From Oscillatoriophycideae cyanobacterium NC_groundwater_1537_Pr4_S-0.65um_50_18 (lineage in GTDB: Bacteria > Cyanobacteriota > Cyanobacteriia > Elainellales > Elainellaceae): DNA of 64,000 bases. The stretch spans positions 62,001 through 126,000 of the forward strand of contig JACQYI010000060.1 of assembly GCA_016208305.1 (NCBI GenBank), given 5' to 3'. The notes under the pieces are model-generated. The model was not told the DNA's origin. It saw only the letters and a list, made by a program, of their open reading frames with translations, and searched no databases. A program made the position numbers and the translations under genes. Below are positions 1 to 64,000 of this stretch, piece after piece (positions within the stretch are counted from its first letter, which is position 1; every line of letters starts with the position of its first letter).

Positions 1-92
1 TGAGACGACTTTCTCTCTACCGACCTTTCCAGCAAATCTTAACATCGAAATTCCTCATTGCTAGCTTGCCCTAGCACAACTGAGCACCTGCT

Positions 93-175
93 GTCTAACG
101 ATGCGATCACCGGACTTAGGTAGTCTCTGGAGCCAACCTGTCTCTCCAAATTCCGGTGCATCGCACTTGTTATGC
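93..175. repeat. attC-like imperfect palindrome A
   Basis: An 83 bp imperfect palindrome bounded by GTCTAAC (93-99) and GTTATGC (169-175), the layout of integron attC sites (RYYYAAC ... GTTRRRY). The inner arms, TGCGATCACCGGA on the left and TCCGGTGCATCGCA on the right, pair with a single unpaired base on the right arm, like the extrahelical base of attC. It sits just beyond the 3' end of the LysE gene. GTTATGC departs from the GTTRRRY consensus at one position. No integron integrase is visible. It could also be a terminator-like repeat. Confidence 0.5.
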
Positions 176-204
176 CGCAACACCACAAATTCTTTGAAGC
201 ATTT

Positions 205-840
205 CTACCTCTGCTCGGCTACAGCAACATATGCGCCAAGCCCGATCATTGTACAGCCTGAAGTAATTCGTTGTCCTTGCCTGAATTTATAGCTTGTCCG
301 CAATTTTTGCCCAATAGGTCCTGCAAATGTAGCAACAACAACATCAACAAAGAGGTTTAGCAAATCCGTAATGAGACCTAAAAACAAAAACTGTGTTAGA
401 ACGTTGCCGTTTGCAACATTAATAAACTGAGGAATAAATGCGAGGAAAAACAAGGCTGTTTTAGGATTTAGAACCTCAGTGATCACACCTTGATAAAACG
501 CGCTTCCACTGCGTTGCGGTTGGGCTACTGCATTAGTATCAATTGATAAAGTATCTTGGCTCAAAAGAGTTCGTAGCCCCAAATAAATGAGATAAGCTGC
601 TCCTACATACTTGATAATGGTAAAGGCAGTAGCAGAAGTCATTAACAGGCTAGAAATACCGACTGCGGCAGCAACAACATGAATAAGTCCTCCTACAAAT
701 AAACCGAGGGCTGAGGCAATCCCTTCGGACCTACCTCCATTAAAGCTACGCGCTAAGGTATAGAGAATACCTGGACCTGGAGTAATACTGAGAATAAAAG
801 CGGCTGTAAGGAAAAGACTAAGGTTCGCAAGGTCAGGCAT
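205..840 (-). CDS. LysE/RhtB family amino-acid exporter
   Basis: An inner-membrane protein of the LysE/RhtB family, which exports amino acids or related small metabolites; the substrate cannot be read from sequence. The N-terminus shows the family pattern of a first membrane segment followed by SITPGPGILYTLARSF and a glycine-rich stretch (GIASALGLFVGG). About five to six hydrophobic segments span roughly 210 residues, the usual family length. I prefer the ATG at 840 to the GTG at 852, because GGAG lies six bases upstream of it. The gene lies between two attC-like palindromes and ends about 30 bp from one of them, so it may have travelled as a cassette. The family call is firm. Confidence 0.88.
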   Translation of the reverse strand: MPDLANLSLFLTAAFILSITPGPGILYTLARSFNGGRSEGIASALGLFVGGLIHVVAAAVGISSLLMTSATAFTIIKYVGAAYLIYLGLRTLLSQDTLSIDTNAVAQPQRSGSAFYQGVITEVLNPKTALFFLAFIPQFINVANGNVLTQFLFLGLITDLLNLFVDVVVATFAGPIGQKLRTSYKFRQGQRITSGCTMIGLGAYVAVAEQR

Positions 841-942
841 ATTAAACTCCACTGATGCTGTTTCTTCTCTGATTATCTATCGAACTTACTAGAAGGCAAT
901 CAACACTACTTACAGAATTAAGCCATCCCTCAAGGACTTGCG

Positions 943-1031
943 GCATAACGACCCCGTTCACCCGCCGCTAGTAACCTCTCGAACTCAACGAAAAGACTCT
1001 GTACGGTCGGTGTGCAACGGGATTGTTAGAC
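943..1031. repeat. attC-like imperfect palindrome B
   Basis: An 89 bp imperfect palindrome with outer cores GCATAAC (943-949) and GTTAGAC (1025-1031). The inner arms CCCGTTCACCC and GGTGTGCAACGGG pair with an unpaired base on the right arm. On the minus strand it reads TGTCTAAC ... GTTATGCCGCAAG, matching both ends of palindrome A (TGTCTAAC ... GTTATGCCGCAA). It lies between the 3' end of the AcsF-like gene and the 5' end of the LysE gene. The shared cores with unrelated loop sequence are what attC sites look like. A further isolated GTCTAAC occurs at 1093-1099. Confidence 0.5.
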
Positions 1032-1136
1032 AGTACGGCGATGTATTCCCAACTATCCACATAGACCGAACCTTTATGCTGTTGCAAATTCTTGTCTAAC
1101 AAGATATGACAAATTGAATAGAGATCGCCACCTCTA

Positions 1137-2186
1137 TTACTTCTTCTCTTTTGTATTAATTGATTTCATGGTAAATAGCTGAAACATAACCAATAGAATA
1201 CTGAAATAGTGTGGAATTTTTCTGGTTAATTTTAAGAGTGTATTCTGACTTGAAATATTAATTCTTTTATTTTCTGAAGTATGTTGTAAACAAATGTCTA
1301 ATTTCTCGAAAAAACGTGATTCTTCTACATCAAGAACTAGGGGCAAATCTTTTCTGATGGAGTTGTTGACCTTTTTGATTGTAGAAATATAGTATTCACG
1401 AGCATCTAGCCCAAGCAATGCAAGGAGCTTATCGTTACTTTGATACTTGAGGTATGTCATACTGAAAATCAACAGCAAAAAGAACTTACAGACTAGTCTT
1501 GCCCTTAGCCCACTAGAGAACTGTGATTGTGATTTAATAATCGCACCAAAAAAATCTCCATGTCGATTCTCATCTTCACCCCATGACTTGTAAAAGCTAA
1601 AAAGAGGATAGATAGAGTATTCAGGATGAGACTCTAAATGCTCAAAAATCGTTATGTAATAACAGCTAGAGATCCTCTCTGACAGATAGGTAGAGTAGAT
1701 AAACCATGAGAAAGGTAGAAAAATATACTTTCTACCTTCTTTCTTTAGAAAACCTAATCCAGGTTTGATACGAAAATCCAAGAGAGCTTTATTAAGAAAA
1801 CTCGCATGACGGGCTTCATCACGAGACATCAGGGAGAATCCACCTGAAAGGATGCTGTTTTCTTCCTTAAGTTGATATGACAATTCCCTGTACAGGATAA
1901 ATCCTGAGTACTCAGCAGCACAGTACATTTCCAAAAGTTTAACTATGAGTTCCCGCGCCTCACCTTGAATGTGATCCCAGGACTGGTTAAACCTCTCGTC
2001 GCGTATGTAGTCGCCCTTAGTGTAGTCGCTCTTTAAATTAGCGATCGCGGTGTTAAAGACTTCTTGAAACCTCAAGGTATCAATATTGGAAAACTTTCTA
2101 ATGCTAGTTGTATAGAACCCTGGGTAAATGAGAGTTTCTTTTACTAGAGCTTCAGTATTTGACTGTGTAGTTTCAACATATTCCAT
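1137..2186 (-). CDS. acsF: AcsF-like Mg-protoporphyrin IX monomethyl ester oxidative cyclase paralogue
   Basis: Resembles AcsF/CycI (ChlA), the aerobic di-iron enzyme that closes the isocyclic ring of chlorophyll. Signatures are FYTTSIRKF near the N-terminus, FNQSWDHI, AEYSGFILYREL, the iron-ligand motifs MSRDEARHASFLNKA and GEDENRHGDFF, and the ITIFEHLESHPEYSIYPLF stretch. At 349 residues the length is normal. The sequence looks divergent, with an unusual C-terminal 80 residues and an AT-rich coding region, so it may be the low-oxygen or an accessory paralogue and not the main housekeeping copy. It is not next to any other pigment gene; its neighbours are an exporter and an attC-like palindrome. 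AGGAAAG lies upstream of the ATG. Family call strong, exact role inferred. Confidence 0.85.
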   Translation of the reverse strand: MEYVETTQSNTEALVKETLIYPGFYTTSIRKFSNIDTLRFQEVFNTAIANLKSDYTKGDYIRDERFNQSWDHIQGEARELIVKLLEMYCAAEYSGFILYRELSYQLKEENSILSGGFSLMSRDEARHASFLNKALLDFRIKPGLGFLKKEGRKYIFLPFSWFIYSTYLSERISSCYYITIFEHLESHPEYSIYPLFSFYKSWGEDENRHGDFFGAIIKSQSQFSSGLRARLVCKFFLLLIFSMTYLKYQSNDKLLALLGLDAREYYISTIKKVNNSIRKDLPLVLDVEESRFFEKLDICLQHTSENKRINISSQNTLLKLTRKIPHYFSILLVMFQLFTMKSINTKEKK

Positions 2187-2641
2187 ATTCTAAACTTTCC
2201 TACCAAAAACCATTTTCGATACTACCTCAAGAAAAGGACCTTAGCAATTTCTGAGTCTCAGAGCAGGAACATGATTGAAAGTGTTGCTGTCTAACTATTA
2301 ATGGACTGAAACTTTCCGTCTAAGATTTTAGTTTGGGGTGGATAGACAGAATGATTCAGAATAACGCCCCAATTTTACTGCTTGTACAGATTATTTCGGC
2401 AAAGTATGCTGCTTAAGCTAAATAGCTAGAGTGTTTCCGCATATTGTCATGTTTCTTACAGAAGGAACAGCCATATTATTGAATACGCTTTACATCTACT
2501 CTCTATGCAGTAACATCCTATTAACTGCTCCCCTTCTTGAAAGAGAGGAGATTCCCAAATGATGTTACGCACGGGGCTAAATCCGCGTTGCTTCGTTTTT
2601 CTTTTGGGCTGTCACCCAGAGTCAAACCTGGGTGGGGTGAG

Positions 2642-2757
2642 TCAAAAACCCCTAGACACTCCACTCAAGTCAACCCCAAGTGCCATGCTTACTTTACGCA
2701 AGGTGTTATCTGCGCCGTTAGCATCTGCGTTGATGTACTGATTATTGATAGTTTTTA
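2642..2757 (-). pseudogene. C-terminal remnant of an IS200/IS605-type TnpB gene and its right end
   Basis: On the minus strand about 30 codons read INADANGADNTLRKV ... GVDLSGVSRGF and then stop. INADxNGAxNxLRKV is the last conserved block of TnpB (OrfB), the RNA-guided nuclease of IS200/IS605-type elements. Everything upstream of it is missing. Beyond the stop (about 2525-2641) lies non-coding sequence with a CTCCCCTTC/AAGAGAGGAG hairpin (about 2528-2551), as expected of the right end and guide-RNA region of such an element. I read it as a dead relic. Confidence 0.6.
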
Positions 2758-2797
2758 ATAATAATATACCCAGTAGCATCTGCACTGTCACCTGGCA

Positions 2798-2877
2798 CAA
2801 GTTTAGTTCTATAACACGAAATCGTTGGCTGATTGAAAATCATCAGGTAAGTTTAGCCCCCAACTTTTGGCTAGGTT
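2798..2877 (+). repeat. Dispersed repeat, copy 1 (inverted partner at 7072-7150)
   Basis: This roughly 80 bp segment begins CAAGTTTAGTTCTATA and ends CAACTTTTGGCTAGGTT. The reverse complement of 7072-7150 has the same start (CAAGTTTAGTTTTATA), middle (CGTTAGCTGAT) and end (AACTTTTGGCTAGGTA), with substitutions between. The two copies flank the kinase/response-regulator pair in opposite orientation. No coding potential is evident. The rest of 2187-3104 holds the tnpB relic and the small hairpin TCTATC-GAAA-GATAGA at 2942-2957. Confidence 0.6.
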
Positions 2878-3104
2878 CAAATTTATGTGTGCTGCTTAGT
2901 ATCTGAGTCTCATCGATTGATTCTCCTTACTGCATTTTCGATCTATCGAAAGATAGAAATTATGAAGGGTGGTGAGCTTTGTCCACTTTTCCTCCACAAA
3001 GAATACTAGAGAAAGATTTACTAACGGCAATGGATGTTGTTTACTCACCTCTGTCAACTAATTACTGTGTAGCATTACGCTGTTGAGCAAATTAAGGTGG
3101 GTTT

Positions 3105-6100
3105 ATGAAGTCTACTTCCAAACGGGCTAAAGCAAATCGGGGAAAGCAGACACAGTTAGATTTGTGCCAACGAGAAGTAGAGGAATTACGAACAGCGCTG
3201 GCGATCGCTCGTGAGCAGGAGAAAGTGGCTCAGGAATGCTTGCAGAAACTGGAGACGGCTAATCAGGCGTTGCAGCAAAAGGAGCGCTTGTTAGAAGTCA
3301 CCGCAATTGCTGCTCATTCACTTCTAACAACGACAACTTTAGATGCCGCGATCAATCATGCTTTGCAAATCGTTGGTGAAGCGCTAGACACCGATCGCGT
3401 TGGTCTCTTCGAGGTAGTTGCTTCAACTTCCAATTCAACCTTCCCTCACTGGCGAGCATTAGAATATGAGTGGAAGTCACCAGGAACAGTACTTCAGCAT
3501 TCTGATGTAGACGCGGCTCAAGTTAGCTATGACGAGATTCCCGAAATCTTTGAGCGCCTGCATCAGAGGCAAACCGTAAGCTATTTCATCGAAGAAGTTC
3601 CAGAACCCTTCCGCAGCCACCAAATCGCGATCGGTGTTAAATCCACTCATCTAGTTCCGATTTTTGTACAGGGGCAGTTCTGGGGTGGATTGGGGCTGGA
3701 TGACTGCCATGAGGCAAAACGGCGCAGCATAACAGAATTATCAGTTTTGAAGATTGCCGCTGATTGTATTGGTAGTGCAATTCAGCGCGATCGCACTCAG
3801 CAAGACCTACTGCAAGCCGAACAAGCGCGTACACGCGTTGCCATAGGGCATTCGCAAGACCTAGAACGCCACTATGCTGAACTGCAACAGGCACTCGAAC
3901 ACGAAGTAGAGCTACGCCACCGCCTCGCAGAATCTGAGAAACGCTATCGTACTTTATTTGAGTTGAGCAATGAGGGAATTTATCGCTTTGAGTTGCAGCC
4001 ACCCGTTCCAATAGCGCTACCTTTGGATGAGAAAGCCAAGCTAGCCTACCATTCACTGCAAGTTGCTGAAGCGAATCCTGCATTCATTGCCCAATATGGT
4101 TTCAGTGGACCAGAAGAGGTTGCTGGTAAGCGATTTACTGATTTTTACCCCAGTGATTCCGAGGTAAACTTAGATACGATTCGTGAACTCACCCAAAGTG
4201 GCTACCGTCTTCACAATGCCCCAACTGAAGAGTTAGGAGTGGATGGGCAACCCCGACATTTTCTGCAAAATGTGGTTTGTGATGTGCAGGATGGATATCT
4301 ATTGGGAGGATGGGGAACACAAACTGATATCACCGAACTGCGTCAAGCTCAGCAAGCTCTTCTGCAAGCAGAACAAGAGCGAGCAGAAGAATTAGCCAAA
4401 GCAAATGAGGAACTGCGGCAACGAGATCGCCTGCTTTCCATTGTTGCAGAGGTGACGAAAGACTTGTTAAAAAATCCTCAGGTGGAAGCAGCCATTGAAC
4501 AAGCATTACAGCGAATTGGAGAAGCGGCTGGCGTTAGCCGAATGCTTGTGATGCAGGAAAAGCTGGAAGCTAGCAGCAGACAGCTACAGCATTGTGTGAT
4601 TCAAGAATGGTCAGCATCAGGCATTCCCAAGCAAACAGATGATTCCGTCACCAAAGCTGTGAACAACGACGAGTATGCGGCTTTGATTGATGAACTTCAT
4701 GCAGGACAATCAATCTGGCACGTTCTTGAAGCCTTACCTGAGCCTATTCGGACTCAACAAGCTGGAATTGGAGTGAAGTCAACAGGTGCTGTACCCATTT
4801 TCATCGCAGGCAAGTATTTCGGCTGCGTTGCCTTTGATGATTGTGTGAATTATCACCAGTGGACACCCCAGGAAATTGATGTGTTGACTTCGAGTTCAGG
4901 TGCGATTGGAGCGGCACTGCATCGAAAGCAGTTAGTCGATCACCTAGTCGAAGAACGCACCCAAGCCGAACAAGCACGGGCAATAGAACTAGCACAAGTC
5001 AATAACGCGGTGCGGCGCAGCATCAATGCACTCACAAGCCAGCCCTCAGTTGAAGCATTTCTAGAAGTAACCCTGAAATCGATCGCTGAAGTGTTAGAAG
5101 TTCACTCTGCAATGTTCTGGAAAATTGAAGAGCAGTGGGCGACGCTTCAGTTGGCTTACCAAGATGGACAAGTGCTTCCAGGTAAACAAACTGACCATCC
5201 CAATGCAACTGCTCCTGGACAGCTATGGAATGCCTACAATGCGGCAGGACGAATCTACGATTACCCATTCTGCCATCCTGTAGACGATCCAGCTTCGCAG
5301 TTTACCGAAGCGCAACGAGCGATGTTTCATCAGCTGGGCGTGCGCTCTGTCCTGGGTGCTCCTGTTGTGATTGGCGATCGCACCGTCGCAATTATTACTG
5401 TAAGGCTGACTCATGAAATGCCAGATCCATCACCCCTGCGCCTCGAACTGATGAACGTGCTGGCGGGTCAGGCAGCACTTGCTATGCAAATGTCACAACT
5501 GGCAGAAGAAGCAAAACAAACCGCTATTCTCGAAGAAAGAAACCGCATGGCGCAAGACATTCACGATACTCTGGCTCAGTCTTTCACCAGCATTGGAATG
5601 CAACTCCAAGCCGCCGCTCGTTTTCTCAGCCGCAACCCAGAGCAAGCCCAATCCTGCCTTGCCTATGCTCAAGAACTAACACGTTCTGGCTTAGCAGTAG
5701 CTCGCCAATCAGTTTGGGCATTGCAGTCTGAAGCGGAGAATTACTGCCAGCTTGACTCTACACTTCAGCGGCTAGCGGCTCAACAATCGCTTGAAACTGC
5801 AATTCCTATTGAGGCATCGATTGCAGGCACTCCCTATTCCTTACCTGCCGATGTCGGCATGAACCTGCTTCGCATTGGGCAAGAAGCGCTGAACAACGCG
5901 ATTCATCATGCCCAGGCTCAAACCATTCTTGTCACCCTCACCTACGCTCCCAATCAAATTCAGCTACAGATCCAGGATGATGGGCAAGGGTTTGATCTGC
6001 AATTACGACTCAACAGCGGTGGCTTTGGCTTAATAGGAATGCAACAACGTAGCGACCGTCTTAAGGGAGAATTAATGATCATCAGCCATCCAGGGCAAGG

Positions 6101-6170
6101 AACCGAGGTCAGGGTGACTGTACCAATTGAATCTGAAAACTCGCCCCTGCTGCGGAATACTCGTTTATGA
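3105..6170 (+). CDS. Multi-GAF/PAS sensor histidine kinase, NarX type (HisKA_3)
   Basis: A 1021-residue soluble sensor kinase with no evident membrane segment. Order: N-terminal coiled coil (about 1-65), GAF (about 65-230), coiled coil, PAS (about 275-415, starting SEKRYRTLFELSNEGIYRF), two further GAF-like domains (about 440-610 and 640-800), HisKA_3 dimerisation domain with the phospho-accepting histidine at about 820 in AQDIHDTLAQSF, and a HATPase with GQEALNNAIHHAQA and DDGQGFD. HisKA_3 kinases pair with LuxR/NarL response regulators, and one follows 170 bp downstream. The two first GAF-like repeats share a GVKSTxxVPIFxxGxxxGxxxxDDC stretch, suggesting internal duplication. The signal is unknown. 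AAGGTGGG precedes the ATG. Confidence 0.92.
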   Translation: MKSTSKRAKANRGKQTQLDLCQREVEELRTALAIAREQEKVAQECLQKLETANQALQQKERLLEVTAIAAHSLLTTTTLDAAINHALQIVGEALDTDRVGLFEVVASTSNSTFPHWRALEYEWKSPGTVLQHSDVDAAQVSYDEIPEIFERLHQRQTVSYFIEEVPEPFRSHQIAIGVKSTHLVPIFVQGQFWGGLGLDDCHEAKRRSITELSVLKIAADCIGSAIQRDRTQQDLLQAEQARTRVAIGHSQDLERHYAELQQALEHEVELRHRLAESEKRYRTLFELSNEGIYRFELQPPVPIALPLDEKAKLAYHSLQVAEANPAFIAQYGFSGPEEVAGKRFTDFYPSDSEVNLDTIRELTQSGYRLHNAPTEELGVDGQPRHFLQNVVCDVQDGYLLGGWGTQTDITELRQAQQALLQAEQERAEELAKANEELRQRDRLLSIVAEVTKDLLKNPQVEAAIEQALQRIGEAAGVSRMLVMQEKLEASSRQLQHCVIQEWSASGIPKQTDDSVTKAVNNDEYAALIDELHAGQSIWHVLEALPEPIRTQQAGIGVKSTGAVPIFIAGKYFGCVAFDDCVNYHQWTPQEIDVLTSSSGAIGAALHRKQLVDHLVEERTQAEQARAIELAQVNNAVRRSINALTSQPSVEAFLEVTLKSIAEVLEVHSAMFWKIEEQWATLQLAYQDGQVLPGKQTDHPNATAPGQLWNAYNAAGRIYDYPFCHPVDDPASQFTEAQRAMFHQLGVRSVLGAPVVIGDRTVAIITVRLTHEMPDPSPLRLELMNVLAGQAALAMQMSQLAEEAKQTAILEERNRMAQDIHDTLAQSFTSIGMQLQAAARFLSRNPEQAQSCLAYAQELTRSGLAVARQSVWALQSEAENYCQLDSTLQRLAAQQSLETAIPIEASIAGTPYSLPADVGMNLLRIGQEALNNAIHHAQAQTILVTLTYAPNQIQLQIQDDGQGFDLQLRLNSGGFGLIGMQQRSDRLKGELMIISHPGQGTEVRVTVPIESENSPLLRNTRL

Positions 6171-6341
6171 CTGTGCCGTCTCCCGTAACTACTAGGCAAT
6201 ACTTGGTGCCGAAATGCTGGTTAAGCAGACAAATCTTGGACTCTTTACTCCACCATTGGGGAGATGAAGCACCAGCCTGAGTTTTTAGTAAGTATTTGAG
6301 AGCGTGATACGAAAAGCTTTGCCCCCCTGAAACTTATTGCT

Positions 6342-6977
6342 ATGAATCAAACACAATCAATTCACATCCTCCTGGCGGATGACCATCCACCACTCCGTAA
6401 AGGCTTGGCGTTAATTTTGAATAACGAGGACGACATGGAGATCGTAGCAGAGGCAAGTAATGGACGTGAAGCAGTAGAACTGTTTCGACAATATCAACCC
6501 GATGTTGCTCTGCTCGATTTGCGGATGCCAGAGTTGTGCGGGGTGGCAGCGATTACCGCCATTCGCGCTGAGTTCCCCGCAGCCCGTTTGATTGTTCTCA
6601 CCACTTATGATGGTGACGAAGATATTTATCGAGGCTTAAGGGCTGGGGCAATGGCATACCTGCTTAAGGATACAGACTGCGATGAGATTATTGGCACAAT
6701 TCGAGCCGTGTATGCAGGTCAGCAGCGCATTCCTTCTGCTATCGGTGTGAAGTTGCTGCACCGCATAGGCACTTCAGAACTGAGCGATCGCGAACGTGAA
6801 GTGCTGCAATTGATCACAAATGGTAGAAGTAATCAAGAGATTGGGGCTGAGTTGAACATCACCGAAGGCACAGTTAAGTTTCACATCAATAGCATCTTGA
6901 AGAAGTTGGACGTGAGAGATCGCACTCAGGCAGTCGTTAGAGGATTACAACGAGGTATTGTTCGGCTAATGAATTAG
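6342..6977 (+). CDS. NarL/LuxR-family response regulator
   Basis: A two-domain response regulator of 211 residues. The receiver domain carries the acidic pocket (LLADDHPPL), the phospho-acceptor aspartate at about residue 59 in VALLDLRMPE, the threonine/serine switch region (VLTTYDG) and the conserved lysine in AYLLKDTD. The C-terminal GerE/LuxR helix-turn-helix is LSDREREVLQLITNGRSNQEIGAELNITEGTVKFHINSILKKL-like, with all helix landmarks present. It is the obvious partner of the HisKA_3 kinase immediately upstream on the same strand. Target genes are not evident. A stem-loop follows the stop. Confidence 0.95.
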   Translation: MNQTQSIHILLADDHPPLRKGLALILNNEDDMEIVAEASNGREAVELFRQYQPDVALLDLRMPELCGVAAITAIRAEFPAARLIVLTTYDGDEDIYRGLRAGAMAYLLKDTDCDEIIGTIRAVYAGQQRIPSAIGVKLLHRIGTSELSDREREVLQLITNGRSNQEIGAELNITEGTVKFHINSILKKLDVRDRTQAVVRGLQRGIVRLMN

Positions 6978-6990
6978 TACAACGAAAAAT

Positions 6991-7043
6991 GTTAGCCGCG
7001 TTGGATGCAGCCTCATCGCAACGCACCTCATCTGTGGGCTAAC
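6991..7043 (+). terminator. Stem-loop after the response regulator
   Basis: GTTAGCC (6991-6997) pairs with GGCTAAC (7037-7043), and inside it GCGTTG pairs with CAACGC. It begins 13 bp after the response-regulator stop codon and has no clear T-run, so it is a putative terminator or RNA-stability hairpin. Apart from this and the repeat copy at 7072-7150, I see nothing convincing in 6978-7614. Confidence 0.4.
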
Positions 7044-7071
7044 TTGACGAGTGAATATAAATCAGCCTTAT

Positions 7072-7150
7072 ACCTAGCCAAAAGTTAGGGAGTTGCCCTC
7101 ATCTGCTGATGTTTATCAGCTAACGCTTTCACCCTATAAAACTAAACTTG
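7072..7150 (-). repeat. Dispersed repeat, copy 2 (inverted partner at 2798-2877)
   Basis: The reverse complement aligns along its whole length with 2798-2877, with conserved ends and scattered substitutions in the centre. Together the copies bracket 4.2 kb holding the histidine kinase and response regulator. They could be degenerate miniature elements or a cis-regulatory repeat. Confidence 0.6.
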
Positions 7151-7614
7151 AAGTAGGTGACAACACAGATTCAACTTTGTATAGTGTTATAAAAATCTCC
7201 TACAAATTCTATGAATTTAATGATGGCTATAATTAAATAAAGATTACTGAACGCTGCAATTTTTACTAACTCTTACTAATGGAATACTGCGGTTATCAGT
7301 GTTTCAGTAAGGTTAAGTGCATCAAATTATTCAGTGTCTGCAATGCCAGTCAGAGGACTGCTCTACTTCATTTTTTACCATTTTCCGCTGCTCTACCAGC
7401 ATCCTTTAGCACTTAAAGCCCCCGCTACACTGTATTTCTTGAAGAGGAATAAATTGCCTTTCCACTGCCCGATATGTGAGGCACTAAAGTTACCAAAGTT
7501 ACTTGCGTCTAAGAGAAATTTTGGCAAATGTGCGACCTGCTGTTTGAGCACCAACAGGTATAAAAAGATGGCGATTTAGCAAGGAGTGAGATTGCCATCT
7601 ACCTCAAGGATTCA

Positions 7615-9267
7615 ATGTCAGTTTCAGTCATCAAAGATGTGAGTCAAAGTACGGGAGAGCACGACCAAACCGTGCAACGGTTGCAGCAACGCAACCAAGA
7701 ATTAGAACGCCAGTTGGCGGAACGAACTCAGTCACTTCAAGCCAGTGAGCAACGATTGCAACTCGCCCTACACTCAGGGCAAATGGGACTGTGGGAATGG
7801 GATGTTGCCACCGACAAACTTTCCTGGGATGAGCGCATGTGTTCCCTCTATAGTATTCGCCCAGAGGAGTTCACTGGTCGCTATACCGATTGGGAGCGTC
7901 ACATTCATCCCAAAGATCTCGCAATTCTTAAGCAGATGAAAGCCAACGGATTGCAACATAGATTCGTTACGTTGGCAGAATTTCGAGTAATCTGTCCCGA
8001 TGGGACAACTCGACATATCAGCAATAGTTACCTGCTCCAAAGCAACGATCAGGGTGAAGTACAGCGGGTGATTGGAATCAATATGGATATTACCGCCCGT
8101 AAGCAAGCCGAACTAGCGTTGCAGAATAGTCAGCAGTTCATCCAGCAGATTGCTGATGTCTCCTCTAACCTGTTCTACCTGTACGATTTGCAGGAGCAGC
8201 GGAATGTTTATGTTAATCAAACCATCAGTACAGTCTTGGGTTATACCTCATCTGAGATTCAGGCAATGGGTAAAAATCTATTTCATTGGTTAATGCATCC
8301 TGACGATCTAGGGCGGATTCCAGAGCAGGTCAAACGTCTCAACCAATCGCGGGAAGGGGAGATTCAGGAATTTGAGTATCGGATGCGTCATGCCGATGGC
8401 GAGTGGCACTGGCTCTACAGTCGAGATGCCGTCTTCAGCCGAGATGATACTGGGCAGGTAAAACTGGCGATCGGAGCGGCTCAAGATGTGTCCCTACTCA
8501 AAAAGCTGGAAGCCCAACTAGAGGAACATAAAGTCAAGCTAGCGCAAGTAAATCGAGCCAAAGATGAATTTCTGGCAAATATGAGTCATGAGTTACGCAC
8601 TCCGCTCACGGCAATTTTAGGGATGTCTTCAGCCTTGCTAGAGGGCATCTTTGGAGATTTTAACCCCAATCAGCAGCACTATCTGGAGGCGATCCACAAT
8701 AGTGGTCAGCACTTATTAGAAATTATCAATGACTTGTTGGATCTCTACAGGATTGCAGCAGGTGATTTGGAACTCAATATGTCGCTAGTTTCTATTCGTG
8801 AACTATGCCTATCTAGCCTGGAGATGATCCAGCAACCCTCCCTTGAGAAGCAAATGCAGTTAAACATGATCATCGCTCCTAATCTAGACCTCATTTGGAT
8901 GGACGAGCATCGCATCCGCCAGGTATTAAAAAACTTGCTGAGTAATGCAGTGAAATTCACTCCCTCAGGGGGGCAAATTACCCTGGAAGTAAATCTAGGG
9001 CGGGTGTTCTCTGAAACAAGCCAGATCGAATTTATGGTTAAAGATACAGGGATTGGCATTGCTCCCGAAGATCAATTAAAACTATTTCAGCCGTTTGTTC
9101 AGATTGACAGTAGCCTGAACCGTCGCTACGACGGAACTGGCATAGAATTAGCCCTTGTTAAACAGATTGTGGAACTGCACGGTGGATCAGTCAGCTTGAC
9201 CAGCCAGGTAGGAGTCGGGAGTTGTTTTACCGTCCGACTTCCCGGTGGGATGAGTCCTAATGAGTAG
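7615..9267 (+). CDS. PAS-PAS sensor histidine kinase
   Basis: A 550-residue soluble kinase. An N-terminal coiled coil (about 15-50) is followed by two PAS domains with PAC motifs (about 50-165, ending GINMDITARKQAE, and about 170-300, ending AAQDVSLLKKLE), HisKA with the phospho-accepting histidine at about 325 in NMSHELRTPLTAILG, and a HATPase with the N box LLSNAVKFTPSGG and G1 box DTGIGIAPED. The G2 box reads GTGIELAL where GTGLGLAL is usual, so a conserved glycine of the ATP lid is replaced by glutamate. No receiver partner lies next to it. Lower ATPase activity is possible but unproven. Confidence 0.92.
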   Translation: MSVSVIKDVSQSTGEHDQTVQRLQQRNQELERQLAERTQSLQASEQRLQLALHSGQMGLWEWDVATDKLSWDERMCSLYSIRPEEFTGRYTDWERHIHPKDLAILKQMKANGLQHRFVTLAEFRVICPDGTTRHISNSYLLQSNDQGEVQRVIGINMDITARKQAELALQNSQQFIQQIADVSSNLFYLYDLQEQRNVYVNQTISTVLGYTSSEIQAMGKNLFHWLMHPDDLGRIPEQVKRLNQSREGEIQEFEYRMRHADGEWHWLYSRDAVFSRDDTGQVKLAIGAAQDVSLLKKLEAQLEEHKVKLAQVNRAKDEFLANMSHELRTPLTAILGMSSALLEGIFGDFNPNQQHYLEAIHNSGQHLLEIINDLLDLYRIAAGDLELNMSLVSIRELCLSSLEMIQQPSLEKQMQLNMIIAPNLDLIWMDEHRIRQVLKNLLSNAVKFTPSGGQITLEVNLGRVFSETSQIEFMVKDTGIGIAPEDQLKLFQPFVQIDSSLNRRYDGTGIELALVKQIVELHGGSVSLTSQVGVGSCFTVRLPGGMSPNE

Positions 9268-9508
9268 CTTCAACCCCTATCCAAGAGGTCACTGAATACA
9301 TAAAGTAACGACTCGTGAAAAATGGCTCCAATCGTGCCCACTTGCCCCGTTTGTAGCAATCGTGCCGTTGGATGCACGCTCCCCTGCTCCTGCTCCCATT
9401 GGGATGGCGATCGGGTGGGTAATGCTGGGCATTTTGATGAATACCCTTTGAGTGGCTGGAGAACATTGGTCTACATTCCTGTACCTTAGCCATGCGATCG
9501 CTTCGATT

Positions 9509-10423
9509 TCAAAATTTGCGATAAGCTTTAGGAGTCATTCCGGTTGCGTCTCGAAACGCCTTACCTAAGTGGCTCTGGCTATTGAAGCCACACTGAAGCG
9601 CAATTTCTGCGATCGCCAATTTCGATGTCTTCAACAATTGCTTGGCTCGCTCCACTCGCTGTTGCAGTAAATATTGATGGGGAGAGAGTCCTGTAGATTG
9701 CTTGAATAAACGGCTGAAATGAAACTGGCTCACTGAGGCAATATTGGCAAGATCAACCAATTTGATGTCTTGATCTAGGTGGGCGTGAATATACTCTGAG
9801 ACTTGCAGGAGTTTGCGTTCGTGCAACGTCTGCTTTGCAGAACCGCCCAAGCCTCCCTCGTACTGCGCGACACGAGGTTGAGTGCTGGAATACTCCCGCA
9901 ACAGGTGAGCAGCTAGCACATTGGCTAACGATTCAGCGTAGAGTCGCCCAATTCCGCCACCTCCTTTGTAGAGTTCGGCTTTCAGCAGCAGCATAATTTG
10001 CTCTAGTTGAGGATCGCACACCCGAAATTCTGTCACCAGTTCCAAGCGATCGGGGTCAACGGCTGCTTCCTGGGCAACGGATTGGAGAAATTGAGCGGGA
10101 AGCTGAACATTGAGATAGTGATCATCCCCTTCGGCACGGTAGGATGCAGGGATGTTTGCCGGAGTAATGGAGATATCGCCTTTAGAGTAAAGTCCAGTGT
10201 AGCGGCGATCGCCGATCACTTGATGAAGGCGATAGGGGCGAGGCGCTAAACAAAGCGCAATAGAATGCCCTGCCCAGGCTCCTGGTAAATCGACTTCCCC
10301 AGGCGGTTGCTGAAATTCTTCCACCAGCAGCGGTTGCCAGCCGAGCGACTCACTGGACATCACCGGGACGGGACTGTCTAATTTAGGGGAAGGAGTGTTA
10401 CTAACCTGGGATGCTTTTGCCAT
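9509..10423 (-). CDS. AraC-family transcriptional regulator
   Basis: A C-terminal double helix-turn-helix of the AraC/XylS type occupies about the last 100 residues: LVDLANIASVSQFHFSRLFKQSTGLSPHQYL, then the second HTH AIAEIALQCGFNSQSHLGKAFRDATGMTPKAYRKF. The N-terminal 180 residues form a cupin-like sensor region similar to those of AraC proteins that respond to small molecules. The ATG at 10423 is preferred over a TTG further upstream. It is transcribed divergently from the small YrhK-like gene at 10569. The inducer and targets are unknown. In 9268-9508, between it and the kinase, I see no convincing gene. Confidence 0.9.
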   Translation of the reverse strand: MAKASQVSNTPSPKLDSPVPVMSSESLGWQPLLVEEFQQPPGEVDLPGAWAGHSIALCLAPRPYRLHQVIGDRRYTGLYSKGDISITPANIPASYRAEGDDHYLNVQLPAQFLQSVAQEAAVDPDRLELVTEFRVCDPQLEQIMLLLKAELYKGGGGIGRLYAESLANVLAAHLLREYSSTQPRVAQYEGGLGGSAKQTLHERKLLQVSEYIHAHLDQDIKLVDLANIASVSQFHFSRLFKQSTGLSPHQYLLQQRVERAKQLLKTSKLAIAEIALQCGFNSQSHLGKAFRDATGMTPKAYRKF

Positions 10424-10568
10424 GGGAGTTTTGAGCCATTCCAAAACTGACAGCAAGATTTTGACAAACGGGCAAAATTTAAGTATTGCAGAGCTTTTAG
10501 ATTCCCTTAATATGTCATTGTAAGCGGTTTTTTACAAACCGTTACGCAAGGTAATCAGGAGAAATAGT

Positions 10569-10835
10569 ATGGAAAAGCGAATGTTAATTGCAAGTTGGCT
10601 ATTTTTGGTCGGTTCTAGCTTGTTTCTCATTGATTCACTATTCGAGGTTGCTCAACATTTTTCACCCATGTCTTTACTGCACGTATCAGAGGGTATTTTA
10701 TTTTTGGTTGGTTCGCTTTTCTTCATGCCATCTTCTTCAAGTTCTTCTCCATCTCTCCCAAAAACTGTTTGCAATAGCGATTCAAAAACTCAAGAAAAAC
10801 TCGCACTCGGGGTGATAGATTACGCTGATGAGTAA
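10569..10835 (+). CDS. YrhK-like small membrane protein
   Basis: An 88-residue protein with two hydrophobic segments. LIASWLFLVGSSLFLIDSLFEV and ILFLVGSLFFMPSSSS carry the paired (L/F)xVGSxLFxxxS signature of YrhK-domain proteins, whose function is unknown. AGGAG lies eight bases upstream of the ATG. The last 35 residues are serine-rich, not hydrophobic, and lie beyond the YrhK core. They are encoded where the gene overlaps, tail to tail, the 3' end of the LysR gene by 113 bp, so this tail may be a recent extension after loss of an earlier stop. Confidence 0.7.
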   Translation: MEKRMLIASWLFLVGSSLFLIDSLFEVAQHFSPMSLLHVSEGILFLVGSLFFMPSSSSSSPSLPKTVCNSDSKTQEKLALGVIDYADE

Positions 10836-11655
10836 ACAGCGCATGAACTGCAAGACTAGGAGAGAGTTGATTGGGAAATAGCAGGATCAGTTGCCCTTGA
10901 TCAACTTCTTGTTTCACTTGAAAACCAAGTAAGCGAGTGATACCGAGTCCTGCGATCGCTGCATTCTTTAATGCACCGCCATTGTCGGAGTAAAATGAAC
11001 CCTTTACAGGAATCGTTTGCCACTTCTGGTCAATCCAAAACATCCACGGTTCTGGTCGTCCCTGAAACATATACTGCAAACAGTTGTGATGAATCAGGTC
11101 GTTTGGAGTCGTTGGAATTCCATGCGTTTTGAGATAACTTGATGCGGCACACAGCACAAACTGAGTTTGTCCTAACGGTCTGACCATCAAGCGAGAATCC
11201 TCTAAAGTGCCCAGACGAATGGCAACATCAATGCCTTCGGTCACTAAATCCACGACGCGATCGCTCAATCGCAAATCAATCTGGATCTCTGGATATTGCG
11301 CTAAAAACTCTGGAATTGATTGCACGAGCAACCACTGTCCAAAATCCAATGATGTACTAACGGTCAGCTTGCCGCGTGGCTTGCCTCTGGAAGTGACCAG
11401 ATCGTTGGCATCGTCTAGTTCTCTCAGTAAGCGAGATACCCGCTCGTAATAAGACACTCCCTCTGCGGTTAAGCTGAGCGATCGCGTTGTGCGTTGCAGT
11501 AGTCTTACCCCCAATCGGTCTTCTAACTTGGCAACTCGCTTGCTAATAGCAGAGGGAGTGGTGTCAAGCGATCGGGCAGCCGCACTGAAGCTATTGCACT
11601 CTACACTTTCAACAAAGGCGATCAGTTCGGGAAGTTGATTGAGAACATTCAGCAT
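10723..11655 (-). CDS. LysR-family transcriptional regulator
   Basis: A 310-residue LysR protein. The N-terminal winged HTH reads FVESVECNSFSAAARSLDTTPSAISKRVAKLEDRLGVRLLQRTTRSLSLT-like, followed by the effector-binding domain (SLDFGQWLLVQSIPEFLAQYPEI ... DVAIRLGTLEDSRL), which is typical of the CrgA/DmlR-like branch near oxidoreductase genes. It is divergent from the atypical SDR at 11752, with about 95 bp between starts, so it probably controls that gene. The C-terminal 20 residues (KQFLGEMEKNLKKMA) run past the usual end into the overlap with the YrhK-like gene. Confidence 0.93.
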   Translation of the reverse strand: MLNVLNQLPELIAFVESVECNSFSAAARSLDTTPSAISKRVAKLEDRLGVRLLQRTTRSLSLTAEGVSYYERVSRLLRELDDANDLVTSRGKPRGKLTVSTSLDFGQWLLVQSIPEFLAQYPEIQIDLRLSDRVVDLVTEGIDVAIRLGTLEDSRLMVRPLGQTQFVLCAASSYLKTHGIPTTPNDLIHHNCLQYMFQGRPEPWMFWIDQKWQTIPVKGSFYSDNGGALKNAAIAGLGITRLLGFQVKQEVDQGQLILLFPNQLSPSLAVHALFTHQRNLSPRVRVFLEFLNRYCKQFLGEMEKNLKKMA

Positions 11656-11751
11656 TTATTCCAGATTGGCACAGATGTTTTGCCAATATAATGCTTTTTC
11701 TTCTAGTGAGGCACAGGATATTTTGATGAAAGTGTAACAAAGGGTAAAGTA

Positions 11752-12465
11752 ATGAGTTCAAAGAAAGTGGTCATTGTCACCGCAGCAAGTCGCGGCATTG
11801 GGGCCGGTTGTGCGCGGGAATTAGCTGCTCAAGGTTATGCGGTTTCTCTATTTGCGCGATCGCCCAGCGTCATAGATTTAGCACAAGAATTAGGCGGCAT
11901 TGCCGTACAAGGTTCCCTGTCCAATGCTCAGGATTTGGAGGCGTTAGTGCAAACAACGCTCAATCAGTTTGGGCGAATTGATGCAGTCGTGAACAGCTTT
12001 GGTGATCCACCCCGACCTGACTTGTTAGAGATTTCGGATGATCTCTGGTTGGGGAAGTTTGAGATGTTGTTTTTGAGCGTGGTGCGGTTAGCACGGTTGG
12101 TGACAGAACCGATGCGTCAGCAGGGAGGTGGGGCGATCGTCAATATTTCTGCGTGCGACTCTCAAGAACCCTCCCTCGGAACGCCTTTTAGCGGCACATT
12201 GCGAGCGGCAATGGAAGGATTTACGAAGCTATATGCTCAACGCTATCGGGGCGATCGCATTCGCATGAATTGTGTTGCGCCTTACTTCGTGGCAGATAGC
12301 CTGGAAGAATTAGCGGGATGGGACGTTCCCAGTGATTTGATGTGGGGTCGTCCGGCAACCTATGCAGAACTGGCAAAGACCGTTGCGTTTCTCATTTCAG
12401 ACGATGCCAGATTCATTACAGGCACGACGTTGAAAGTTGATGAGGCGCGATCGGCTGCAATTTAG
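11752..12465 (+). CDS. Atypical short-chain dehydrogenase/reductase (SDR)
   Basis: Rossmann fold of the SDR family with a nucleotide-binding motif (VTAASRGIGAGCA), an NxxG-like segment (VVNSFGDPP) and the serine-bearing strand (GAIVNISACDS). At the usual YxxxK catalytic site the sequence is FSGTLRAAME, so both the catalytic tyrosine and lysine are replaced. Standard SDR chemistry therefore looks unlikely, and a binding or regulatory role is possible. The length (237 residues) is normal. It is followed after 26 bp by the MATE exporter on the same strand and is divergent to the LysR gene, so the two are likely one LysR-controlled operon. Confidence 0.85.
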   Translation: MSSKKVVIVTAASRGIGAGCARELAAQGYAVSLFARSPSVIDLAQELGGIAVQGSLSNAQDLEALVQTTLNQFGRIDAVVNSFGDPPRPDLLEISDDLWLGKFEMLFLSVVRLARLVTEPMRQQGGGAIVNISACDSQEPSLGTPFSGTLRAAMEGFTKLYAQRYRGDRIRMNCVAPYFVADSLEELAGWDVPSDLMWGRPATYAELAKTVAFLISDDARFITGTTLKVDEARSAAI

Positions 12466-12491
12466 TGATGAGGGAGTGAGGCGATTTCACC

Positions 12492-13880
12492 ATGACAGTT
12501 ATACAAATGCAAAAGAACAATCTCCTGACAGAGGTGCGCGAGTTTCTTAAGTTAGCCATTCCCCTTGCCAGTGCCCAAGTTGCCCAATCTGCAACAGGCT
12601 TTGCTGATACGGTGATGATGGGGAGGATGGGAGCCGATGTGTTAGCAGCGGGAGGACTGGCAGCCATTACATTTCTCTGTATCATGATGACTGCGAGCGG
12701 TGCTGCGATGGGAGTCAGCCCACTGATTGCCGAAGCCTTTGGAGCAGGGCAAAAGATCCGTGTTGAGCAAATTGCTCGCCAGGGATTGTGGTTGTCTGTG
12801 TTGGTAGCGATTCCAGCGATGCTCTTTACCGGACACATAGACATCCTTTTGAGCCGTACAGGACAAACTGAAACGACTGTTCAGCTTGCCAATATTTATT
12901 TGGATATTATGCTGTGGGGATTGTTGCCAGCCGTCGGTTTTGCGGCACTGCGGGCAACGGTTTCAGCCCTGTCTCAAGCCCGTCCGATCATGCTCATTGT
13001 CGTATCAGGAACCGCATTTAATATTGTCTGGAATTACATTCTCGGCTTTGGTAAATTTGGCTTTCCAGAAATGGGTCTTGCAGGATTAGCGTTAGCCAGC
13101 GTGATTACATTGTGGGGAATGTTCCTGGCTTTGGTACTGTATATTCTGACAAACAAGAATTTGAAGCACTATCGCATTTTTCAAGAACTGCATCGGGTCA
13201 AGCCCCGCATCCTGAAAGAGTTAACCTGGGTGGGCATACCGATCGGGTTGTTTTCTGGACTTGAAACAGGCTTTTTTATGGTGATTACCTTCTGGATGGG
13301 GCTGTTAGGCACTGAAGTGTTAGCCGCCCACCAGATAGTATTTCAAACAATCGTTGTTGTGTTCATGGTTCCCTTAGGAAACTCTTACGCTACAACAGTA
13401 CGAGTCGGGCAATGGCTGGGACGACGCGAACGCACAGGCATTCAACAAGCAGCATTGGTCAGCATGAGCATTACTACAGCCTTTATGATGGGTGTATCGA
13501 TCGTGTTTCTCCTTTTTCCCAAATCCATCATTGGTCTCTACATTGATATTACCAATCCAGCCAATGCCAACATTGTTGCAATTGCACTTCCACTATTGAT
13601 GGTTGCAGCGATCGCTCAAGTTCTCGACGGCTTTCAGAAAGCAGTTTATGGCTCTCTTCAGGGACTACAGGACACACAGATCCCAATGTTGTTGAATGTG
13701 TTGGGATACTGGGGAGTGGGTTTGTCAGCAGGCTATGTATTGGGCTTTCAGTGGCAGATGGGAGGTATCGGTCTTTGGATTGGACAGTCAGTGGCGATCG
13801 CGGTTGTTGCAGGGCTTTTTATCTGGCGATTCTGGCAATTGATGAAGCATCAAAAGTTTTCTCGATCGACTCAACCCTAG
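12492..13880 (+). CDS. MATE-family multidrug/metabolite efflux protein
   Basis: A 462-residue polytopic membrane protein with about 12 hydrophobic segments. MATE landmarks include FLKLAIPLASAQVAQSATGFADTVMMGRMG at the start, an internal repeat in the second half (LTWVGIPIGLFSGLETGFF), and VPLGNSYATTVRVGQWLG. MATE proteins exchange protons or sodium for organic cations or other metabolites; the substrate here is unknown. GAGG precedes the ATG. It follows the SDR at 11752 by 26 bp and probably shares its transcript. Confidence 0.94.
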   Translation: MTVIQMQKNNLLTEVREFLKLAIPLASAQVAQSATGFADTVMMGRMGADVLAAGGLAAITFLCIMMTASGAAMGVSPLIAEAFGAGQKIRVEQIARQGLWLSVLVAIPAMLFTGHIDILLSRTGQTETTVQLANIYLDIMLWGLLPAVGFAALRATVSALSQARPIMLIVVSGTAFNIVWNYILGFGKFGFPEMGLAGLALASVITLWGMFLALVLYILTNKNLKHYRIFQELHRVKPRILKELTWVGIPIGLFSGLETGFFMVITFWMGLLGTEVLAAHQIVFQTIVVVFMVPLGNSYATTVRVGQWLGRRERTGIQQAALVSMSITTAFMMGVSIVFLLFPKSIIGLYIDITNPANANIVAIALPLLMVAAIAQVLDGFQKAVYGSLQGLQDTQIPMLLNVLGYWGVGLSAGYVLGFQWQMGGIGLWIGQSVAIAVVAGLFIWRFWQLMKHQKFSRSTQP

Positions 13881-13934
13881 AAGCGCAGACTGACGGATAC
13901 CAAACAGGGTTGAGGTCTTAGGGCTACAGTCCTT

Positions 13935-14195
13935 TCAACTACCAGGCATTGATTCAAACAGGGCAGTCAGTAGATTCAGAAAGCGATCGCCAAACACAGT
14001 GGAGAGTGTTCCACACAGCAGCACAAAGGTAGCCGAACCCATGTAATGAATGAGATGAACGGCTTCTGGGGTGAAGTAGGTGAAGTAGGAAAGAGGAACC
14101 AGGATCAACAAAAATCCTAGAAGTGAACCGAATAGAAAGTGAGTTGTCCGACTCTGCCAGGTTGCAAGCTTGGGTTCGTTATGTTTAGATCGCAT
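13935..14195 (-). CDS. Small hypothetical membrane protein
   Basis: About 86 residues with two or three hydrophobic segments (FLFGSLLGFLLILVPLSYFTYF and MGSATFVLLCGTLSTVFG). I do not recognise the family. The ATG at 14195 has AGGA six bases upstream and is preferred over an in-frame start at 14225. It lies 60 bp downstream of the truncated MmyB-type regulator on the same strand and is convergent with the MATE gene. Confidence 0.55.
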   Translation of the reverse strand: MRSKHNEPKLATWQSRTTHFLFGSLLGFLLILVPLSYFTYFTPEAVHLIHYMGSATFVLLCGTLSTVFGDRFLNLLTALFESMPGS

Positions 14196-14256
14196 AGTCC
14201 ATCCTACAACTCTAACTGCGCCCATTCTAGACTAAGACCAGGCAAAGCATCCATCC

Positions 14257-14981
14257 TCAACCGTTCTGAGATTTCAGGAGTTGTTTCCAGTTATGCTCTG
14301 TCCTGTCATTGGCTGGAAATAAACACTCAATCCTCAATTCTTGCAGGGTAATGTCGTAGGGGGTGCCGAGGGTAGCGATCGTTGAGAAAAACTCTAATTC
14401 TAGATCCTCTCGTTTGAGATGAACGGTCAGCAGCATAGTATTTTGAGTCGTGCGAGCAGAAGGATGCCAAACCTCTGCGATGCCCGGATAACTCATCAAC
14501 TCATCTAGCAATGCTTTGGATTGTTCACTTTCACCCTCAGCAATTGCCTCTCTATGCAGGCGTTGTAGCAAATGCACTGAAAAATCATCCCAGTTCACGA
14601 CAACTGGACGGAACCCTTGGGGGTGAAACATCGCCCGCATCAGGTTGACTTTTCCATCCCGGTAGAAGTGGGCTTGTAGTTCCTCTGGGGCAACGAAAGC
14701 GTTTAGCAGTCGATTAGCAGCAGGGTTGGTCAGCAACAGATTCCAGTAGCGATCGACCACGATCGCTGGGTAGGGTTCCTGTTGTCGCAACATGAAATCG
14801 AGTGCTTTGCGGATAGAAACCATTTCAGGAGCCGATAGATCAGTCTCAGCGTAAATGGGTGCAAATCCAGCAGCAGTCAGCATTAAGTTTTGCTGTCTCA
14901 ATGGAATTTCCAGCACCTCTGCCAGTTGCAACACCATTTCTCGGCTGGGTTTGGCTCGTCCCGATTCCAGAAAACTAATGT
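14257..14981 (-). pseudogene. XRE/MmyB-type transcription regulator, 3' part, split by an IS4-family element
   Basis: Encodes 241 residues, beginning within HISFLESGRAKPSREMVLQLAEVLEIPL, which is the second half of an XRE helix-turn-helix. An MmyB-like ligand-binding domain follows (about 90-280 of the intact protein; VVDRYWNLLLTNPAANRLL). The first 41 codons lie at 16314-16437 on the far side of the insertion. Removing the element and one target duplication restores SQVSQRHISFLESGR in frame, giving an intact protein of about 282 residues. The element supplies a new ATG 40 bases before the junction that reads in frame into this part, so a truncated protein lacking half the HTH could still be made. 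Confidence 0.88.
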
Positions 14982-14990
14982 GGCGTTGAG

Positions 14991-16313
14991 CTGGTTGACT
15001 GACAAAACTACGTGGACCCATATTGATAAGTCCATACTTTGAACTCTATCTGGTCGGTTCGCCTGTCATGCTGTTTGCGTGATGCTTTTGCCGATTGGGG
15101 ATCCCGGTGATTGTGAAAGCGGACCTGTTGAATCAGTTGCCATTGGTTTTCCACCGCCGTTTTGACCCAGTCCCAGCCAATGCGGAAATAGCTGTTGCCC
15201 CGAAACCAATGGGGGTCTACCCAACGTCGCTTGCCCGACTCCACCACCTCCACCCCTTGAGCGGTCAGGTAAAGGGTGGCTACTGCCAAGATAAACCAGA
15301 GGCGAGAGAGGGCACAGACGGAACGAATCTCCGATTTCTGGACGTTGAAGCCATTGGACTGGTCGTCCAAAAAATTCTCCTCAATATCAAAGCGCTTTCC
15401 GTATTCCTCAAACGTGTGCAGGGAGGTGGGTTCATCACTGACAATGGCCCAAAACTCCCCATTGACGTTGTTGTAGCCAAACGCCACATGTACGGGACCA
15501 AAAGCCTGCCCTTTATGGAGTTTGACGTTGTGAAAACAGAGAGCTTCCCCACGTTTGAGAGGGCAATCCTTGAGTTGGCACCACCCTTTGCCCTCTCTGC
15601 AAATCCAGGTGTCTCGCTTGAGGCGAATCCGGTAATGCCATCCCATCTGCGTGCTCATCATGTGTAGGCAATCGGTATGCACAAAGCCCCGGTCCCCTAG
15701 AAGCACCACTTTCACGCCTTGGGGCAGACGCTCACGAGCCTGATAGAGCATCTCCTGGTAGTCGTTGAAGGAAACCGCACAACTGCGTCGCTCCAGCACC
15801 CGCCAGACGACGGGTAAAGCTCGTCCTCGATGGACAACGGCGAGTCGCACCAGGCAATACTGGTCCCAAAACAGCGAGGTGTCTAAACTCAGATACAGCA
15901 TCTCAGCTTGCCAATCGGCTAAAGCCGCTTGAATCAGTCCTTTATAGAGGCGATGAACGTTGATCCGGCTATTGTGTAGCCAGCGACTGAGACGTCGTTG
16001 TTTACTTTGAGCTTGGTGACCGCGACAGGGAATGTAAGGTAGCCACCGGGTCAAGTTCACCTCTCCGGTATGAATCAAGGCAACGACCATCCATAAACAG
16101 GTCGTCAGATGGGCCAAGTGCACCCATGCGATTGATTGACTCATCCAGGTTTTCAGGGCATCGTAGAGGCGGGAGTTTTTTTCACAGCATTTCAGGGTTT
16201 GAGTGGTATCTAATCTTAGAATGCTGGCTCCCACCCAAGTTTTCTAGATCGCTCAAATCCCTCTCTGGCAAATGGTTCTATCGTTTGCTAAACAACTTTT
16301 GTCAGTCAACCAG
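14991..16313 (-). mobile_element. IS4-family insertion sequence, 1323 bp, with 9 bp target duplication
   Basis: A complete insertion sequence. Both ends carry the perfect 17 bp inverted repeat CTGGTTGACTGACAAAA (14991-15007, and its complement at 16297-16313). It is flanked by the direct repeat GGCGTTGAG at 14982-14990 and 16314-16322, the 9 bp target duplication. A single transposase gene fills the element. Perfect ends, a perfect duplication and an open transposase frame indicate a fairly recent insertion. The target was the HTH region of an XRE regulator gene. Confidence 0.95.
15008..16234 (-). CDS. IS4-family transposase
   Basis: A 408-residue DDE transposase that cuts and joins element ends. 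Candidate catalytic residues are D118 (LYLSLDTSLF), D181 (VVLLGDRGF) and E285 (RFDIEENFLDD). The IS4 signature Y-2-R-3-E-6-K is seen as Y278, R281 and E285, but the last position, 292, is glutamine instead of lysine. The frame is open over the whole element and ends 17 bp from its left tip. Activity is plausible given the clean ends, but the K-to-Q change could weaken it. Confidence 0.93.
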   Translation of the reverse strand: MGASILRLDTTQTLKCCEKNSRLYDALKTWMSQSIAWVHLAHLTTCLWMVVALIHTGEVNLTRWLPYIPCRGHQAQSKQRRLSRWLHNSRINVHRLYKGLIQAALADWQAEMLYLSLDTSLFWDQYCLVRLAVVHRGRALPVVWRVLERRSCAVSFNDYQEMLYQARERLPQGVKVVLLGDRGFVHTDCLHMMSTQMGWHYRIRLKRDTWICREGKGWCQLKDCPLKRGEALCFHNVKLHKGQAFGPVHVAFGYNNVNGEFWAIVSDEPTSLHTFEEYGKRFDIEENFLDDQSNGFNVQKSEIRSVCALSRLWFILAVATLYLTAQGVEVVESGKRRWVDPHWFRGNSYFRIGWDWVKTAVENQWQLIQQVRFHNHRDPQSAKASRKQHDRRTDQIEFKVWTYQYGST

Positions 16314-16437
16314 GGCGTTGAGACACCTGACTAGTCACGGCTAAATCAAGCTGGCTGAATCCTCGTTGGCTACGCCATTGCTTCAAGAGCAGTCCAAACG
16401 AATCCAGCGTTGAATTTGAGGCATTAGTGTGCTGCAT
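16314..16437 (-). pseudogene. XRE/MmyB-type regulator, 5' part (first 41 codons)
   Basis: From the ATG at 16437 it reads 41 codons, including LLLKQWRSQRGFSQLDLAVTS, the first half of an XRE HTH, up to VSQR. Insertion-sequence DNA then brings an in-frame stop (RPG*). The rest of the gene is at 14257-14981. The regulator is thus probably inactive, and its divergent neighbour at 16534 may have lost its control. Confidence 0.88.
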
Positions 16438-16460
16438 AAAGCTCGCAAAAGATAGCTTTG

Positions 16461-16477
16461 ATTACCTGACAGGTAAT
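16461..16477. promoter_or_regulatory. 17 bp palindromic operator between divergent regulator and DUF2834 gene
   Basis: ATTACCTG-A-CAGGTAAT is a perfect 8 bp inverted repeat around one central base, lying 23 bp upstream of the split XRE/MmyB regulator and 56 bp upstream of the DUF2834 gene. MmyB-type regulators usually act on a divergent neighbour, so this is the likely self-operator of the now disrupted regulator. Confidence 0.6.
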
Positions 16478-16533
16478 TGCTTTGATTATCTCCCTATTCC
16501 ATCATGAAAGCATACTGATTGAGGACAAACACC

Positions 16534-16899
16534 ATGCTGAAAACAACAAACCTCCCGATGACTCGCACGTTTAGCGGTATCAAAGTTCTGTATCTGATCC
16601 TGACCATGGCTGGTTCAATTGAACCCTGGTTTTGGCTCCTGCAAGATCCCTCTGCATTGCTTTCTCCCTCATTGTTCTTGCAACAAGCATTTGCAAACAA
16701 CATTGCAGCAGGATTAACAGCAGATTTGCTGATTTCCGCGATCGCCTTCTTCTGCTTTGTCTGGTTTGAGTTAAAGCGGTTAAACATCTCACGCACCTGG
16801 ATCATCCTGTATATTGGCTTGACCTTCGGCGTTGGACTTTCCTGCTCTTTACCCTTCTTTCTATACTGGCGAGAGCAACGTTTAGAGCGCACTGTTTGA
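16534..16899 (+). CDS. DUF2834-family small membrane protein
   Basis: About 121 residues with three hydrophobic segments. It follows the DUF2834 pattern: an initial membrane segment (IKVLYLILTMAGSIEPWFW), then LTADLLISAIAFFCFVWFELKRLNI, then ILYIGLTFGVGLSCSLPFFLYWRE with the characteristic PxFLYxRE end. Function unknown. GAGGA precedes the ATG at 16534, so the TTG at 16519 is not used here. It is divergent to the disrupted MmyB-type regulator and shares its operator, and is followed after 19 bp by the APH-like kinase on the same strand. Confidence 0.78.
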   Translation: MLKTTNLPMTRTFSGIKVLYLILTMAGSIEPWFWLLQDPSALLSPSLFLQQAFANNIAAGLTADLLISAIAFFCFVWFELKRLNISRTWIILYIGLTFGVGLSCSLPFFLYWREQRLERTV

Positions 16900-16918
16900 G
16901 ATTGGATGGGAGGCATTC

Positions 16919-17821
16919 ATGAGTTCAGAGCCAATAGCAGGGGCGATCGGAACCCCCACTGCTGAAATTGACATTGATGTCTCCCTCGTTCATTCCTTTC
17001 TAACAGCACAACATCCTGACTTGGCACATTTGCCGCTCCATTCGGTCGATGCAGGTTGGGATAATGCCATGTTTCGCTTGGGAGACCAGCTATGTGTCCG
17101 GTTGCCTCGCCGCAAAATTGCTGCCACTCTTATCGAATATGAGCAAACCTGGCTCCCACAATTACCCGATCTTCCCATTCCAGTTCCAATTCCTTACCGA
17201 TTAGGGCACCCAGGGCAAGGCTATCCCTGGAAATGGAGTATTTTGCCCTGGATAGCAGGGGTAACAGCTGATCAACAAGAACCCAATCAAGACCAGGCAC
17301 AGCAGTTTGCAGCATTTCTGCGATCGCTCCATGTTTCTGCACCACTCAATGCACCTTTCAACCCATTTAGAGGCGTACCACTGCATCAGCGATCCGCTTC
17401 TGTCGAGGAACGAATGCAGCGACTTGAACAGAAAACGAGTCTGATTACTCCAGGCATTAAACACATTTGGAACCAAGCGTTAGATACACCAATGGATGTT
17501 GAAGCAACCTGGATACATGGCGATCTCCATCCCCGCAATGTGTTGGTTGAGAGTGGTGTGATCACAGGCGTGATTGATTGGGGAGATATGACAGCAGGTG
17601 ACTGTGCAACCGATCTGGCTGCAATCTGGATGCTCTTTTCTGATTCACAGGTGCGTCAAAAAATTAGTGTAGAATACAACCCTTCTAAAGCAACGCTAGA
17701 ACGCGCTAGAGGATGGGCAGTGTGCTTTGGGGTCATACTACTGGATTCAGGATTAGTCGATAACCCACGGTTTGCTGCGATCGGAGAAAGAACGTTGCGG
17801 CGTATTGCTGAGGATGTTTAG
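16919..17821 (+). CDS. Aminoglycoside phosphotransferase (APH)-family kinase
   Basis: A 300-residue APH-fold small-molecule kinase. The catalytic loop is WIHGDLHPRNVLVE (Brenner motif HGDxxxxN) and the metal-binding motif is GVIDWGDMTAGD. N-terminal landmarks are DNAMFRLGDQLCVRLPRR and the nucleotide-lobe glutamate in LIEYEQTWLPQL. These proteins phosphorylate aminoglycosides, other hydroxylated antibiotics or metabolites; the substrate cannot be deduced. GGGAGG lies upstream of the ATG. Probably co-transcribed with the DUF2834 gene. Confidence 0.9.
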   Translation: MSSEPIAGAIGTPTAEIDIDVSLVHSFLTAQHPDLAHLPLHSVDAGWDNAMFRLGDQLCVRLPRRKIAATLIEYEQTWLPQLPDLPIPVPIPYRLGHPGQGYPWKWSILPWIAGVTADQQEPNQDQAQQFAAFLRSLHVSAPLNAPFNPFRGVPLHQRSASVEERMQRLEQKTSLITPGIKHIWNQALDTPMDVEATWIHGDLHPRNVLVESGVITGVIDWGDMTAGDCATDLAAIWMLFSDSQVRQKISVEYNPSKATLERARGWAVCFGVILLDSGLVDNPRFAAIGERTLRRIAEDV

Positions 17822-17911
17822 GCTTCCGCTCAAGTTGAAATTCCCCTTAGTTCCCAAACCTTAACTGATGCTCCAAAGACAATAGATTCCGTTGGACAAG
17901 CCGCAGCAAAT

Positions 17912-18178
17912 TTATACACTATACTTTTTCCGTTTGTTCCTATAGCGGGCTAGAAAAGTTTGAACGGCTTCTGACACAACGTATTCAACATCCTCTTCAG
18001 AAATCTCTAAATCCATCACCAGGAAGCGAGGCCAAAAAATAACGTCGTTAATCATCCCCAGAAATTGCCGTGCTGCTAGGGGAATATCGCCAATCTGAAA
18101 GCGATTGAGTTCTTTTTCCTTCTGTAAATAGGTGTGAAGGCATTTCAAGTAAGGCTTTTGCAAACTCGTGAGGTACAA
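17912..18178 (-). pseudogene. TetR/AcrR-family regulator, C-terminal fragment
   Basis: Only the last 85-90 residues survive, with the C-terminal domain pattern seen in AefR-like TetR regulators (GDIPLAARQFLGMINDVIFWPRFL ... VSEAVQTFLARYR). The N-terminal DNA-binding domain and first half of the ligand domain are absent. Upstream sequence (18179-18369) continues in no recognisable frame, so the 5' part seems to have been deleted. No function is expected. Confidence 0.72.
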
Positions 18179-18369
18179 ACTGCCTATTGCGATCGCGCTG
18201 GACGAACTCCATGTGATCCTATAGCGTACATTCCTAATTCTAGCAATTGAGCAACAAGTGGCTTTTCAAAGCCTTCTAGAGATAACACCGCTTACCTTGG
18301 TGATCGCCATTTTTTGATAAACCAATTGCACCCTCAGTGGGTGTAGTTGCGATCGCTTGAAAAGAAGGT

Positions 18370-18675
18370 TCAGCTTATTTCAGTGTCATTTTGATGAGTG
18401 CCCCTCCACTGATTGTATGATTCGTCCGTGCGTGGCAAATTAGAAGCCTGTTCATCCAAAGAGCGGCGATACCGGATGCAACCTTCAAGAAATTTTGACC
18501 ACTCTGGAACCACAGGAACCGGATCAGTCTCTTCCGGTAGCAGTCCCCAAAGATCAGGATGATGCCAACACAGGTCATGCCCAGACGCGTCCCGATGTAG
18601 GCGAATGCCATTCCTGAGCTTTCTAACCTCAACAATTAATTCAGCACGAGTCATTTGATCAAGATCGTTGTCCAT
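18370..18675 (-). CDS. Conserved hypothetical protein (TRAEL...GHDLCWHHP motif)
   Basis: A 101-residue protein beginning MDNDLDQMTRAELIVEVRKL, then RLHRDASGHDLCWHHPDLWGLLPE, then VPVVPEWSKFLEGCIRYRRSLDEQ. I recall similar small proteins of unknown function in other bacteria but cannot name a family. The conserved His/Cys/Trp-rich centre suggests a real gene. There is no clear Shine-Dalgarno sequence. It lies between a TetR relic and a GFA-family gene on the same strand. Confidence 0.6.
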   Translation of the reverse strand: MDNDLDQMTRAELIVEVRKLRNGIRLHRDASGHDLCWHHPDLWGLLPEETDPVPVVPEWSKFLEGCIRYRRSLDEQASNLPRTDESYNQWRGTHQNDTEIS

Positions 18676-18731
18676 AATAGTGAGGATGTTTTTAACAGCA
18701 TGTTGAGTAGCGTGTTGCTCATAGCCCTTAT

Positions 18732-19139
18732 TTAATGTGGCGATGAAGCATTTCTTGGATCACAAATGCCCCACCATTTTGGACGTTTGGAAATATAGGA
18801 ATGAGACAACGGCGCAAGTTCCTGGCGATTGGGTGCATCAAATGTTCCAACAGCGATCGCTAACGTGGGCTCATCGTCGATCGCTCCGATCGTACTACCG
18901 CAGACTGGGCAAAAAGCACGGCTTGACCACTCCGACGATCGCCACTTAGAAGGCTCTCCACCGGGTCCCGTCCATTTCACCTGATCTTGCGAAAACTCGA
19001 CCCACATTTGCGTCAGTGCGCCTGAATGCCGTTGGCATTGCCGACAGGAACAAGTATGTGGTTTGAGTGCAGGACCCGTTGCCACAAAGCGAATGTTTCC
19101 ACACAAACAGCCACCTTCATAGATTTTGGGCTTTACCAT
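18732..19139 (-). CDS. GFA/CENP-V family zinc protein
   Basis: A 135-residue protein with the GFA (glutathione-dependent formaldehyde-activating-like) fold. Zinc ligands are seen in GGCLCGNIRF, CSCRQCQRHSGA and RAFCPVCGSTIG, the expected spacing of cysteines. Substrates of most members are unknown and the family name is misleading for them. The call is firm at family level only. Confidence 0.88.
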   Translation of the reverse strand: MVKPKIYEGGCLCGNIRFVATGPALKPHTCSCRQCQRHSGALTQMWVEFSQDQVKWTGPGGEPSKWRSSEWSSRAFCPVCGSTIGAIDDEPTLAIAVGTFDAPNRQELAPLSHSYISKRPKWWGICDPRNASSPH

Positions 19140-19278
19140 CGCAAATACTCTAGCTATTCTCCTGATATCTCATATTACGCTTTTGGTAAAGGTTCCAGCA
19201 TTTTGAAGGCGATCGCCTCCGCATCATCACTATCAACTCCCAAAGATTTGAGAATCGACCTCGTTACTTGCTCACCTA

Positions 19279-20271
19279 TTATTCTTGTTGTAACACCACT
19301 TTCCCGATCGCTTGCCCCGACTCAGCCCGTTGGTGTGCTGCTGCCACGTCAGCAAACTTGAATACCTGGCTATCCAATAACGGTCGCACCTGTCCGGCAT
19401 CCACTAACTGAGCCAGTTGGGACAGAATCTCTCCGTGCCGCGATCGCCCCATATCATGCAATAGAGGAATCAGCATAAAGACCAGATGCAGCGTCAGTCC
19501 TTTCGCGTGTAGCAGCGTTAAATCTTGCTGAGATAGGGAAACAGTCGAAATGACAGTTCCATTTAGCTTTGCCGCTTTGAATGCCTGTTGCAAATTGTCA
19601 TTTCCTACCGTGTCGAACACCACATCAAATCCTCGACCATTGGTGTGCTCTGCGACAAACTCTTCGACGGGCTGCCGACGGTAGTTGATGATGAAGTCGG
19701 CTTCTAGCTTACGGGCGATCGCTCCCTTCTCATCACTCGAAACCAGGGCATAAACGGTTGCTCCTGCCCACTTCGCCAGTTGTATACCGATATGCCCGAC
19801 ACCGCCCGTCGCCCCATAAACCAGCACCTGTTGTCCAGGTTGGATGTTGGCGCGATCGATTAACCCTTCCCAGGCAGTAATTGAAACGAGGGGAAGCGCG
19901 GCAGCTTCTGCCATCGTGAGCGATTTGGGCTTGTGAGCCACCAGATCTACATCTGCCAGCATATACTCCGCTAATGCGCCGCCTAAGCCTTTCACGCCGC
20001 CTGCACAGGCATACACTTCATCTTCCGGTTTGAATCTGGTGACTCCTTCACCAATTGCTTCCACCACTCCGGCAACATCGCCATGCAACACAGCCGGAAA
20101 ATCCGGGGCAATATCTGGCACTGCCCCCTGCCGAATTTTGTAGTCCACCGGATTCACACTGGTTGCCATGACTCGAATCAAGACGTGATGAGGTAGAACT
20201 TGAGAAACGGGCACATCTGCTGTCTCAAAAACAGCAGGATGACCGAATTGGGTAATCATTTGGGCTTGCAT
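19279..20271 (-). CDS. Zinc-free medium-chain NADPH:quinone oxidoreductase
   Basis: A 330-residue MDR-superfamily enzyme of the quinone reductase/zeta-crystallin branch. Features are an N-terminal GroES-like domain (SVNPVDYKIRQGAVPDIAPDFPAVLHGDVAGVVEAIGEGV-like), the nucleotide-binding motif VLVYGATGGVGHIGIQLAKWAGATVYALVSS and no catalytic zinc cysteine cluster. It probably reduces quinones or activated alkenes with NADPH. The gene is divergent to an HxlR regulator, with a TTAC-N6-GTAA palindrome between them, the classic arrangement for HxlR/QorR control by reactive electrophiles. GAGG precedes the ATG. Confidence 0.92.
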   Translation of the reverse strand: MQAQMITQFGHPAVFETADVPVSQVLPHHVLIRVMATSVNPVDYKIRQGAVPDIAPDFPAVLHGDVAGVVEAIGEGVTRFKPEDEVYACAGGVKGLGGALAEYMLADVDLVAHKPKSLTMAEAAALPLVSITAWEGLIDRANIQPGQQVLVYGATGGVGHIGIQLAKWAGATVYALVSSDEKGAIARKLEADFIINYRRQPVEEFVAEHTNGRGFDVVFDTVGNDNLQQAFKAAKLNGTVISTVSLSQQDLTLLHAKGLTLHLVFMLIPLLHDMGRSRHGEILSQLAQLVDAGQVRPLLDSQVFKFADVAAAHQRAESGQAIGKVVLQQE

Positions 20272-20352
20272 TGCAATTAACCTCAGAACTCATATTCCAT
20301 GAGTACCATTGAGACATTGCTGCCCGAAAGGATTAACGGCAAAGTGCATTAG

Positions 20353-20366
20353 TTACTTTTTGGTAA
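20353..20366. promoter_or_regulatory. HxlR-type operator (TTAC-N6-GTAA), site 1
   Basis: TTACTTTTTGGTAA sits between the divergent quinone oxidoreductase and HxlR genes. It matches the core of the longer site at 27989-28006 (ACTTACTTTTTCGTAAGT), which lies in the same position beside a second HxlR gene. The site ends only 2 bp before the ATG chosen for this HxlR gene, which would block translation start or shows that the real start is the downstream ATG at 20444. Confidence 0.6.
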
Positions 20367-20368
20367 AC

Positions 20369-20818
20369 ATGGTGAACAACCCAAATTCTGACGCGACCCA
20401 GTTAAATTACTCGCCACAGCCTGCGCTCGATCGCATCGCTGAAATGAACCTGTTCGACACCAACTGTGCAGGGCATCAAATGCTAGAACACATTGCCAAT
20501 AAGTGGACCGTGCTGATTGTGTATGCCCTGACACAGGGGAAAAAGCGATATAGCGAACTCAAGCAGCAAATTGTTGGCGTATCGCCCAAGATGCTGATTC
20601 AAAATTTGCGAAACCTGGAGCGATGTGGATTAATCGAGCGAGAAATTTATCCCTCTGTTCCGCCACGGGTTGATTATTCGCTGACAACTTTAGGAGAATC
20701 TCTGGTAGAACCCTTAGCGATTTTGGGAGAGTGGGCATATCGTCATATTCCAGAGGTCAACGCAGCAATGGATCAGTACGCTAAAAGCCCTAAAGATGAC
20801 TATTGGGAACCAAAATAA
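20369..20818 (+). CDS. HxlR-family transcriptional regulator
   Basis: A winged-helix regulator of the HxlR (DUF24) family: CAGHQMLEHIANKWTVLIVYALTQGKKRYSELKQ, then VSPKMLIQNLRNLERCGLIEREIYPSVPPRVDYSLTTLGESL. The conserved cysteine near the N-terminus (DTNCAGHQ) is the redox/electrophile sensor used by many members. It most likely represses the divergent quinone oxidoreductase. Two starts are possible, 20369 and 20444; the family core needs only the second. Confidence 0.92.
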   Translation: MVNNPNSDATQLNYSPQPALDRIAEMNLFDTNCAGHQMLEHIANKWTVLIVYALTQGKKRYSELKQQIVGVSPKMLIQNLRNLERCGLIEREIYPSVPPRVDYSLTTLGESLVEPLAILGEWAYRHIPEVNAAMDQYAKSPKDDYWEPK

Positions 20819-20832
20819 GGATAAGTTTCTGT

Positions 20833-22086
20833 TTATCGAATTTCAGTTAATTGCTCTCGAATCACTTCAACTGCCTGAATTACACCATCTTCAGCCCGAA
20901 TGTTTTCTCCCAATGCGCTGGCTCGTTGTTGCATGGCTGTATCGAGTGAAACTGCCTGAATCATTTGAGATAGATTCTCGGCAGTCAACTGCTTTTGGGA
21001 AATTGGGCGTGGTCCAACGCCTAATTTGAAAACTTGCTTGCCCCAGAAGGGTTGATCCCCAAAGAAGGGGCAAATAATGGTTGGTTTTCCCGCTCGTAAC
21101 CCTGCTCCGGTTGTCCCTGCTCCACCATGATGGACAACGGCAAGGCATTGAGGAAAGAGCCAGTCATGCGGGGCAGATTGTAAAACATGAATGGTATCAG
21201 GAACCTCTGATGTAGATAAACCACCCCACCCCGTTGCGAGAACGGCTCGCTGACCCGATTGGCGAACAGCATCAATCACCAGTCGTGTTGTTTTAGCCGC
21301 ATCCTCAGATGCCATGCTGCCAAACCCAACGTAAATGGGAGGGGAACCATTGGCTAAAAACGCCACTAAATCTGCTGGTGGTTGCCAATCTGCGGCAGAA
21401 TCGAGAAACCAGTAGCCTGTTGCGATCGCACTCTCATCCCAATCGGCAGGAGGAGGAACCACATGACGACTGTAAGCATACAGTTTAGGAACGGGACGAC
21501 CATGCAGCGATCGCTCATCTCGAAATGGGGGCAAACCCAGTTTTTCCTGCCGCCACTGGTTGATGAAACGACGATACGGCAACAGAGAAGCCTGAAGGAA
21601 CAACGTGTAGCTGAGGTAATTCAGCCATCCACCGTAGTGACCGCCCCCAAAGATGGGATTGGCGAACGATCGCGTTGGCGAGTAAATCGGGAGTGCCATT
21701 GCCAGAAATCCGGGAATACCCAGCTTCTCGGCAATGTGGTATCCCGCTAAGGGTTTCGCATGGTACACGACCGCATCTGGATTGTACTGTTGAGCAATCT
21801 CCCAGGCATCATCCATCATCTGCCGCAGCATCGGCATAATTTGCTTTAAGCGGATGGATTTCTTACCTGCCAGGGCAGCTTTTCCGGTATCTGTTTGCAC
21901 CAGTTGAGCAAAGGGAGCGTGCAGGGGGGCAAAGTCCAGCGTAGGGTCTGTGACTAGAGATGCAAAGCTGGGATCAGTAGCAAGCAACACTTCCAAACCT
22001 GCCTGTTTCAACCCCTTACCCAATGCAATATAGGGTTGCACATCTCCTTGAGAACCTGCTGTCAGGATAAGAATACGTTTGCTCAT
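20833..22086 (-). CDS. GT1-family glycosyltransferase
   Basis: A 417-residue GT-B fold enzyme of the UDP-glycosyltransferase/sterol-glucosyltransferase type. The N-terminus ILILTAGSQGDVQPYIALGKGLKQAGLEVLLAT is typical, as is the C-terminal donor-binding region APHDWLFPQCLAVVHHGGAGTTGAGLRAGKPTIICPFFGDQPFWGKQV. It transfers sugar from a nucleotide sugar to a lipid, sterol, carotenoid or macrolide-like acceptor; the acceptor is unknown. It is convergent with the HxlR gene, with stops 15 bp apart. Confidence 0.9.
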   Translation of the reverse strand: MSKRILILTAGSQGDVQPYIALGKGLKQAGLEVLLATDPSFASLVTDPTLDFAPLHAPFAQLVQTDTGKAALAGKKSIRLKQIMPMLRQMMDDAWEIAQQYNPDAVVYHAKPLAGYHIAEKLGIPGFLAMALPIYSPTRSFANPIFGGGHYGGWLNYLSYTLFLQASLLPYRRFINQWRQEKLGLPPFRDERSLHGRPVPKLYAYSRHVVPPPADWDESAIATGYWFLDSAADWQPPADLVAFLANGSPPIYVGFGSMASEDAAKTTRLVIDAVRQSGQRAVLATGWGGLSTSEVPDTIHVLQSAPHDWLFPQCLAVVHHGGAGTTGAGLRAGKPTIICPFFGDQPFWGKQVFKLGVGPRPISQKQLTAENLSQMIQAVSLDTAMQQRASALGENIRAEDGVIQAVEVIREQLTEIR

Positions 22087-22332
22087 ACAACGGTTGTAGG
22101 AACTGCGATCGCACAGGAAGAATTGATGATTAAACTAGCCCACCAGGGGGATAGACGCGAGCCAAAAACTGAATTACGAGATAGCTAACAACTTCTGGAG
22201 ATTCTTATGCTGATTGTAAGTCAAACCAGTGGGCTAGTAGCAGAACTCGCGATCGCCTCATAGGAGAACGATTATGCCAGCCCAGGTCAAGGTTAAAGAA
22301 TTCATAGGAGAACCACCCGAAATGGCTGTGGT

Positions 22333-22875
22333 ATGTTGAGCCAACCCACACTGGAAACAGATCGCTTGATCCTTCGTCCTCTCAACCTTGCTGATGCTCC
22401 TTCCATTCAAGAAAAAGTGAGTGTGAGGGCGATTGCTGACACTACCATTTCTATTCCTCATCCCTATCCTGATAGGGAAGCCGAGCGTTATATTACACGG
22501 CAGTTAGACGCATCGGAAGCAGGACACTCTGTCACATTGGGACTTGAATGCAAATCTTTAGAAGGAATTTGTGGCATTATCGAAATTCGAGAGATTGAGC
22601 AGGAACACGCTCAAGCAGAATTAAGCTTTTGGGTTACAGCAGAATTGTGGGGACAGGGATACATGAACGAAGCTTTGAAACCTGCAATCGCTTTTGGGTT
22701 TAACCATCTCAGCTTGAATCGGCTTTATGCCTATCACATGCTGAGAAATCCAGGTTCAGGCAGAGTTTTGCAGAAAAATGGATTTGTTCAAGAAGGAGTA
22801 TTACGCCAACGAGTTCGTAAATGGGGCGTGTTTGAAGACGTGGCATTGTGGACGATGCTGCGACAAGATAGTTAA
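22333..22875 (+). CDS. GNAT N-acetyltransferase, RimJ/RimL type
   Basis: A 180-residue acetyl-CoA-dependent N-acetyltransferase: LETDRLILRPLNLADAPSIQE at the start, the acetyl-CoA loop region ELSFWVTAELWGQGYMNEALKPAIAFGF, and the end LRNPGSGRVLQKNGFVQEGVLRQRVRKWG with the RimJ/L-type NxxSxxxxxKxGF variant. The substrate is unknown. The gap upstream (22087-22332) has a short reading frame and two copies of CATAGGAGAAC but no other clear gene. Confidence 0.9.
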   Translation: MLSQPTLETDRLILRPLNLADAPSIQEKVSVRAIADTTISIPHPYPDREAERYITRQLDASEAGHSVTLGLECKSLEGICGIIEIREIEQEHAQAELSFWVTAELWGQGYMNEALKPAIAFGFNHLSLNRLYAYHMLRNPGSGRVLQKNGFVQEGVLRQRVRKWGVFEDVALWTMLRQDS

Positions 22876-22892
22876 TTTAGGCAATCGCTCAA

Positions 22893-25601
22893 TTAGTTCA
22901 CCCTATTACCTAGCGGTTGATCCTTCAGCAATTCTGGAACTTGATTTTTCACGCCATAAATGCCGTTCAGTTGAATCAATTTCGCAATTACTCCTGCCCA
23001 GCCCGTTTGATGGCTGGCACCGAGACCTGCGCCCGTATCACCGTTGTAATACTCATGAAAGAGGAGATAGTCACGCCAGTGGGGATCGGTCTGGAATTTG
23101 GATTGATTGCCAAACACAGGTCGTTTCTGAGATTCGTCACGAGTGAAGATTTTGATTAGCCGTTGGGTCAGGTCGATCGCCACTTCTCCCAGTGTCATTT
23201 GCTGCCCTGATCCAGTTGGGCATTCCACTTTGAAATCGTCGCCCAGATACACGTAAAACTCCTGTAGTGATTCGATGATCAGGAGATTCATTTGCAGCCA
23301 AATCGGACCACGCCAGTTGGAATTTCCGCCAAACAAATTACTTTCTGATTCGGCTGGTTCATACTTCACCTCATATCTCTGTCCCTCTACCTCAAACATG
23401 TAAGGATGCTCGGCGTGATACTTAGATATGGATCGAATTCCATATTCACTCAAAAATTCATTCTCATCCAGCATACGCGCGAGAATTTGCAAGAGGCGAT
23501 CGCGATCTACAATTGCCAGAAGTCTGCGATTACTCTCTCCATGCCGTTGCATACAAGCAATGCCAGAGGTTAAATCATGACGATGCTCAATAAACCACTC
23601 GGTTCTACGTTTGAAGTCTGGAAATTGTTCTAAGGTTTCTGGCTCCATTGGCTGAACGGCAAACAGAGGCACTAAGCCGACCATCGATCGCACTTTCAGA
23701 AGAACTTGTTGATCACAGTCAGGAAAATGGAGCGCATCGTAATAAAAACCGTCTTCCTCATCCCATAGCGGTGTCTGGTTTTCCCCGATGCCATTCATCG
23801 CGTTCGAGATTCGCAGAAAATGCTCAAAAAACTTGCTGGCAATGTCTTCGTAGGTTGAGTTTTCTTTTGCTAACTCCAGCGCGATCGTCAGCATATTCAA
23901 GGCATACATTGCCATCCAACTGGTGCCATCGGATTGGGTGAGATAGCCCCCTCCCGGTAACTGGATGTTGCGATCGAACACACCAATGTTGTCCATACCG
24001 AGGAAGCCACCCTGAAAGACATTCTTACCCTCCGTATCAACTCGATTCGTCCACCAGGTAAAGTTGAGAAGTAACTTCTGAAACACACGCTCCAAGAATT
24101 TGATATCTTTGCGTCCGTAGACCTCCTGCTCAATCTGGTAAACCCGCATAGCAGACCAGGCTAATAGGGGTGGATTGCCATCGCTAAAAGACCACTCGTA
24201 GGCAGGTAGCTGTCCGTTCGGATGCATGTACCATTCCCGTGTCAGGCGTTGCAACTGCCGTTTGGCAAACAGAGGATCAATCATTGCCAGAGGCAAAACG
24301 TGAAACGCCATGTCCCAGACGGCATACCAGGGAAACTCCCATTTGTCGGGCATGGAGAGAATGTCATTGTTGAATAGGTGCAACCATTCAGTATTGCGGA
24401 TGGCTTTTCGCTCGGTCGGTGGCGTGGGTCCTGCTGGATCACCTTTGAGCCAATCTTCCAGAACAAAGTAATAGAATTGTTTTGTCCACAGCATCCCAGC
24501 AAATGCTTGCCGCTGAACGCTGCGCTCATCGTCGGTGAGATTACAGGGTTTTGTAATGCGGGCGTAGAATTCATCTACCTCTTGCTGACGAGTATGGAAA
24601 ATGGTTTCAAAATCGGCAAACGGAGCGTGACCATCGCGATCGGGTGAAGCATTGGTCAAGCGAAGCTGCACAGATTGAGTTTCGCCGGGTTGAATCGTTA
24701 ACCCATAATGAACTGCTGCTTTAGTGCCAACCTGTTCTGGATTAACTGCATTCTGTTGATCGTGAATCAGGTAATTGTTAATTCCATCTTTGACGTAATG
24801 GGATCGATTTGGAATATTAAACAACCGTTCAACATTAGTTTCATTTTCGGTAAAGAGAACCTCTGTTGGTGGTTGAAAATAGAGCCAGCGTTGTTTGAGA
24901 AGTGGGTGATTGGCTTCGATGACATTGGAATCAACTAGATGTTTCAAACTGGGCTTCTCAAAGTCGTAGTCCCAGGACCAGTAGTTGCGAAACCAAAGCG
25001 TTGGTAGTAAGTGTAGCGTTGCTGCTTCGGCTCCTCTATTGACAACATGAATCCAAATTAGAATATCTTCAGGTGAATTCTTGGCATATTCAACATACAC
25101 ATCAAAATAACGATCCTGATCAAAAATTCCTGTGTCTAAAAGTTCATATTCTGGGTCTTGATAACCTCTGTTCTGGTTCTCCTCAATTAATTGATTGTAA
25201 GGAAATGCTTGCTGTGGATACTTGTACAAGCATTTCATGTATGAATGGGTAGGAGTGTTGTCCAGATAGAAATAATATTCTTTGACATCCTCTCCATGAT
25301 TGCCTTCGCTACTAGTTAATCCAAACATCCGCTCTTTCAGGATTGGATCTTGACCATTCCACAGAGCGATCGCAAAACACAATCTCTGATGGTTGTCTGA
25401 AATTCCAGCAATGCCATCCTCGCCCCAACGATATGCCCGCGATCGCGCATGATCATGGGGAAAATAGTTCCACGCATTACCATCGGCAGAATAATCTTCG
25501 CGCACTGTGCCCCACTGCCGCTCAGACAAATAGGGACCCCACCGACTCCAGTAAGCGGTGCGGTTTTGTTCTTCTTGCAGTCTCTGTTCTTCTGCTGTCA
25601 T
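22893..25601 (-). CDS. GH63-family glucosidase (MGH1-type glycoside hydrolase)
   Basis: About 902 residues of the glycoside hydrolase 63 family, (alpha/alpha)6-barrel enzymes that release glucose from alpha-glucosides or mannosylglycerate-type compounds. Signature stretches are [21 protein letters not shown], which carries the acid-catalyst aspartate, [15 protein letters not shown], and [25 protein letters not shown] near the C-terminus with the catalytic-base glutamate region. No signal peptide is seen, so it is probably cytosolic. I start it at 25601 ([12 protein letters not shown]), eight bases after the upstream SDR stop, and not at an overlapping upstream codon. It is the last gene of a four-gene operon with a glucose-1-dehydrogenase-like SDR, which could oxidise the released glucose. 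Confidence 0.88.
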
Positions 25602-25609
25602 GACTCTTC

Positions 25610-26344
25610 CTACACGTATCCGCCACCTGCCTGAAAGGTATGTCCTGTAATCCAACGACATTGATCGCTAACCACAAATGCAACCACATCAGCAATGTCT
25701 TTCGGTTGCCCTAGACGCTTGAATGGGGACAAAGCCGCTGCCGCTTGAGGATCATCACCAGAGTTAGCAAACATTTCAGTTTCGGTCGGTCCTGGTGAAA
25801 CAGTGTTAACGGTGATGCTGCGATCGCCTACTTCCATTGACAGCACTTTGCCCATCATTTCGATCGCCGCTTTGCTCCCACAGTAGAGGCTAAATCCCAC
25901 CATTGGACGCACCACCAAACCACTGGAAATGTTCACGATTCGTCCGTTATTGTTTAACCGTCGTGCCGCTTCTTTCATACAAAGAAAGGTACCTTTAGCG
26001 TTCAAACCAAATACCTTGTCAAAGTCGGCTTCATCTGTTTCGGCAACGGAACCACCCACGCCTGTTCCGGCATTGTTAACGACAATATCAATTGTGCCAA
26101 ACTGCTGCTGCGATTGGTCAAAGAGTTTAATCACCTCTTCACTATGACTAAGGTTAGCTTGAATGGCGATCGCCTCACCTCCACTATCCTTAATCTTGCT
26201 CACCACGTCATTAGCAGAATCTGCATGACCACCGTAGTGAACAACAACCTTCGCGCCTTCTTCTGCTAGTCGTTCACAAATGGCTGACCCGATGCCACCC
26301 GAACCCCCTGTAACGATCGCCACTTTGTTGACTAACTCTGCCAT
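25610..26344 (-). CDS. Short-chain dehydrogenase/reductase, third of three in the operon
   Basis: A classical SDR of about 244 residues: [11 protein letters not shown] cofactor loop, VNNAGTG, INISSG-type serine strand ([11 protein letters not shown]) and [11 protein letters not shown] with the YxxxK catalytic pair. The end, [14 protein letters not shown], is like that of its paralogue at 27192. I start at the ATG at 26344; the frame extends further upstream without family sequence. The gap to the upstream SDR is 31 bp and to the downstream glucosidase 8 bp. The substrate is unknown. Confidence 0.9.
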
Positions 26345-26375
26345 AATTTTGCTCCTTGAAATGATACTTACACTC

Positions 26376-27170
26376 CTACTGCTCCTGGTAATTCCAGAGC
26401 AGCCCACCATCAACGTAATAGGTAGCCCCTGTGGTGTAATCTGCATCAGCAGAGGCAAGAAATGCAACCAATCCAGCAACATCTTCGGGTTTACCTAAGC
26501 GCCCCAGTGGAATGTTTTTTAGCACTGCATCGAGTTTTTCCTTATCGTCCAGTAACTCCTTGTTGATGGGAGTGGCGATCGCGCCCGGTGCGACGTTATT
26601 AACGGTCACTCCTAACGGTGCCAGTTCGATTGCCAAATTTCGCATCATCATCTTCAAACCGCCTTTACTAGCACAGTAAGCAGTGAAGTGGGGAAACGGC
26701 AATTCTTCATGCACTGAACTAATATTAATGACTTTGCCAGGACGATTGGTTTCCTTCAAATGTTTTACAAAAGCTTGCGTCGTAAAGAAGATTCCCTTTA
26801 AATTGACATCCAATACTTTGTCGTAATCTGCTTCTGAAACATCTATAAAATCTTTATTCTTTTCTAATCCAGCATTGTTTACCAAAATATCCAGTTTGCC
26901 AAATTGTTCAATACTTTCACGCACCAATTCCTGTGCTTCCCTTACACTGGACAAGTCTGCTTGGATTGTAGCTCCCACCTTTGGGCATTGCGCCATATAA
27001 CACTTACCACTAGCTTCCTGCACTCTGCGGAGTGTTTCTTCAGCGCCTTCAGGGTGGGAGCGGTAATTGATAACGACGCTAGCTCCCTCTTGGGCTAAAC
27101 GAATAGCGATCGCCTGCCCAATTCCCTGACTGCTGCCTGTGACTAACGCAACTTTGTTTTCAAGTTTCAT
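26376..27170 (-). CDS. Glucose 1-dehydrogenase-like SDR
   Basis: A 264-residue SDR with features of Bacillus-type glucose 1-dehydrogenase: VTGSSQGIGQAIAIRLAQEGASVVINYRS, VNNAGLE, the active-site block INISSVHEELPFPHFTAYCASKGGLKMM (compare SSVHE ... YxASKGGxKxM of glucose dehydrogenase), NNVAPGAIATPIN and the C-terminal YYVDGGL. It would oxidise beta-D-glucose to gluconolactone with NAD(P). An insertion of about ten residues with two cysteines (GKCYMAQCPKV) follows the third strand. Its operon partner is a glucosidase, which supports a glucose-related role. Sugar specificity is inferred. Confidence 0.85.
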   Translation of the reverse strand: MKLENKVALVTGSSQGIGQAIAIRLAQEGASVVINYRSHPEGAEETLRRVQEASGKCYMAQCPKVGATIQADLSSVREAQELVRESIEQFGKLDILVNNAGLEKNKDFIDVSEADYDKVLDVNLKGIFFTTQAFVKHLKETNRPGKVINISSVHEELPFPHFTAYCASKGGLKMMMRNLAIELAPLGVTVNNVAPGAIATPINKELLDDKEKLDAVLKNIPLGRLGKPEDVAGLVAFLASADADYTTGATYYVDGGLLWNYQEQ

Positions 27171-27191
27171 GATGGTTCCCGCACGTATTTG

Positions 27192-27923
27192 TTAAACAAT
27201 CCCGCCATTGGCTCGAATATGTTGTCCCGTAATCCAGCGAGCGTCGTCTGATACCAACATAGAAACTGCATCTGCAACATCGGTCGGTTGTCCTAATCGT
27301 CCCAAAGGAGTCTGGGCAATTAATTGATCAACTTGCGCTTGATCTAAAACCAGTCCGTCAGTTTCAGTCACTCCTGGTGAGACGGTATTGACTGTAATGC
27401 CTCGTACCCCCAGTTCCTTAGCTAAACAGGCACTAAATTGCTCGATCGCTGCTTTGCATCCAGAGTAAGCTCCTCCAGCAGGAATTGCCATTACCGTTCC
27501 ACTGGTAGAAGTGCTGACAATACGACCGCCATCGGCAAGATGATGTGCTGCTTCCTGAAGGGCAAAGTAAACGCCTCTGGTGATGTCAAACATGCTGTTG
27601 TATTCATCCTCTGTCATGTCAGCCGTCGGCTTGAAAATATTCTTTCCTGCTGCATTGTTGACGAGAATATCGACTTTACCGAAATGGCTAATCGTTTTTT
27701 GAAACAGTTGGCGAATGTCTTCGAGATTTCGTACATCAACCTGAAGGGCGATCGCCTCTGAACCACTGGCTTTAATCGCTGAAACAACTTCTTCTGCCTT
27801 GGCTTGATTGCCATGATAAGTGACAACGACGCTTGCACCATCGCGTCCTAAGCGTTCTGCAATTGCCCGTCCAATTCCACGAGATGAGCCTGTGACGATC
27901 GCAGTTTTTCCCTGTAATGACAT
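27192..27923 (-). CDS. Short-chain dehydrogenase/reductase, first of three in the operon
   Basis: A 243-residue classical [53 protein letters not shown] with the catalytic serine and [12 protein letters not shown] with YxxxK. It ends [14 protein letters not shown]. It is the first gene of an apparent minus-strand operon with two more SDRs and a GH63 glucosidase, gaps of 21, 31 and 8 bp. Its promoter region is shared with the divergent HxlR gene and contains that family's operator. The substrate is not known. Confidence 0.9.
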
Positions 27924-27988
27924 AGTGTAACGTCCTGTAGGTGGAGAGAATGATTTCAGAGTATGCTTATGCTTTCTTTTTTGGAAGT

Positions 27989-28006
27989 ACTTACTTTTTC
28001 GTAAGT
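27989..28006. promoter_or_regulatory. HxlR-type operator (ACTTAC-N6-GTAAGT), site 2
   Basis: ACTTAC-TTTTTC-GTAAGT is a perfect 6+6 bp inverted repeat in the 101 bp between the SDR/glucosidase operon and the HxlR gene. It shares TTACTTTTTxGTAA with the site at 20353-20366. Its position shows that the HxlR gene starts downstream of it, at 28025. Confidence 0.72.
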
Positions 28007-28024
28007 GTCTTAAGGCAGGGCGTT

Positions 28025-28369
28025 ATGTCAGGTGAACAAACAGAAGGCACAATTTTCGTGCAAACAACACTAAACGTATTAGGTGGTAAATGGAAAATTT
28101 TAATTTTGTGGCATTTGAAAGACGCAAAGCGACGCTTTAGTGAACTGAAACGATTGATACCAGAGATCAGTGAGAAGATGTTGATTCAACAACTGCGAGA
28201 ACTGGAAAGCGATGAAATTGTGTATCGCAACGTTTATCCAGATGTACCTCCTAAAGTTGAATATTCATTCACGGATTACGGTAGAAGCCTTGAACCTGTT
28301 TTGCAATCGCTTTGTAATTGGGGAGAAGCGCATCTCAATCGCATAAATGAGCAGTCAGAGGTAGATTAA
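28025..28369 (+). CDS. HxlR-family transcriptional regulator
   Basis: About 114 residues, a typical HxlR size: FVQTTLNVLGGKWKILILWHLKDAKRRFSELKRLIPEISEKMLIQQLRELESDEIVYRNVYPDVPPKVEYSFTDYG-like. The N-terminal sensor cysteine of many members is absent (TLNVLGGKW with no preceding Cys), so it may not sense thiol-reactive signals the usual way. The frame is open from 27941, but an operator lies inside that stretch, so the ATG at 28025 is chosen. It is predicted to control the divergent SDR/glucosidase operon and itself. Confidence 0.92.
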   Translation: MSGEQTEGTIFVQTTLNVLGGKWKILILWHLKDAKRRFSELKRLIPEISEKMLIQQLRELESDEIVYRNVYPDVPPKVEYSFTDYGRSLEPVLQSLCNWGEAHLNRINEQSEVD

Positions 28370-28378
28370 ACGAGCTTG

Positions 28379-30058
28379 CTATCCGTTCTGTTCACTTAAA
28401 AACTGATGCACCTGGCTAATAATGATTGCCCCCTCTCCGACGGCTGAAGCAACCCGTTTCACGGAGCCAGAGCGCACATCGCCAGCCGCAAAGATACCAG
28501 GAACACTGGTTTCAAAGATTGTTGGCTGTCGTTGTAGATTCCACGCTTGATGCTCAACCATCTGAAGTCCAGTACAAACAAAACCTTTCTTGTCGAGAGT
28601 CAAACAATCTTGTAGCCACTGGGTATTTGGAACGGCACCAATCATGAGAAAAACATGGCGAATCGCATGGGTTTCTGTAGTTTCAGTGCCGCTGTTGTAC
28701 CAGGTCACCTCTTCCAGATGTTTATCACCCTTTAACGCCGTGATTTCAGTTTGAGTGTGTAACGTAATGTGGTCTGACGCTTTGATGCGACCAACTAAGT
28801 AGTCAGACATACTCGCCTTCAAATCTTCACTACACACCAGCATATGAACATGGCTGGCATGACGCGACAAAAAGACAGCGGCTTGTCCGGCTGAGTTTCC
28901 ACCACCGACGACAATAACAGGTTCATTTTGACAAACACTTCCTTCCATTGCTGTTGCAGCATAGTAAACCCCCGCATTGTCAAAGGAATGCTCAAAATCT
29001 AGGGTGCGATACCGGGCACCAGAGGCAACTACCACCGCTTTGGTCTTAATTTTTGCCTGATTGTCTAAGGTCAAGTTGAAGGGATGGGTTTCGCAATCAA
29101 TCTCACTGACAGCAAAGGGAAGGGCGATCGTCGCTCCAAACTTCTGTGCCTGTATTTGTGCCCGTCCAGCGAGAGCCTGACCCGAAATTCCAGTAGGGAA
29201 CCCCAGATAATTCTCAATTTTTGAGCTAGTACCAGCCTGTCCCCCTGGGGCTTCGGATTCGATCAGCACAACATCTAAGGCTTCTGAAGCGGCATAGACC
29301 GCAGCAGACAATCCAGCAGGTCCGCCGCCGACAATTGCCACATCATAAACATGGTTGGGGGGCAGCATCTCAACTAAGCCAAGGCAGTCAGCCAGTTCAA
29401 AGTTGGAGGGATTATGTAACAGCTTCTCGCCCAGATCAATGTAGACGGCTGGAAGATGTTCTGGTTTAAGGTCAACATCGTCTAGAAACGTTTTTTCATG
29501 ACAGGCTGTATCATAATCAAGCACCTCCAGTGGATAGCCATTGCGACGTAAAAATCGTTCAATTCGGAGTGTATCAGCGGATTCTTTAGTTGCAATCAGA
29601 GCGACAGACCCTTGTTGGTGGGAAATCAGACCCACTCGACGAAGGATAATTGCTCGCACAACGACTTCACCAATATCAGGCTCGGCAATCATGAGCTTGC
29701 GAAACTGCTGGCGATTAAAGCGCAATACCTGTCCATCCTCACCCATGCGCCCACCGACCAAAACTTGCCGATTATTGAATAAATCAACTTCTCCTGTGAA
29801 TTGATGTTCACCATGTACCGTAAACACGTTCAACCCATCACGGCGATGCTCGTAAATCTCGATAGTGCCTTTCAAGACAATAAAGAAATCAACACTCCGC
29901 TGCCCTCGCTCAAACAAGACTGTACCTTTTGGCAAAAATTCCTCCTGACCGAGCAACTTAGCTCGCTCAATTTGCTCCTCTGTTAAGGTAGGAAACGTTT
30001 GAGCAGTACGGACATAGGGATCGGTTGGATCAAACGGCTTTTCAGAAATTGTTTCCAT
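28379..30058 (-). CDS. cNMP-binding domain fused to a thioredoxin-reductase-like flavoprotein
   Basis: A 559-residue fusion. Residues about 25-140 form a cyclic-nucleotide-binding (CAP_ED) domain (KGTVLFERGQRSVDFFIVLKGTIEIYEH ... FTGEVDLFNNRQVLVGGRM). About 155-235 is a small linker domain, and about 240-555 is a two-domain FAD/NAD(P)H flavoprotein of the thioredoxin-reductase type (DVAIVGGGPAGLSAAVYAASEAL, GGQAGTSSKIENYLGFP, VIVVGGGNSAGQAAVFLSRHA, SVPGIFAAGDVR). The redox CxxC normally found after the first NAD motif is replaced by YYAATAMEG, so it cannot act as a classical thioredoxin reductase. Family relatives act as ferredoxin/NADP or other reductases. Convergent with the HxlR gene. Confidence 0.88.
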   Translation of the reverse strand: METISEKPFDPTDPYVRTAQTFPTLTEEQIERAKLLGQEEFLPKGTVLFERGQRSVDFFIVLKGTIEIYEHRRDGLNVFTVHGEHQFTGEVDLFNNRQVLVGGRMGEDGQVLRFNRQQFRKLMIAEPDIGEVVVRAIILRRVGLISHQQGSVALIATKESADTLRIERFLRRNGYPLEVLDYDTACHEKTFLDDVDLKPEHLPAVYIDLGEKLLHNPSNFELADCLGLVEMLPPNHVYDVAIVGGGPAGLSAAVYAASEALDVVLIESEAPGGQAGTSSKIENYLGFPTGISGQALAGRAQIQAQKFGATIALPFAVSEIDCETHPFNLTLDNQAKIKTKAVVVASGARYRTLDFEHSFDNAGVYYAATAMEGSVCQNEPVIVVGGGNSAGQAAVFLSRHASHVHMLVCSEDLKASMSDYLVGRIKASDHITLHTQTEITALKGDKHLEEVTWYNSGTETTETHAIRHVFLMIGAVPNTQWLQDCLTLDKKGFVCTGLQMVEHQAWNLQRQPTIFETSVPGIFAAGDVRSGSVKRVASAVGEGAIIISQVHQFLSEQNG

Positions 30059-30063
30059 AAGGC

Positions 30064-30933
30064 TTACCCTCCGATCGCCGCTATTTCTGCCCCTTCAAAT
30101 GCCGTGTTCACCGAAACTTCTCTCCAGGCATCCAGTTCGGCTTGCATCGATTTCAGTTTTTCTTCGATCGCACCAACGGCATCTGCCCCCAAAGCCAATC
30201 GTAATGGTGGGTTATCGCTTTCAACGACTTGAATCATTGCTGCTGCCGCTTTGTCTGGATCGCCTGGTTGTTTACCATCCATCTCTTCCAGCCATTGCAG
30301 AAATCCGCCACTCACTGCCTTATATTCATCCATCAACTGATCGGGTTTCGCCAGCGATCGCCCGTTAAAGTCCGTCCGAAACGCTCCCGGTTCGATAATT
30401 GTGACTTTAATTCCCATGTTGGCAACTTCTTTAGACAGTGCCTCCGATAGTGCTTCTACAGCAAACTTCGTCGCGCAGTAAATCCCTGTTGCACCAAAGG
30501 CAACCAAACCACCAACCGAGGATAGGTTAAGAATATGACCGCTTTGCTGTTGCCGCAGGATGGGCAGAACGGCACGAGTTATATTTAAAACTCCAAACAC
30601 ATTCGTTTCAAACTGTCGTCGAATCGCTTCATCACTGATTTCTTCGATAGCTCCGATTGACCCGTATCCAGCGTTGTTCACAACCACATCAATTTGACCA
30701 AAGGCATCGAGTGCCGACTGAATTGCCGTCTGAACTTCGTGGGGATTAGTGACATCCAGACGCACCGCCTTTGCTGCTTCTGGATACTGTTTCACTAAGT
30801 CATCTAATTGCTCTGGCTTACGGGCTGTAGCAATGACACGATTACCATGCTGAAGCACTGCTTCGGTAAGCGATCGACCAAAACCAGTAGAGCTACCCGT
30901 AATGAACCAAACTTTTTGAGAGTGATTAGCCAT
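30064..30933 (-). CDS. Short-chain dehydrogenase/reductase
   Basis: A 289-residue classical oxidoreductase: VWFITGSSTGFGRSLTEAVLQHG, ARKPEQL, VVNNAGYGSIGAIEE, ILNLSSVGGLVAFGATGIYCATKFAVEALSEAL with the Ser and YxxxK residues intact, and IEPGAFRTDF. This branch is often annotated as oxidoreductase/retinol-dehydrogenase-like; the substrate is unknown. The ATG at 30933 has AAGG seven bases upstream. It lies 5 bp upstream of the cNMP/flavoprotein gene on the same strand, so the two are likely co-transcribed. Confidence 0.9.
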   Translation of the reverse strand: MANHSQKVWFITGSSTGFGRSLTEAVLQHGNRVIATARKPEQLDDLVKQYPEAAKAVRLDVTNPHEVQTAIQSALDAFGQIDVVVNNAGYGSIGAIEEISDEAIRRQFETNVFGVLNITRAVLPILRQQQSGHILNLSSVGGLVAFGATGIYCATKFAVEALSEALSKEVANMGIKVTIIEPGAFRTDFNGRSLAKPDQLMDEYKAVSGGFLQWLEEMDGKQPGDPDKAAAAMIQVVESDNPPLRLALGADAVGAIEEKLKSMQAELDAWREVSVNTAFEGAEIAAIGG

Positions 30934-30971
30934 AGAGATACCTTGATCAAGGGATGGAGCTTTGAGAGAAG

Positions 30972-31128
30972 TCAAAGGCTGTTGGTTTGAACGATGCGTC
31001 CTACTTTGTCGAGAATTTGCTGTCGCAGTTGTTCGGCGGGTTCTACATTAGACATATCTCCCACAACTGGAACTAACCGTTCAGTCGTAGATTCTTCGAG
31101 TTGCTCATTTAACTGTTGCAGGCGATCG
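30972..31128 (-). pseudogene. Internal fragment of an SDR gene
   Basis: About 50 codons read DRLQQLNEQLEE, then RLVPVVGDMSNVEPAEQLRQQILDKVGRI, the stretch between the cofactor loop and NNAG strand of an SDR. It then runs into a stop where DxxVNNAG should follow. There is no start, no cofactor loop and no active site. Its 5' border coincides with a GCGATCGC octamer that also lies inside the NTF2-like fragment, as if a deletion had joined the two genes there. Confidence 0.65.
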
Positions 31129-31186
31129 CATCGGTATCCAGTGTATCTACTGTTTTGAAATAATCCTGTACCCATTCAGCGTTCAT
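31109..31186 (-). pseudogene. N-terminal fragment of an NTF2/SnoaL-like protein gene
   Basis: From an ATG at 31186, with GAAGG upstream, 25 codons read MNAEWVQDYFKTVDTLDTDAI, the first helix of SnoaL/NTF2-like proteins, then stop. The rest of the fold (about 100 residues) is missing. Overlaps in another frame the SDR fragment that follows. Confidence 0.5.
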
Positions 31187-31355
31187 GCGTTTATACCTTC
31201 AAAGCGTTAACGGATGCAATCAAGTACAGCACTCTCAGCAGCGGTTAAAAGGTTAGCGATGCGAGCTTATAGTTGCGCTGGCTAATTTGACAGAAAAGAA
31301 ATATCGAAAAAACAAGTAACCGCTATAACAAAATGTGTCTTTAGCCAGACGTTTA

Positions 31356-31473
31356 ATGACTTGTCATGACTCCTCATTGTTAGTGACTTGCAAAATTACT
31401 AACTCAGCCAAAGGTTAGAGATCTGTCATCTTTTCATATCAATTTTGATACATATCAATACCTTTAAGGTATT
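31356..31473. promoter_or_regulatory. Cluster of palindromes upstream of a LysR gene
   Basis: Four inverted repeats lie in the 305 bp gap before the LysR gene: ATGAC-TT-GTCAT (31356-31367), GTTAGT-N13-ACTAAC (31379-31403), TATCAA-TT-TTGATA (31437-31450) and AATACC-TTTAA-GGTATT (31457-31473). The GTTAGT-N13-ACTAAC site fits the long-spaced dyads bound by LysR proteins. Which one is functional cannot be told. Confidence 0.4.
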
Positions 31474-31491
31474 AATAATCTGGTCTTAATC

Positions 31492-32373
31492 ATGGAGCTT
31501 CGACAGCTACATTACTTCCTGGCTATAGCAGAGGAATTAAACTTTGGACGGGCAGCACAGCGGCTTAACATTGCCCAACCTCCACTAACCCGCCAGATTC
31601 AACAACTTGAGCAAGAGTTAGGGGTACAGCTTTTCAACCGCACCAGCCGTCGAGTAGAACTCACTGAAGTCGGCAAGCTATTTGTGGATGAAGCCCAACG
31701 CATTTTGGAGCAGGTTGACCATAGTCTCCTTACTATTCAACGGGCAAATCGAGGAGAAGTGGGTCAACTCGTTGTTGCCTTTGAGGGGTCATCAGCCTAT
31801 GACATCATTCCCCTTTCATTGAAGGCATACCGAGAACGTTTTCCTGAGGTTGAGTTAACGGTATTGGGTATGACTACAAACCAGCAGGTTGAAGCACTGC
31901 GAAGTGGTCAAATCCAGATTGGATTTGTCGTGCCCCCCTTGCAAGGTCAGGTGGAGGATTTAGAGGTAGAGGCAGTGATCCAGTCACCTCTGGTTTTGGC
32001 TCTACCAGAGGCACATCCGTTAGCGGCAAAATCAACGGTTAAGGTGCGATCGCTGGTTAAAGAAAGTTTTATTATGGGACAACGCAACAGTGGTTGTGGA
32101 TTTTATGACCAAGTGATTACTTTTTGTCATCGTGCAGGCTTTAGTCCTACCATCAAGCAAGAAGTCAATGAAATGCAAGTGTTATTGGGATTAATCGCCG
32201 CAGGCTTTGGCGTTGCGATTCTGCCAGGATCTGCAAAGCAATTTCAACGATCGGGAGTGGTGTATCGAGACTTACAACCTGCTTCTTCTGAAGTAGCGTT
32301 GGCGATCGCGTGGCAGAAGAACGACTCCTCACCTCTGGTGCAGGCGTTTCTACAAATTGTTCGAGATGTTTAG
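31492..32373 (+). CDS. LysR-family transcriptional regulator
   Basis: A 293-residue LysR protein with MELRQLHYFLAIAEELNFGRAAQRLNIAQPPLTRQIQQLEQELGVQLFNRTSRRVELT at the start and an effector domain similar to the BenM/CatR branch (VVAFEGSSAYDIIPLSLKAYRERFPEVELTVLGM, IGFVVPPL, GFGVAILPGSA). BenM-type members respond to aromatic or small acids. Divergent neighbours on its 5' side are only relics, so its original target may have been lost. It has many upstream palindromes and no clear Shine-Dalgarno sequence. Confidence 0.92.
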   Translation: MELRQLHYFLAIAEELNFGRAAQRLNIAQPPLTRQIQQLEQELGVQLFNRTSRRVELTEVGKLFVDEAQRILEQVDHSLLTIQRANRGEVGQLVVAFEGSSAYDIIPLSLKAYRERFPEVELTVLGMTTNQQVEALRSGQIQIGFVVPPLQGQVEDLEVEAVIQSPLVLALPEAHPLAAKSTVKVRSLVKESFIMGQRNSGCGFYDQVITFCHRAGFSPTIKQEVNEMQVLLGLIAAGFGVAILPGSAKQFQRSGVVYRDLQPASSEVALAIAWQKNDSSPLVQAFLQIVRDV

Positions 32374-32627
32374 AACTTCTCTACAGCAGGTCGTAAATCG
32401 AGTTCCAGCGTCCATGCAGTCGGGTCTTGGTTGTGAAGTTACCAATACATCTCAGCGATCGCCTCAGGCTTCAGCATTGTATGTTCCTTACGATCTGGTG
32501 CCATTGAGCGCACTCGCTCAGTATTGATAAATCCATCCACAATAATATGAGCAATGTGAATTCCTTGAGGACCGAACTCTCGTGCTAAGGATTGCGCTAA
32601 TGCCCGTCGTTCTCGTTCTGGGCGATC
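32370..32627 (-). pseudogene. C-terminal fragment of an SDR with a nonsense mutation
   Basis: The minus strand encodes RALAQSLAREFGPQGIHIAHIIVDGFINTERVRSMAPDRK, then AIAEMYW, then TAA at 32439-32441, then continues in frame LHNQDPTAWTLELDLRPAVEKF and a stop at 32370. The C-terminus of this SDR branch normally runs straight through (YWQLHNQDxTAWTxELDLRP), so CAA has probably changed to TAA. The cofactor-binding half and the catalytic tyrosine are missing. Confidence 0.7.
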
Positions 32628-32644
32628 GTTTAAGAAACTGCTCG

Positions 32645-33589
32645 TCAACTTTGACGTGTGCCTCCATTTGCTTGTCGATAAGCCCCCGGTGATTGTCCCA
32701 TCCATTGCTTAAACGCTTTACTGAAGGATGCCTCAGATTCATATCCCACAGAACTGGCAACCAAACTTAACGGAATGCGTTGCGATCGCAAAATTTGACT
32801 GGCTCTTTGCATCCGCCAACGGGTAAGGTATTTGTTGGGTGGTTCTCCCACCAGTTCTCGAAACTGAGTAAAGAAGGTGGTGCGAGAGATCCCTACCCGC
32901 TCTGCCAATTCTTCCGCCGTCCACACCTGCTCTGGATGTCGATGGATCAGATGAATCGCTTCACCAATTTGAGGGTCGGTGAGGGCACGCAACCAGCAGC
33001 GATCGCGGCATTCCTGATTCTGAATGTATGCCCGCACTGCCTGCACTAACAGAATTCCAGCCAAGTGATTAATCACCACCTGAGCACCGGGACGAGCCGT
33101 TACCGTTTCTGATGCCATAAATTGCAGGGTTGTATCCAACCACTCCACAGCACGTCCTTCCTCGCCTTTCACAATCAGCAGTGGTGGTAAAGCAGATAGC
33201 AGTGGATTTTCAGGCAGCGGTTCAAAGGAAAACCGTCCGTACATGACAGTTGTGGGTAAGCCAGTACCACCCGCGTGAAGGACAGTCGGAGCTTTGTCTG
33301 AGTCTGCTTGTAGTAGTTGCTCAAACTCAATCGTGGGATGATTTTCTGACAAAGAATCACGCAACGTATGCGGCTGTCCTTTGGGAAGAATCACCAGATC
33401 GCCACCCACTAGAGGCATCGGTGTATCAATTCCCTCGATTTGTAGCCAACTACTGCCCCGAACTACAACAAGGAAAACCGCTCCCTCAAAGGCACTCATC
33501 TCAATTGCCCAGGGTGCAGTCAGTTCCAGGCGATAACAGCTTGTACTTTCTAGATGGATTGAACGAAAAACCTCACTAAGCGCATCCAT
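32645..33589 (-). CDS. AraC-family regulator with N-terminal cupin (cupin_6)
   Basis: A 314-residue regulator. The N-terminal half is the cupin_6-type ligand domain (FEGAVFLVVVRGSSWLQIEG ... VGGDLVILPKGQPHTLRD), and the C-terminal half the AraC double HTH (WTAEELAERVGISRTTFFTQFRELVGEPPNKYLTRWRMQRASQIL, then LVASSVGYESEASFSKAFKQWMGQSPGAYR). It is divergent to the SDR at 33769 with a 179 bp gap, so it most likely activates that gene in response to a substrate. Such pairs are common in aldehyde/ketone detoxification. Confidence 0.92.
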   Translation of the reverse strand: MDALSEVFRSIHLESTSCYRLELTAPWAIEMSAFEGAVFLVVVRGSSWLQIEGIDTPMPLVGGDLVILPKGQPHTLRDSLSENHPTIEFEQLLQADSDKAPTVLHAGGTGLPTTVMYGRFSFEPLPENPLLSALPPLLIVKGEEGRAVEWLDTTLQFMASETVTARPGAQVVINHLAGILLVQAVRAYIQNQECRDRCWLRALTDPQIGEAIHLIHRHPEQVWTAEELAERVGISRTTFFTQFRELVGEPPNKYLTRWRMQRASQILRSQRIPLSLVASSVGYESEASFSKAFKQWMGQSPGAYRQANGGTRQS

Positions 33590-33768
33590 ACTGAATTCTC
33601 ACTCATCCTGAACGATCGGACATGATATTTGAACTTTAACGCATTGTTAGTTCAGTTTTACTGGATTACAACTTAAGTATATCGAGTTGATTCGGTCATT
33701 GCTTCTCGGTTACTGGCAAAAACAAATGGCTGAGAAATAATGATCCTGTACTTTCAAGGAGTATCCTT

Positions 33769-34527
33769 ATGTCCCGATTAGATGGAAAGGTCGCCCTGAT
33801 CACAGGCGGCACAACGGGTATTGGTTTGGCAACGGCTCAACTATTCGTGCAAGAAGGCGCTAAAGTCGCTATCACTGGACAAAACCAAGAGCGATTGGAT
33901 CAAGCGTCTAAGACTTTAGGTAGCGAAGTTTTGGCAATCCTGGCTGATACCCGATCGCTCACTGACCTGGACACCGCATTCACCCAAACCAAAGAACGCT
34001 GGGGTAAACTCGACATTTTATTCGTCAATGCCGGAATTGCAAAATTTAGCCCACTGTTAGATGTGGATGAGTCGTTTATTGACGAAATGCTGGATATCAA
34101 CTTCAAGGGAGCGCTATTTGCCGTTCAAAAAGCGGTTCCACTCATGGGAGAGAACAGCAGCATTGTGTTCAATACCTCCATCAACAATCAAATGGGGATG
34201 CCCAACTCAGGCATTTATGCTGCCTCTAAAGCAGCACTGCGATCGCTCACCCGTGTTTTAGCCGCTGAACTGATCGAACGTGGAATTCGTGTTAACGCTG
34301 TCAGTCCGGGACCGATTACAACACCGATTTATACCAAACTAGGAATTCCTCAGACACAGGTTGAGCAATTTGCTGGGAAACTTCAGCAAGTGATTCCGAT
34401 GAAACGATTTGGAGAAGCTGAAGAAGTTGCCAAAGCAGTGCTATTTCTTGCCAGCAATGATGCATCGTTTGTGCTGGGTGAAGAACTGGTGGTGGATGGC
34501 GGTTGGACCCAATTGGTAGCCAGCTAA
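33769..34527 (+). CDS. Short-chain dehydrogenase/reductase
   Basis: A 252-residue classical SDR with all motifs: LITGGTTGIGLATAQLFVQEGAKVAITGQ, FVNAGIA, SIVFNTSINNQMGMPNSGIYAASKAALRSL with Ser, Tyr and Lys, and VSPGPITTPIYTKLG. It ends ELVVDGGWTQL. A strong AAGGAG lies eight bases before the ATG. It stands alone, divergent from the cupin-AraC regulator, which probably controls it. Confidence 0.94.
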   Translation: MSRLDGKVALITGGTTGIGLATAQLFVQEGAKVAITGQNQERLDQASKTLGSEVLAILADTRSLTDLDTAFTQTKERWGKLDILFVNAGIAKFSPLLDVDESFIDEMLDINFKGALFAVQKAVPLMGENSSIVFNTSINNQMGMPNSGIYAASKAALRSLTRVLAAELIERGIRVNAVSPGPITTPIYTKLGIPQTQVEQFAGKLQQVIPMKRFGEAEEVAKAVLFLASNDASFVLGEELVVDGGWTQLVAS

Positions 34528-34610
34528 GCTGTCTCATACTTTACTTCCTTTCAACTAGTAAACCATCGTGTATAAACTGTTGTCAGACTTGTCTTTGACC
34601 AAATTCTGAA

Positions 34611-34636
34611 GAGGGAACTGCTTCAACAGTTCCCTC
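34611..34636 (+). terminator. 10 bp perfect stem-loop after the SDR
   Basis: GAGGGAACTG-CTTCAA-CAGTTCCCTC is a perfect 10 bp stem with a 6-base loop, 83 bp after the SDR stop. No T-run follows, so it is terminator-like only by structure. It marks the end of the HIP1-rich host-like region. Confidence 0.5.
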
Positions 34637-35135
34637 TAGCGCCATTACAATTTCGGTCGCTACCCAGTTGAAGCTTTTGCTTTCCGACAAATGATAGGAC
34701 TTTCTGGATGAAGCGATCGTGGCCTCATCCGGAGCGATCATTAGTGAGGTAATGGATTACATCTGGAATCGTAACCGTTTCTACTCATGAAGCATTAAAT
34801 ATACCGGGGCGATTGAGGTTTTCAAAGGACGATTACATAAACTTAGGGATTGTGAGATAGGCTTAATTCAGGATATATTTTATAGATGAAGAACATGCAT
34901 TAGGTATCAAATCGGGCTAAAGAAAGAGAAATATGTTCTTATTAAACTGATTGAAATTGATGTACCGCAGGAACCATGCTACATCTATGAGATGAGTACG
35001 GGTACCAAATTCTTTCTACCAAGACAGCGTTGGTAGTAAACAAATGTTGGAGGTAAGGAATTAAGGGGTGACCTGAACAATTGCACTCATCTTTCCTATG
35101 CTTCAACCTCTAACATTTTAATGGTCAACCTAACT
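34637..35135. other. Non-coding stretch with short decayed reading frames
   Basis: No intact gene is seen. Two short plus-strand frames look like decayed coding sequence, DEEHALGIKSG before a stop near 34920 and, one frame over, KYVLIKLIEIDVPQEPCYIYE ending FFLPRQRW near 35035. They could be one small gene broken by a frameshift. CTACCAA-N7-TTGGTAG forms a hairpin near 35020. I cannot assign them to a family. Confidence 0.3.
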
Positions 35136-35714
35136 CTAAATAATCAGATTCTCAGGAATCATGTTTTCACTCGCCACATATTGGAACTCCTCAAGAATTG
35201 AGAGTAATTTGAGGAGTTGATTTTTAGTGTTTGTGGTTCTAAATTGTAGATCTAGTAACTTGTTTGTAATATCATCCGAATTAGAATTTATTTGACTTGC
35301 CTGAATTGAACGAGTCAGATCATATTCTGCCTGATTCAAGGATAGTTCTGCGTGCTTAAGTTCTGAGATAGCTTGATGAATCGACTTCAAAGCAACAGCA
35401 AGGTAAACTTCGGAATCTAAAACTGAGTTTGGAAATATACTAGCAACTGTTGTCATCCTATCAGTTCCTGTCTCATCCAAAGAGCAAGAATCAAGTTCAC
35501 CAGAGATGCAACGCCAATCAAGTTGAAGAATTGCACAAAACTTTTGAAAGTTCCAAGCCGAGACAGGCTTTCCATTAACAAAATTACTAACAGGTGTTCG
35601 TGTTTTAAGCATAGCAAGCTGAGCAAGTGCTTTATGAGTAAGACCACAATCTGCCATAGCTCTTCTGATTAAGTCTTGTCCTATCCGGGACGCTGTGTAA
35701 ACTTTCTTAGGCAT
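35136..35714 (-). CDS. HTH-domain protein, cyanobacterial type, with coiled-coil C-terminus
   Basis: A 192-residue protein. The first 75 residues (GQDLIRRAMADCGLTHKALAQLAMLKTRTPVSNFVNGKPVSAWNFQKFCAILQLDW) are an XRE-like helix-turn-helix of the kind found at the N-terminus of many cyanobacterial signalling and STAND proteins. The last 90 residues are helical and probably coiled coil (LNQAEYDLTRSIQAS ... TKNQLLKLLSILEEF). No enzymatic domain is present. It is the last gene of the minus-strand mobile module and could be its regulator. Confidence 0.62.
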   Translation of the reverse strand: MPKKVYTASRIGQDLIRRAMADCGLTHKALAQLAMLKTRTPVSNFVNGKPVSAWNFQKFCAILQLDWRCISGELDSCSLDETGTDRMTTVASIFPNSVLDSEVYLAVALKSIHQAISELKHAELSLNQAEYDLTRSIQASQINSNSDDITNKLLDLQFRTTNTKNQLLKLLSILEEFQYVASENMIPENLII

Positions 35715-35812
35715 AATTCATGTTGCTGCGAAGTTATAGCTATCAAAATCAGAAGATAGTCATTGATAGAAGTTTGAGTTTACGAGGCAATCAACGACAC
35801 ATTAATTAGTAT

Positions 35813-36322
35813 TCAAACAGGTGAGCACGGTCTAATAGGGCATTGTTCAGCTCGAAAATAAATAAATGACTTATACTCAGACAGCTTCAAGTTGTGATGC
35901 TGATTGATATAAATCAAAACGTCCCTCAAGTGATTTTCTATTTGCTTTTTAGTGAAACTGAATGTGTGTTCAGGGAAGCTGGAACGCAACTTCCCATCAA
36001 TCCAAAGTTGAACAATAACCGAATGAACTGGACTGTATGCATTGTCAGCAAAAATTTGCACAAAGGCACAAGGGACTGACAAGCTTAATTTGCATTCTAT
36101 AATCTTAACCTCTTGTATTTCAAATTCCTTCACATCAGCAGTAGGACTCTTCTCGCTCTTTTGAAGCTGTCTTTTGTTACAGGCATATTTCTGATCAACG
36201 TACTGCCATTGCTTTATTGAACAGGGATTATTAGTCCAACAATTTTCCTGACAAAGCTCAATTGTGTGATGACATGGCAACATTGCATACTGAAAACACT
36301 GTTTACAAATCTGATGTGACAT
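35813..36322 (-). CDS. Cysteine-rich hypothetical protein
   Basis: About 169 residues. The N-terminus has a putative zinc site, CKQCFQYAMLPCHH ... CQENCWTNNPCSIKQWQY, and the C-terminus ends FRAEQCPIRPCSPV. The N-terminal pattern (CxxC, then CW followed by a C and a basic Q/Y-rich stretch) is also seen in the protein at 39666, so the two share a domain. The start at 36322 has AGGA seven bases upstream. Function unknown. Confidence 0.55.
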   Translation of the reverse strand: MSHQICKQCFQYAMLPCHHTIELCQENCWTNNPCSIKQWQYVDQKYACNKRQLQKSEKSPTADVKEFEIQEVKIIECKLSLSVPCAFVQIFADNAYSPVHSVIVQLWIDGKLRSSFPEHTFSFTKKQIENHLRDVLIYINQHHNLKLSEYKSFIYFRAEQCPIRPCSPV

Positions 36323-36455
36323 TTTAATTCCTTTGTCTTGAATTACTTTATCTGCCAACGCGCCTTTACCCTATAGATGATTAGTGGTTGTATTCAACAT
36401 TGCATGTCCAGCAAATATAACAAGCAGCGCTTTTCAACATTTTTGAATCGATTTG

Positions 36456-36485
36456 TGACAGGATCTAATCGAATTAATGACAGGA
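36456..36485. repeat. Two TGACAGGA direct repeats, 22 bp apart
   Basis: TGACAGGA occurs at 36456-36463 and 36478-36485, two helical turns apart, in AT-rich non-coding DNA downstream of the TnsB-like pseudogene. Repeated TGACA-type boxes are a feature of Tn7-like transposon ends, but only two are seen here. Otherwise 36323-36642 contains no gene I can recognise. Confidence 0.3.
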
Positions 36486-36642
36486 CTAAACTGCTGACTC
36501 ATCAAGCTTGATTTATCCATTCGCTAAAACTCCGATCCATCAATGCTTATGGCATGTCAGATTGTCTCTAGACTTTTCCTGATATGGATTCAACCGCTGG
36601 AAACCTGGAAAAGTTGGTGCCCCTGTATGCAGGCTAATCTTG

Positions 36643-37768
36643 CTAAGAATGGAACCTTTTCAAAATGGATGAAGTCGAGCTTCGATTGGAAGATTGAAAA
36701 ACTGCAAGTCGATTAGAACCCGTTTGACTCTGCAAAGAGAACTCTGAATAATACATCATCTTTTCTGGCTCTCCTGTCTCAATGCTGCGGACTTCAGTTA
36801 AGAGTTGCAGAACTTGCAAATAGAACCCTTTCCGATGGTCTATATTTTTTCATAAATTGCTGAAATTCTATAACAGAACAAATAATTGGAGGAGCATTTT
36901 TGCCAGTGAGTTGAATCCACTTCTTGTTCACAAAGGCGTAGGCAACAGAAATATCTTCAGGGTGGTAGCGAACAGGTACTCGAGTGCCGACAACGGATGG
37001 GGCTGCAAGCTTGGGGTGAGAATACCTTAGAGAATTGATCATAATGTCACAGGGTTGAGAGATCGGTATGGTCTTTCCTGGCGTACTGGGCAAAGTCAGG
37101 ATTTCAACAACGGGGTTGTAAATGAATTGTTGGAAAGTATTTCCACTTTGGCTTTCCTCTTTAAAGCTCTCTCTGACTTCTAGTGTCCAGTTCGCATAAC
37201 GCTGAAGGCCGGCTTCTATTAGCTGGCGCACTTCAGTAAGTAGAAGGGGTTTAGTTTTAGCAGAGCAGTCGTGGGAAGAACCCAGACGATCACCAACTAG
37301 GTCTGCTAAGAAATGTTCGATACGACCCCCAGGTAGGATTGGATGATAGGGTGAAGGCCATGCTAAAACCAATGACAAGTAGGCGGCGGCTGCATCAAGT
37401 TGACTACCTCGAAGCTCGCGATCGTCAATATATAAAACTTTGGGAAAAGTACCAAAACGACGGACACAACTTCTGAGAAGCATCAGTATGTAAATCTCAC
37501 TTGGACGAGCGAGAGAAACGTAGGATGAAAGAGGACGATTGTCCCGCTTGTCGAGTAGTACTCCAAGCCACGGTTTTTCACAAACAACTTCACCATCAAG
37601 TGAGGAGATGACTGGTTGATTGATCTTTGAACAAATAATCCAACTCTCTTCAGAGGGATGTAGCATGGAATTTAAATTAGATTCAGGTTTTCGTATAGAC
37701 ATATTTTCACCATTGCCCGTTTTAGGTAGATCGAAATGAGTTGGGTCGGCTTCGATGAACGCACAGCT
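36643..37768 (-). pseudogene. TnsB-like (Mu/Tn7 type) DDE transposase, truncated and frameshifted
   Basis: The readable part corresponds to the catalytic core and beta-barrel of TnsB-type transposases: CEKPWLGVLLDKRD, RSCVRRFGTFPKVLYIDD with the second aspartate, YHPILPGGRIEHFLADLVGD with the glutamate, and VGTRVPVRYHPEDISVAYAFVNKKW. The first aspartate is probably in IEADPTHFDL at about 37747, upstream of the first ATG. At an A6 run (36845-36850) the frame shifts. Skipping one base gives a further 65 residues (FYLQVLQLLTEVRSIETGEPEK ...) ending at 36643. The N-terminal DNA-binding half is missing. It is probably inactive. Confidence 0.72.
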
Positions 37769-37871
37769 CTAGAAACCCTGTCTTGTAATTTGCTATTGAC
37801 ATATAATCCCGAAAGCTTTCCTGCTTCTCAGCACTCTCTAAGAATGAACCAAAGAACATTATTAAAAATGC

Positions 37872-38588
37872 TCAGTTGTGTCTTAGATTAGATGTCTCTG
37901 GAAATAATCGATTTATAATGTCCAAAACAGCTAAAGATTGCAACAAATCCCCCTCCTTACGGAAAAAAAAGTCCGCCTGCTGAAGGTCTGAGAGTGCTTT
38001 TGCATTTGAGATAGAAGGATCTAGCACACATACTGTTGCTCGATTCGCGTAATAACTACCGCAAGGACTTAGCTCAATCGCTTTACTTAAATCGGCATAG
38101 GCTTCCTGGTAATCACAAAAATTCTTCCTAACCAATCCACGATACGCATGAGCATTAGCACAGCTTGGATTTAATTCCACTGCTTTAGAGAGATGCTCTA
38201 AAGCACATGAGAAGTTTCCTGAATCAGCTTGTAGCATACCCAAACAAAGATGTGGCAAGTAATAATTAGGCTCCATTTGGATGGCAGTTGAATAATCCTT
38301 ACTCGCAAGTTCATTATCATGAGCTGACTGCCATAAGTTTCCTCGATTGCAGTAAGCATCCACATAATTTGGATCTAAATGAATTGCCAAATTGAGGTCT
38401 TCGATAGCATCCTGAATCTTACCTAGTGCATGTCTTATCGTTCCGCGATTAGCATATAAATTGGCATCTTTTGGGAAACGTCGAATAAGTGCATTGAAGT
38501 CCTGAAGTGCTTCCTTATAGCTACCATTTAAGGCTTTTTCTACAGCCTTTTCCTTGATTTTCTCTTTCTGCTCAAGTGAATTGCACAT
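37872..38588 (-). CDS. TPR-repeat protein
   Basis: About 238 residues made of five to six tetratricopeptide repeats (for example ALQDFNALIRRFPKDANLYANRG, AIEDLNLAIHLDPNYVDAYCNRG, ALEHLSKAVELNPSCANAHAYRG), a scaffold for protein contacts. There is no enzymatic domain, signal peptide or membrane segment. GGAAGG lies seven bases before the ATG at 38588. It lies between the second MuB-like ATPase and the TnsB relic on the same strand; any tie to transposition is speculation. Confidence 0.82.
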   Translation of the reverse strand: MCNSLEQKEKIKEKAVEKALNGSYKEALQDFNALIRRFPKDANLYANRGTIRHALGKIQDAIEDLNLAIHLDPNYVDAYCNRGNLWQSAHDNELASKDYSTAIQMEPNYYLPHLCLGMLQADSGNFSCALEHLSKAVELNPSCANAHAYRGLVRKNFCDYQEAYADLSKAIELSPCGSYYANRATVCVLDPSISNAKALSDLQQADFFFRKEGDLLQSLAVLDIINRLFPETSNLRHN

Positions 38589-38851
38589 AAATCTACCTTC
38601 CTTTTTACTTCTGATAGACACGGGAAGAATATTTGTTGAGAAATGGGAATATTGAGAATTTCTCGTTTGCGGAGTAATTAGTAGGTTGTGCAGCTCATAT
38701 TAGTTATCCGCGCAACCCTCTCAAGTCGGTCAATAAGCCTGTTTGGTTCCAGCTATCGTGACAATGATCAAAGCATAGAAGGTTTTTCTGTCTCAGAAAC
38801 CTGAAGGATAGAACGAGAAACCGTAGATTTCCTCCTATTTTCCAGCCTGAG

Positions 38852-39574
38852 TTAAACAGGTTTACAAGCTTTGAGTTGCCTTCCCAAAAAAAACTTTCTG
38901 TTGCCCCAATGTTGAAGATCAATTGACTCTAAACCTTGATGCTTAGCAAAGGATTCAATCCTACTTAAACCAGCGCAAATAAGCCGAATATTACCATATG
39001 AGTCACTGTGCAACTTTTCAACTAAATCCACCGAAGCTTTTACTTCACACAATTCATGTGCAAGACGATGAGTATCCTCTAAATTGCAAGGTTCAAACAC
39101 AACTTCTTGTGAGGTACGTCCTGCCATTGCTTTGAAATTCGTTAATTCTCGCTCAATTTCTTTAGTTCCGATCAACCAAACGGGTTGCCTGCTTGTATCA
39201 TGAATATCTCGTGCTATTTCTAGCAATAGTGGATTTTTCAGGAGATAATCGGCTTCGTCAATAAATAAAGGTAGTCCCCTAGCTTTCATCGCTTCAACAA
39301 TTTTTCTGACTCTTGTAGCGATAGTTCTCTCAGGAGTTGCTGATAATTCTTCATATATCGCTTTGGTCATTTCATTTAAAGACCAAAATGCTCCTGCTCG
39401 GACGTAGATTCCTCCTACACCATGTATTAGATAAACAATTGATGTAGATTTACCACTGCCTGTTTGACCAAATACCACACTAATACGGTCAAGCGATGGC
39501 GCAGTGTTTCTTATTTCTTCAAAGCTGTTATGAAGGGTTAAGAGATTTTCGACTCTAACAAATTTACATCTCAT
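38852..39574 (-). CDS. MuB-like AAA ATPase, second copy
   Basis: A 240-residue AAA+ ATPase of the MuB/TnsC kind, which selects target DNA and activates the transposase. Walker A is VVFGQTGSGKSTSIVYLI and Walker B LPLFIDEADYLL, followed by EIARDIHDTSRQPVWLIGTKEIE with a sensor-like region and RLICAGLSRIESFAK near the end. It is clearly a paralogue of the ATPase at 41357 over its whole length. Both lack the N-terminal HTH of phage Mu MuB. AGAGG precedes the ATG. Confidence 0.85.
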   Translation of the reverse strand: MRCKFVRVENLLTLHNSFEEIRNTAPSLDRISVVFGQTGSGKSTSIVYLIHGVGGIYVRAGAFWSLNEMTKAIYEELSATPERTIATRVRKIVEAMKARGLPLFIDEADYLLKNPLLLEIARDIHDTSRQPVWLIGTKEIERELTNFKAMAGRTSQEVVFEPCNLEDTHRLAHELCEVKASVDLVEKLHSDSYGNIRLICAGLSRIESFAKHQGLESIDLQHWGNRKFFLGRQLKACKPV

Positions 39575-39665
39575 GCAGTTACCTCTTCTGAAATCTTTTT
39601 TATGGATTGTGCGTACTGTGCAAGAATGAACAGAAACAGTTCTAATACTTTTCAGAAAATTTGAC

Positions 39666-40436
39666 TTATAAGGTTAAATCGGAGTGACGATCAAAAGCAT
39701 ACTTATCGTAGAATAAACCTTCATTAAATGGCTCATATACTGTCTGAAGATTGACGTCATAAATAACTCCTTCTTCACAGATTATTGGTGCGATCGGACC
39801 AGAATCGCGTATTAGTTGGAGAACAGATTCAGGACCTATTAATTTATCGTTCCACTTCTCTAATAATTTGACGTAGCCAGTAGCTAATAGTTTGAGAATA
39901 TAGAAAACTATTAGATCTTCATTTATAAGATCTTCTTCGTAAGAACTTTGAATTTGCTGAACATTAAAGCAACCCAAAATGCGAATGCTGCTCCAAATCA
40001 GCTTATAAAAGTAAATTCTATTGTTTCTTTCCATACATTTTAGATTCTGAAATTCAACTTGTAGCAATGGATTAACTTTGATCGTTAATACAGTAAAAGA
40101 TTTGATTTCCATTTCTATATATCCTGCAACCTCTAGGGAAGTTGCGAGTTCTAACATCCTTTGGAGGTAAGATACTGCAGTAGAATTTCCTGGTACTCCA
40201 ACCGACAAAAATGGTAATTCTTGCAAACTGTTGGAGCAGGAGCCAATTGGCTTTGGGGAGTAGGAGCCAACTGGCTTTGGGAGTTCAAAACGTTTTCTAT
40301 ACTGACTGCGTTTTGAACGACAATTCCTGTGATTCCAACAATGTTCTTGAATACCATTCTCACCATGTAATCGCTTCACTTCTTCCATAGGCAAAGCGGC
40401 GCAGATTCGGCATTTTTCTGAAATAAGTCGTGGCAT
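39666..40436 (-). CDS. Zinc-site plus winged-helix-like protein of the transposition module
   Basis: About 256 residues. The first 40 residues carry a putative zinc site (CRICAALPMEEVKRLHG ... HCWNHRNCRSKRSQYRKR), similar in layout to the protein at 35813. The C-terminal half (LIWSSIRILGCFNVQQIQSSYEE ... LLATGYVKLL ... LIRDSGPIAPII ... VIYDVNLQTVYE) matches the C-terminal half of the protein at 40828, including the L-I-R-[DN]-S-G-P-[IL]-A-P signature. It may be a fusion of the two types. It is the first gene after the hairpin at 40708 and is followed by the second MuB copy. Confidence 0.65.
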   Translation of the reverse strand: MPRLISEKCRICAALPMEEVKRLHGENGIQEHCWNHRNCRSKRSQYRKRFELPKPVGSYSPKPIGSCSNSLQELPFLSVGVPGNSTAVSYLQRMLELATSLEVAGYIEMEIKSFTVLTIKVNPLLQVEFQNLKCMERNNRIYFYKLIWSSIRILGCFNVQQIQSSYEEDLINEDLIVFYILKLLATGYVKLLEKWNDKLIGPESVLQLIRDSGPIAPIICEEGVIYDVNLQTVYEPFNEGLFYDKYAFDRHSDLTL

Positions 40437-40707
40437 ACAGAACTCTTTAAGCAATAACCTTCACGCTTCGATGAGCTGTTCAGATCGATCTTTATCAGCC
40501 TTCGTACGCGATAAACTAATAATTGCACGAGGCAGATTCACATAAAATACACAGACATGTGAAAAAGCAAAAAGGGTTTCTAACTGGGTTAGAGTATATG
40601 CACAAATTTGTGAATTATGGCGTAGTAAAGCCTCTAATAATGTTGGAATCTATGTGTTCAGAGCCAAATCATCAAAGATATTTTTCAGACTATTCAACTG
40701 CAAGAAA

Positions 40708-40742
40708 GAAGTGCCTACAAATTAATGTAGACACTTCTTTTT
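40708..40742 (+). terminator. Rho-independent terminator-like hairpin between the two MuB modules
   Basis: GAAGTGCCTACA-AATTAA-TGTAGACACTTC followed by TTTTT: an 11 bp stem with one mismatch and a T-run on the plus strand. Read from the minus strand it is followed by the T-rich CTTTCTT, so it may work in both directions. It lies 86 bp beyond the stop of the gene at 40828 and separates the MuA-MuB module from the second MuB module. No gene is convincing in 40437-40827. Confidence 0.65.
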
Positions 40743-40827
40743 AGAAAAATTACACTAGAGGAATAAATCAATCTTTGCTTACTATTGATGCTTCTCAGAC
40801 TATTCAGCACAAAATGTCGATGAATTA

Positions 40828-41364
40828 TCAGATTTCTCGACTTCGCTCAAATATCTCTTTTGAATTTGGATCAAATACTGTTTTGTCTCGTCTTGGAACA
40901 GGTGCGAGAGGTCCTGAGTTGCGAATTAACTGATAAGTGTTGCAATCTGTAGATCCATTCAGTCGTTTCCGCGTTACCCGCAAATAACCTGCTTCAAGAA
41001 GATAGCGCACATATTTTTTAACGTTCTCTTCGGAAATTTCAACACTGATTTGCAAGTCAGATAGGGAAAAAAGACGTAGAATTCGCATGGCTATCCATGC
41101 TTTTCTTCTACTACTGTTTGGTTTTATATGTGCATTGGGTACAGTCGGTAGCTGCACTAATCTGTAAATAGCCCCTCCTGCCTTGCCATTGTGACGTTCG
41201 TGCACTAATTCTAAGCAATTTTGTTCGAGAGCTTGATGAACAAAACGTTGAACTGCTGACCGAGAAACTTCAGATTCTAACTGAAGTTCTTCGATCGAAA
41301 ATTGCTTCAAGCGCAACATAGACGCTCTAATCTGTATTTGAGCTTGACGATTTCTTCTAGGCAT
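40828..41364 (-). CDS. Winged-helix DNA-binding protein of the transposition module
   Basis: About 178 residues containing two winged-helix-like segments: LKQFSIEELQLESEVSRSAVQRFVHQALEQNCLELVHERHNGKAGGAIYRLV, then MRILRLFSLSDLQISVEISEENVKKYVRYLLEAGYLRVTRKR, then YQLIRNSGPLAPVPRRDKTVFDPN. Proteins with this LIRxSGPxAP-DPN signature are found next to MuA and MuB in transposable phages; their job is not settled. The start at 41364 overlaps the end of the MuB gene by 8 bp, so the two are translationally coupled. Confidence 0.7.
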   Translation of the reverse strand: MPRRNRQAQIQIRASMLRLKQFSIEELQLESEVSRSAVQRFVHQALEQNCLELVHERHNGKAGGAIYRLVQLPTVPNAHIKPNSSRRKAWIAMRILRLFSLSDLQISVEISEENVKKYVRYLLEAGYLRVTRKRLNGSTDCNTYQLIRNSGPLAPVPRRDKTVFDPNSKEIFERSREI

Positions 41365-42073
41365 CATTTTTAAGCTCTTTGGTGAGAAAGAATGGCTTCT
41401 CGCCCCATTCCTTAGCGTCAATTGAGTCCATCGCGCGTGATTTGGCAAATGATTCAATCCGACTTAACCCAACTGTTACACGGCGAATGCTTCCATTCGC
41501 CTTACTGTGAAGAAGTTCTATGAGATCATCGCTGACTTTGACTTCACAAAGTTCATCAGCCACTTTCTTCGCATCACTTGAATCCAATTTATGGAACTGA
41601 ACCCATTGAGAAATTCGATCTGAAATTTTAGCTCGATTCACAATTTTCTTTTCCAAGCCATCAGCGCTGATAAACCACACAGGTTTCTTTGAGAGATCGT
41701 GAATATCTCGGGCAACTTCAAGCATCCTAGGATTCCTGAGTAAATAATCGCTCTCATCAACAAAGAGTGGGCGATCTAAAGCTTTCATCTGCTCCACAAT
41801 TGGTTCAAGCATTTTAGACGGTAGATTTAAGGGTTCCAAAGACAGCTCTTTTAGAATTGCAGTCATCATCTCTGTGAGTGTCCATGTTGCCGCCGCCCTA
41901 ACATAGATACCATTTTCCTTAGTTACCAACCAAGTAGCTGCGGTAGTTTTTCCAAAACCTGGAGGCGCATAAAGAAGCCCCATTTTCGGAACGTCAGAGT
42001 TACTACCTATCGATTCCTCGTAAGCTTTAGAAAGGGAGATTACATTTTTCACTCTTACTAATTTGTGCTGCAT
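41357..42073 (-). CDS. MuB-like AAA ATPase (transposition protein B)
   Basis: A 238-residue AAA+ ATPase of the kind encoded beside MuA in B3/D3112-like transposable phages. Walker A is LLYAPPGFGKTTAATWLV and Walker B DRPLFVDESDYLL, with ARDIHDLSKKPVWFISADGLEKKIV, ISQWVQFHKLDSSDAKKVADELCEVKVSDDLIELLH and GSIRRVTVGLSRIESFAK. Its role is ATP-dependent target-DNA binding and transposase activation. I choose the ATG at 42073 (AAGGAG upstream). It follows the MuA gene and a small orphan gene on the same strand. Confidence 0.88.
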   Translation of the reverse strand: MQHKLVRVKNVISLSKAYEESIGSNSDVPKMGLLYAPPGFGKTTAATWLVTKENGIYVRAAATWTLTEMMTAILKELSLEPLNLPSKMLEPIVEQMKALDRPLFVDESDYLLRNPRMLEVARDIHDLSKKPVWFISADGLEKKIVNRAKISDRISQWVQFHKLDSSDAKKVADELCEVKVSDDLIELLHSKANGSIRRVTVGLSRIESFAKSRAMDSIDAKEWGEKPFFLTKELKNDA

Positions 42074-42136
42074 ACGATAATTGTCTCCTTTGCTATGTGT
42101 AAGAGAAAACAAGGTGAGAGTGTGTCAAGTTGATTG

Positions 42137-42454
42137 TTAAAGCCCGTGAAGGTACTTTTTCAGTTGACACTTTAGTAACTCAGTGGGAATATCACGCTTT
42201 AGGTAAATGCGAAATACTAAATCAATGAATACTTCAAGGTCAAATTCTGCCGTTAATAATTTGTTGGATAGCACAGATGGAGAAGATATGGAAATAACTC
42301 TGCTATTTTTAGCTTGGATAGGTGTCCTCACAAACGTTGCCCGTCTTGTTTGCGGAATCCGATCTTTTATCAAATGGGTACAAGCTGAGGATTTTCCTTG
42401 CCCTTGTAGCTCATAGGTCACTTGCAGTTCCGAGTCGTGAAGGTTGTTGTTCAT
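42137..42454 (-). CDS. Small hypothetical protein between muA and muB
   Basis: About 105 residues of no family I can name (ELQGQGKSSACTHLIKDRIPQ near the N-terminus, FDLEVFIDLVFRIYLKRDIPTELLKCQLKKYL at the C-terminus). It sits neatly between the transposase and ATPase genes on the same strand (gaps about 125 and 60 bp), which supports it being real. An in-frame TTG at 42472 is an alternative start. Confidence 0.45.
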   Translation of the reverse strand: MNNNLHDSELQVTYELQGQGKSSACTHLIKDRIPQTRRATFVRTPIQAKNSRVISISSPSVLSNKLLTAEFDLEVFIDLVFRIYLKRDIPTELLKCQLKKYLHGL

Positions 42455-42580
42455 AGGAGGATAGTTGCTCAAGGGATTGATTTAGCTCAGTGAGTAGCCT
42501 ATTTAGAAAAAACTCAATGAATTCTAAAGGTTATGAAATAGTGAAATCATTCTGAGTTAGGTTGGGAAAAACACGAATGA

Positions 42581-45100
42581 TTACACAGGTAATGCATTCT
42601 CAAGCCAATCACGAAATCTATGGTGGTCCTGGTAATCCTCCAGTAAGGCTTTGAGTGCACCTTTACCTGAATACTGCTGAATATAATTTTTAACTAACTC
42701 CTTATGAGTAGATGTAATCTCTTGATTGCCTGAAATCCATGCAGCAATGGCTTCAGATAGCAGTTTGTCAGGGTCTATATCAGCTTTACTTTCAATTTTT
42801 TCACCTGCAAGCCAAGCTCTAAATTGCTGTTCTTCTTTTTTGGAGTCAGTAATTGCTTTCAAATATGTGGCACCCTCAGGGTTTCCTATGTGTTGCCTTA
42901 CTCGCTCTGATATTTCGGAAGAAATCGCTGCGATATTTGCATCCTGTCGCCATACTTCCAATAGCTCCTCTAGATGCATATTGTGAGTAGCCTTCACCTG
43001 TTTTAAGGCCTCTTTTTGTGCCTCCTCAGCTTCCAATCTTGCTAATTCAGCATGATACTCTTCCGGGGAGATCTGAGGATGCGATTCTTGCTGATTTTCC
43101 CCTAAAATTGCACTTCTGATGGCCTTTAACGCTGGGTACTCATGGAGTGTAGACGGTACATTTATAAGCTTTTCTGGGAAATCTCCCAGTACTGATAAAG
43201 GATCTTCTGCTAATTTGCGTCGTAACGCTTGTCCACGCTTATTTACAAGCTTTATCTCTTGCAAAATCTTTTCAAATGCAATACGTGCATCTCGCGCAAC
43301 TTTCGCTAAATCTAATCCTTTTGCCCCTTCCCATGTTGCTTTGCAGACGAATTCCTTTAGATCAGATGAGCGGTATATATAAATATGTTCGGGTTCTTTG
43401 GGAGAGTAGGTCACGAAAACTCTTTTCCCAATCAATGGGACTAGTTTTGACGCAACATACAACCGGCCTTTAAGCGAAATCCCTTCTCGTCCAACTTTAC
43501 GTGTTCCACCTTTTCCAGGGGCACTCATCATTAGGAAATCTAATTCTCGAGGATCTTCGATTATGCGCTTCTCCCAACCCTCTGCAACTGCTGCTTCTAA
43601 CATTTCTAGAGGAGATTTACCTTCCAGTCCAACGCCTGGGCGCCCATGGGATTTCTGTGCATACTTATCACACCACTTATCACACCACTGCTGAAATTTT
43701 TCCTCATCCATTGCTAGTTCAATAATTTTTTCATCTTTACCATTACGGTTTCTAATTGCTTTTTGATCTTCGACACTATATCCCAGAAATAGTGGTAGCG
43801 TTGCCATATATCGATGCTGAAAAGTTCTATTAAATCTTTCAATAAACGCTTTTTGTTCAGGATGAAAGGGCAAACAGCGAAAGCCCTCTGTTTCAACCCC
43901 CAAATTTGCTAGAAATCGTTGTACTTTGTGACTGATGTAGTCTCGTCCACGGTCAGTTCGGACAGCTTCGGGAACTCCGAATTTAAGAATCGCCATTGCC
44001 AACAAGAGGCAAATAGCATCGGCTTTACTAGTCTCCGACACTAGTATCATAGGTAAACGAGTGTATAGGTCAACGCACGCTACTACAGCAACTCGTTTGA
44101 TTTTTATAGATCCTGCTACCTCATACTTCAGCTTGACGCCGACATTAATACTATCCACCTCCCAAATTTGATTGGGTCGTTCGACTCCCATTGAGCGTGA
44201 ACCAAATGCAGGATATACTGTTCCCTTTGCTCGGCCCGGGTCCATGTAGTCCTGCCACTTTATGGGATTCTCAATACGGAATTTTCGAATCCATGCCCTC
44301 ACTTGCCCAACAGAAAGCTCTTCAGGATCATAACCAAATTCTAGAAGTAGAAGTTCGTGTATAAGGCTCGCTCCCCAATGCCTTCCTCCCGCTGAAATAC
44401 AAACTTCAATATCTTTTTGAAGTTGCTCATCAGAATCGATTCGACCTTTTTGCTTCCGATTACCATATTTGCCTCCCAAAGCTGATACCGTATCTGTTTT
44501 TCGAATTCTATTTTTTCGATTGAGAGTCGATTTGCTGACCAACGGAACTGCCTGATAAACCCAATCAAATAATGCTAATGCCTGTCGATTGTAGGCATTG
44601 CAAAACTCTATCTGACAAACTTCAACAGTTGGAAAATGGGATCCTAGCTTCCGCCAGTGTTCATAGGCCTTAAGAATTTCAATCCAAGCATCAGTACGCT
44701 GGTCTGCTTTCTTCTCATCAGAAGATCGCTTAGCAAGCCTTGATGTTTGGATAATTTTTTCTGCTTCAGGAATACTGTTCTGAAATTCTTCTGTGTACGG
44801 AATACTCGCTGTCGTATCAGTTTGAGGCAATACCTGTTTGACCGCTTGGTTCTCCTCCAAAGGAGAGGTTTCTCCTTGAATATTTCGTATTGAGATTAAT
44901 GCGGTTTTGGTTGCCTCAGGTAAACTCTCAAAGGCATATTCCTGTCCACCACCTTTTCCGCTACGTTTACGAGATCTCCAGCCCTCAGCTTTTGCTTTTC
45001 TAGCTACATTTTCTCGGAGGCGAGGCATACCCGGTAGCCCTGCCAATTCGGAGGGCGAAAACCAAGTTTTTCCTTCTTGCTGTCCTTTATAGATGTTCAT
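42581..45100 (-). CDS. MuA-type DDE transposase
   Basis: About 839 residues. The N-terminus is a Mu-type HTH (GKTWFSPSELAGLPGMPRLRENVARKAKAEGWRSRKRSGKGGGQEYAFESLP). The integrase core has D316 (IWEVDSINVG), D383 (VRTDRGRDY) and E421 (KAFIERFNRTF); the first two are 67 residues apart, as in phage Mu MuA. A beta-barrel region follows (LYVASKLVPLIGKRVFVTYSP), then a long helical C-terminal region, making it about 180 residues longer than MuA. All catalytic residues are intact. The start at 45100 fits the HTH, although the frame is open to 45223. It cuts and joins transposon ends, with MuB as the likely partner. Confidence 0.9.
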   Translation of the reverse strand: MNIYKGQQEGKTWFSPSELAGLPGMPRLRENVARKAKAEGWRSRKRSGKGGGQEYAFESLPEATKTALISIRNIQGETSPLEENQAVKQVLPQTDTTASIPYTEEFQNSIPEAEKIIQTSRLAKRSSDEKKADQRTDAWIEILKAYEHWRKLGSHFPTVEVCQIEFCNAYNRQALALFDWVYQAVPLVSKSTLNRKNRIRKTDTVSALGGKYGNRKQKGRIDSDEQLQKDIEVCISAGGRHWGASLIHELLLLEFGYDPEELSVGQVRAWIRKFRIENPIKWQDYMDPGRAKGTVYPAFGSRSMGVERPNQIWEVDSINVGVKLKYEVAGSIKIKRVAVVACVDLYTRLPMILVSETSKADAICLLLAMAILKFGVPEAVRTDRGRDYISHKVQRFLANLGVETEGFRCLPFHPEQKAFIERFNRTFQHRYMATLPLFLGYSVEDQKAIRNRNGKDEKIIELAMDEEKFQQWCDKWCDKYAQKSHGRPGVGLEGKSPLEMLEAAVAEGWEKRIIEDPRELDFLMMSAPGKGGTRKVGREGISLKGRLYVASKLVPLIGKRVFVTYSPKEPEHIYIYRSSDLKEFVCKATWEGAKGLDLAKVARDARIAFEKILQEIKLVNKRGQALRRKLAEDPLSVLGDFPEKLINVPSTLHEYPALKAIRSAILGENQQESHPQISPEEYHAELARLEAEEAQKEALKQVKATHNMHLEELLEVWRQDANIAAISSEISERVRQHIGNPEGATYLKAITDSKKEEQQFRAWLAGEKIESKADIDPDKLLSEAIAAWISGNQEITSTHKELVKNYIQQYSGKGALKALLEDYQDHHRFRDWLENALPV

Positions 45101-45192
45101 GCCTTGACAAGATGAAAGGGATAGCGATCGCCTAGTGGACTGAGTCAGGTAGCCATAATCTGCTTCTGCATGCAGGTTATAGTCGCATAACC

Positions 45193-45290
45193 CTTGTACA
45201 CATCCAATACAAAATGTGTGCAAGACAAAGTAGAAATGTATTTTCTATACACACACCATTCACAACTCTGTGAAGCCTTGTGTATGAATA
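45193..45290. promoter_or_regulatory. Cluster of TACACA-type inverted repeats between MuA and the AAA pair
   Basis: CTTGTACACAT (45193-45203) and ATGTGTGCAAG (45214-45224) form an inverted repeat with one mismatch. TATACACACACC (45246-45257) and CCTTGTGTATGAATA (45276-45290) add two further half-sites. They lie immediately upstream of the divergent MuA and HTH-AAA genes. They could be repressor operators or transposase end-binding sites of a Mu-like left end. Confidence 0.5.
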
Positions 45291-45407
45291 CGATTAGAGT
45301 GTTCAGGGTCTAAAATGGAAATTTAGAGGTTTTCGCACCATGGAAATCCAAGGGTTGTAACGAGAGACAAACGTATTCCAAAGCACATGTAACCTCAACT
45401 CAGCGAA

Positions 45408-46676
45408 ATGAACGAGCAGCAATTTGAGAGATTAGCCAAAGCGCTATCCAATGCAGAGAAGGAAATATTATGGCTATTTTGGAGTGGAAAGTCCGACGAG
45501 GAAGTTGCGAAGAGCTTGAGTATCACGCCTGCGACCGTCAGAAAACACCTTTCTAACGCAGCCAGAAAATTAGGAGTTAGTAATGAATTTGAGAAGAATT
45601 ACAATCAGCGTGAAAATATTTTAGCCTTGCTTGGAGAGCAAAAGAAGCTTTGGATGTCTATGAATCAAGATAAGTTTGTATCTGAGGATGCTCAGTTCTA
45701 TGTGAGTCGCCCCAAGCTTGAGTCACTTTTTCAAAGGGCTTTGTCGCAGCCTGGTGCATTGCTTCGAGTAAAAGCTCCTCAATCAATGGGTAAAACAACA
45801 CTGATAAATCATTGTTTGAGGCAGATGTCTTCTCAAGGATTTGCTGTTGCTATTTTAAGCCTAAAGTCATTTGATCAAGCAGATTTTTCTAGTCTTGAAC
45901 GCTTTCTACGCATGTTGTGTATAGAAGTCAGTAAAGAACTTAAAATTGACGAAAAACTTGATGAACTCTGGGAAATAAGCTCAGGCAGTAAGAGCAACGC
46001 CACAAGCTATTTCGAAAATTATATTTTAATGAAAACTAAAGAACCATTAATCCTGTGTATTGATGACGTAGATGAAATTTTTTTATACCCAGATATTAGT
46101 CGAGACTTTTTCGGAATGATTCGTGCTTGGTTTGAGCGTGCAATGCGTCGTCCTATCTGGAGGCAGCTAAGGTCATTAATCTCGTACTCTACCGAAACAT
46201 ATATCCAATTGGATATTAATGAATCACCATTTAATGTTGGAGAGTTTATTGAAGTGTCTGAGTTTAGTTCTGAGCAGATACAAGAACTACTCAAAATTCA
46301 CGGACTAGTTCTGGATTCTAATAGAATTCAGCAATTAGAGGAGCTTTTAGGTGGACATCCTCATCTTTTACAGCAAGCCATTGCTTATCTGAAAAAACAC
46401 CCAGAGGTTGAATTTGACCAGTTCTTAACCGATGCTCCTTCGGATGTCGGCATCTATAATCGTTTACTACAAAAATACTTTGTTAATCTGAAAAAATTAC
46501 CGGACTTATCGAAGGCTTTAAAGAATATTCTTAACGCTGAACAAAACCAGCAGATTGAAATCTTAACTGCATATAGATTGCTGAGTATGGGACTTGTCAA
46601 ACGTCAGAATAAGCAGTTGATAATTAGGTGTAATCTTTATCAAAAATACTTTCGTTCTCATATTAAGGAACTCTAA
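45408..46676 (+). CDS. HTH-AAA-like ATPase, first of a coupled pair
   Basis: A 422-residue protein. Residues about 10-65 form a LuxR-like helix-turn-helix ([45 protein letters not shown]). The rest is an AAA-like ATPase of the cyanobacterial AAA_35 type: Walker [21 protein letters not shown], Walker [15 protein letters not shown], then [19 protein letters not shown] and a winged-helix-like end. No effector domain is seen. Its last base is the first base of the next gene (TAATG), so the two are translated together. It is divergent from the MuA gene. Confidence 0.82.
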
Positions 46677-49216
46677 TGTTCGCCCCATATGAAGATATAC
46701 CTAAATACACAGTTGGGGGGACATTACATATTGACGACCCGACCTACATTGTGCGCCAAGCAGATAAGCAGTTTTACGATGCTTTGAAGCGAGGTGAATT
46801 TTGCTATGTCTTAAATGCTAGGCAAGTAGGTAAATCTAGTTTGCAATTACGCACAAAGCACCTACTAGCTCGTGACGGCTTTGCTTGTGCAAATTTAGAT
46901 CTAGTGACGATTAATGATGCAAGTATCAGCATGAACCAATGGTACGAAGGCTTGTTTAATGATTTGTATGAAGAATTTGGACGACCATCCTCCTGGCAGT
47001 CATGGTGGCGACAGCATCACGAACTATCTTCCCCACGACGCTTTAGTGTTTTTATAGATGAAGTATTATTGTCTGAAGTTAAAGATCGAATTATTATTTT
47101 TGTTGATGAGATTGATAGCATTCTTGCACTAAATTTTTCAGTTGATTATTTTTTTAGCCTTATCCGTAGATGTTACAACTCCAGAGCAGACAATCCAGAG
47201 TATGCGAGACTGACTTGGGCACTAATAGGAGCCGCAACCCCTCATGATTTAATCAATAATCCAAATCTAACTCCTTTTAACATTGGGTTACCAATTGAAT
47301 TAACAGGTTTTACACTAGAGGAAGCAGCCCCTTTAGCAAAGGGTTTACAGCATATTAGTGAGAATCCAGTAGATTTACTCGAGGCAATTTTGGGCTGGAC
47401 TGGAGGACAACCCTTTCTAACCCAGTATGTTTGTAGCCTTCTTACAGAGTCGGAACAAATCATACCTTACGGGGAAGAAGAAATTCATGTAGAGAATTTG
47501 ATTAGATCACAATTGATTGATGATTGGGAGTTTAAGTTCAACCTTGACCATTTTGGATCAATCTGTAGGCGTATTACAGGGCGTAGCGAACAAACAATTC
47601 AGTTACTTGGTTTATATCAGCAGGTGCTCCAAGATGGAAAAATTCCAGATAAAGAAAGTAGTGGAACTTTAGAGCTTCGTCTATCAGGTTTAGTAGTTAA
47701 GAGAAATGGTAATTTATGTATTTCTAATCAAATTTATAGGGAGATCTTTACTGCTGACTGGGCAAGCACCATATTAGATTCTTTACGTCCTTATGCAGTT
47801 CAACTGAATAGTTGGATGGCATCTGGAAAAGATCCATCGTTACTACTGAAAGGTGAGGATCTAGAGATTGTATTAGGTTGGCAAGTCGGCAAAAAATTGC
47901 ATGATCAGGATCATGAATTTCTACGAGCCAGCCAACAGCTAGATAAGCTTGTAACCAAGAAAAAATCTCAAAGAGCTTTTGCGTTACTAACTTTAGCAAC
48001 GCTTCTTATAGGCTTAAGCTCTTCATTGTTCTTATGGAATTTATACCAGGCTCTTCCAAAGATAGAAACAGCGAAGACTGCGAGAGCTTTAGAGCAGCAA
48101 AGTGCCCTTGCTTCTAGGCAGTTTGCTTCTGGTTTGGAGATTGAAGCTTTGCTGTTAGCAATGCAGAGTGTTCAGGAACTGCAATCTTTAGTGGAGGAGG
48201 ATACTCTTGTTCAAAATTACCCGGCAGTATCACCTCTATCTGATCTACAAAGTATTTTAGAGAACATTCGTCAGCGTAACGAAGTTAGTTTTTCGGAACA
48301 ATCACTCAACATTAGTATTAGTTCTAATCATCAATTTCTAGCAATTGCGGGAATGAATGGTGATGTCACTCTATACAAACTATTTGGACAAAAACTGATT
48401 GAATTTGATACACAGAAGATTATTAGCATGAGTTTTAGTAGCAATAGCTCCTATCTTGCAGTGGCAGAACTAAATTATGGAGCTAAAGTGTGGGATGTTC
48501 CAAATCAACGGCTTTTGCCCTTTATAGTAAATCATAGAGATATTGTGAGTCTTAGATTTAGCCAAGATAATAGAAGTTTTCAAACTATAGGAGCAGATGG
48601 AGTTATAAAAACTTGGAACTTGTTAGGTCACCAAATTCTTGAGCGAAGACTGAATCGAGATTTTGAGCTAACAACCATGCAGTTAAGTTCAGACGGGAAC
48701 TTTCTAATCATTAATGATAAAGAAACCCGAGAACTTCTGTTTGAAGATTTAAGAAACAATCAAGTTATTCATTTACTTCGATACCAGAACACGGTTCCTA
48801 CAGCAAATTTTAGTTCTAATGGTAATTTAGTAATTGCGGCTGGTATAGAAGACGGAGGTGTGTACTTCTGGGATTTGAGAGGACGACGAATCTCTAAGTT
48901 TCCAATTAATCAAGCTTTAATACAATCTGTCTACTTAAGTTCGAACAGCGAGCGCCTAATTACAGTTGAGCTTAATGGCAAGATTAAGGACTGGGATGTG
49001 TCAGAGTTACGATTAAAAGATCCGGATGAAGCATTACTGATACCTGCTCCCAACGAACGTATTTCTTTGCCAGCTACTCAAGATTCTAGGGGTGACCTAA
49101 CTTTGTATGTTCAGTCCCCTAGTAAATTAATGAAGCGAGGATGTGACTGGCTTCGTGATTACTTTAAGACACATCCTGAGGAATTAGCCAAACTAAGCAG
49201 TTGTAAGAATCGCTGA
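46676..49216 (+). CDS. AAA-like ATPase with membrane segment and WD40-like repeats, second of the pair
   Basis: An 846-residue protein. Residues about 1-390 are an AAA_35-type ATPase opening with [20 protein letters not shown], with Walker [19 protein letters not shown], Walker [14 protein letters not shown] and the [15 protein letters not shown] block. One membrane segment (about 437-460, [20 protein letters not shown]) follows. The C-terminal 300 residues form degenerate WD40/beta-propeller repeats ([56 protein letters not shown]). So an ATPase is anchored in the membrane with a likely sensor propeller on the other side of the segment. It ends 475 bp before DISARM. Related AAA/WD40 proteins are abundant in cyanobacteria and mostly uncharacterised. 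Confidence 0.82.
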
Positions 49217-49691
49217 GAAGCCAGATATAGAGACAGCGAAATACTTCATGACATAGGGGCAAACTCCTACCCCTCAGGATGTTGAGATGCAACCCAGCCA
49301 GTAACTTGCCGAACGGCTACTTTCAACGAGCTTGTACTATTGACTACTAAATCAGAAATCCTGACTAATTTTATTCCTAAAGATGAAGACATACCTTTGG
49401 GGAAAATAAAGTTGCCTCACAAAACTCGCTCAAACTTGAAGTTCTTACAAACTCTTGTGTCTTAATCCTGACTCAGTACCTTTGAGAAAGTTACAGATAG
49501 ATAGAAGCAGGGCACTCTAATAAACAACCCCCATCTGGCGATCGCCTCCTATAAAGGCAACTAAGTCGTCGAACTGGTCTACGTATTTGCACTGATTTAA
49601 CAATTGCTCGTTCCGTGAGCATGGCGGCTCACCTTTGGTGATGCGCTGCGAACACGGCTGGTTTTGCTGCGTATTTTTAAGGGTGGTGCCG
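49217..49691. other. Non-coding gap before DISARM
   Basis: I see no gene. It holds a hairpin GTGAGC-ATGGCG-GCTCAC (about 49615-49632) and a weak AGGGG ... CCCCT stem near 49255 after the AAA/WD40 stop. The DISARM promoter is presumably here. A GCGATCGC octamer at 49538 marks return to HIP1-bearing DNA. Confidence 0.5.
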
Positions 49692-52600
49692 ATGACTGCT
49701 GTCGAGGTTGGAAGCATTGTACGAGTTCGCTCCCGTCAATACCTAGTTGAGGACGTTCTAGCAAAGCAGTCATCACAAGACGACACGCGGATTCGTCTTG
49801 CCTGCTTGGATGATGATGCCCTCGGTGAAGCGCTAGAGGTACTCTGGGAGCGTGAGGTTGATGCACGCCACATTGGAACAACCTCCTGGGAATCAGTTGC
49901 TGCACGAGGATTTGATAATCCCAAATTGTTTTCGGCGTACTTTCATACGCTGCGCTGGAGTTGTGTCACTTCCACTGATCCAAAGCTATTTCAGGCTCCC
50001 TACCGGGCAGGCATTGAGGTGAAAGCCTATCAGCTAGAGCCACTGCGGAAAGCTCTGCTGATGCCTAGAGTCGGGCTATTTATTGCCGATGATGTGGGTT
50101 TGGGGAAGACCATCGAGGCAGGTCTTATTCTGCGCGAAATGCTGATGCGTCAGAAGGTACGGCGGGTTGTTATTTCCTGTCCACCTTCAGTCGTGCGACA
50201 GTGGCAGGAGGAAATGGAAAGCCGATTTGGTTTGACTTTCCTTATTGTCGATCGCGAGTTCTTTGCTAGCCGCAGGCGGGAGCGCGGCTACGGCATCAAT
50301 CCCTGGACAACGCATACCCGGTTCATCATCTCCCATGCACTGCTGCGGGATGAAACCTATGCAGCTCCACTGCGTGATTGGTTAGGGGATTTTTCAGCTG
50401 GGGCAATGTTGATTCTCGATGAGGCGCATAATGCCGCTCCTGCCAGTGGAGCCAAGTATGCAGTGGATTCTCAATTAACCCGAACGGTAAGAGACCTAGC
50501 TCCTCGCTTTGAACACAAGCTCTTTCTCTCGGCAACTCCCCACAACGGACATTCCAATAGTTTTGCGGCATTGCTGGAAATTCTTGACCCGCAGCGGTTT
50601 TGCCGGGGAGTTCCAGTACGAAATCAGAAACTGCTCGATGCAGTAATGGTGCGCCGGTTAAAGAGTGACCTGCGAGAGATTGGAGATGATTTCCCAGAGC
50701 GTCTGGTTATCCGCATCAGTATCGATAATTTGCCGAATGAGGCTCCGGAACTTCGGCTCTCTCGACTGCTACAGGGATATCGTCAGTTGCGAGAAGAGCG
50801 GCTCAAATCGGCTTCTAAAACCGTACAAAGGGCGGCAACCCTAGTATTGTTGTCGTTGCAGAAGCGGTTGCTGTCTTCGATCGAAGCCTTTGCACGAACG
50901 CTGAAAGTGCATCAAACAGCGATCGCTCGACAAATGAATCAAGCAGTCTCTCCAGCGAAGCCACAGGGGAAAAATAACCAGACGTTTTCTCTATTGCAGG
51001 AGTCGGCAGGGGCAGACGACGATCGCGCCGAACTCACTGAAGATGAGGTAGAAGCGGAAGAAGATGCCCAAATGAAGGCGGCAACGGCGCAGGATACGGC
51101 TCTGCCTTCTGAACGGGAATTAGAACTGCTGGAGGAGATGGCGCAGATTGCCAGTGCTGCTCGTCATTTGCCCGACCCTCGTATTCAGAAATTAGCTCAA
51201 TGGATTCGGGATAATCAATGTTCTGATTTGGGGACTTCCAGCGCACGCTGGAATGAACGCCGAGTCATCATCTTCACCGAATACACCGACACCAAACGCT
51301 ACCTGCAACAGCAGCTTCAGAGCGTGATTGCAGGTTCAGATCAGGAACATCAGCGAATTGCCGTTTTCCACGGGGGTATGGGCGACGATCGCCGGGAAGA
51401 AATTAAGCTTGCCTTTAACAGCGATCCTGCCAAACATCCCCTGCGAATCCTAATTTGCACTGATGCTGCACGGGAGGGGGTCAACCTGCAAAATCACTGT
51501 GCTGACCTATTCCATTTTGATCTGCCCTGGAATCCTTCGCGTTTGGAGCAGCGCAACGGACGAATTGACCGCAAGCTTCAGCGATCGCTCATTGTTCGGT
51601 GTCACTATTTCGTCTTACCCCAGCGCAGTGAGGATCGGGTGCTGGATGTGTTGGTTAAGAAGACCGAGATTATTCAGAAGGAACTGGGTAGTCTTTCGCC
51701 AGTTGTGGAGCGAAACGTTACAAAGCTTTTAGCAGACGGCATTCGGCATGGAGAGTTGGAGCGTCTAGAAACGGCGATCGCTAAAGCCGATGAGGTTGAC
51801 CAATCAGCACCAAACGTTGAGGTCATTTCCGAGGAACTGGAGCAAGTACGGCTGCAGCGGCAGGAGCTTGAACAGCAGAACGCACTACTGCAAGAGATGT
51901 TGAGTGAGTCGCAGAAGTGGTTGGGACTGGACGATCGCCACTTCCGCGATGCAATCTCTGCCTCTCTGGAAATTTTGGGAGCCAATTCTCTACAACCTAT
52001 TGATCCGAACGAAGCGGCACATGAGCCTGCGACCGCAAAATGGGATATTCCGGCACTCGATCAGCGGTTTGGTGCTGACCCAACCTGGGCAACCACGCTG
52101 GATTCTTTGAGGGCACCCCGTAAGCGGAATCAGAAGCTGTGGGATTGGCGGCGGGAATCCCCAATTCGTCCCGTTGTATTCCGCGATCCAGGTTCGCTCG
52201 ATGGTGAGGTGGTGCATCTGCATTTGGAGCATCGGGTTGTACAACGGCTCTTGTCACGATTCCTAGCACAGGGTTTTTTACACGCTGAATTGACCCGCGC
52301 CTGTGTTTGTCTGACCGATCGCCCTATCCCCAGCGTAATTGTGTTGGGACGGTTGTCGCTCTATGGCGATCGTGCGTCTCGTTTGCACGATGAAGTGATC
52401 GCAGTTGCGGCAGAGTGGATTGCACCGGAAGCAAGGGGGCGATCGAAGCTGCGTCCTTTAGGCGAGAACGAGAAAGACGATGTGCTGAAGATTCTAGAAA
52501 ACTCATTGGCAAGCCCTCGTCTACGCCAAGTGCCAGAATCCGTGCAGCAGCGATTCAAGCAGGCAGCAGCCCAGGATGTCGAAGAGTTGATTCCCCATCT

Positions 52601-52928
52601 CAATCGACGGGCAGACACTCTGATTGAGCGCTTTAAGAAGCGGCTAGAAGCCCGTGGGAAAAAAGAAGCGGCGGAGATGCGGGCGATTTTGGAGGAACAG
52701 CGCAATCGCATTCTTAAACGGCAAAAGGAGACAGCAGGTGCTCTTCAGCTTTCGCTCTTTGAAGAGATGCAGCAGTTAGAAGCAGATCGTCGCCACTGGG
52801 AGAAGCGGTTGAAGTCTCTGGAAGTGGAGCTAGTCAGTGAGCCAGCTCGCATTGAGGCTTCGTACCAGGTCAAAGCGGTGCGAGTCGAGCCGGTGGGTGT
52901 GGTTTATCTCCATCCCGTTTCAGGTTGA
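49692..52928 (+). CDS. drmD: DISARM helicase DrmD (SNF2-like)
   Basis: A 1078-residue SNF2/SWI2-family ATPase. Helicase motif I is IADDVGLGKTIEAGLILREM (Lys at about 137), motif II LILDEAHNAAP (about 242), motif III LFLSATPHNGHSNSF, and the second RecA domain has RVIIFTEYTDTKRYL, ICTDAAREGVNLQNH and DLPWNPSRLEQRNGRIDR. The C-terminal 300 residues are helical and DrmD-specific. DrmD is the hallmark of class 1 DISARM. I start at 49692 (MTAVEVGSIV), since the preceding frame lacks family sequence. The stop is 14 bp before the methylase start. Confidence 0.93.
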   Translation: MTAVEVGSIVRVRSRQYLVEDVLAKQSSQDDTRIRLACLDDDALGEALEVLWEREVDARHIGTTSWESVAARGFDNPKLFSAYFHTLRWSCVTSTDPKLFQAPYRAGIEVKAYQLEPLRKALLMPRVGLFIADDVGLGKTIEAGLILREMLMRQKVRRVVISCPPSVVRQWQEEMESRFGLTFLIVDREFFASRRRERGYGINPWTTHTRFIISHALLRDETYAAPLRDWLGDFSAGAMLILDEAHNAAPASGAKYAVDSQLTRTVRDLAPRFEHKLFLSATPHNGHSNSFAALLEILDPQRFCRGVPVRNQKLLDAVMVRRLKSDLREIGDDFPERLVIRISIDNLPNEAPELRLSRLLQGYRQLREERLKSASKTVQRAATLVLLSLQKRLLSSIEAFARTLKVHQTAIARQMNQAVSPAKPQGKNNQTFSLLQESAGADDDRAELTEDEVEAEEDAQMKAATAQDTALPSERELELLEEMAQIASAARHLPDPRIQKLAQWIRDNQCSDLGTSSARWNERRVIIFTEYTDTKRYLQQQLQSVIAGSDQEHQRIAVFHGGMGDDRREEIKLAFNSDPAKHPLRILICTDAAREGVNLQNHCADLFHFDLPWNPSRLEQRNGRIDRKLQRSLIVRCHYFVLPQRSEDRVLDVLVKKTEIIQKELGSLSPVVERNVTKLLADGIRHGELERLETAIAKADEVDQSAPNVEVISEELEQVRLQRQELEQQNALLQEMLSESQKWLGLDDRHFRDAISASLEILGANSLQPIDPNEAAHEPATAKWDIPALDQRFGADPTWATTLDSLRAPRKRNQKLWDWRRESPIRPVVFRDPGSLDGEVVHLHLEHRVVQRLLSRFLAQGFLHAELTRACVCLTDRPIPSVIVLGRLSLYGDRASRLHDEVIAVAAEWIAPEARGRSKLRPLGENEKDDVLKILENSLASPRLRQVPESVQQRFKQAAAQDVEELIPHLNRRADTLIERFKKRLEARGKKEAAEMRAILEEQRNRILKRQKETAGALQLSLFEEMQQLEADRRHWEKRLKSLEVELVSEPARIEASYQVKAVRVEPVGVVYLHPVSG

Positions 52929-52942
52929 GGAGGAGTAAAACA

Positions 52943-55900
52943 ATGGCAATCGATCCAGAGATTTTGCGTCACAAAGAGTGGTTGGGCTTCCTGCAACCTG
53001 TTGGGTTAGTGGTTTCACCGACCGCATTGGTGAAGGCACAGGCGATCGTCAATCGCAATGTAGTGGAATTACAGCAATCGCTGTTGTCGGCAATCAGTTG
53101 CGATCTTCAGCTAGTGGATGACAACCGCGCCTGGATTTTCGATTTCCAGATGTTTGTGGTGGATGTGCTGGGCTGGGAGCCGAGCGATCTGATTAGCGGT
53201 GATGCTTTAAAAGAATTAGAAGTCGCCTTGCCGGATTATGGCGAAATTCTTGCACCCAGCTATGGAGTACAAGACAGTGATGGCTGGCTAATGCTGATTC
53301 AGGTAATTGCTCCGGGGGCAAATCTGGATGAGGTGAATTCAGCCGACGAGAAGACGGGTAAATGGGCAGCCAGTCCCCAGGCAAAGTTTGAGCGATTGCT
53401 GCGGGAAACAGGGGTTCCGATCGGGATTTTGTGCAACGGGACAGACATTCGATTAGTTTATGCACCGAAAGGGGAATCGTCGGGAAACCTGACGTTTCCA
53501 GTGCAGGCAATGTGTGAGGTATCAGGGCGGTTGATCTTGGGGGCGATGGAAATGTTGCTCTCTGCTTTTCGGGTGTTTATGGCTCCCGTGGGGCGGCGGC
53601 TGAAGGATCTGCTGGAGGAGAGCCGCAAGTATCAGGCGGAGGTTTCGACTGCCCTGGCAAATCAGGTGGTCGATGCTTTGTGGGAACTGCTGCGGGGTTT
53701 TCAGATGGCAGACGCAGCGGTCAACGGCAGACTATTGGATGAACTGGCAACCCAAAATCCTCAGCACATCTATGGAGGGCTGATCGCGACGCTGATGCGG
53801 TTGGTGTTTCTGCTGTATGCAGAGGATGAGGGGCTGATGCCGGGAGATGACCTGTATCAGCGTAACTATGCGGTATCAGGTTTATTTGAGCGGCTGCGAA
53901 CGGATGTGGGGAATTACCCCGACACGATGGATCAACGGTATGGAGCCTGGGCGTGGCTATTGAGCCTGTTTCGACTGGTGTATGACGGGGGTGGGGAGAC
54001 TCCTGAATATCTTCCGGCGCGGCATGGACAATTGTTTGACCCGGATGAGTATGCGTTTTTAGAAGGACGATCGCAAGACTCCCATTACATGGCTGGAGAT
54101 CCCATTGAACCACCCAGAATTCCTGATGGTGTAGTGTATCGGATGCTCGATCGCCTACTGATGTTGCATGGCGAACGGTTGTCGTACAGATCACTCGGAG
54201 TCTCTGAAATTGGGTCTGTATACACCGCAATCATGGGTTTTGCCGTTGAACGAGCAGAAGGGATATCGATCGCAGTTCGTCCCCAGCATGTGGTGATTAA
54301 TGTTGAAAATCTGCTGGCAGCAAAGGCAAGTGATCGCGCCAAATTGTTGCAGGAGTGGTCAGCCTGCAAGATCACGGGGAAATCGCTGAATGAGTTGAAG
54401 ACAGCAAAGACACCAGCGGATGTGGTGGCAGCTTTGGGGCGCAAGGTCTCGCCCCGGACACCCAGTTTGCTTCCGGCAGGTTCACTGTATTTGCAACCAG
54501 GGGAGGAACGTCGGAGATCAGGTTCTCACTATACGCCGAGGGCATTAACAGAACCGATCGTCAAAACAGCCTTGCATCCAGTATTAGAGGCATTAGGCGA
54601 CAAGCCAACCGCTGAACAGATTTTGGGGCTGAAGGTGTGTGATATTGCGATGGGTAGTGGAGCCTTTCTAGTGGAAGCCTGTCGGCAGTTAGCGGATGCG
54701 GTGGAGGAAGCCTGGAATCGGGATGGTTTACCGGAAGCGTTGCCAGAGGGTGAGGAGCCGTTGTTGTATGCACGGCGGTTAGTGGCGCAGCGGTGTTTGT
54801 ATGGAGTGGATCGGAATCCGTTTGCGGTGAATTTGGCGCGGCTGTCGCTGTGGTTGTTTACGCTGTCAAAGAGTCAGCCGTTTACGTTTCTCGACCATTC
54901 GCTGAAGTGGGGTGATTCGTTGGTAGGAATTCCCCGCAAACAAATTCTGGCATTTGACCGACAGGCTTCTTATCAACTTACGTTGGATGATCATCAGCGT
55001 CAGTTAGAGATTGAGGCGCGGAAACAGCAGATTTTAGCAACCCGGCAAAAGATTCAGGATGCGGATACGCAAACGGATCAGGATGAGGTGACAAAACGTC
55101 TGTATTTACAGGAATCGGAAGATTTGCTGCGGCGATCGCGCCTTGCCGCCGACCTAATGGTATCGGCATTTTTTGAGGGAACTAACGCCAAGCAGCGAAA
55201 GGCAAAGCTTCAGGACTTTTTAGCAAAGCTCAAAATCTACGACGCAGAAGGGCTGGATGTGAACCCAGCGCGGGAAGGGTTGGTTGCCGATGTCATAATT
55301 GGGGCAGATTTGGAAGGTAAAACTGCCCGTCAGCGACAGCAAAAACGCCAGGAATACGGCGGCAAGTTGGTGGGTTATGAAGCAGGTTGGGTGAATGCGT
55401 CGGAAGTGTTGCAGATTTCCGAGCAGTTGCGAACAGGGCAATACGCCGTCATTCCCTTTAACTGGGAAGATGAGTTTTTAGAGGTGTTTGAGCGCGAAAA
55501 TCCGGGGTTTGACTGCATCATCGGCAATCCACCATTTTTAGGTGGAAAAAGAATCAGCACAAATTTTGGCAATGAGTATTTGGCGTGGCTGCTGGAGTAT
55601 TATCCTGAATCAAGTGGTAATGCAGATTTAGTAGCTTACTTTTTCCGTAGAGCGCATCAACTTCTAAAAGAAGGCGGCACTTTTGGCTTGATTTCTACAA
55701 ACACTATTGCTCAGGGTGATACACGAAGCACAAGTTTATGTTGGATTGGTGAGCATGGCAGCACGATTTACAATGCTCGCAAACGAGTGAAATGGATTGG
55801 TGAAGCGGCTGTTGTCGTTAGTGTACTGCATATTTACAAAGGGTTGTATAAGGAAGCGAAATTTTTGGATGGGAAGGAAGTTCCATTGATTTCTGCGTTT

Positions 55901-57034
55901 CTGTTTCCTAAAGGCGGAAATAGAAACCCTAATGTATTAATGGCGAATGCTGATAAGAGCTTTATTGGCTGTGATATTAAGGGCATAGGATTTACCTTTG
56001 ATGACACTAATTCAAATGCGACACCTATTGCTGAGATGCATTATTTGATTGAAAAGTGTCCACGTAACCAAGAACGAATCTTTCCCTATATTGGCGGAGA
56101 AGAGGTTAACAGTAGTCCTACTCATGAACACCACCGATATGTAATCAATTTTGGTGAAATGAATGAAAATCAAGCGCAGCAACACCCCGACTTGTTTGCG
56201 ATTGTAGAGGAAAAAGTTAAACCAGAACGCAAGAAAAAATCAAAGGAGTTAGCTCAGTATCCCTGGTGGAAATTTTGGAGAACTAGACAAAAAATGTATG
56301 GGGCGATCGCGGAGTGCGATCGAGTGTTAGTTATTTCTCGCATCAGTAAATCGTGTGCATTTACATTTCTACCCAAAGGAATGGTCTATAACGAAAAGAT
56401 AGTTGTGTTTCCATTTGATGAAAACTCAGCTCTAACTGTTCTGCAATCACGTATTCATGAAATTTGGACACGATTTTTAAGTTCTACTTTGAAAGATGAT
56501 TTGCAGTACACTCCCTCTGACTGTTTTGAAACCTTTCCCTTTCCCGAAAATTGGAAAACGGATGGCACTCTGGAAGAGAGCGGCAAACAATACTACGAAT
56601 TCCGCGCCGAACTCATGGTTCGCAACAACGAAGGTTTAACCCAGACCTACAACCGCCTCCACGACCCCGACGAATTTCATCCCGACATCCTCAAACTGCG
56701 CCAACTGCACGACGAAATGGATCGCGCCGTCCTTGCTGCCTATGGCTGGAATGACATTCAGCCCCAATGCGAATTCCTGCTCGACTATGAAGATGAAGAA
56801 GAGGACGACGAAGACACTGCTAAACGTCAGCGCAAAAAGCCTTACCGCTATCGCTGGAACGAAGCCACCCACGATGAAGTACTGGCACGACTGCTCGACC
56901 TGAACCAGAAACGCTACGAAGAAGAACTACTGGGGGGCAAGCCAGTCGGGAAGAAAGGCAAAGGGCAAAAATCTAAAGGCAAAACTACCAAAGGTGGGAC
57001 TGAAGCACCAACAATTCCTGGTTTAGAGGCGTAG
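52943..57034 (+). CDS. drmMI: DISARM adenine-specific DNA methyltransferase DrmMI
   Basis: A 1363-residue N6-adenine methyltransferase of the Eco57I/PglX-like class. The SAM-binding motif I is [18 protein letters not shown] (about residue 570) and the catalytic motif [15 protein letters not shown] (about 863). A helical N-terminal region and a C-terminal target-recognition region flank them; a lysine-rich tail ([13 protein letters not shown]) ends it. In DISARM this enzyme methylates host DNA and so marks self. GAGGAGGAG lies seven bases before the ATG at 52943. It shares the operon with drmD. The acidic [15 protein letters not shown] stretch near the end is low complexity. Confidence 0.93.
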
Positions 57035-57087
57035 TTTATACTAGAAGCACCTTCCTGAATCGTGGATCTCCACCGCGAGCCAGTTCT

Positions 57088-57234
57088 ATGACGCTCGCCA
57101 CCCAAAAGCTGACGTTTGAAGAGTACCTTGCCTACGACGATGGTACAGATACTCGCTATGAATTAGTCGATGGAGAATTGGTGCCCATGAGTCTGGGAAC
57201 TGGCAAACATGGGGCAATTATAGGCAAACTTTAG
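57088..57234 (+). pseudogene. Uma2-family endonuclease gene, N-terminal fragment
   Basis: Forty-eight codons from the ATG at 57088 read [32 protein letters not shown] and [12 protein letters not shown], the start of Uma2 (DUF820) proteins, then TAG. Family members are about 190 residues and have a PD-(D/E)XK nuclease core, which is missing here. It lies inside the DISARM operon between drmMI and drmA, on the same strand. The remaining 57235-57380 shows no gene. Confidence 0.75.
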
Positions 57235-57380
57235 ATTCGCCCACCTCAATTTAGCCATTGAACCCTAATAAATGGCAGAAGTTTTTTCGTCAAACCTTCA
57301 TGAAGTTGGGAAATCTATCCGGGGTTTTCAGGAGATCGTGGGCATTCTAAATTTAATGCCCTTATCCTGACGTGCTGTCT

Positions 57381-60300
57381 ATGTCGTCTACTACCCCTGC
57401 CGAGGTTCGCGCTCACCTGATCGATGCTCTGCAACTGGATTTAGTTGGACCCACCCCCGACGACCTGGCACACGCCGAAGAAATCATTCCCCAGCCTCCC
57501 TCCAAGTGGTATCTTACCGGGTTCCTGGTGCCCTATGATGCCCCAATGGAAGTGCGCTCCGACGACACAGGCAACGACGAAATGGATGCTGTCGGTAAAG
57601 TTGGTGCAGGTGACGATGAAACCACACCCGATCGCGCTCCTGCACGCAAAGGCTTCTTTCCCTCCTCAATGGGCGTAAGCTTGTTAGTCGCTGCCCATAC
57701 CACCTCATTGCATGTCACTGCCACCTGGGGCGACTACACCCGCTACGCCGCCGACAAATCGGAAGAGGAATCCCAAAGTACCTTAAGAGTTGGAACCTGG
57801 CAGCGATCGCCTCATCAAGCAGAACTCACTATCCCCATCCAGATCAGCGAAACGCCTGTAGAATTTGACATCCCGGAAAGCAAAGGACTAAAGCTGATCG
57901 CCTCCGTCCGTCCCGTTTCCTCAGAGGAACTGGTGCCTGCCGGTACACGCTCAGTTTCCATTTTTCTGGTCAACCAGCGTCGGCTGGCTCCCAACAAAGC
58001 CCCCGATGCCTCTCATGCGTTCCAGACTCAGTTAGTAATTCAGGCAGAAGATTCCTTTGTTCCCCGTCCTGATTTGCGAGGCGGCAACGGTGATGACTGG
58101 GATGAACGAGTGGCAGACCTGCAATACCGAGATGACTATGAGTTTGCGGTAGGGCACAATGTTTCGGCGATCGCTCTGGTTGAACCCGGTGGTGTTTGCC
58201 AGAAGGTCTGGACCGCCTGGATACCCACAGCCGACGTTGAAAAAGTCATCCCCACAAAAGTCAAAAACGTTGAGTTAGAGATGGAGCGGTTGGCTGAAGC
58301 GGCTACCCCTTCGGCTCTGCGAGACATGCTGTATCCGCTGGTGGATGCTTATGCTGACTGGATAAAAGACCAGCGTGACAACGCACCCAAAAGTCCCAAA
58401 CATCGGACGGACACGGCAAACGACTTGTTGAATCGAGCGATTATTGCCAGTCAGCGCATAGCAGCAGGGCTACAGGCAATGAACGACCCACAGGTATTCG
58501 AGGCATTTCGCATTGCCAACCGTGCTGTTGCCAGAGCCATTCGCCAGCGACTCACCCATGACAAGGAAAATGCAATTCCAGAATCTCTAGACGCTCCCCA
58601 GTGGCGACCCTTCCAGTTGGCATTTCTGCTGATGAATATTGTTGGTATTGCCAACCCTGAGCAGAGCGATCGTGAACTAGTAGACCTCCTCTTCTTCCCC
58701 ACAGGTGGCGGTAAAACCGAGGCATATTTGGGATTGGCAGCCTTTACCCTGGTACTGCGACGACTGCGACACCCCGACATTCACTCGGCTGGCTTAAGCG
58801 TCTTGATGCGCTATACGCTGCGCCTACTGACCCTGGATCAGCTTGGACGGGCAGCAACCCTGATCTGCGCTCTTGAACTAGAGCGTCAGAATGACATCGA
58901 AACATTGGGCAAACATCCCTTTGAGATTGGCTTATGGGTTGGGCAGGCAGCAACTCCCAACCGAATGGGCAAGAAAGGAGACAACGACGAATATAGCGCT
59001 CGGTCAAGAACGATCGCCTACCAAAACAACGACAGACAAAAGCCTTCCCCCATTCCACTCGAAAATTGTCCCTGGTGCGGTGCCCGTTTCACCCGCAATT
59101 CCTTCCAACTACTTCCTAGTCCTGATGATCCAGATGACCTTCGAGTTGCCTGTGTTAATCGCAAAAAGAGATCGGACGGAAAACCCCAATGCTCCTTCAC
59201 GGGCAATCAACCGCTACCCATTCTGGCAGTTGATGATCAGATCTATCGACGGCTACCCTGCTTCATCATTGCCACAGTCGATAAGTTTGCTAGTCTGCCC
59301 TGGGTCGGTGAAACAGGTGGATTATTTGGCAAAGTCGAACGTTACGACAAAGACGGCTTTTACGGTCCCTGCAAACCAGGACGAGGGCAACCCCTCAACC
59401 AACCTCTACCGCCGCCCGATCTGATCATCCAAGACGAACTTCACCTGATTTCGGGACCGCTTGGCACAATGGTTGGGCTATATGAAACCGCTATTGATGC
59501 CCTCTCGACTCAAGCGGGAGAAGACAAACGGGTACGTCCCAAAATCGTCGCATCCACGGCAACCGTTCGTCGTGCAACCAAACAAATTCGTGCCCTCTTT
59601 GGTCGAGATGCCGTCGATATTTTTCCACCGCCCGGACCCGATCGCCGCGATTCCTTCTTTGCCAAAACCGTTCCTGCCACCGAGAAACACGCCCGCACCT
59701 ACGTTGGCATTGCTGCTCAGGGACGTAGCTTGAAGGTTGTGCTGCTGCGAACTTACCTTGCACTGCTGGGTGCATCCCAGAAAGATTGGGAGCGAGCAGG
59801 CGGCGGCAAGAATCCGAAGAATCCTGCTGACCCCTATATGACTTTGCTGGGGTACTTCAACTCACTACGAGAACTCGGTGGCAGCCGTCGTATTGTGGAA
59901 GATGAGGTCAATGCTCGTTTAGCAGAGTACAGCCAGCGCAAGCGAATTGGAGAAGCAGAAGGCTCCTTCGCTAACCGTAAGATTAAGGACTTACCACTGG
60001 AACTAACTTCACGGGTCAGCACGAACGAGGTTGCGGATGCCAAACGTTGTCTCGCCCTTCCCTTCCAAGATAGAGATCACGCCGATGTCTGTTTAGCAAC
60101 CAATATGATTTCAGTCGGGCTGGACATTACTCGTTTGGGACTGATGGTTGTCCTGGGACAACCTAAAACAGCGGCGGAATACATTCAGGCAACCAGCCGG
60201 GTTGGTCGAGATGAGAATCGACCAGGGTTAGTCATTACCCTTCTAAATGTCCACCGTCCGCGTGATCGCTCCCACTACGAGCGTTTCCAGGCATGGCATA

Positions 60301-60800
60301 CCACCTTTTACCGAGCTGTAGAAGCAACCAGCGTTACTCCTTTCTCCCCTCGTGCCATTGACCGGGGCATCGCTGCCATTACCGTTGCTCTGGCAAGATT
60401 AGGCGATCGCCGCATGACTGCCCCAATTCGAGCGATTGATATTCTTCAGCATCGTAAAGATCTGGCGGTTATTGCTGATGTGATCGCTCACCGAGCTGAA
60501 ATGCACGACAAAGAAGACAGTGGGATTGAAGCTGAAGAGTTGCGCCAGAAGGTTAAAAAACGGGTCATAGACCTACTTGACACCTGGGAGCATATCGCCA
60601 GCCAGAAAATTATGCTCCAGTACCAGCAGGAGGTCGGGCAAGCACCACCATTGCTCTTTGATCCACTTGACCCGGAGTTGGAGCGACAGCCCTTAGAAGC
60701 CCGAAAATTTAAGGCTCAACGCAGCCTGCGGGATGTCGAGCAAACTGTCAATCTGTGGATACGCAATCCCGATGGTTTTGAGATTGAGGAGGATGAGTAG
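57381..60800 (+). CDS. drmA: DISARM helicase DrmA
   Basis: A 1139-residue SF2-type helicase-like protein, one of three core DISARM proteins. Walker A is LLFFPTGGGKTEAYLGLAAF (about residue 440) and Walker B LIIQDELHLISGPLGTM (about 684), followed by IVASTATVRRA and the second-domain motifs LATNMISVGLDITRLGLMVV and YIQATSRVGRDENRPGLVI (about 910-940). A CPWCGARF ... C zinc-ribbon-like segment lies between the lobes. With DrmB it forms the complex that engages foreign DNA. ATG 57381 is used; a GTG sits nine bases upstream. It ends TAG directly before the drmB ATG. Confidence 0.94.
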   Translation: MSSTTPAEVRAHLIDALQLDLVGPTPDDLAHAEEIIPQPPSKWYLTGFLVPYDAPMEVRSDDTGNDEMDAVGKVGAGDDETTPDRAPARKGFFPSSMGVSLLVAAHTTSLHVTATWGDYTRYAADKSEEESQSTLRVGTWQRSPHQAELTIPIQISETPVEFDIPESKGLKLIASVRPVSSEELVPAGTRSVSIFLVNQRRLAPNKAPDASHAFQTQLVIQAEDSFVPRPDLRGGNGDDWDERVADLQYRDDYEFAVGHNVSAIALVEPGGVCQKVWTAWIPTADVEKVIPTKVKNVELEMERLAEAATPSALRDMLYPLVDAYADWIKDQRDNAPKSPKHRTDTANDLLNRAIIASQRIAAGLQAMNDPQVFEAFRIANRAVARAIRQRLTHDKENAIPESLDAPQWRPFQLAFLLMNIVGIANPEQSDRELVDLLFFPTGGGKTEAYLGLAAFTLVLRRLRHPDIHSAGLSVLMRYTLRLLTLDQLGRAATLICALELERQNDIETLGKHPFEIGLWVGQAATPNRMGKKGDNDEYSARSRTIAYQNNDRQKPSPIPLENCPWCGARFTRNSFQLLPSPDDPDDLRVACVNRKKRSDGKPQCSFTGNQPLPILAVDDQIYRRLPCFIIATVDKFASLPWVGETGGLFGKVERYDKDGFYGPCKPGRGQPLNQPLPPPDLIIQDELHLISGPLGTMVGLYETAIDALSTQAGEDKRVRPKIVASTATVRRATKQIRALFGRDAVDIFPPPGPDRRDSFFAKTVPATEKHARTYVGIAAQGRSLKVVLLRTYLALLGASQKDWERAGGGKNPKNPADPYMTLLGYFNSLRELGGSRRIVEDEVNARLAEYSQRKRIGEAEGSFANRKIKDLPLELTSRVSTNEVADAKRCLALPFQDRDHADVCLATNMISVGLDITRLGLMVVLGQPKTAAEYIQATSRVGRDENRPGLVITLLNVHRPRDRSHYERFQAWHTTFYRAVEATSVTPFSPRAIDRGIAAITVALARLGDRRMTAPIRAIDILQHRKDLAVIADVIAHRAEMHDKEDSGIEAEELRQKVKKRVIDLLDTWEHIASQKIMLQYQQEVGQAPPLLFDPLDPELERQPLEARKFKAQRSLRDVEQTVNLWIRNPDGFEIEEDE

Positions 60801-62663
60801 ATGAAAGCAAAGACTAAGCGTCCCGCTGCTGGAGAAATTCGTCAAAGCCAGATCATCTCCACCTTCGGTCCTGGAGCAATGGTGGATTTGCCGAATCATT
60901 CTGTTCTCATTGGTGGGCTAAATCACTGGAAGGGCGGTCGCCGTCGGATTTACGAAGATCGGCTGGCAGGTCGAGTCAGCGAGTTACTAGGCGTGAAGCA
61001 GATTGCCATGTATGCGCCTCCAGTAGACGAACAAGACCCAAAATCAGCCCGCAGTGGCATTACTTCTTTTGTCTTCCCGATATGGTTTCTGGCGCAGATG
61101 GAAGAGACCTGGGAAACTCCCGACCAGCGTAGATACCGAACTCGTCCGCTTTTGCCTTGGGGCAGCCTAGTTAAAGGGAAGTATCTGACTCTAGAGCGGA
61201 AGAAGGTGCCCGTCGTGCCGGTGCGATTTGTGCAAGCCTGTTTGAATGGGCACATCAGCGATATTGACTGGTATCGTTTCGTCCATGCTGATAGCCCAAA
61301 CAGAAACTGCCGGGGGCAACTCTGGCTCGATGAGGGTGGTTCAGGCAATGACTTCGTTGACATTTTTGTTCGATGCGAAACTTGTAAAGCACGTCGTCCA
61401 CTTTCCGATGCCACTGTCCCCAATGGTAAAGTGCTAGGCCCCTGTGAAGGTCATCGCCCTTGGCTTGGACCTGCGGCAAAAGAAACCTGTGTTTCTCAAG
61501 TAACCGGGAAGCCAGAATACAACCGCCTGCTAGTGCGGTCTGCCAGCAACGCTTACTTTGCTCAAACACTATGTGTTATTTCACTTCCAGACTCGGACGA
61601 AGCGATACGGAAAGTAGTTGATTTGGTCTATGAGGATTTTCTCAAAGGCTCTGAGGGCATTGATGATATTAAGTTCTACCGCAGGAAGAACGAAAAAGTA
61701 ATGCTTGCCCTCGAAGGTTTTAGTGATGATGCAGTTTGGGCAGAAGTTAAACGTCGTCAAAGTGGTTCATTCGACAAACCAAAAAGCATCAAGCAGGTTG
61801 AAATTGAAACTCTGCTTTCCCAACCTGACGAGGTTGGTGAAGACGTGCCAGAGGGTGACTTCTATGCCCGTACCCGTAAGTTAGAAAGTCTTCATCCCCT
61901 CCTGTCCTCAAAAATCGATCGCATTGTCCTGGTTCATCGTCTACGAGAGGTTATCGCCCAAATCGGATTCACCCGCTTTGAAGCTGTCATGCCTGACGTT
62001 GACGGTGAACTCTCGCTCCCGGTTCAACCTGCTGCACTCGATATTGAACCAACCTGGGTTCCGGCAATTGAAAACAGAGGTGAAGGCATCTTCATCTCTT
62101 TTAAGAAGGAGGCGATTGAGAACTGGCTGAAACGAGATGCAGTCCAAAAACGGGGGCGCAGCCTGTACAAAGGCTTTGACGAATGGCGCAGTCAACGCGG
62201 TATTGACGCAGATAAGGTAAAGTTTCCTGGGTTGCCCTACGTCATGCTGCACTCACTATCACACCTACTCATCACTGCTGTCTCACTTGAATGCGGCTAT
62301 GCTGCCAGTGCTATTCGAGAACGAATTTATACGGGAGAATCAGGCTATGGCATCCTCCTCTATACAGGCACTTCCGGGTCTGAAGGAACCCTCGGTGGTT
62401 TAGTGCAAATTGGAAAACGGATCGAAGCTCACTTGATGAGTGCGTTGGAGATGAGCAAACTTTGCTCCAATGATCCAGTCTGCGCCCAGCATCAACCCAG
62501 CAACCAGCAGGAGGATCGTTTCTTACATGGCGCTGCCTGTCACGGTTGCTTGCTCATTGCAGAACCATCCTGTGAGCGCCGCAATGAATTTCTCGATCGG
62601 GCACTTGTCACGGATACTGTTGAGGGTTTGGGCGCAGAGTTCTTTCAAACTGGAGGGTCCTAA
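60801..62663 (+). CDS. drmB: DISARM protein DrmB (DUF1998)
   Basis: A 620-residue protein whose C-terminal region carries DUF1998: YVMLHSLSHLLITAVSLECGYAASAIRERIYTG ... GILLYTGTSGSEGTLGGLVQIG, followed by a putative zinc site CSNDPVCAQHQ ... GAACHGCLLIAEPSCERRNEFLDR. The N-terminus (GEIRQSQIISTFGPGAMVDLPNHSVLIGG) is also typical of DrmB. A second cysteine cluster lies mid-protein (RFVQACLNGHISDIDW, FVRCETCKARRPL). DrmB partners DrmA. It starts directly after the drmA stop (TAG-ATG) and its own stop overlaps the drmC start (TAATG). Confidence 0.94.
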   Translation: MKAKTKRPAAGEIRQSQIISTFGPGAMVDLPNHSVLIGGLNHWKGGRRRIYEDRLAGRVSELLGVKQIAMYAPPVDEQDPKSARSGITSFVFPIWFLAQMEETWETPDQRRYRTRPLLPWGSLVKGKYLTLERKKVPVVPVRFVQACLNGHISDIDWYRFVHADSPNRNCRGQLWLDEGGSGNDFVDIFVRCETCKARRPLSDATVPNGKVLGPCEGHRPWLGPAAKETCVSQVTGKPEYNRLLVRSASNAYFAQTLCVISLPDSDEAIRKVVDLVYEDFLKGSEGIDDIKFYRRKNEKVMLALEGFSDDAVWAEVKRRQSGSFDKPKSIKQVEIETLLSQPDEVGEDVPEGDFYARTRKLESLHPLLSSKIDRIVLVHRLREVIAQIGFTRFEAVMPDVDGELSLPVQPAALDIEPTWVPAIENRGEGIFISFKKEAIENWLKRDAVQKRGRSLYKGFDEWRSQRGIDADKVKFPGLPYVMLHSLSHLLITAVSLECGYAASAIRERIYTGESGYGILLYTGTSGSEGTLGGLVQIGKRIEAHLMSALEMSKLCSNDPVCAQHQPSNQQEDRFLHGAACHGCLLIAEPSCERRNEFLDRALVTDTVEGLGAEFFQTGGS

Positions 62664-63463
62664 TGTCGTCCTTCCTGAAGCTCAGCCGTCCTGCTTTAAT
62701 TGGACTTGCTGCTGCGCTTAATACTGGAAGAGTCCATTCGCCTTATTCAATCCCCAATCTTGAAAGCCTTATTCCTAAAGGACTCTGCCAAGAAATTGTA
62801 GAGGAACTGAATCGTCTCAGTTCACTGGGAGCCTCTCCATCCCATATTGCTTATACCCTGAATTTGCTTGCAGCGGAGCGGACAATTACTCAACAGGTGC
62901 GCGATCGCGTCGAGTTAGTCTGGACGGAACAGGAAGTTGCTGGCTCTGAAAGCCGCGATACAGCCGTTGTCGTTCGTGAATTATTCAACACTGCTAAACG
63001 TAGCGTTTTGATTTCAAGCTTTGCCATTGATCGAGGAGAGAAGGCACGCAATTTGTTTGAGGGGCTAGCAAAGCGAATGGATGCTGATTCAGGATTGCGA
63101 GTCCGAATGTTTCTGAACATTCAGCGTCCTCATGGGAATGACGAATCAGAGGCGATTCTTCTGCAAAGGTTTGCAGAAACTTTCCGCAAGGAGATCTGGG
63201 TTGGAAGTCGCTTACCAGATGTATTTTACGATCCGCGATCGCTGGCACTTGGAACAGAAACAAAAGCATGTCTTCATGCCAAGTGCGTTGTGGTAGACGA
63301 GGAGCGAGTATTCATAACGTCCGCTAATTTCACTGAAGCAGCACATGAGCGAAACATCGAGGCAGGGATTCTTTTAGCAGAGCCAGCACTAGCAAAAGCA
63401 GTTTGCTTGCAGTTTGAAACCCTGGTTGCAAGATCCAAACTTAAGAGAGCTATTCGCTCTTGA
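62663..63463 (+). CDS. drmC: DISARM phospholipase D-like protein DrmC
   Basis: A 266-residue protein with a single phospholipase-D-type HxK motif, LHAKCVVVDEERVFITSANFTEAAHERNIEAGIL (H205 and K207), and an N-terminal helical part. PLD-fold enzymes need two HxK motifs; a monomer with one motif usually works as a dimer. DrmC is a core DISARM gene but was reported as dispensable for protection against some phages in the original system. Its ATG overlaps the drmB stop. It is the last gene of the operon. Confidence 0.93.
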   Translation: MSSFLKLSRPALIGLAAALNTGRVHSPYSIPNLESLIPKGLCQEIVEELNRLSSLGASPSHIAYTLNLLAAERTITQQVRDRVELVWTEQEVAGSESRDTAVVVRELFNTAKRSVLISSFAIDRGEKARNLFEGLAKRMDADSGLRVRMFLNIQRPHGNDESEAILLQRFAETFRKEIWVGSRLPDVFYDPRSLALGTETKACLHAKCVVVDEERVFITSANFTEAAHERNIEAGILLAEPALAKAVCLQFETLVARSKLKRAIRS

Positions 63464-63496
63464 TGTTCCTAATCCTTCCAGAATCTAAGCAAATTT

Positions 63497-63960
63497 TCAG
63501 CTTAAGTTGTTTGCAGACGTAGCAACTTGTTGAATTACTGTTAGAAGTGTTTCCAAGTCTTTACGAATTTCTGCAAGTTGACTTACTTTGCTACTAGAAG
63601 CTGGGATCTCGCGTTCAGTTCGCTGCTGGACTTTAGAAATCTTCTCAATCTGCCCATAAATCCGAGTCTCAACTTGGCGTAGCTGTTCCTCAATTTATTG
63701 TTTTAAGTCAACCCCGGTAGATTAGAATTGACTTGTAATATTCTGACGAATATTAGACATCTTTTGTTCGTACTCACGTTCTTGATGCAGTGAGTACATA
63801 TTCATACTAACTGAAATTAAGCTCAGAGCTGAGCCTAGAAACATTGCAGCATCTCCAATACCTTTAGCAATTCCAACCGCTTGCCAAAGCTAGAATTTAA
63901 AGCCAATCAGCTTTTCTACCGTGAACGAATAGAAAATATAGCGTAGTTTGTAAATCAATA
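63497..63960 (-). pseudogene. Decayed C-terminus, possibly of a dynamin-like GTPase (LeoA type)
   Basis: On the minus strand a continuous family-like sequence is broken by stops: FTVEKLIGFKF-stop-LWQAVGIAKGIGDAAMFLGSALSLISVSMNMYSLHQEREYEQKMSNIRQNITSQF-stop, then IEEQLRQVETRIYGQIEKIS ... QLAEIRKDLETLLTVIQQVATS and a final stop at 63497. A glycine/alanine-rich hydrophobic hairpin followed by a long coiled coil recalls the tail of LeoA-like bacterial dynamins, but I cannot be sure of the family. The gene would continue beyond the window. Confidence 0.45.
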
Positions 63961-64000
63961 ACGCAGTCTATCAACACGGCTCTAAGAAAGCGTTCGAGTT

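Follow-up and report, generated by a model that had tools for sequence, protein, structure and literature searches.

A probable Mu-type cargo transposon, 110,880 bp long and without recognised virus genes, in a cyanobacterial genome

The genome of phage Mu is about 37 kb, against 110.9 kb for the element described here. MuB of phage Mu coats Mu DNA, and this coat is believed to prevent self-insertion (PMC2837660). Reviews exist of Mu-like transposons with type I-A or V-F CRISPR systems (PMC11656645, PMC12669027), and for Tn7-like elements without TnsA it is predicted that cointegrates are resolved by tyrosine or serine resolvases (PMC8649781). The region under study is very probably the engine of a very large, Mu-type cargo transposon that has no recognised virus genes. 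The window, the whole 64-kb stretch of DNA that was analysed (C55:62001-126000), lies on a contig of an Oscillatoriophycideae cyanobacterium with a genome of 6.9 Mb, and its positions 1 to 64000 are all interior to the element. Coordinates below are those of the window unless prefixed C55.

The MuA-MuB-winged-helix core and its relatives

The core is comprised of MuA, MuB and a winged-helix gene, all on the minus strand, and each gene that the earlier note had named in this unit was found. MuA (42581..45100, with the likely ATG at 45100) is an intact DDE transposase with catalytic residues Asp316, Asp383 and Glu421, and has the Mu N-terminal domain, the rve core and Mu-transpos_C; it is 46-52% identical to other members of the family. 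Among solved structures the N-domain of Mu transposase (1tns) is its best match, with TnsB second. Adjacent to MuA, beyond a 111-aa minus-strand ORF with no family match (42137..42472), is MuB1 (41357..42073), the AAA+ target-selector ATPase of the core (PHROG 296, 1.3e-43), which is 48-56% identical to the single MuB of the relatives. When MuB1 and the second MuB of the region (MuB2, discussed below) are used as a profile, the solved phage Mu MuB (8xvb) ranks before TnsC. The tandem winged-helix protein wH1 (40828..41367; PHROG 2030, 2.5e-35) is the third core gene in relatives as well, its homologues being found after MuB in elements and prophages alike.

During transposition, MuA would bind palindrome-centred arrays of sites at both ends of the element and pair the ends, then join them, through 5-bp staggered joins, to target DNA selected by MuB. 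The winged-helix gene is probably a regulator, as it is annotated in related phages. The element may well be mobile at present, presumably by replicative transposition, and the resulting cointegrate would probably be resolved by a tyrosine recombinase encoded next to the left end.

The same core is found at seven related loci in cyanobacteria. The close relatives (45-52% MuA identity) are non-phage elements, and both ends have been located for two of them: a 16,846-bp element of plasmid pCHRO.01, with a perfect 5-bp duplication (ACGAT), and a 13,192-bp element of NIES-3755, whose end pair has no target duplication. No left end matching the Chroococcidiopsis pB element or G142 was confidently found. 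Scans of genome and viral contigs with single-protein MuA patterns gave no relatives, and alignment-based scans recovered only already known members and distant loci. These distant relatives (approximately 30% identity) are real Mu-like prophages with late activators, terminase, endolysin and holin, and because they are genuine prophages the group looks like a "de-virused" Mu lineage.

The earlier note had reported no phage genes in the region and had held that phage structural genes beside it in relatives would count against a non-phage element. The 92 proteins of the element match 77 PHROG families, and among the 25 most frequent (the remaining 52 are single-protein families) there is no head or tail family and no late activator, packaging or lysis gene (terminase, endolysin, holin). 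To this extent the statement stands; phage genes are present in the distant relatives, and beside the close ones they were not seen. It is highly improbable that the element is a degraded Mu-like prophage, now a relic, whose structural genes were lost in this genome alone. The order MuA-MuB-winged-helix is indeed that of cyanobacterial Mu-like prophages, and a transposase relic is found nearby, but no phage operons adjoin the core in seven close relatives either, which indicates that the ancestor of the close group was already without phage genes, and two of them have defined ends and non-phage cargo. In addition, the element is about three times the size of the 37-kb Mu genome, and MuA, MuB and the two ends are all intact, with defence and metabolic genes enclosed between the ends.

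Ends, size and insertion site

The earlier note had also suggested a search for TG..CA ends with a 5-bp duplication, and both were found, well outside the region that it had delimited. End profiles were derived from the other elements only, with the target genome left out. They place a 31-bit site at 79552 (C55:141552), the left end (LE), which terminates in GTCTGAGAGGTCAATCCATTTCGATCTCTACA and has the paired inverted sites typical of the family, 109 nt apart. The right end (RE), at C55:30673 (window coordinate about -31327, or approximately 31.3 kb to the left of base 1), begins with TGTAGAGATCGATTTGAATTGAGATCCGAAAC. In the 6.9-Mb genome the end pattern common to the family has exactly two matches, both on one contig and oriented towards one another, and the reversed pattern, used as a control, has none. 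The repeated sites and TG..CA termini are accompanied by a 5-bp target duplication, TGCCT, identical on the outer side of both ends. A joined-flank search found the uninterrupted, or "empty", site in three related genomes of the same family, with the flanks joined at 76-77% identity. Because the two ends are the only matches to the pattern, face each other, adjoin the same TGCCT and correspond to empty sites, the Mu-like transposon is taken to span C55:30673-141552, or 110,880 bp.

Other candidates for the borders were rejected. The limits of the region first noticed (35136-45290) are not ends, the true ends being outside the window, and an end scan restricted to the window gave nothing above chance. 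Around the low-GC stretch at 34.6-49.5 kb no end pair fits the family motif; the stretch is merely where the element is low in GC. In a comparison with the nearest complete genome of the genus, synteny was lost at a phosphoglucomutase gene, and therefore no empty site was obtained by that route.

The insertion site is 136 bp from a tRNA-Met gene; nearby there is also an integrase-like fragment. In related genomes that lack the island, the tRNA gene and the left flank are contiguous. An island moved by a tRNA-linked tyrosine integrase, with MuA as a passenger, might account for such a location and for the two tyrosine recombinases that are encoded inside LE. The borders of the element, though, are of the MuA type and have a 5-bp duplication, and are not tRNA-core borders with integrase-made repeats; they do not lie within the tRNA, and the integrase-like fragment is outside the element. 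The duplication and the empty sites largely refute this reading, which is scarcely credible.

For the Mu-type element, the common target duplication of the outer ends means that it was either inserted as a unit or enlarged later. It is important to emphasize that the duplication dates the ends and not each gene, and that cargo may postdate insertion.

The second MuB unit

Between the core and a second set of minus-strand genes there is a 15-bp hairpin with a short U tract (40705..40740, minus strand; -21.3 kcal/mol, fold z -4.87). It had been described as terminator-like. The hairpin itself was confirmed, but it is absent from the list of a terminator scan, which gave no excess over chance. 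The second unit had been described as a zinc/winged-helix fusion, a second MuB, a TPR gene and a TnsB-type relic, and each of these was borne out. ZnwH (39666..40454) joins a Zn-ribbon-like (CxxC) domain to a winged-helix C-terminus that resembles PHROG 2030 (3e-15), and its blast matches are Zn proteins of other elements and wH1. MuB2 (38852..39574; PHROG 296, 3e-35), a second MuB ATPase, is followed by a TPR protein (37872..38621; Pfam TPR, 8e-25) and by a 302-aa transposase relic with a Pfam Mu-transpos_C domain (36794..37702), from which the region of the first catalytic Asp appears by eye to be missing. The relic was considered as a copy of the element's own MuA and rejected, there being no blast match between them. 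Beyond it are a degenerate Zn protein (35813..36358) akin to the Zn gene that lies near LE in this element (E=1.9e-6 to L067:11781-12308) and a repressor-like HTH protein (35136..35714) with a weak match to PHROG 3 (0.003).

MuB2 is 45% identical to MuB1, and in the tree it falls inside the MuB clade of the close group, at a position without resolution. Its Walker motifs are intact, as are the columns invariant across the family MuB alignment, and it has a winged-helix neighbour of its own. These features are what would be expected of a functional alternative target selector paired with the Zn/winged-helix protein, or of a dedicated guard against self-insertion, which could matter for a target of 111 kb. 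The other MuA loci compared, however, each have a single MuB, and MuB2 was found in this element only. Because every other element has one MuB, a second MuB is no family feature, and the alternative targeting that had been proposed is unsupported. The branch of MuB2 is also longer (0.84 vs 0.49 for MuB1), which fits relaxed constraint. A functional second selector is accordingly considered unlikely.

Most probably this second unit consists of material from a related element that was acquired or duplicated. In the two smaller elements the MuA module adjoins RE, with MuA reading outward, whereas here MuA is approximately 72 kb from RE; it follows that the element has been enlarged or fused internally. 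One possible origin, to be held tentatively, is the fusion of two related elements, such that the outer LE of the first and the outer RE of the second now function as a single composite, the inner ends were lost together with one MuA gene, and ZnwH-MuB2 is debris of the second element. Fusion would explain the distant RE, and also the second MuB, the second winged helix and the additional Zn proteins, close to where an inner junction would be expected. On the other hand, neither an inner end nor a trace of a second MuA was found, and the order ZnwH-MuB2 differs from that of a copied MuA-MuB-winged-helix module. Such a fusion bears on how the giant element arose, and does not conflict with its being a cargo transposon.

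Cargo and comparison with known systems

Divergent from MuA, on the plus strand, is a gene for a GerE HTH and AAA_35 ATPase protein (45408..46676), found in the same place in the NIES-3755 element, and it is followed by the second of an AAA_35 pair, an AAA_35 and WD40-type protein (46676..49216, plus strand). A class 1 DISARM system, all contiguous on the plus strand (49635-63463), was recognised with PADLOC: drmD (49635..52928, 1119 bits), drmMI (52925..57034, 1507 bits), drmA (57372..60800, 1303 bits), drmB (60801..62663) and drmC (62663..63463). The remaining cargo in the window (205..34527) includes short-chain dehydrogenases, acetyltransferases, kinases, regulators, MatE, LysE and others. 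The element as a whole also encodes a GTPase conflict system, and its genes for metabolism and regulation number in the dozens. Judged from their genes, the DISARM and GTPase systems would be active in defence. The tyrosine recombinase next to LE shares 71% identity with its counterpart beside LE of the NIES-3755 element. No CRISPR-like array was found, and a CRISPR-associated reading was dropped for that reason.

With its exact borders, duplication and empty sites, the element shows that, when packaging no longer sets the limit, Mu-type ends can enclose much more DNA than would fit into a Mu head, and that entire defence systems (DISARM, GTPase conflict) are carried as cargo in such an element. 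Now that the ends, duplication and engine are mapped, direct tests of mobility, of resolution and of the size limits of Mu-type transposition are feasible, and other cyanobacteria can be searched for the family by means of the end motif. A bolder proposal is that a Mu lineage shed its virus genes to become a "Starship-like" cyanobacterial vehicle, in which MuA/MuB and the element's own tyrosine resolvase would carry over 100 kb of genes for defence and metabolism between distant cyanobacteria, with the second selector ATPase widening or guarding targeting; taken as a whole this is doubtful.

The resemblance to fungal Starships is one of analogy only, both being very large single carriers of many host-like genes; Starships move by an unrelated tyrosine-recombinase mechanism in eukaryotic hosts. 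With the Mu-like CRISPR transposons (PMC11656645, PMC12669027), compared by description, the element shares Mu-type transposases and the character of a cargo-bearing, non-phage element, but its cargo is DISARM and the GTPase system. Tn7-like elements with defence cargo (PMC8649781) likewise combine a TnsB/MuA-type transposase with an AAA+ selector; here, in contrast, the transposase carries the N-terminal domain of Mu, TnsC ranks behind phage Mu MuB among the matches of the ATPase, and neither TnsA nor TniQ is among the listed Pfam matches. The element is like phage Mu and Mu-like prophages in the domain order of MuA, the MuB-type ATPase, the TG..CA ends and the 5-bp duplication, and unlike them in being without recognised structural or lysis genes, in its cargo of defence and metabolism, and in the placement of MuA at the right end, reading outward, in its smaller relatives.

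Ends and empty site of the giant element

Among close members of the family (about 45-52% identity over MuA), DNA similarity always stops at ...TCTACA or ...TCGACA, at least some 230 bp past the winged-helix gene, and six right ends of these members were used to build a 32-position end profile. The profile found opposite ends in two plasmids outside its building set: the pCHRO.01 pair encloses 16,846 bp, flanked at each end by ACGAT, giving a related island with defined ends as the earlier note had called for, and the pair in NIES-3755 plasmid1 encloses 13,192 bp, with target duplication absent. In both, the MuA module sits at the right end reading outward, the remainder being cargo, and the left end contains two inverted sites of 28-35 nt, 109 nt apart. 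pCHRO.01 also has two further end-like sites (L024:30051-30082 and record position 178621), one of them adjoining a tyrosine recombinase and close to a Zn gene, which suggests remains of other family copies.

Inside the window the profile gave nothing above chance; a left end scoring 31 bits, with paired sites as in pCHRO.01 and NIES-3755, lies at window coordinate 79,552. Across the whole 6.9-Mb genome the family end pattern matches exactly twice, at this site and at C55:30673 on the same contig, facing each other (its reversed control matches nowhere in that genome), and TGCCT stands directly outside both ends, the 5-bp duplication that had been anticipated. The element is C55:30673-141552, 110,880 bp, and the window (C55:62001-126000) is wholly within it. 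When both flanks were joined and used as query against genomes of the taxonomic family, they were contiguous in three (G022, G012 and G014), with 76-77% identity over the junction. A tRNA-Met gene flanks this empty site on one side, and the other side reads, by eye, as an integrase N-terminus.

Transposition genes, relatives and the second MuB

Every gene of the module described in the earlier note was found, all on the minus strand. Reading down from a likely start at 45,100, these are MuA (an 880-aa ORF with Mu N-terminal domain, which is its first match, rve core and Mu-transpos_C), a 111-aa ORF (42137-42472), the ATPase MuB1 and a tandem winged-helix protein; then, after a hairpin (z -4.9) absent from the terminator scan's list, a Zn-domain/winged-helix fusion, the second ATPase MuB2, a TPR protein, a 302-aa relic with Mu-transpos_C, a degenerate Zn protein and an HTH protein. 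The 111-aa ORF has no detectable homology to the small MuB-adjacent proteins of L040-L042 (L042:11961-12248 and counterparts), which are mutually homologous. MuA is whole in the window, NIES-3755 and Aphanocapsa; at three other loci it is split in two reading frames, the break falling at a different point in each (L023:20031-22533, L024:19992-22517, L042:8448-11131), which may reflect decay or frameshifting.

MuA relatives occur in 12 of 390 genomes of the class, source genome included, and MuB2 as query found MuB in the same 12. The close group comprises plasmid-borne loci of Chroococcidiopsis CCNUC1 and PCC 7203 and of Leptolyngbya NIES-3755, together with Aphanocapsa, LEGE 13415 (two loci) and G142, all with the order MuA-MuB-winged helix. 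A further MuB relative (29%) in G142, at C1:3016536-3017189 on that genome's main contig, which lacks a close MuA, may be an orphan or belong to a prophage. In distant relatives (about 30%) the MuA-MuB-winged helix trio leads into a long operon, and 37 proteins sampled from them include late activators, terminase subunits, endolysins and a holin. No close member has a phage operon adjoining the core, and the phage-gene neighbours named as a refutation in the earlier note were seen in the distant group; judged by this gene content, the close members appear to be a non-phage offshoot of Mu-like phages. For the giant element itself, content was judged from the commonest PHROG and Pfam families listed for 92 proteins, so that a rare phage gene could be missed.

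MuB1 and MuB2 are 45% identical, keep the family-invariant columns alike, and match the solved MuB of phage Mu ahead of TnsC. As to whether both are conserved together, the check proposed in the earlier note, each other locus examined carries a single MuB, and MuB2 is therefore not a family feature. In the MuB tree MuB2 falls within the close group, its position without resolution and its branch longer than that of MuB1. Taken with the second winged helix, the extra Zn proteins and the misplaced MuA module, MuB2 is most simply read as debris of a related element or as material gained from one, and two elements may have fused in the process. It could instead be a second target selector, giving the alternative targeting proposed earlier, or protect the element from self-insertion (compare PMC2837660).

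Cargo

From the left end the cargo runs through two tyrosine recombinases that adjoin the end, a GTPase conflict system (GASH, DO-GTPase1, DO-GTPase2, GAP1-N1+EAD1 and EAD1-trypsin; L067:129-6808, outside the window), a complete class 1 DISARM (DrmD, DrmMI, DrmA, DrmB and DrmC; 49635-63463) and an AAA_35 pair (45408-49216) directly upstream of MuA and divergent from it. One recombinase is 71% identical to that beside the NIES-3755 left end, and a nearby Zn protein is 45% identical to its NIES-3755 counterpart. The AAA_35 pair, also at the same place in NIES-3755 (L025:17641-19702; 34% and 49% identity), possibly serves defence or control of transposition. The stretch of about 66 kb that separates the second unit from the right end holds dehydrogenases, acetyltransferases, P450s, transporters and regulators; the pCHRO.01 element carries an NB-ARC protein.

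Near MuA, Chroococcidiopsis pB and G142 have several DNA segments in common at 82-90% identity, and cargo exchange between distant cyanobacteria is therefore suggested by sequence. MuA-adjacent cargo genes at L023:3205-9187, on a Chroococcidiopsis plasmid, share 86-90% DNA identity with those at L042:3095-5404, from a cyanobacterium outside that family, which suggests transfer. The cargo gains of the giant element may predate or postdate its insertion.

Mechanism and known systems

Ends, duplication, empty site and an end motif shared with the family were all observed for the giant element, and its MuA catalytic residues and ATPase motifs are present; its transposition is predicted by analogy. 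As in Mu, MuA would pair both ends and join them to a MuB-marked target with a 5-bp stagger. A literature search found no paper on this transposon family or on a member of such size. Mu-like cargo transposons are already known through CRISPR-bearing examples (PMC11656645, PMC12669027), and the left-end tyrosine recombinase may resolve cointegrates by analogy with Tn7-like elements that lack TnsA (PMC8649781).
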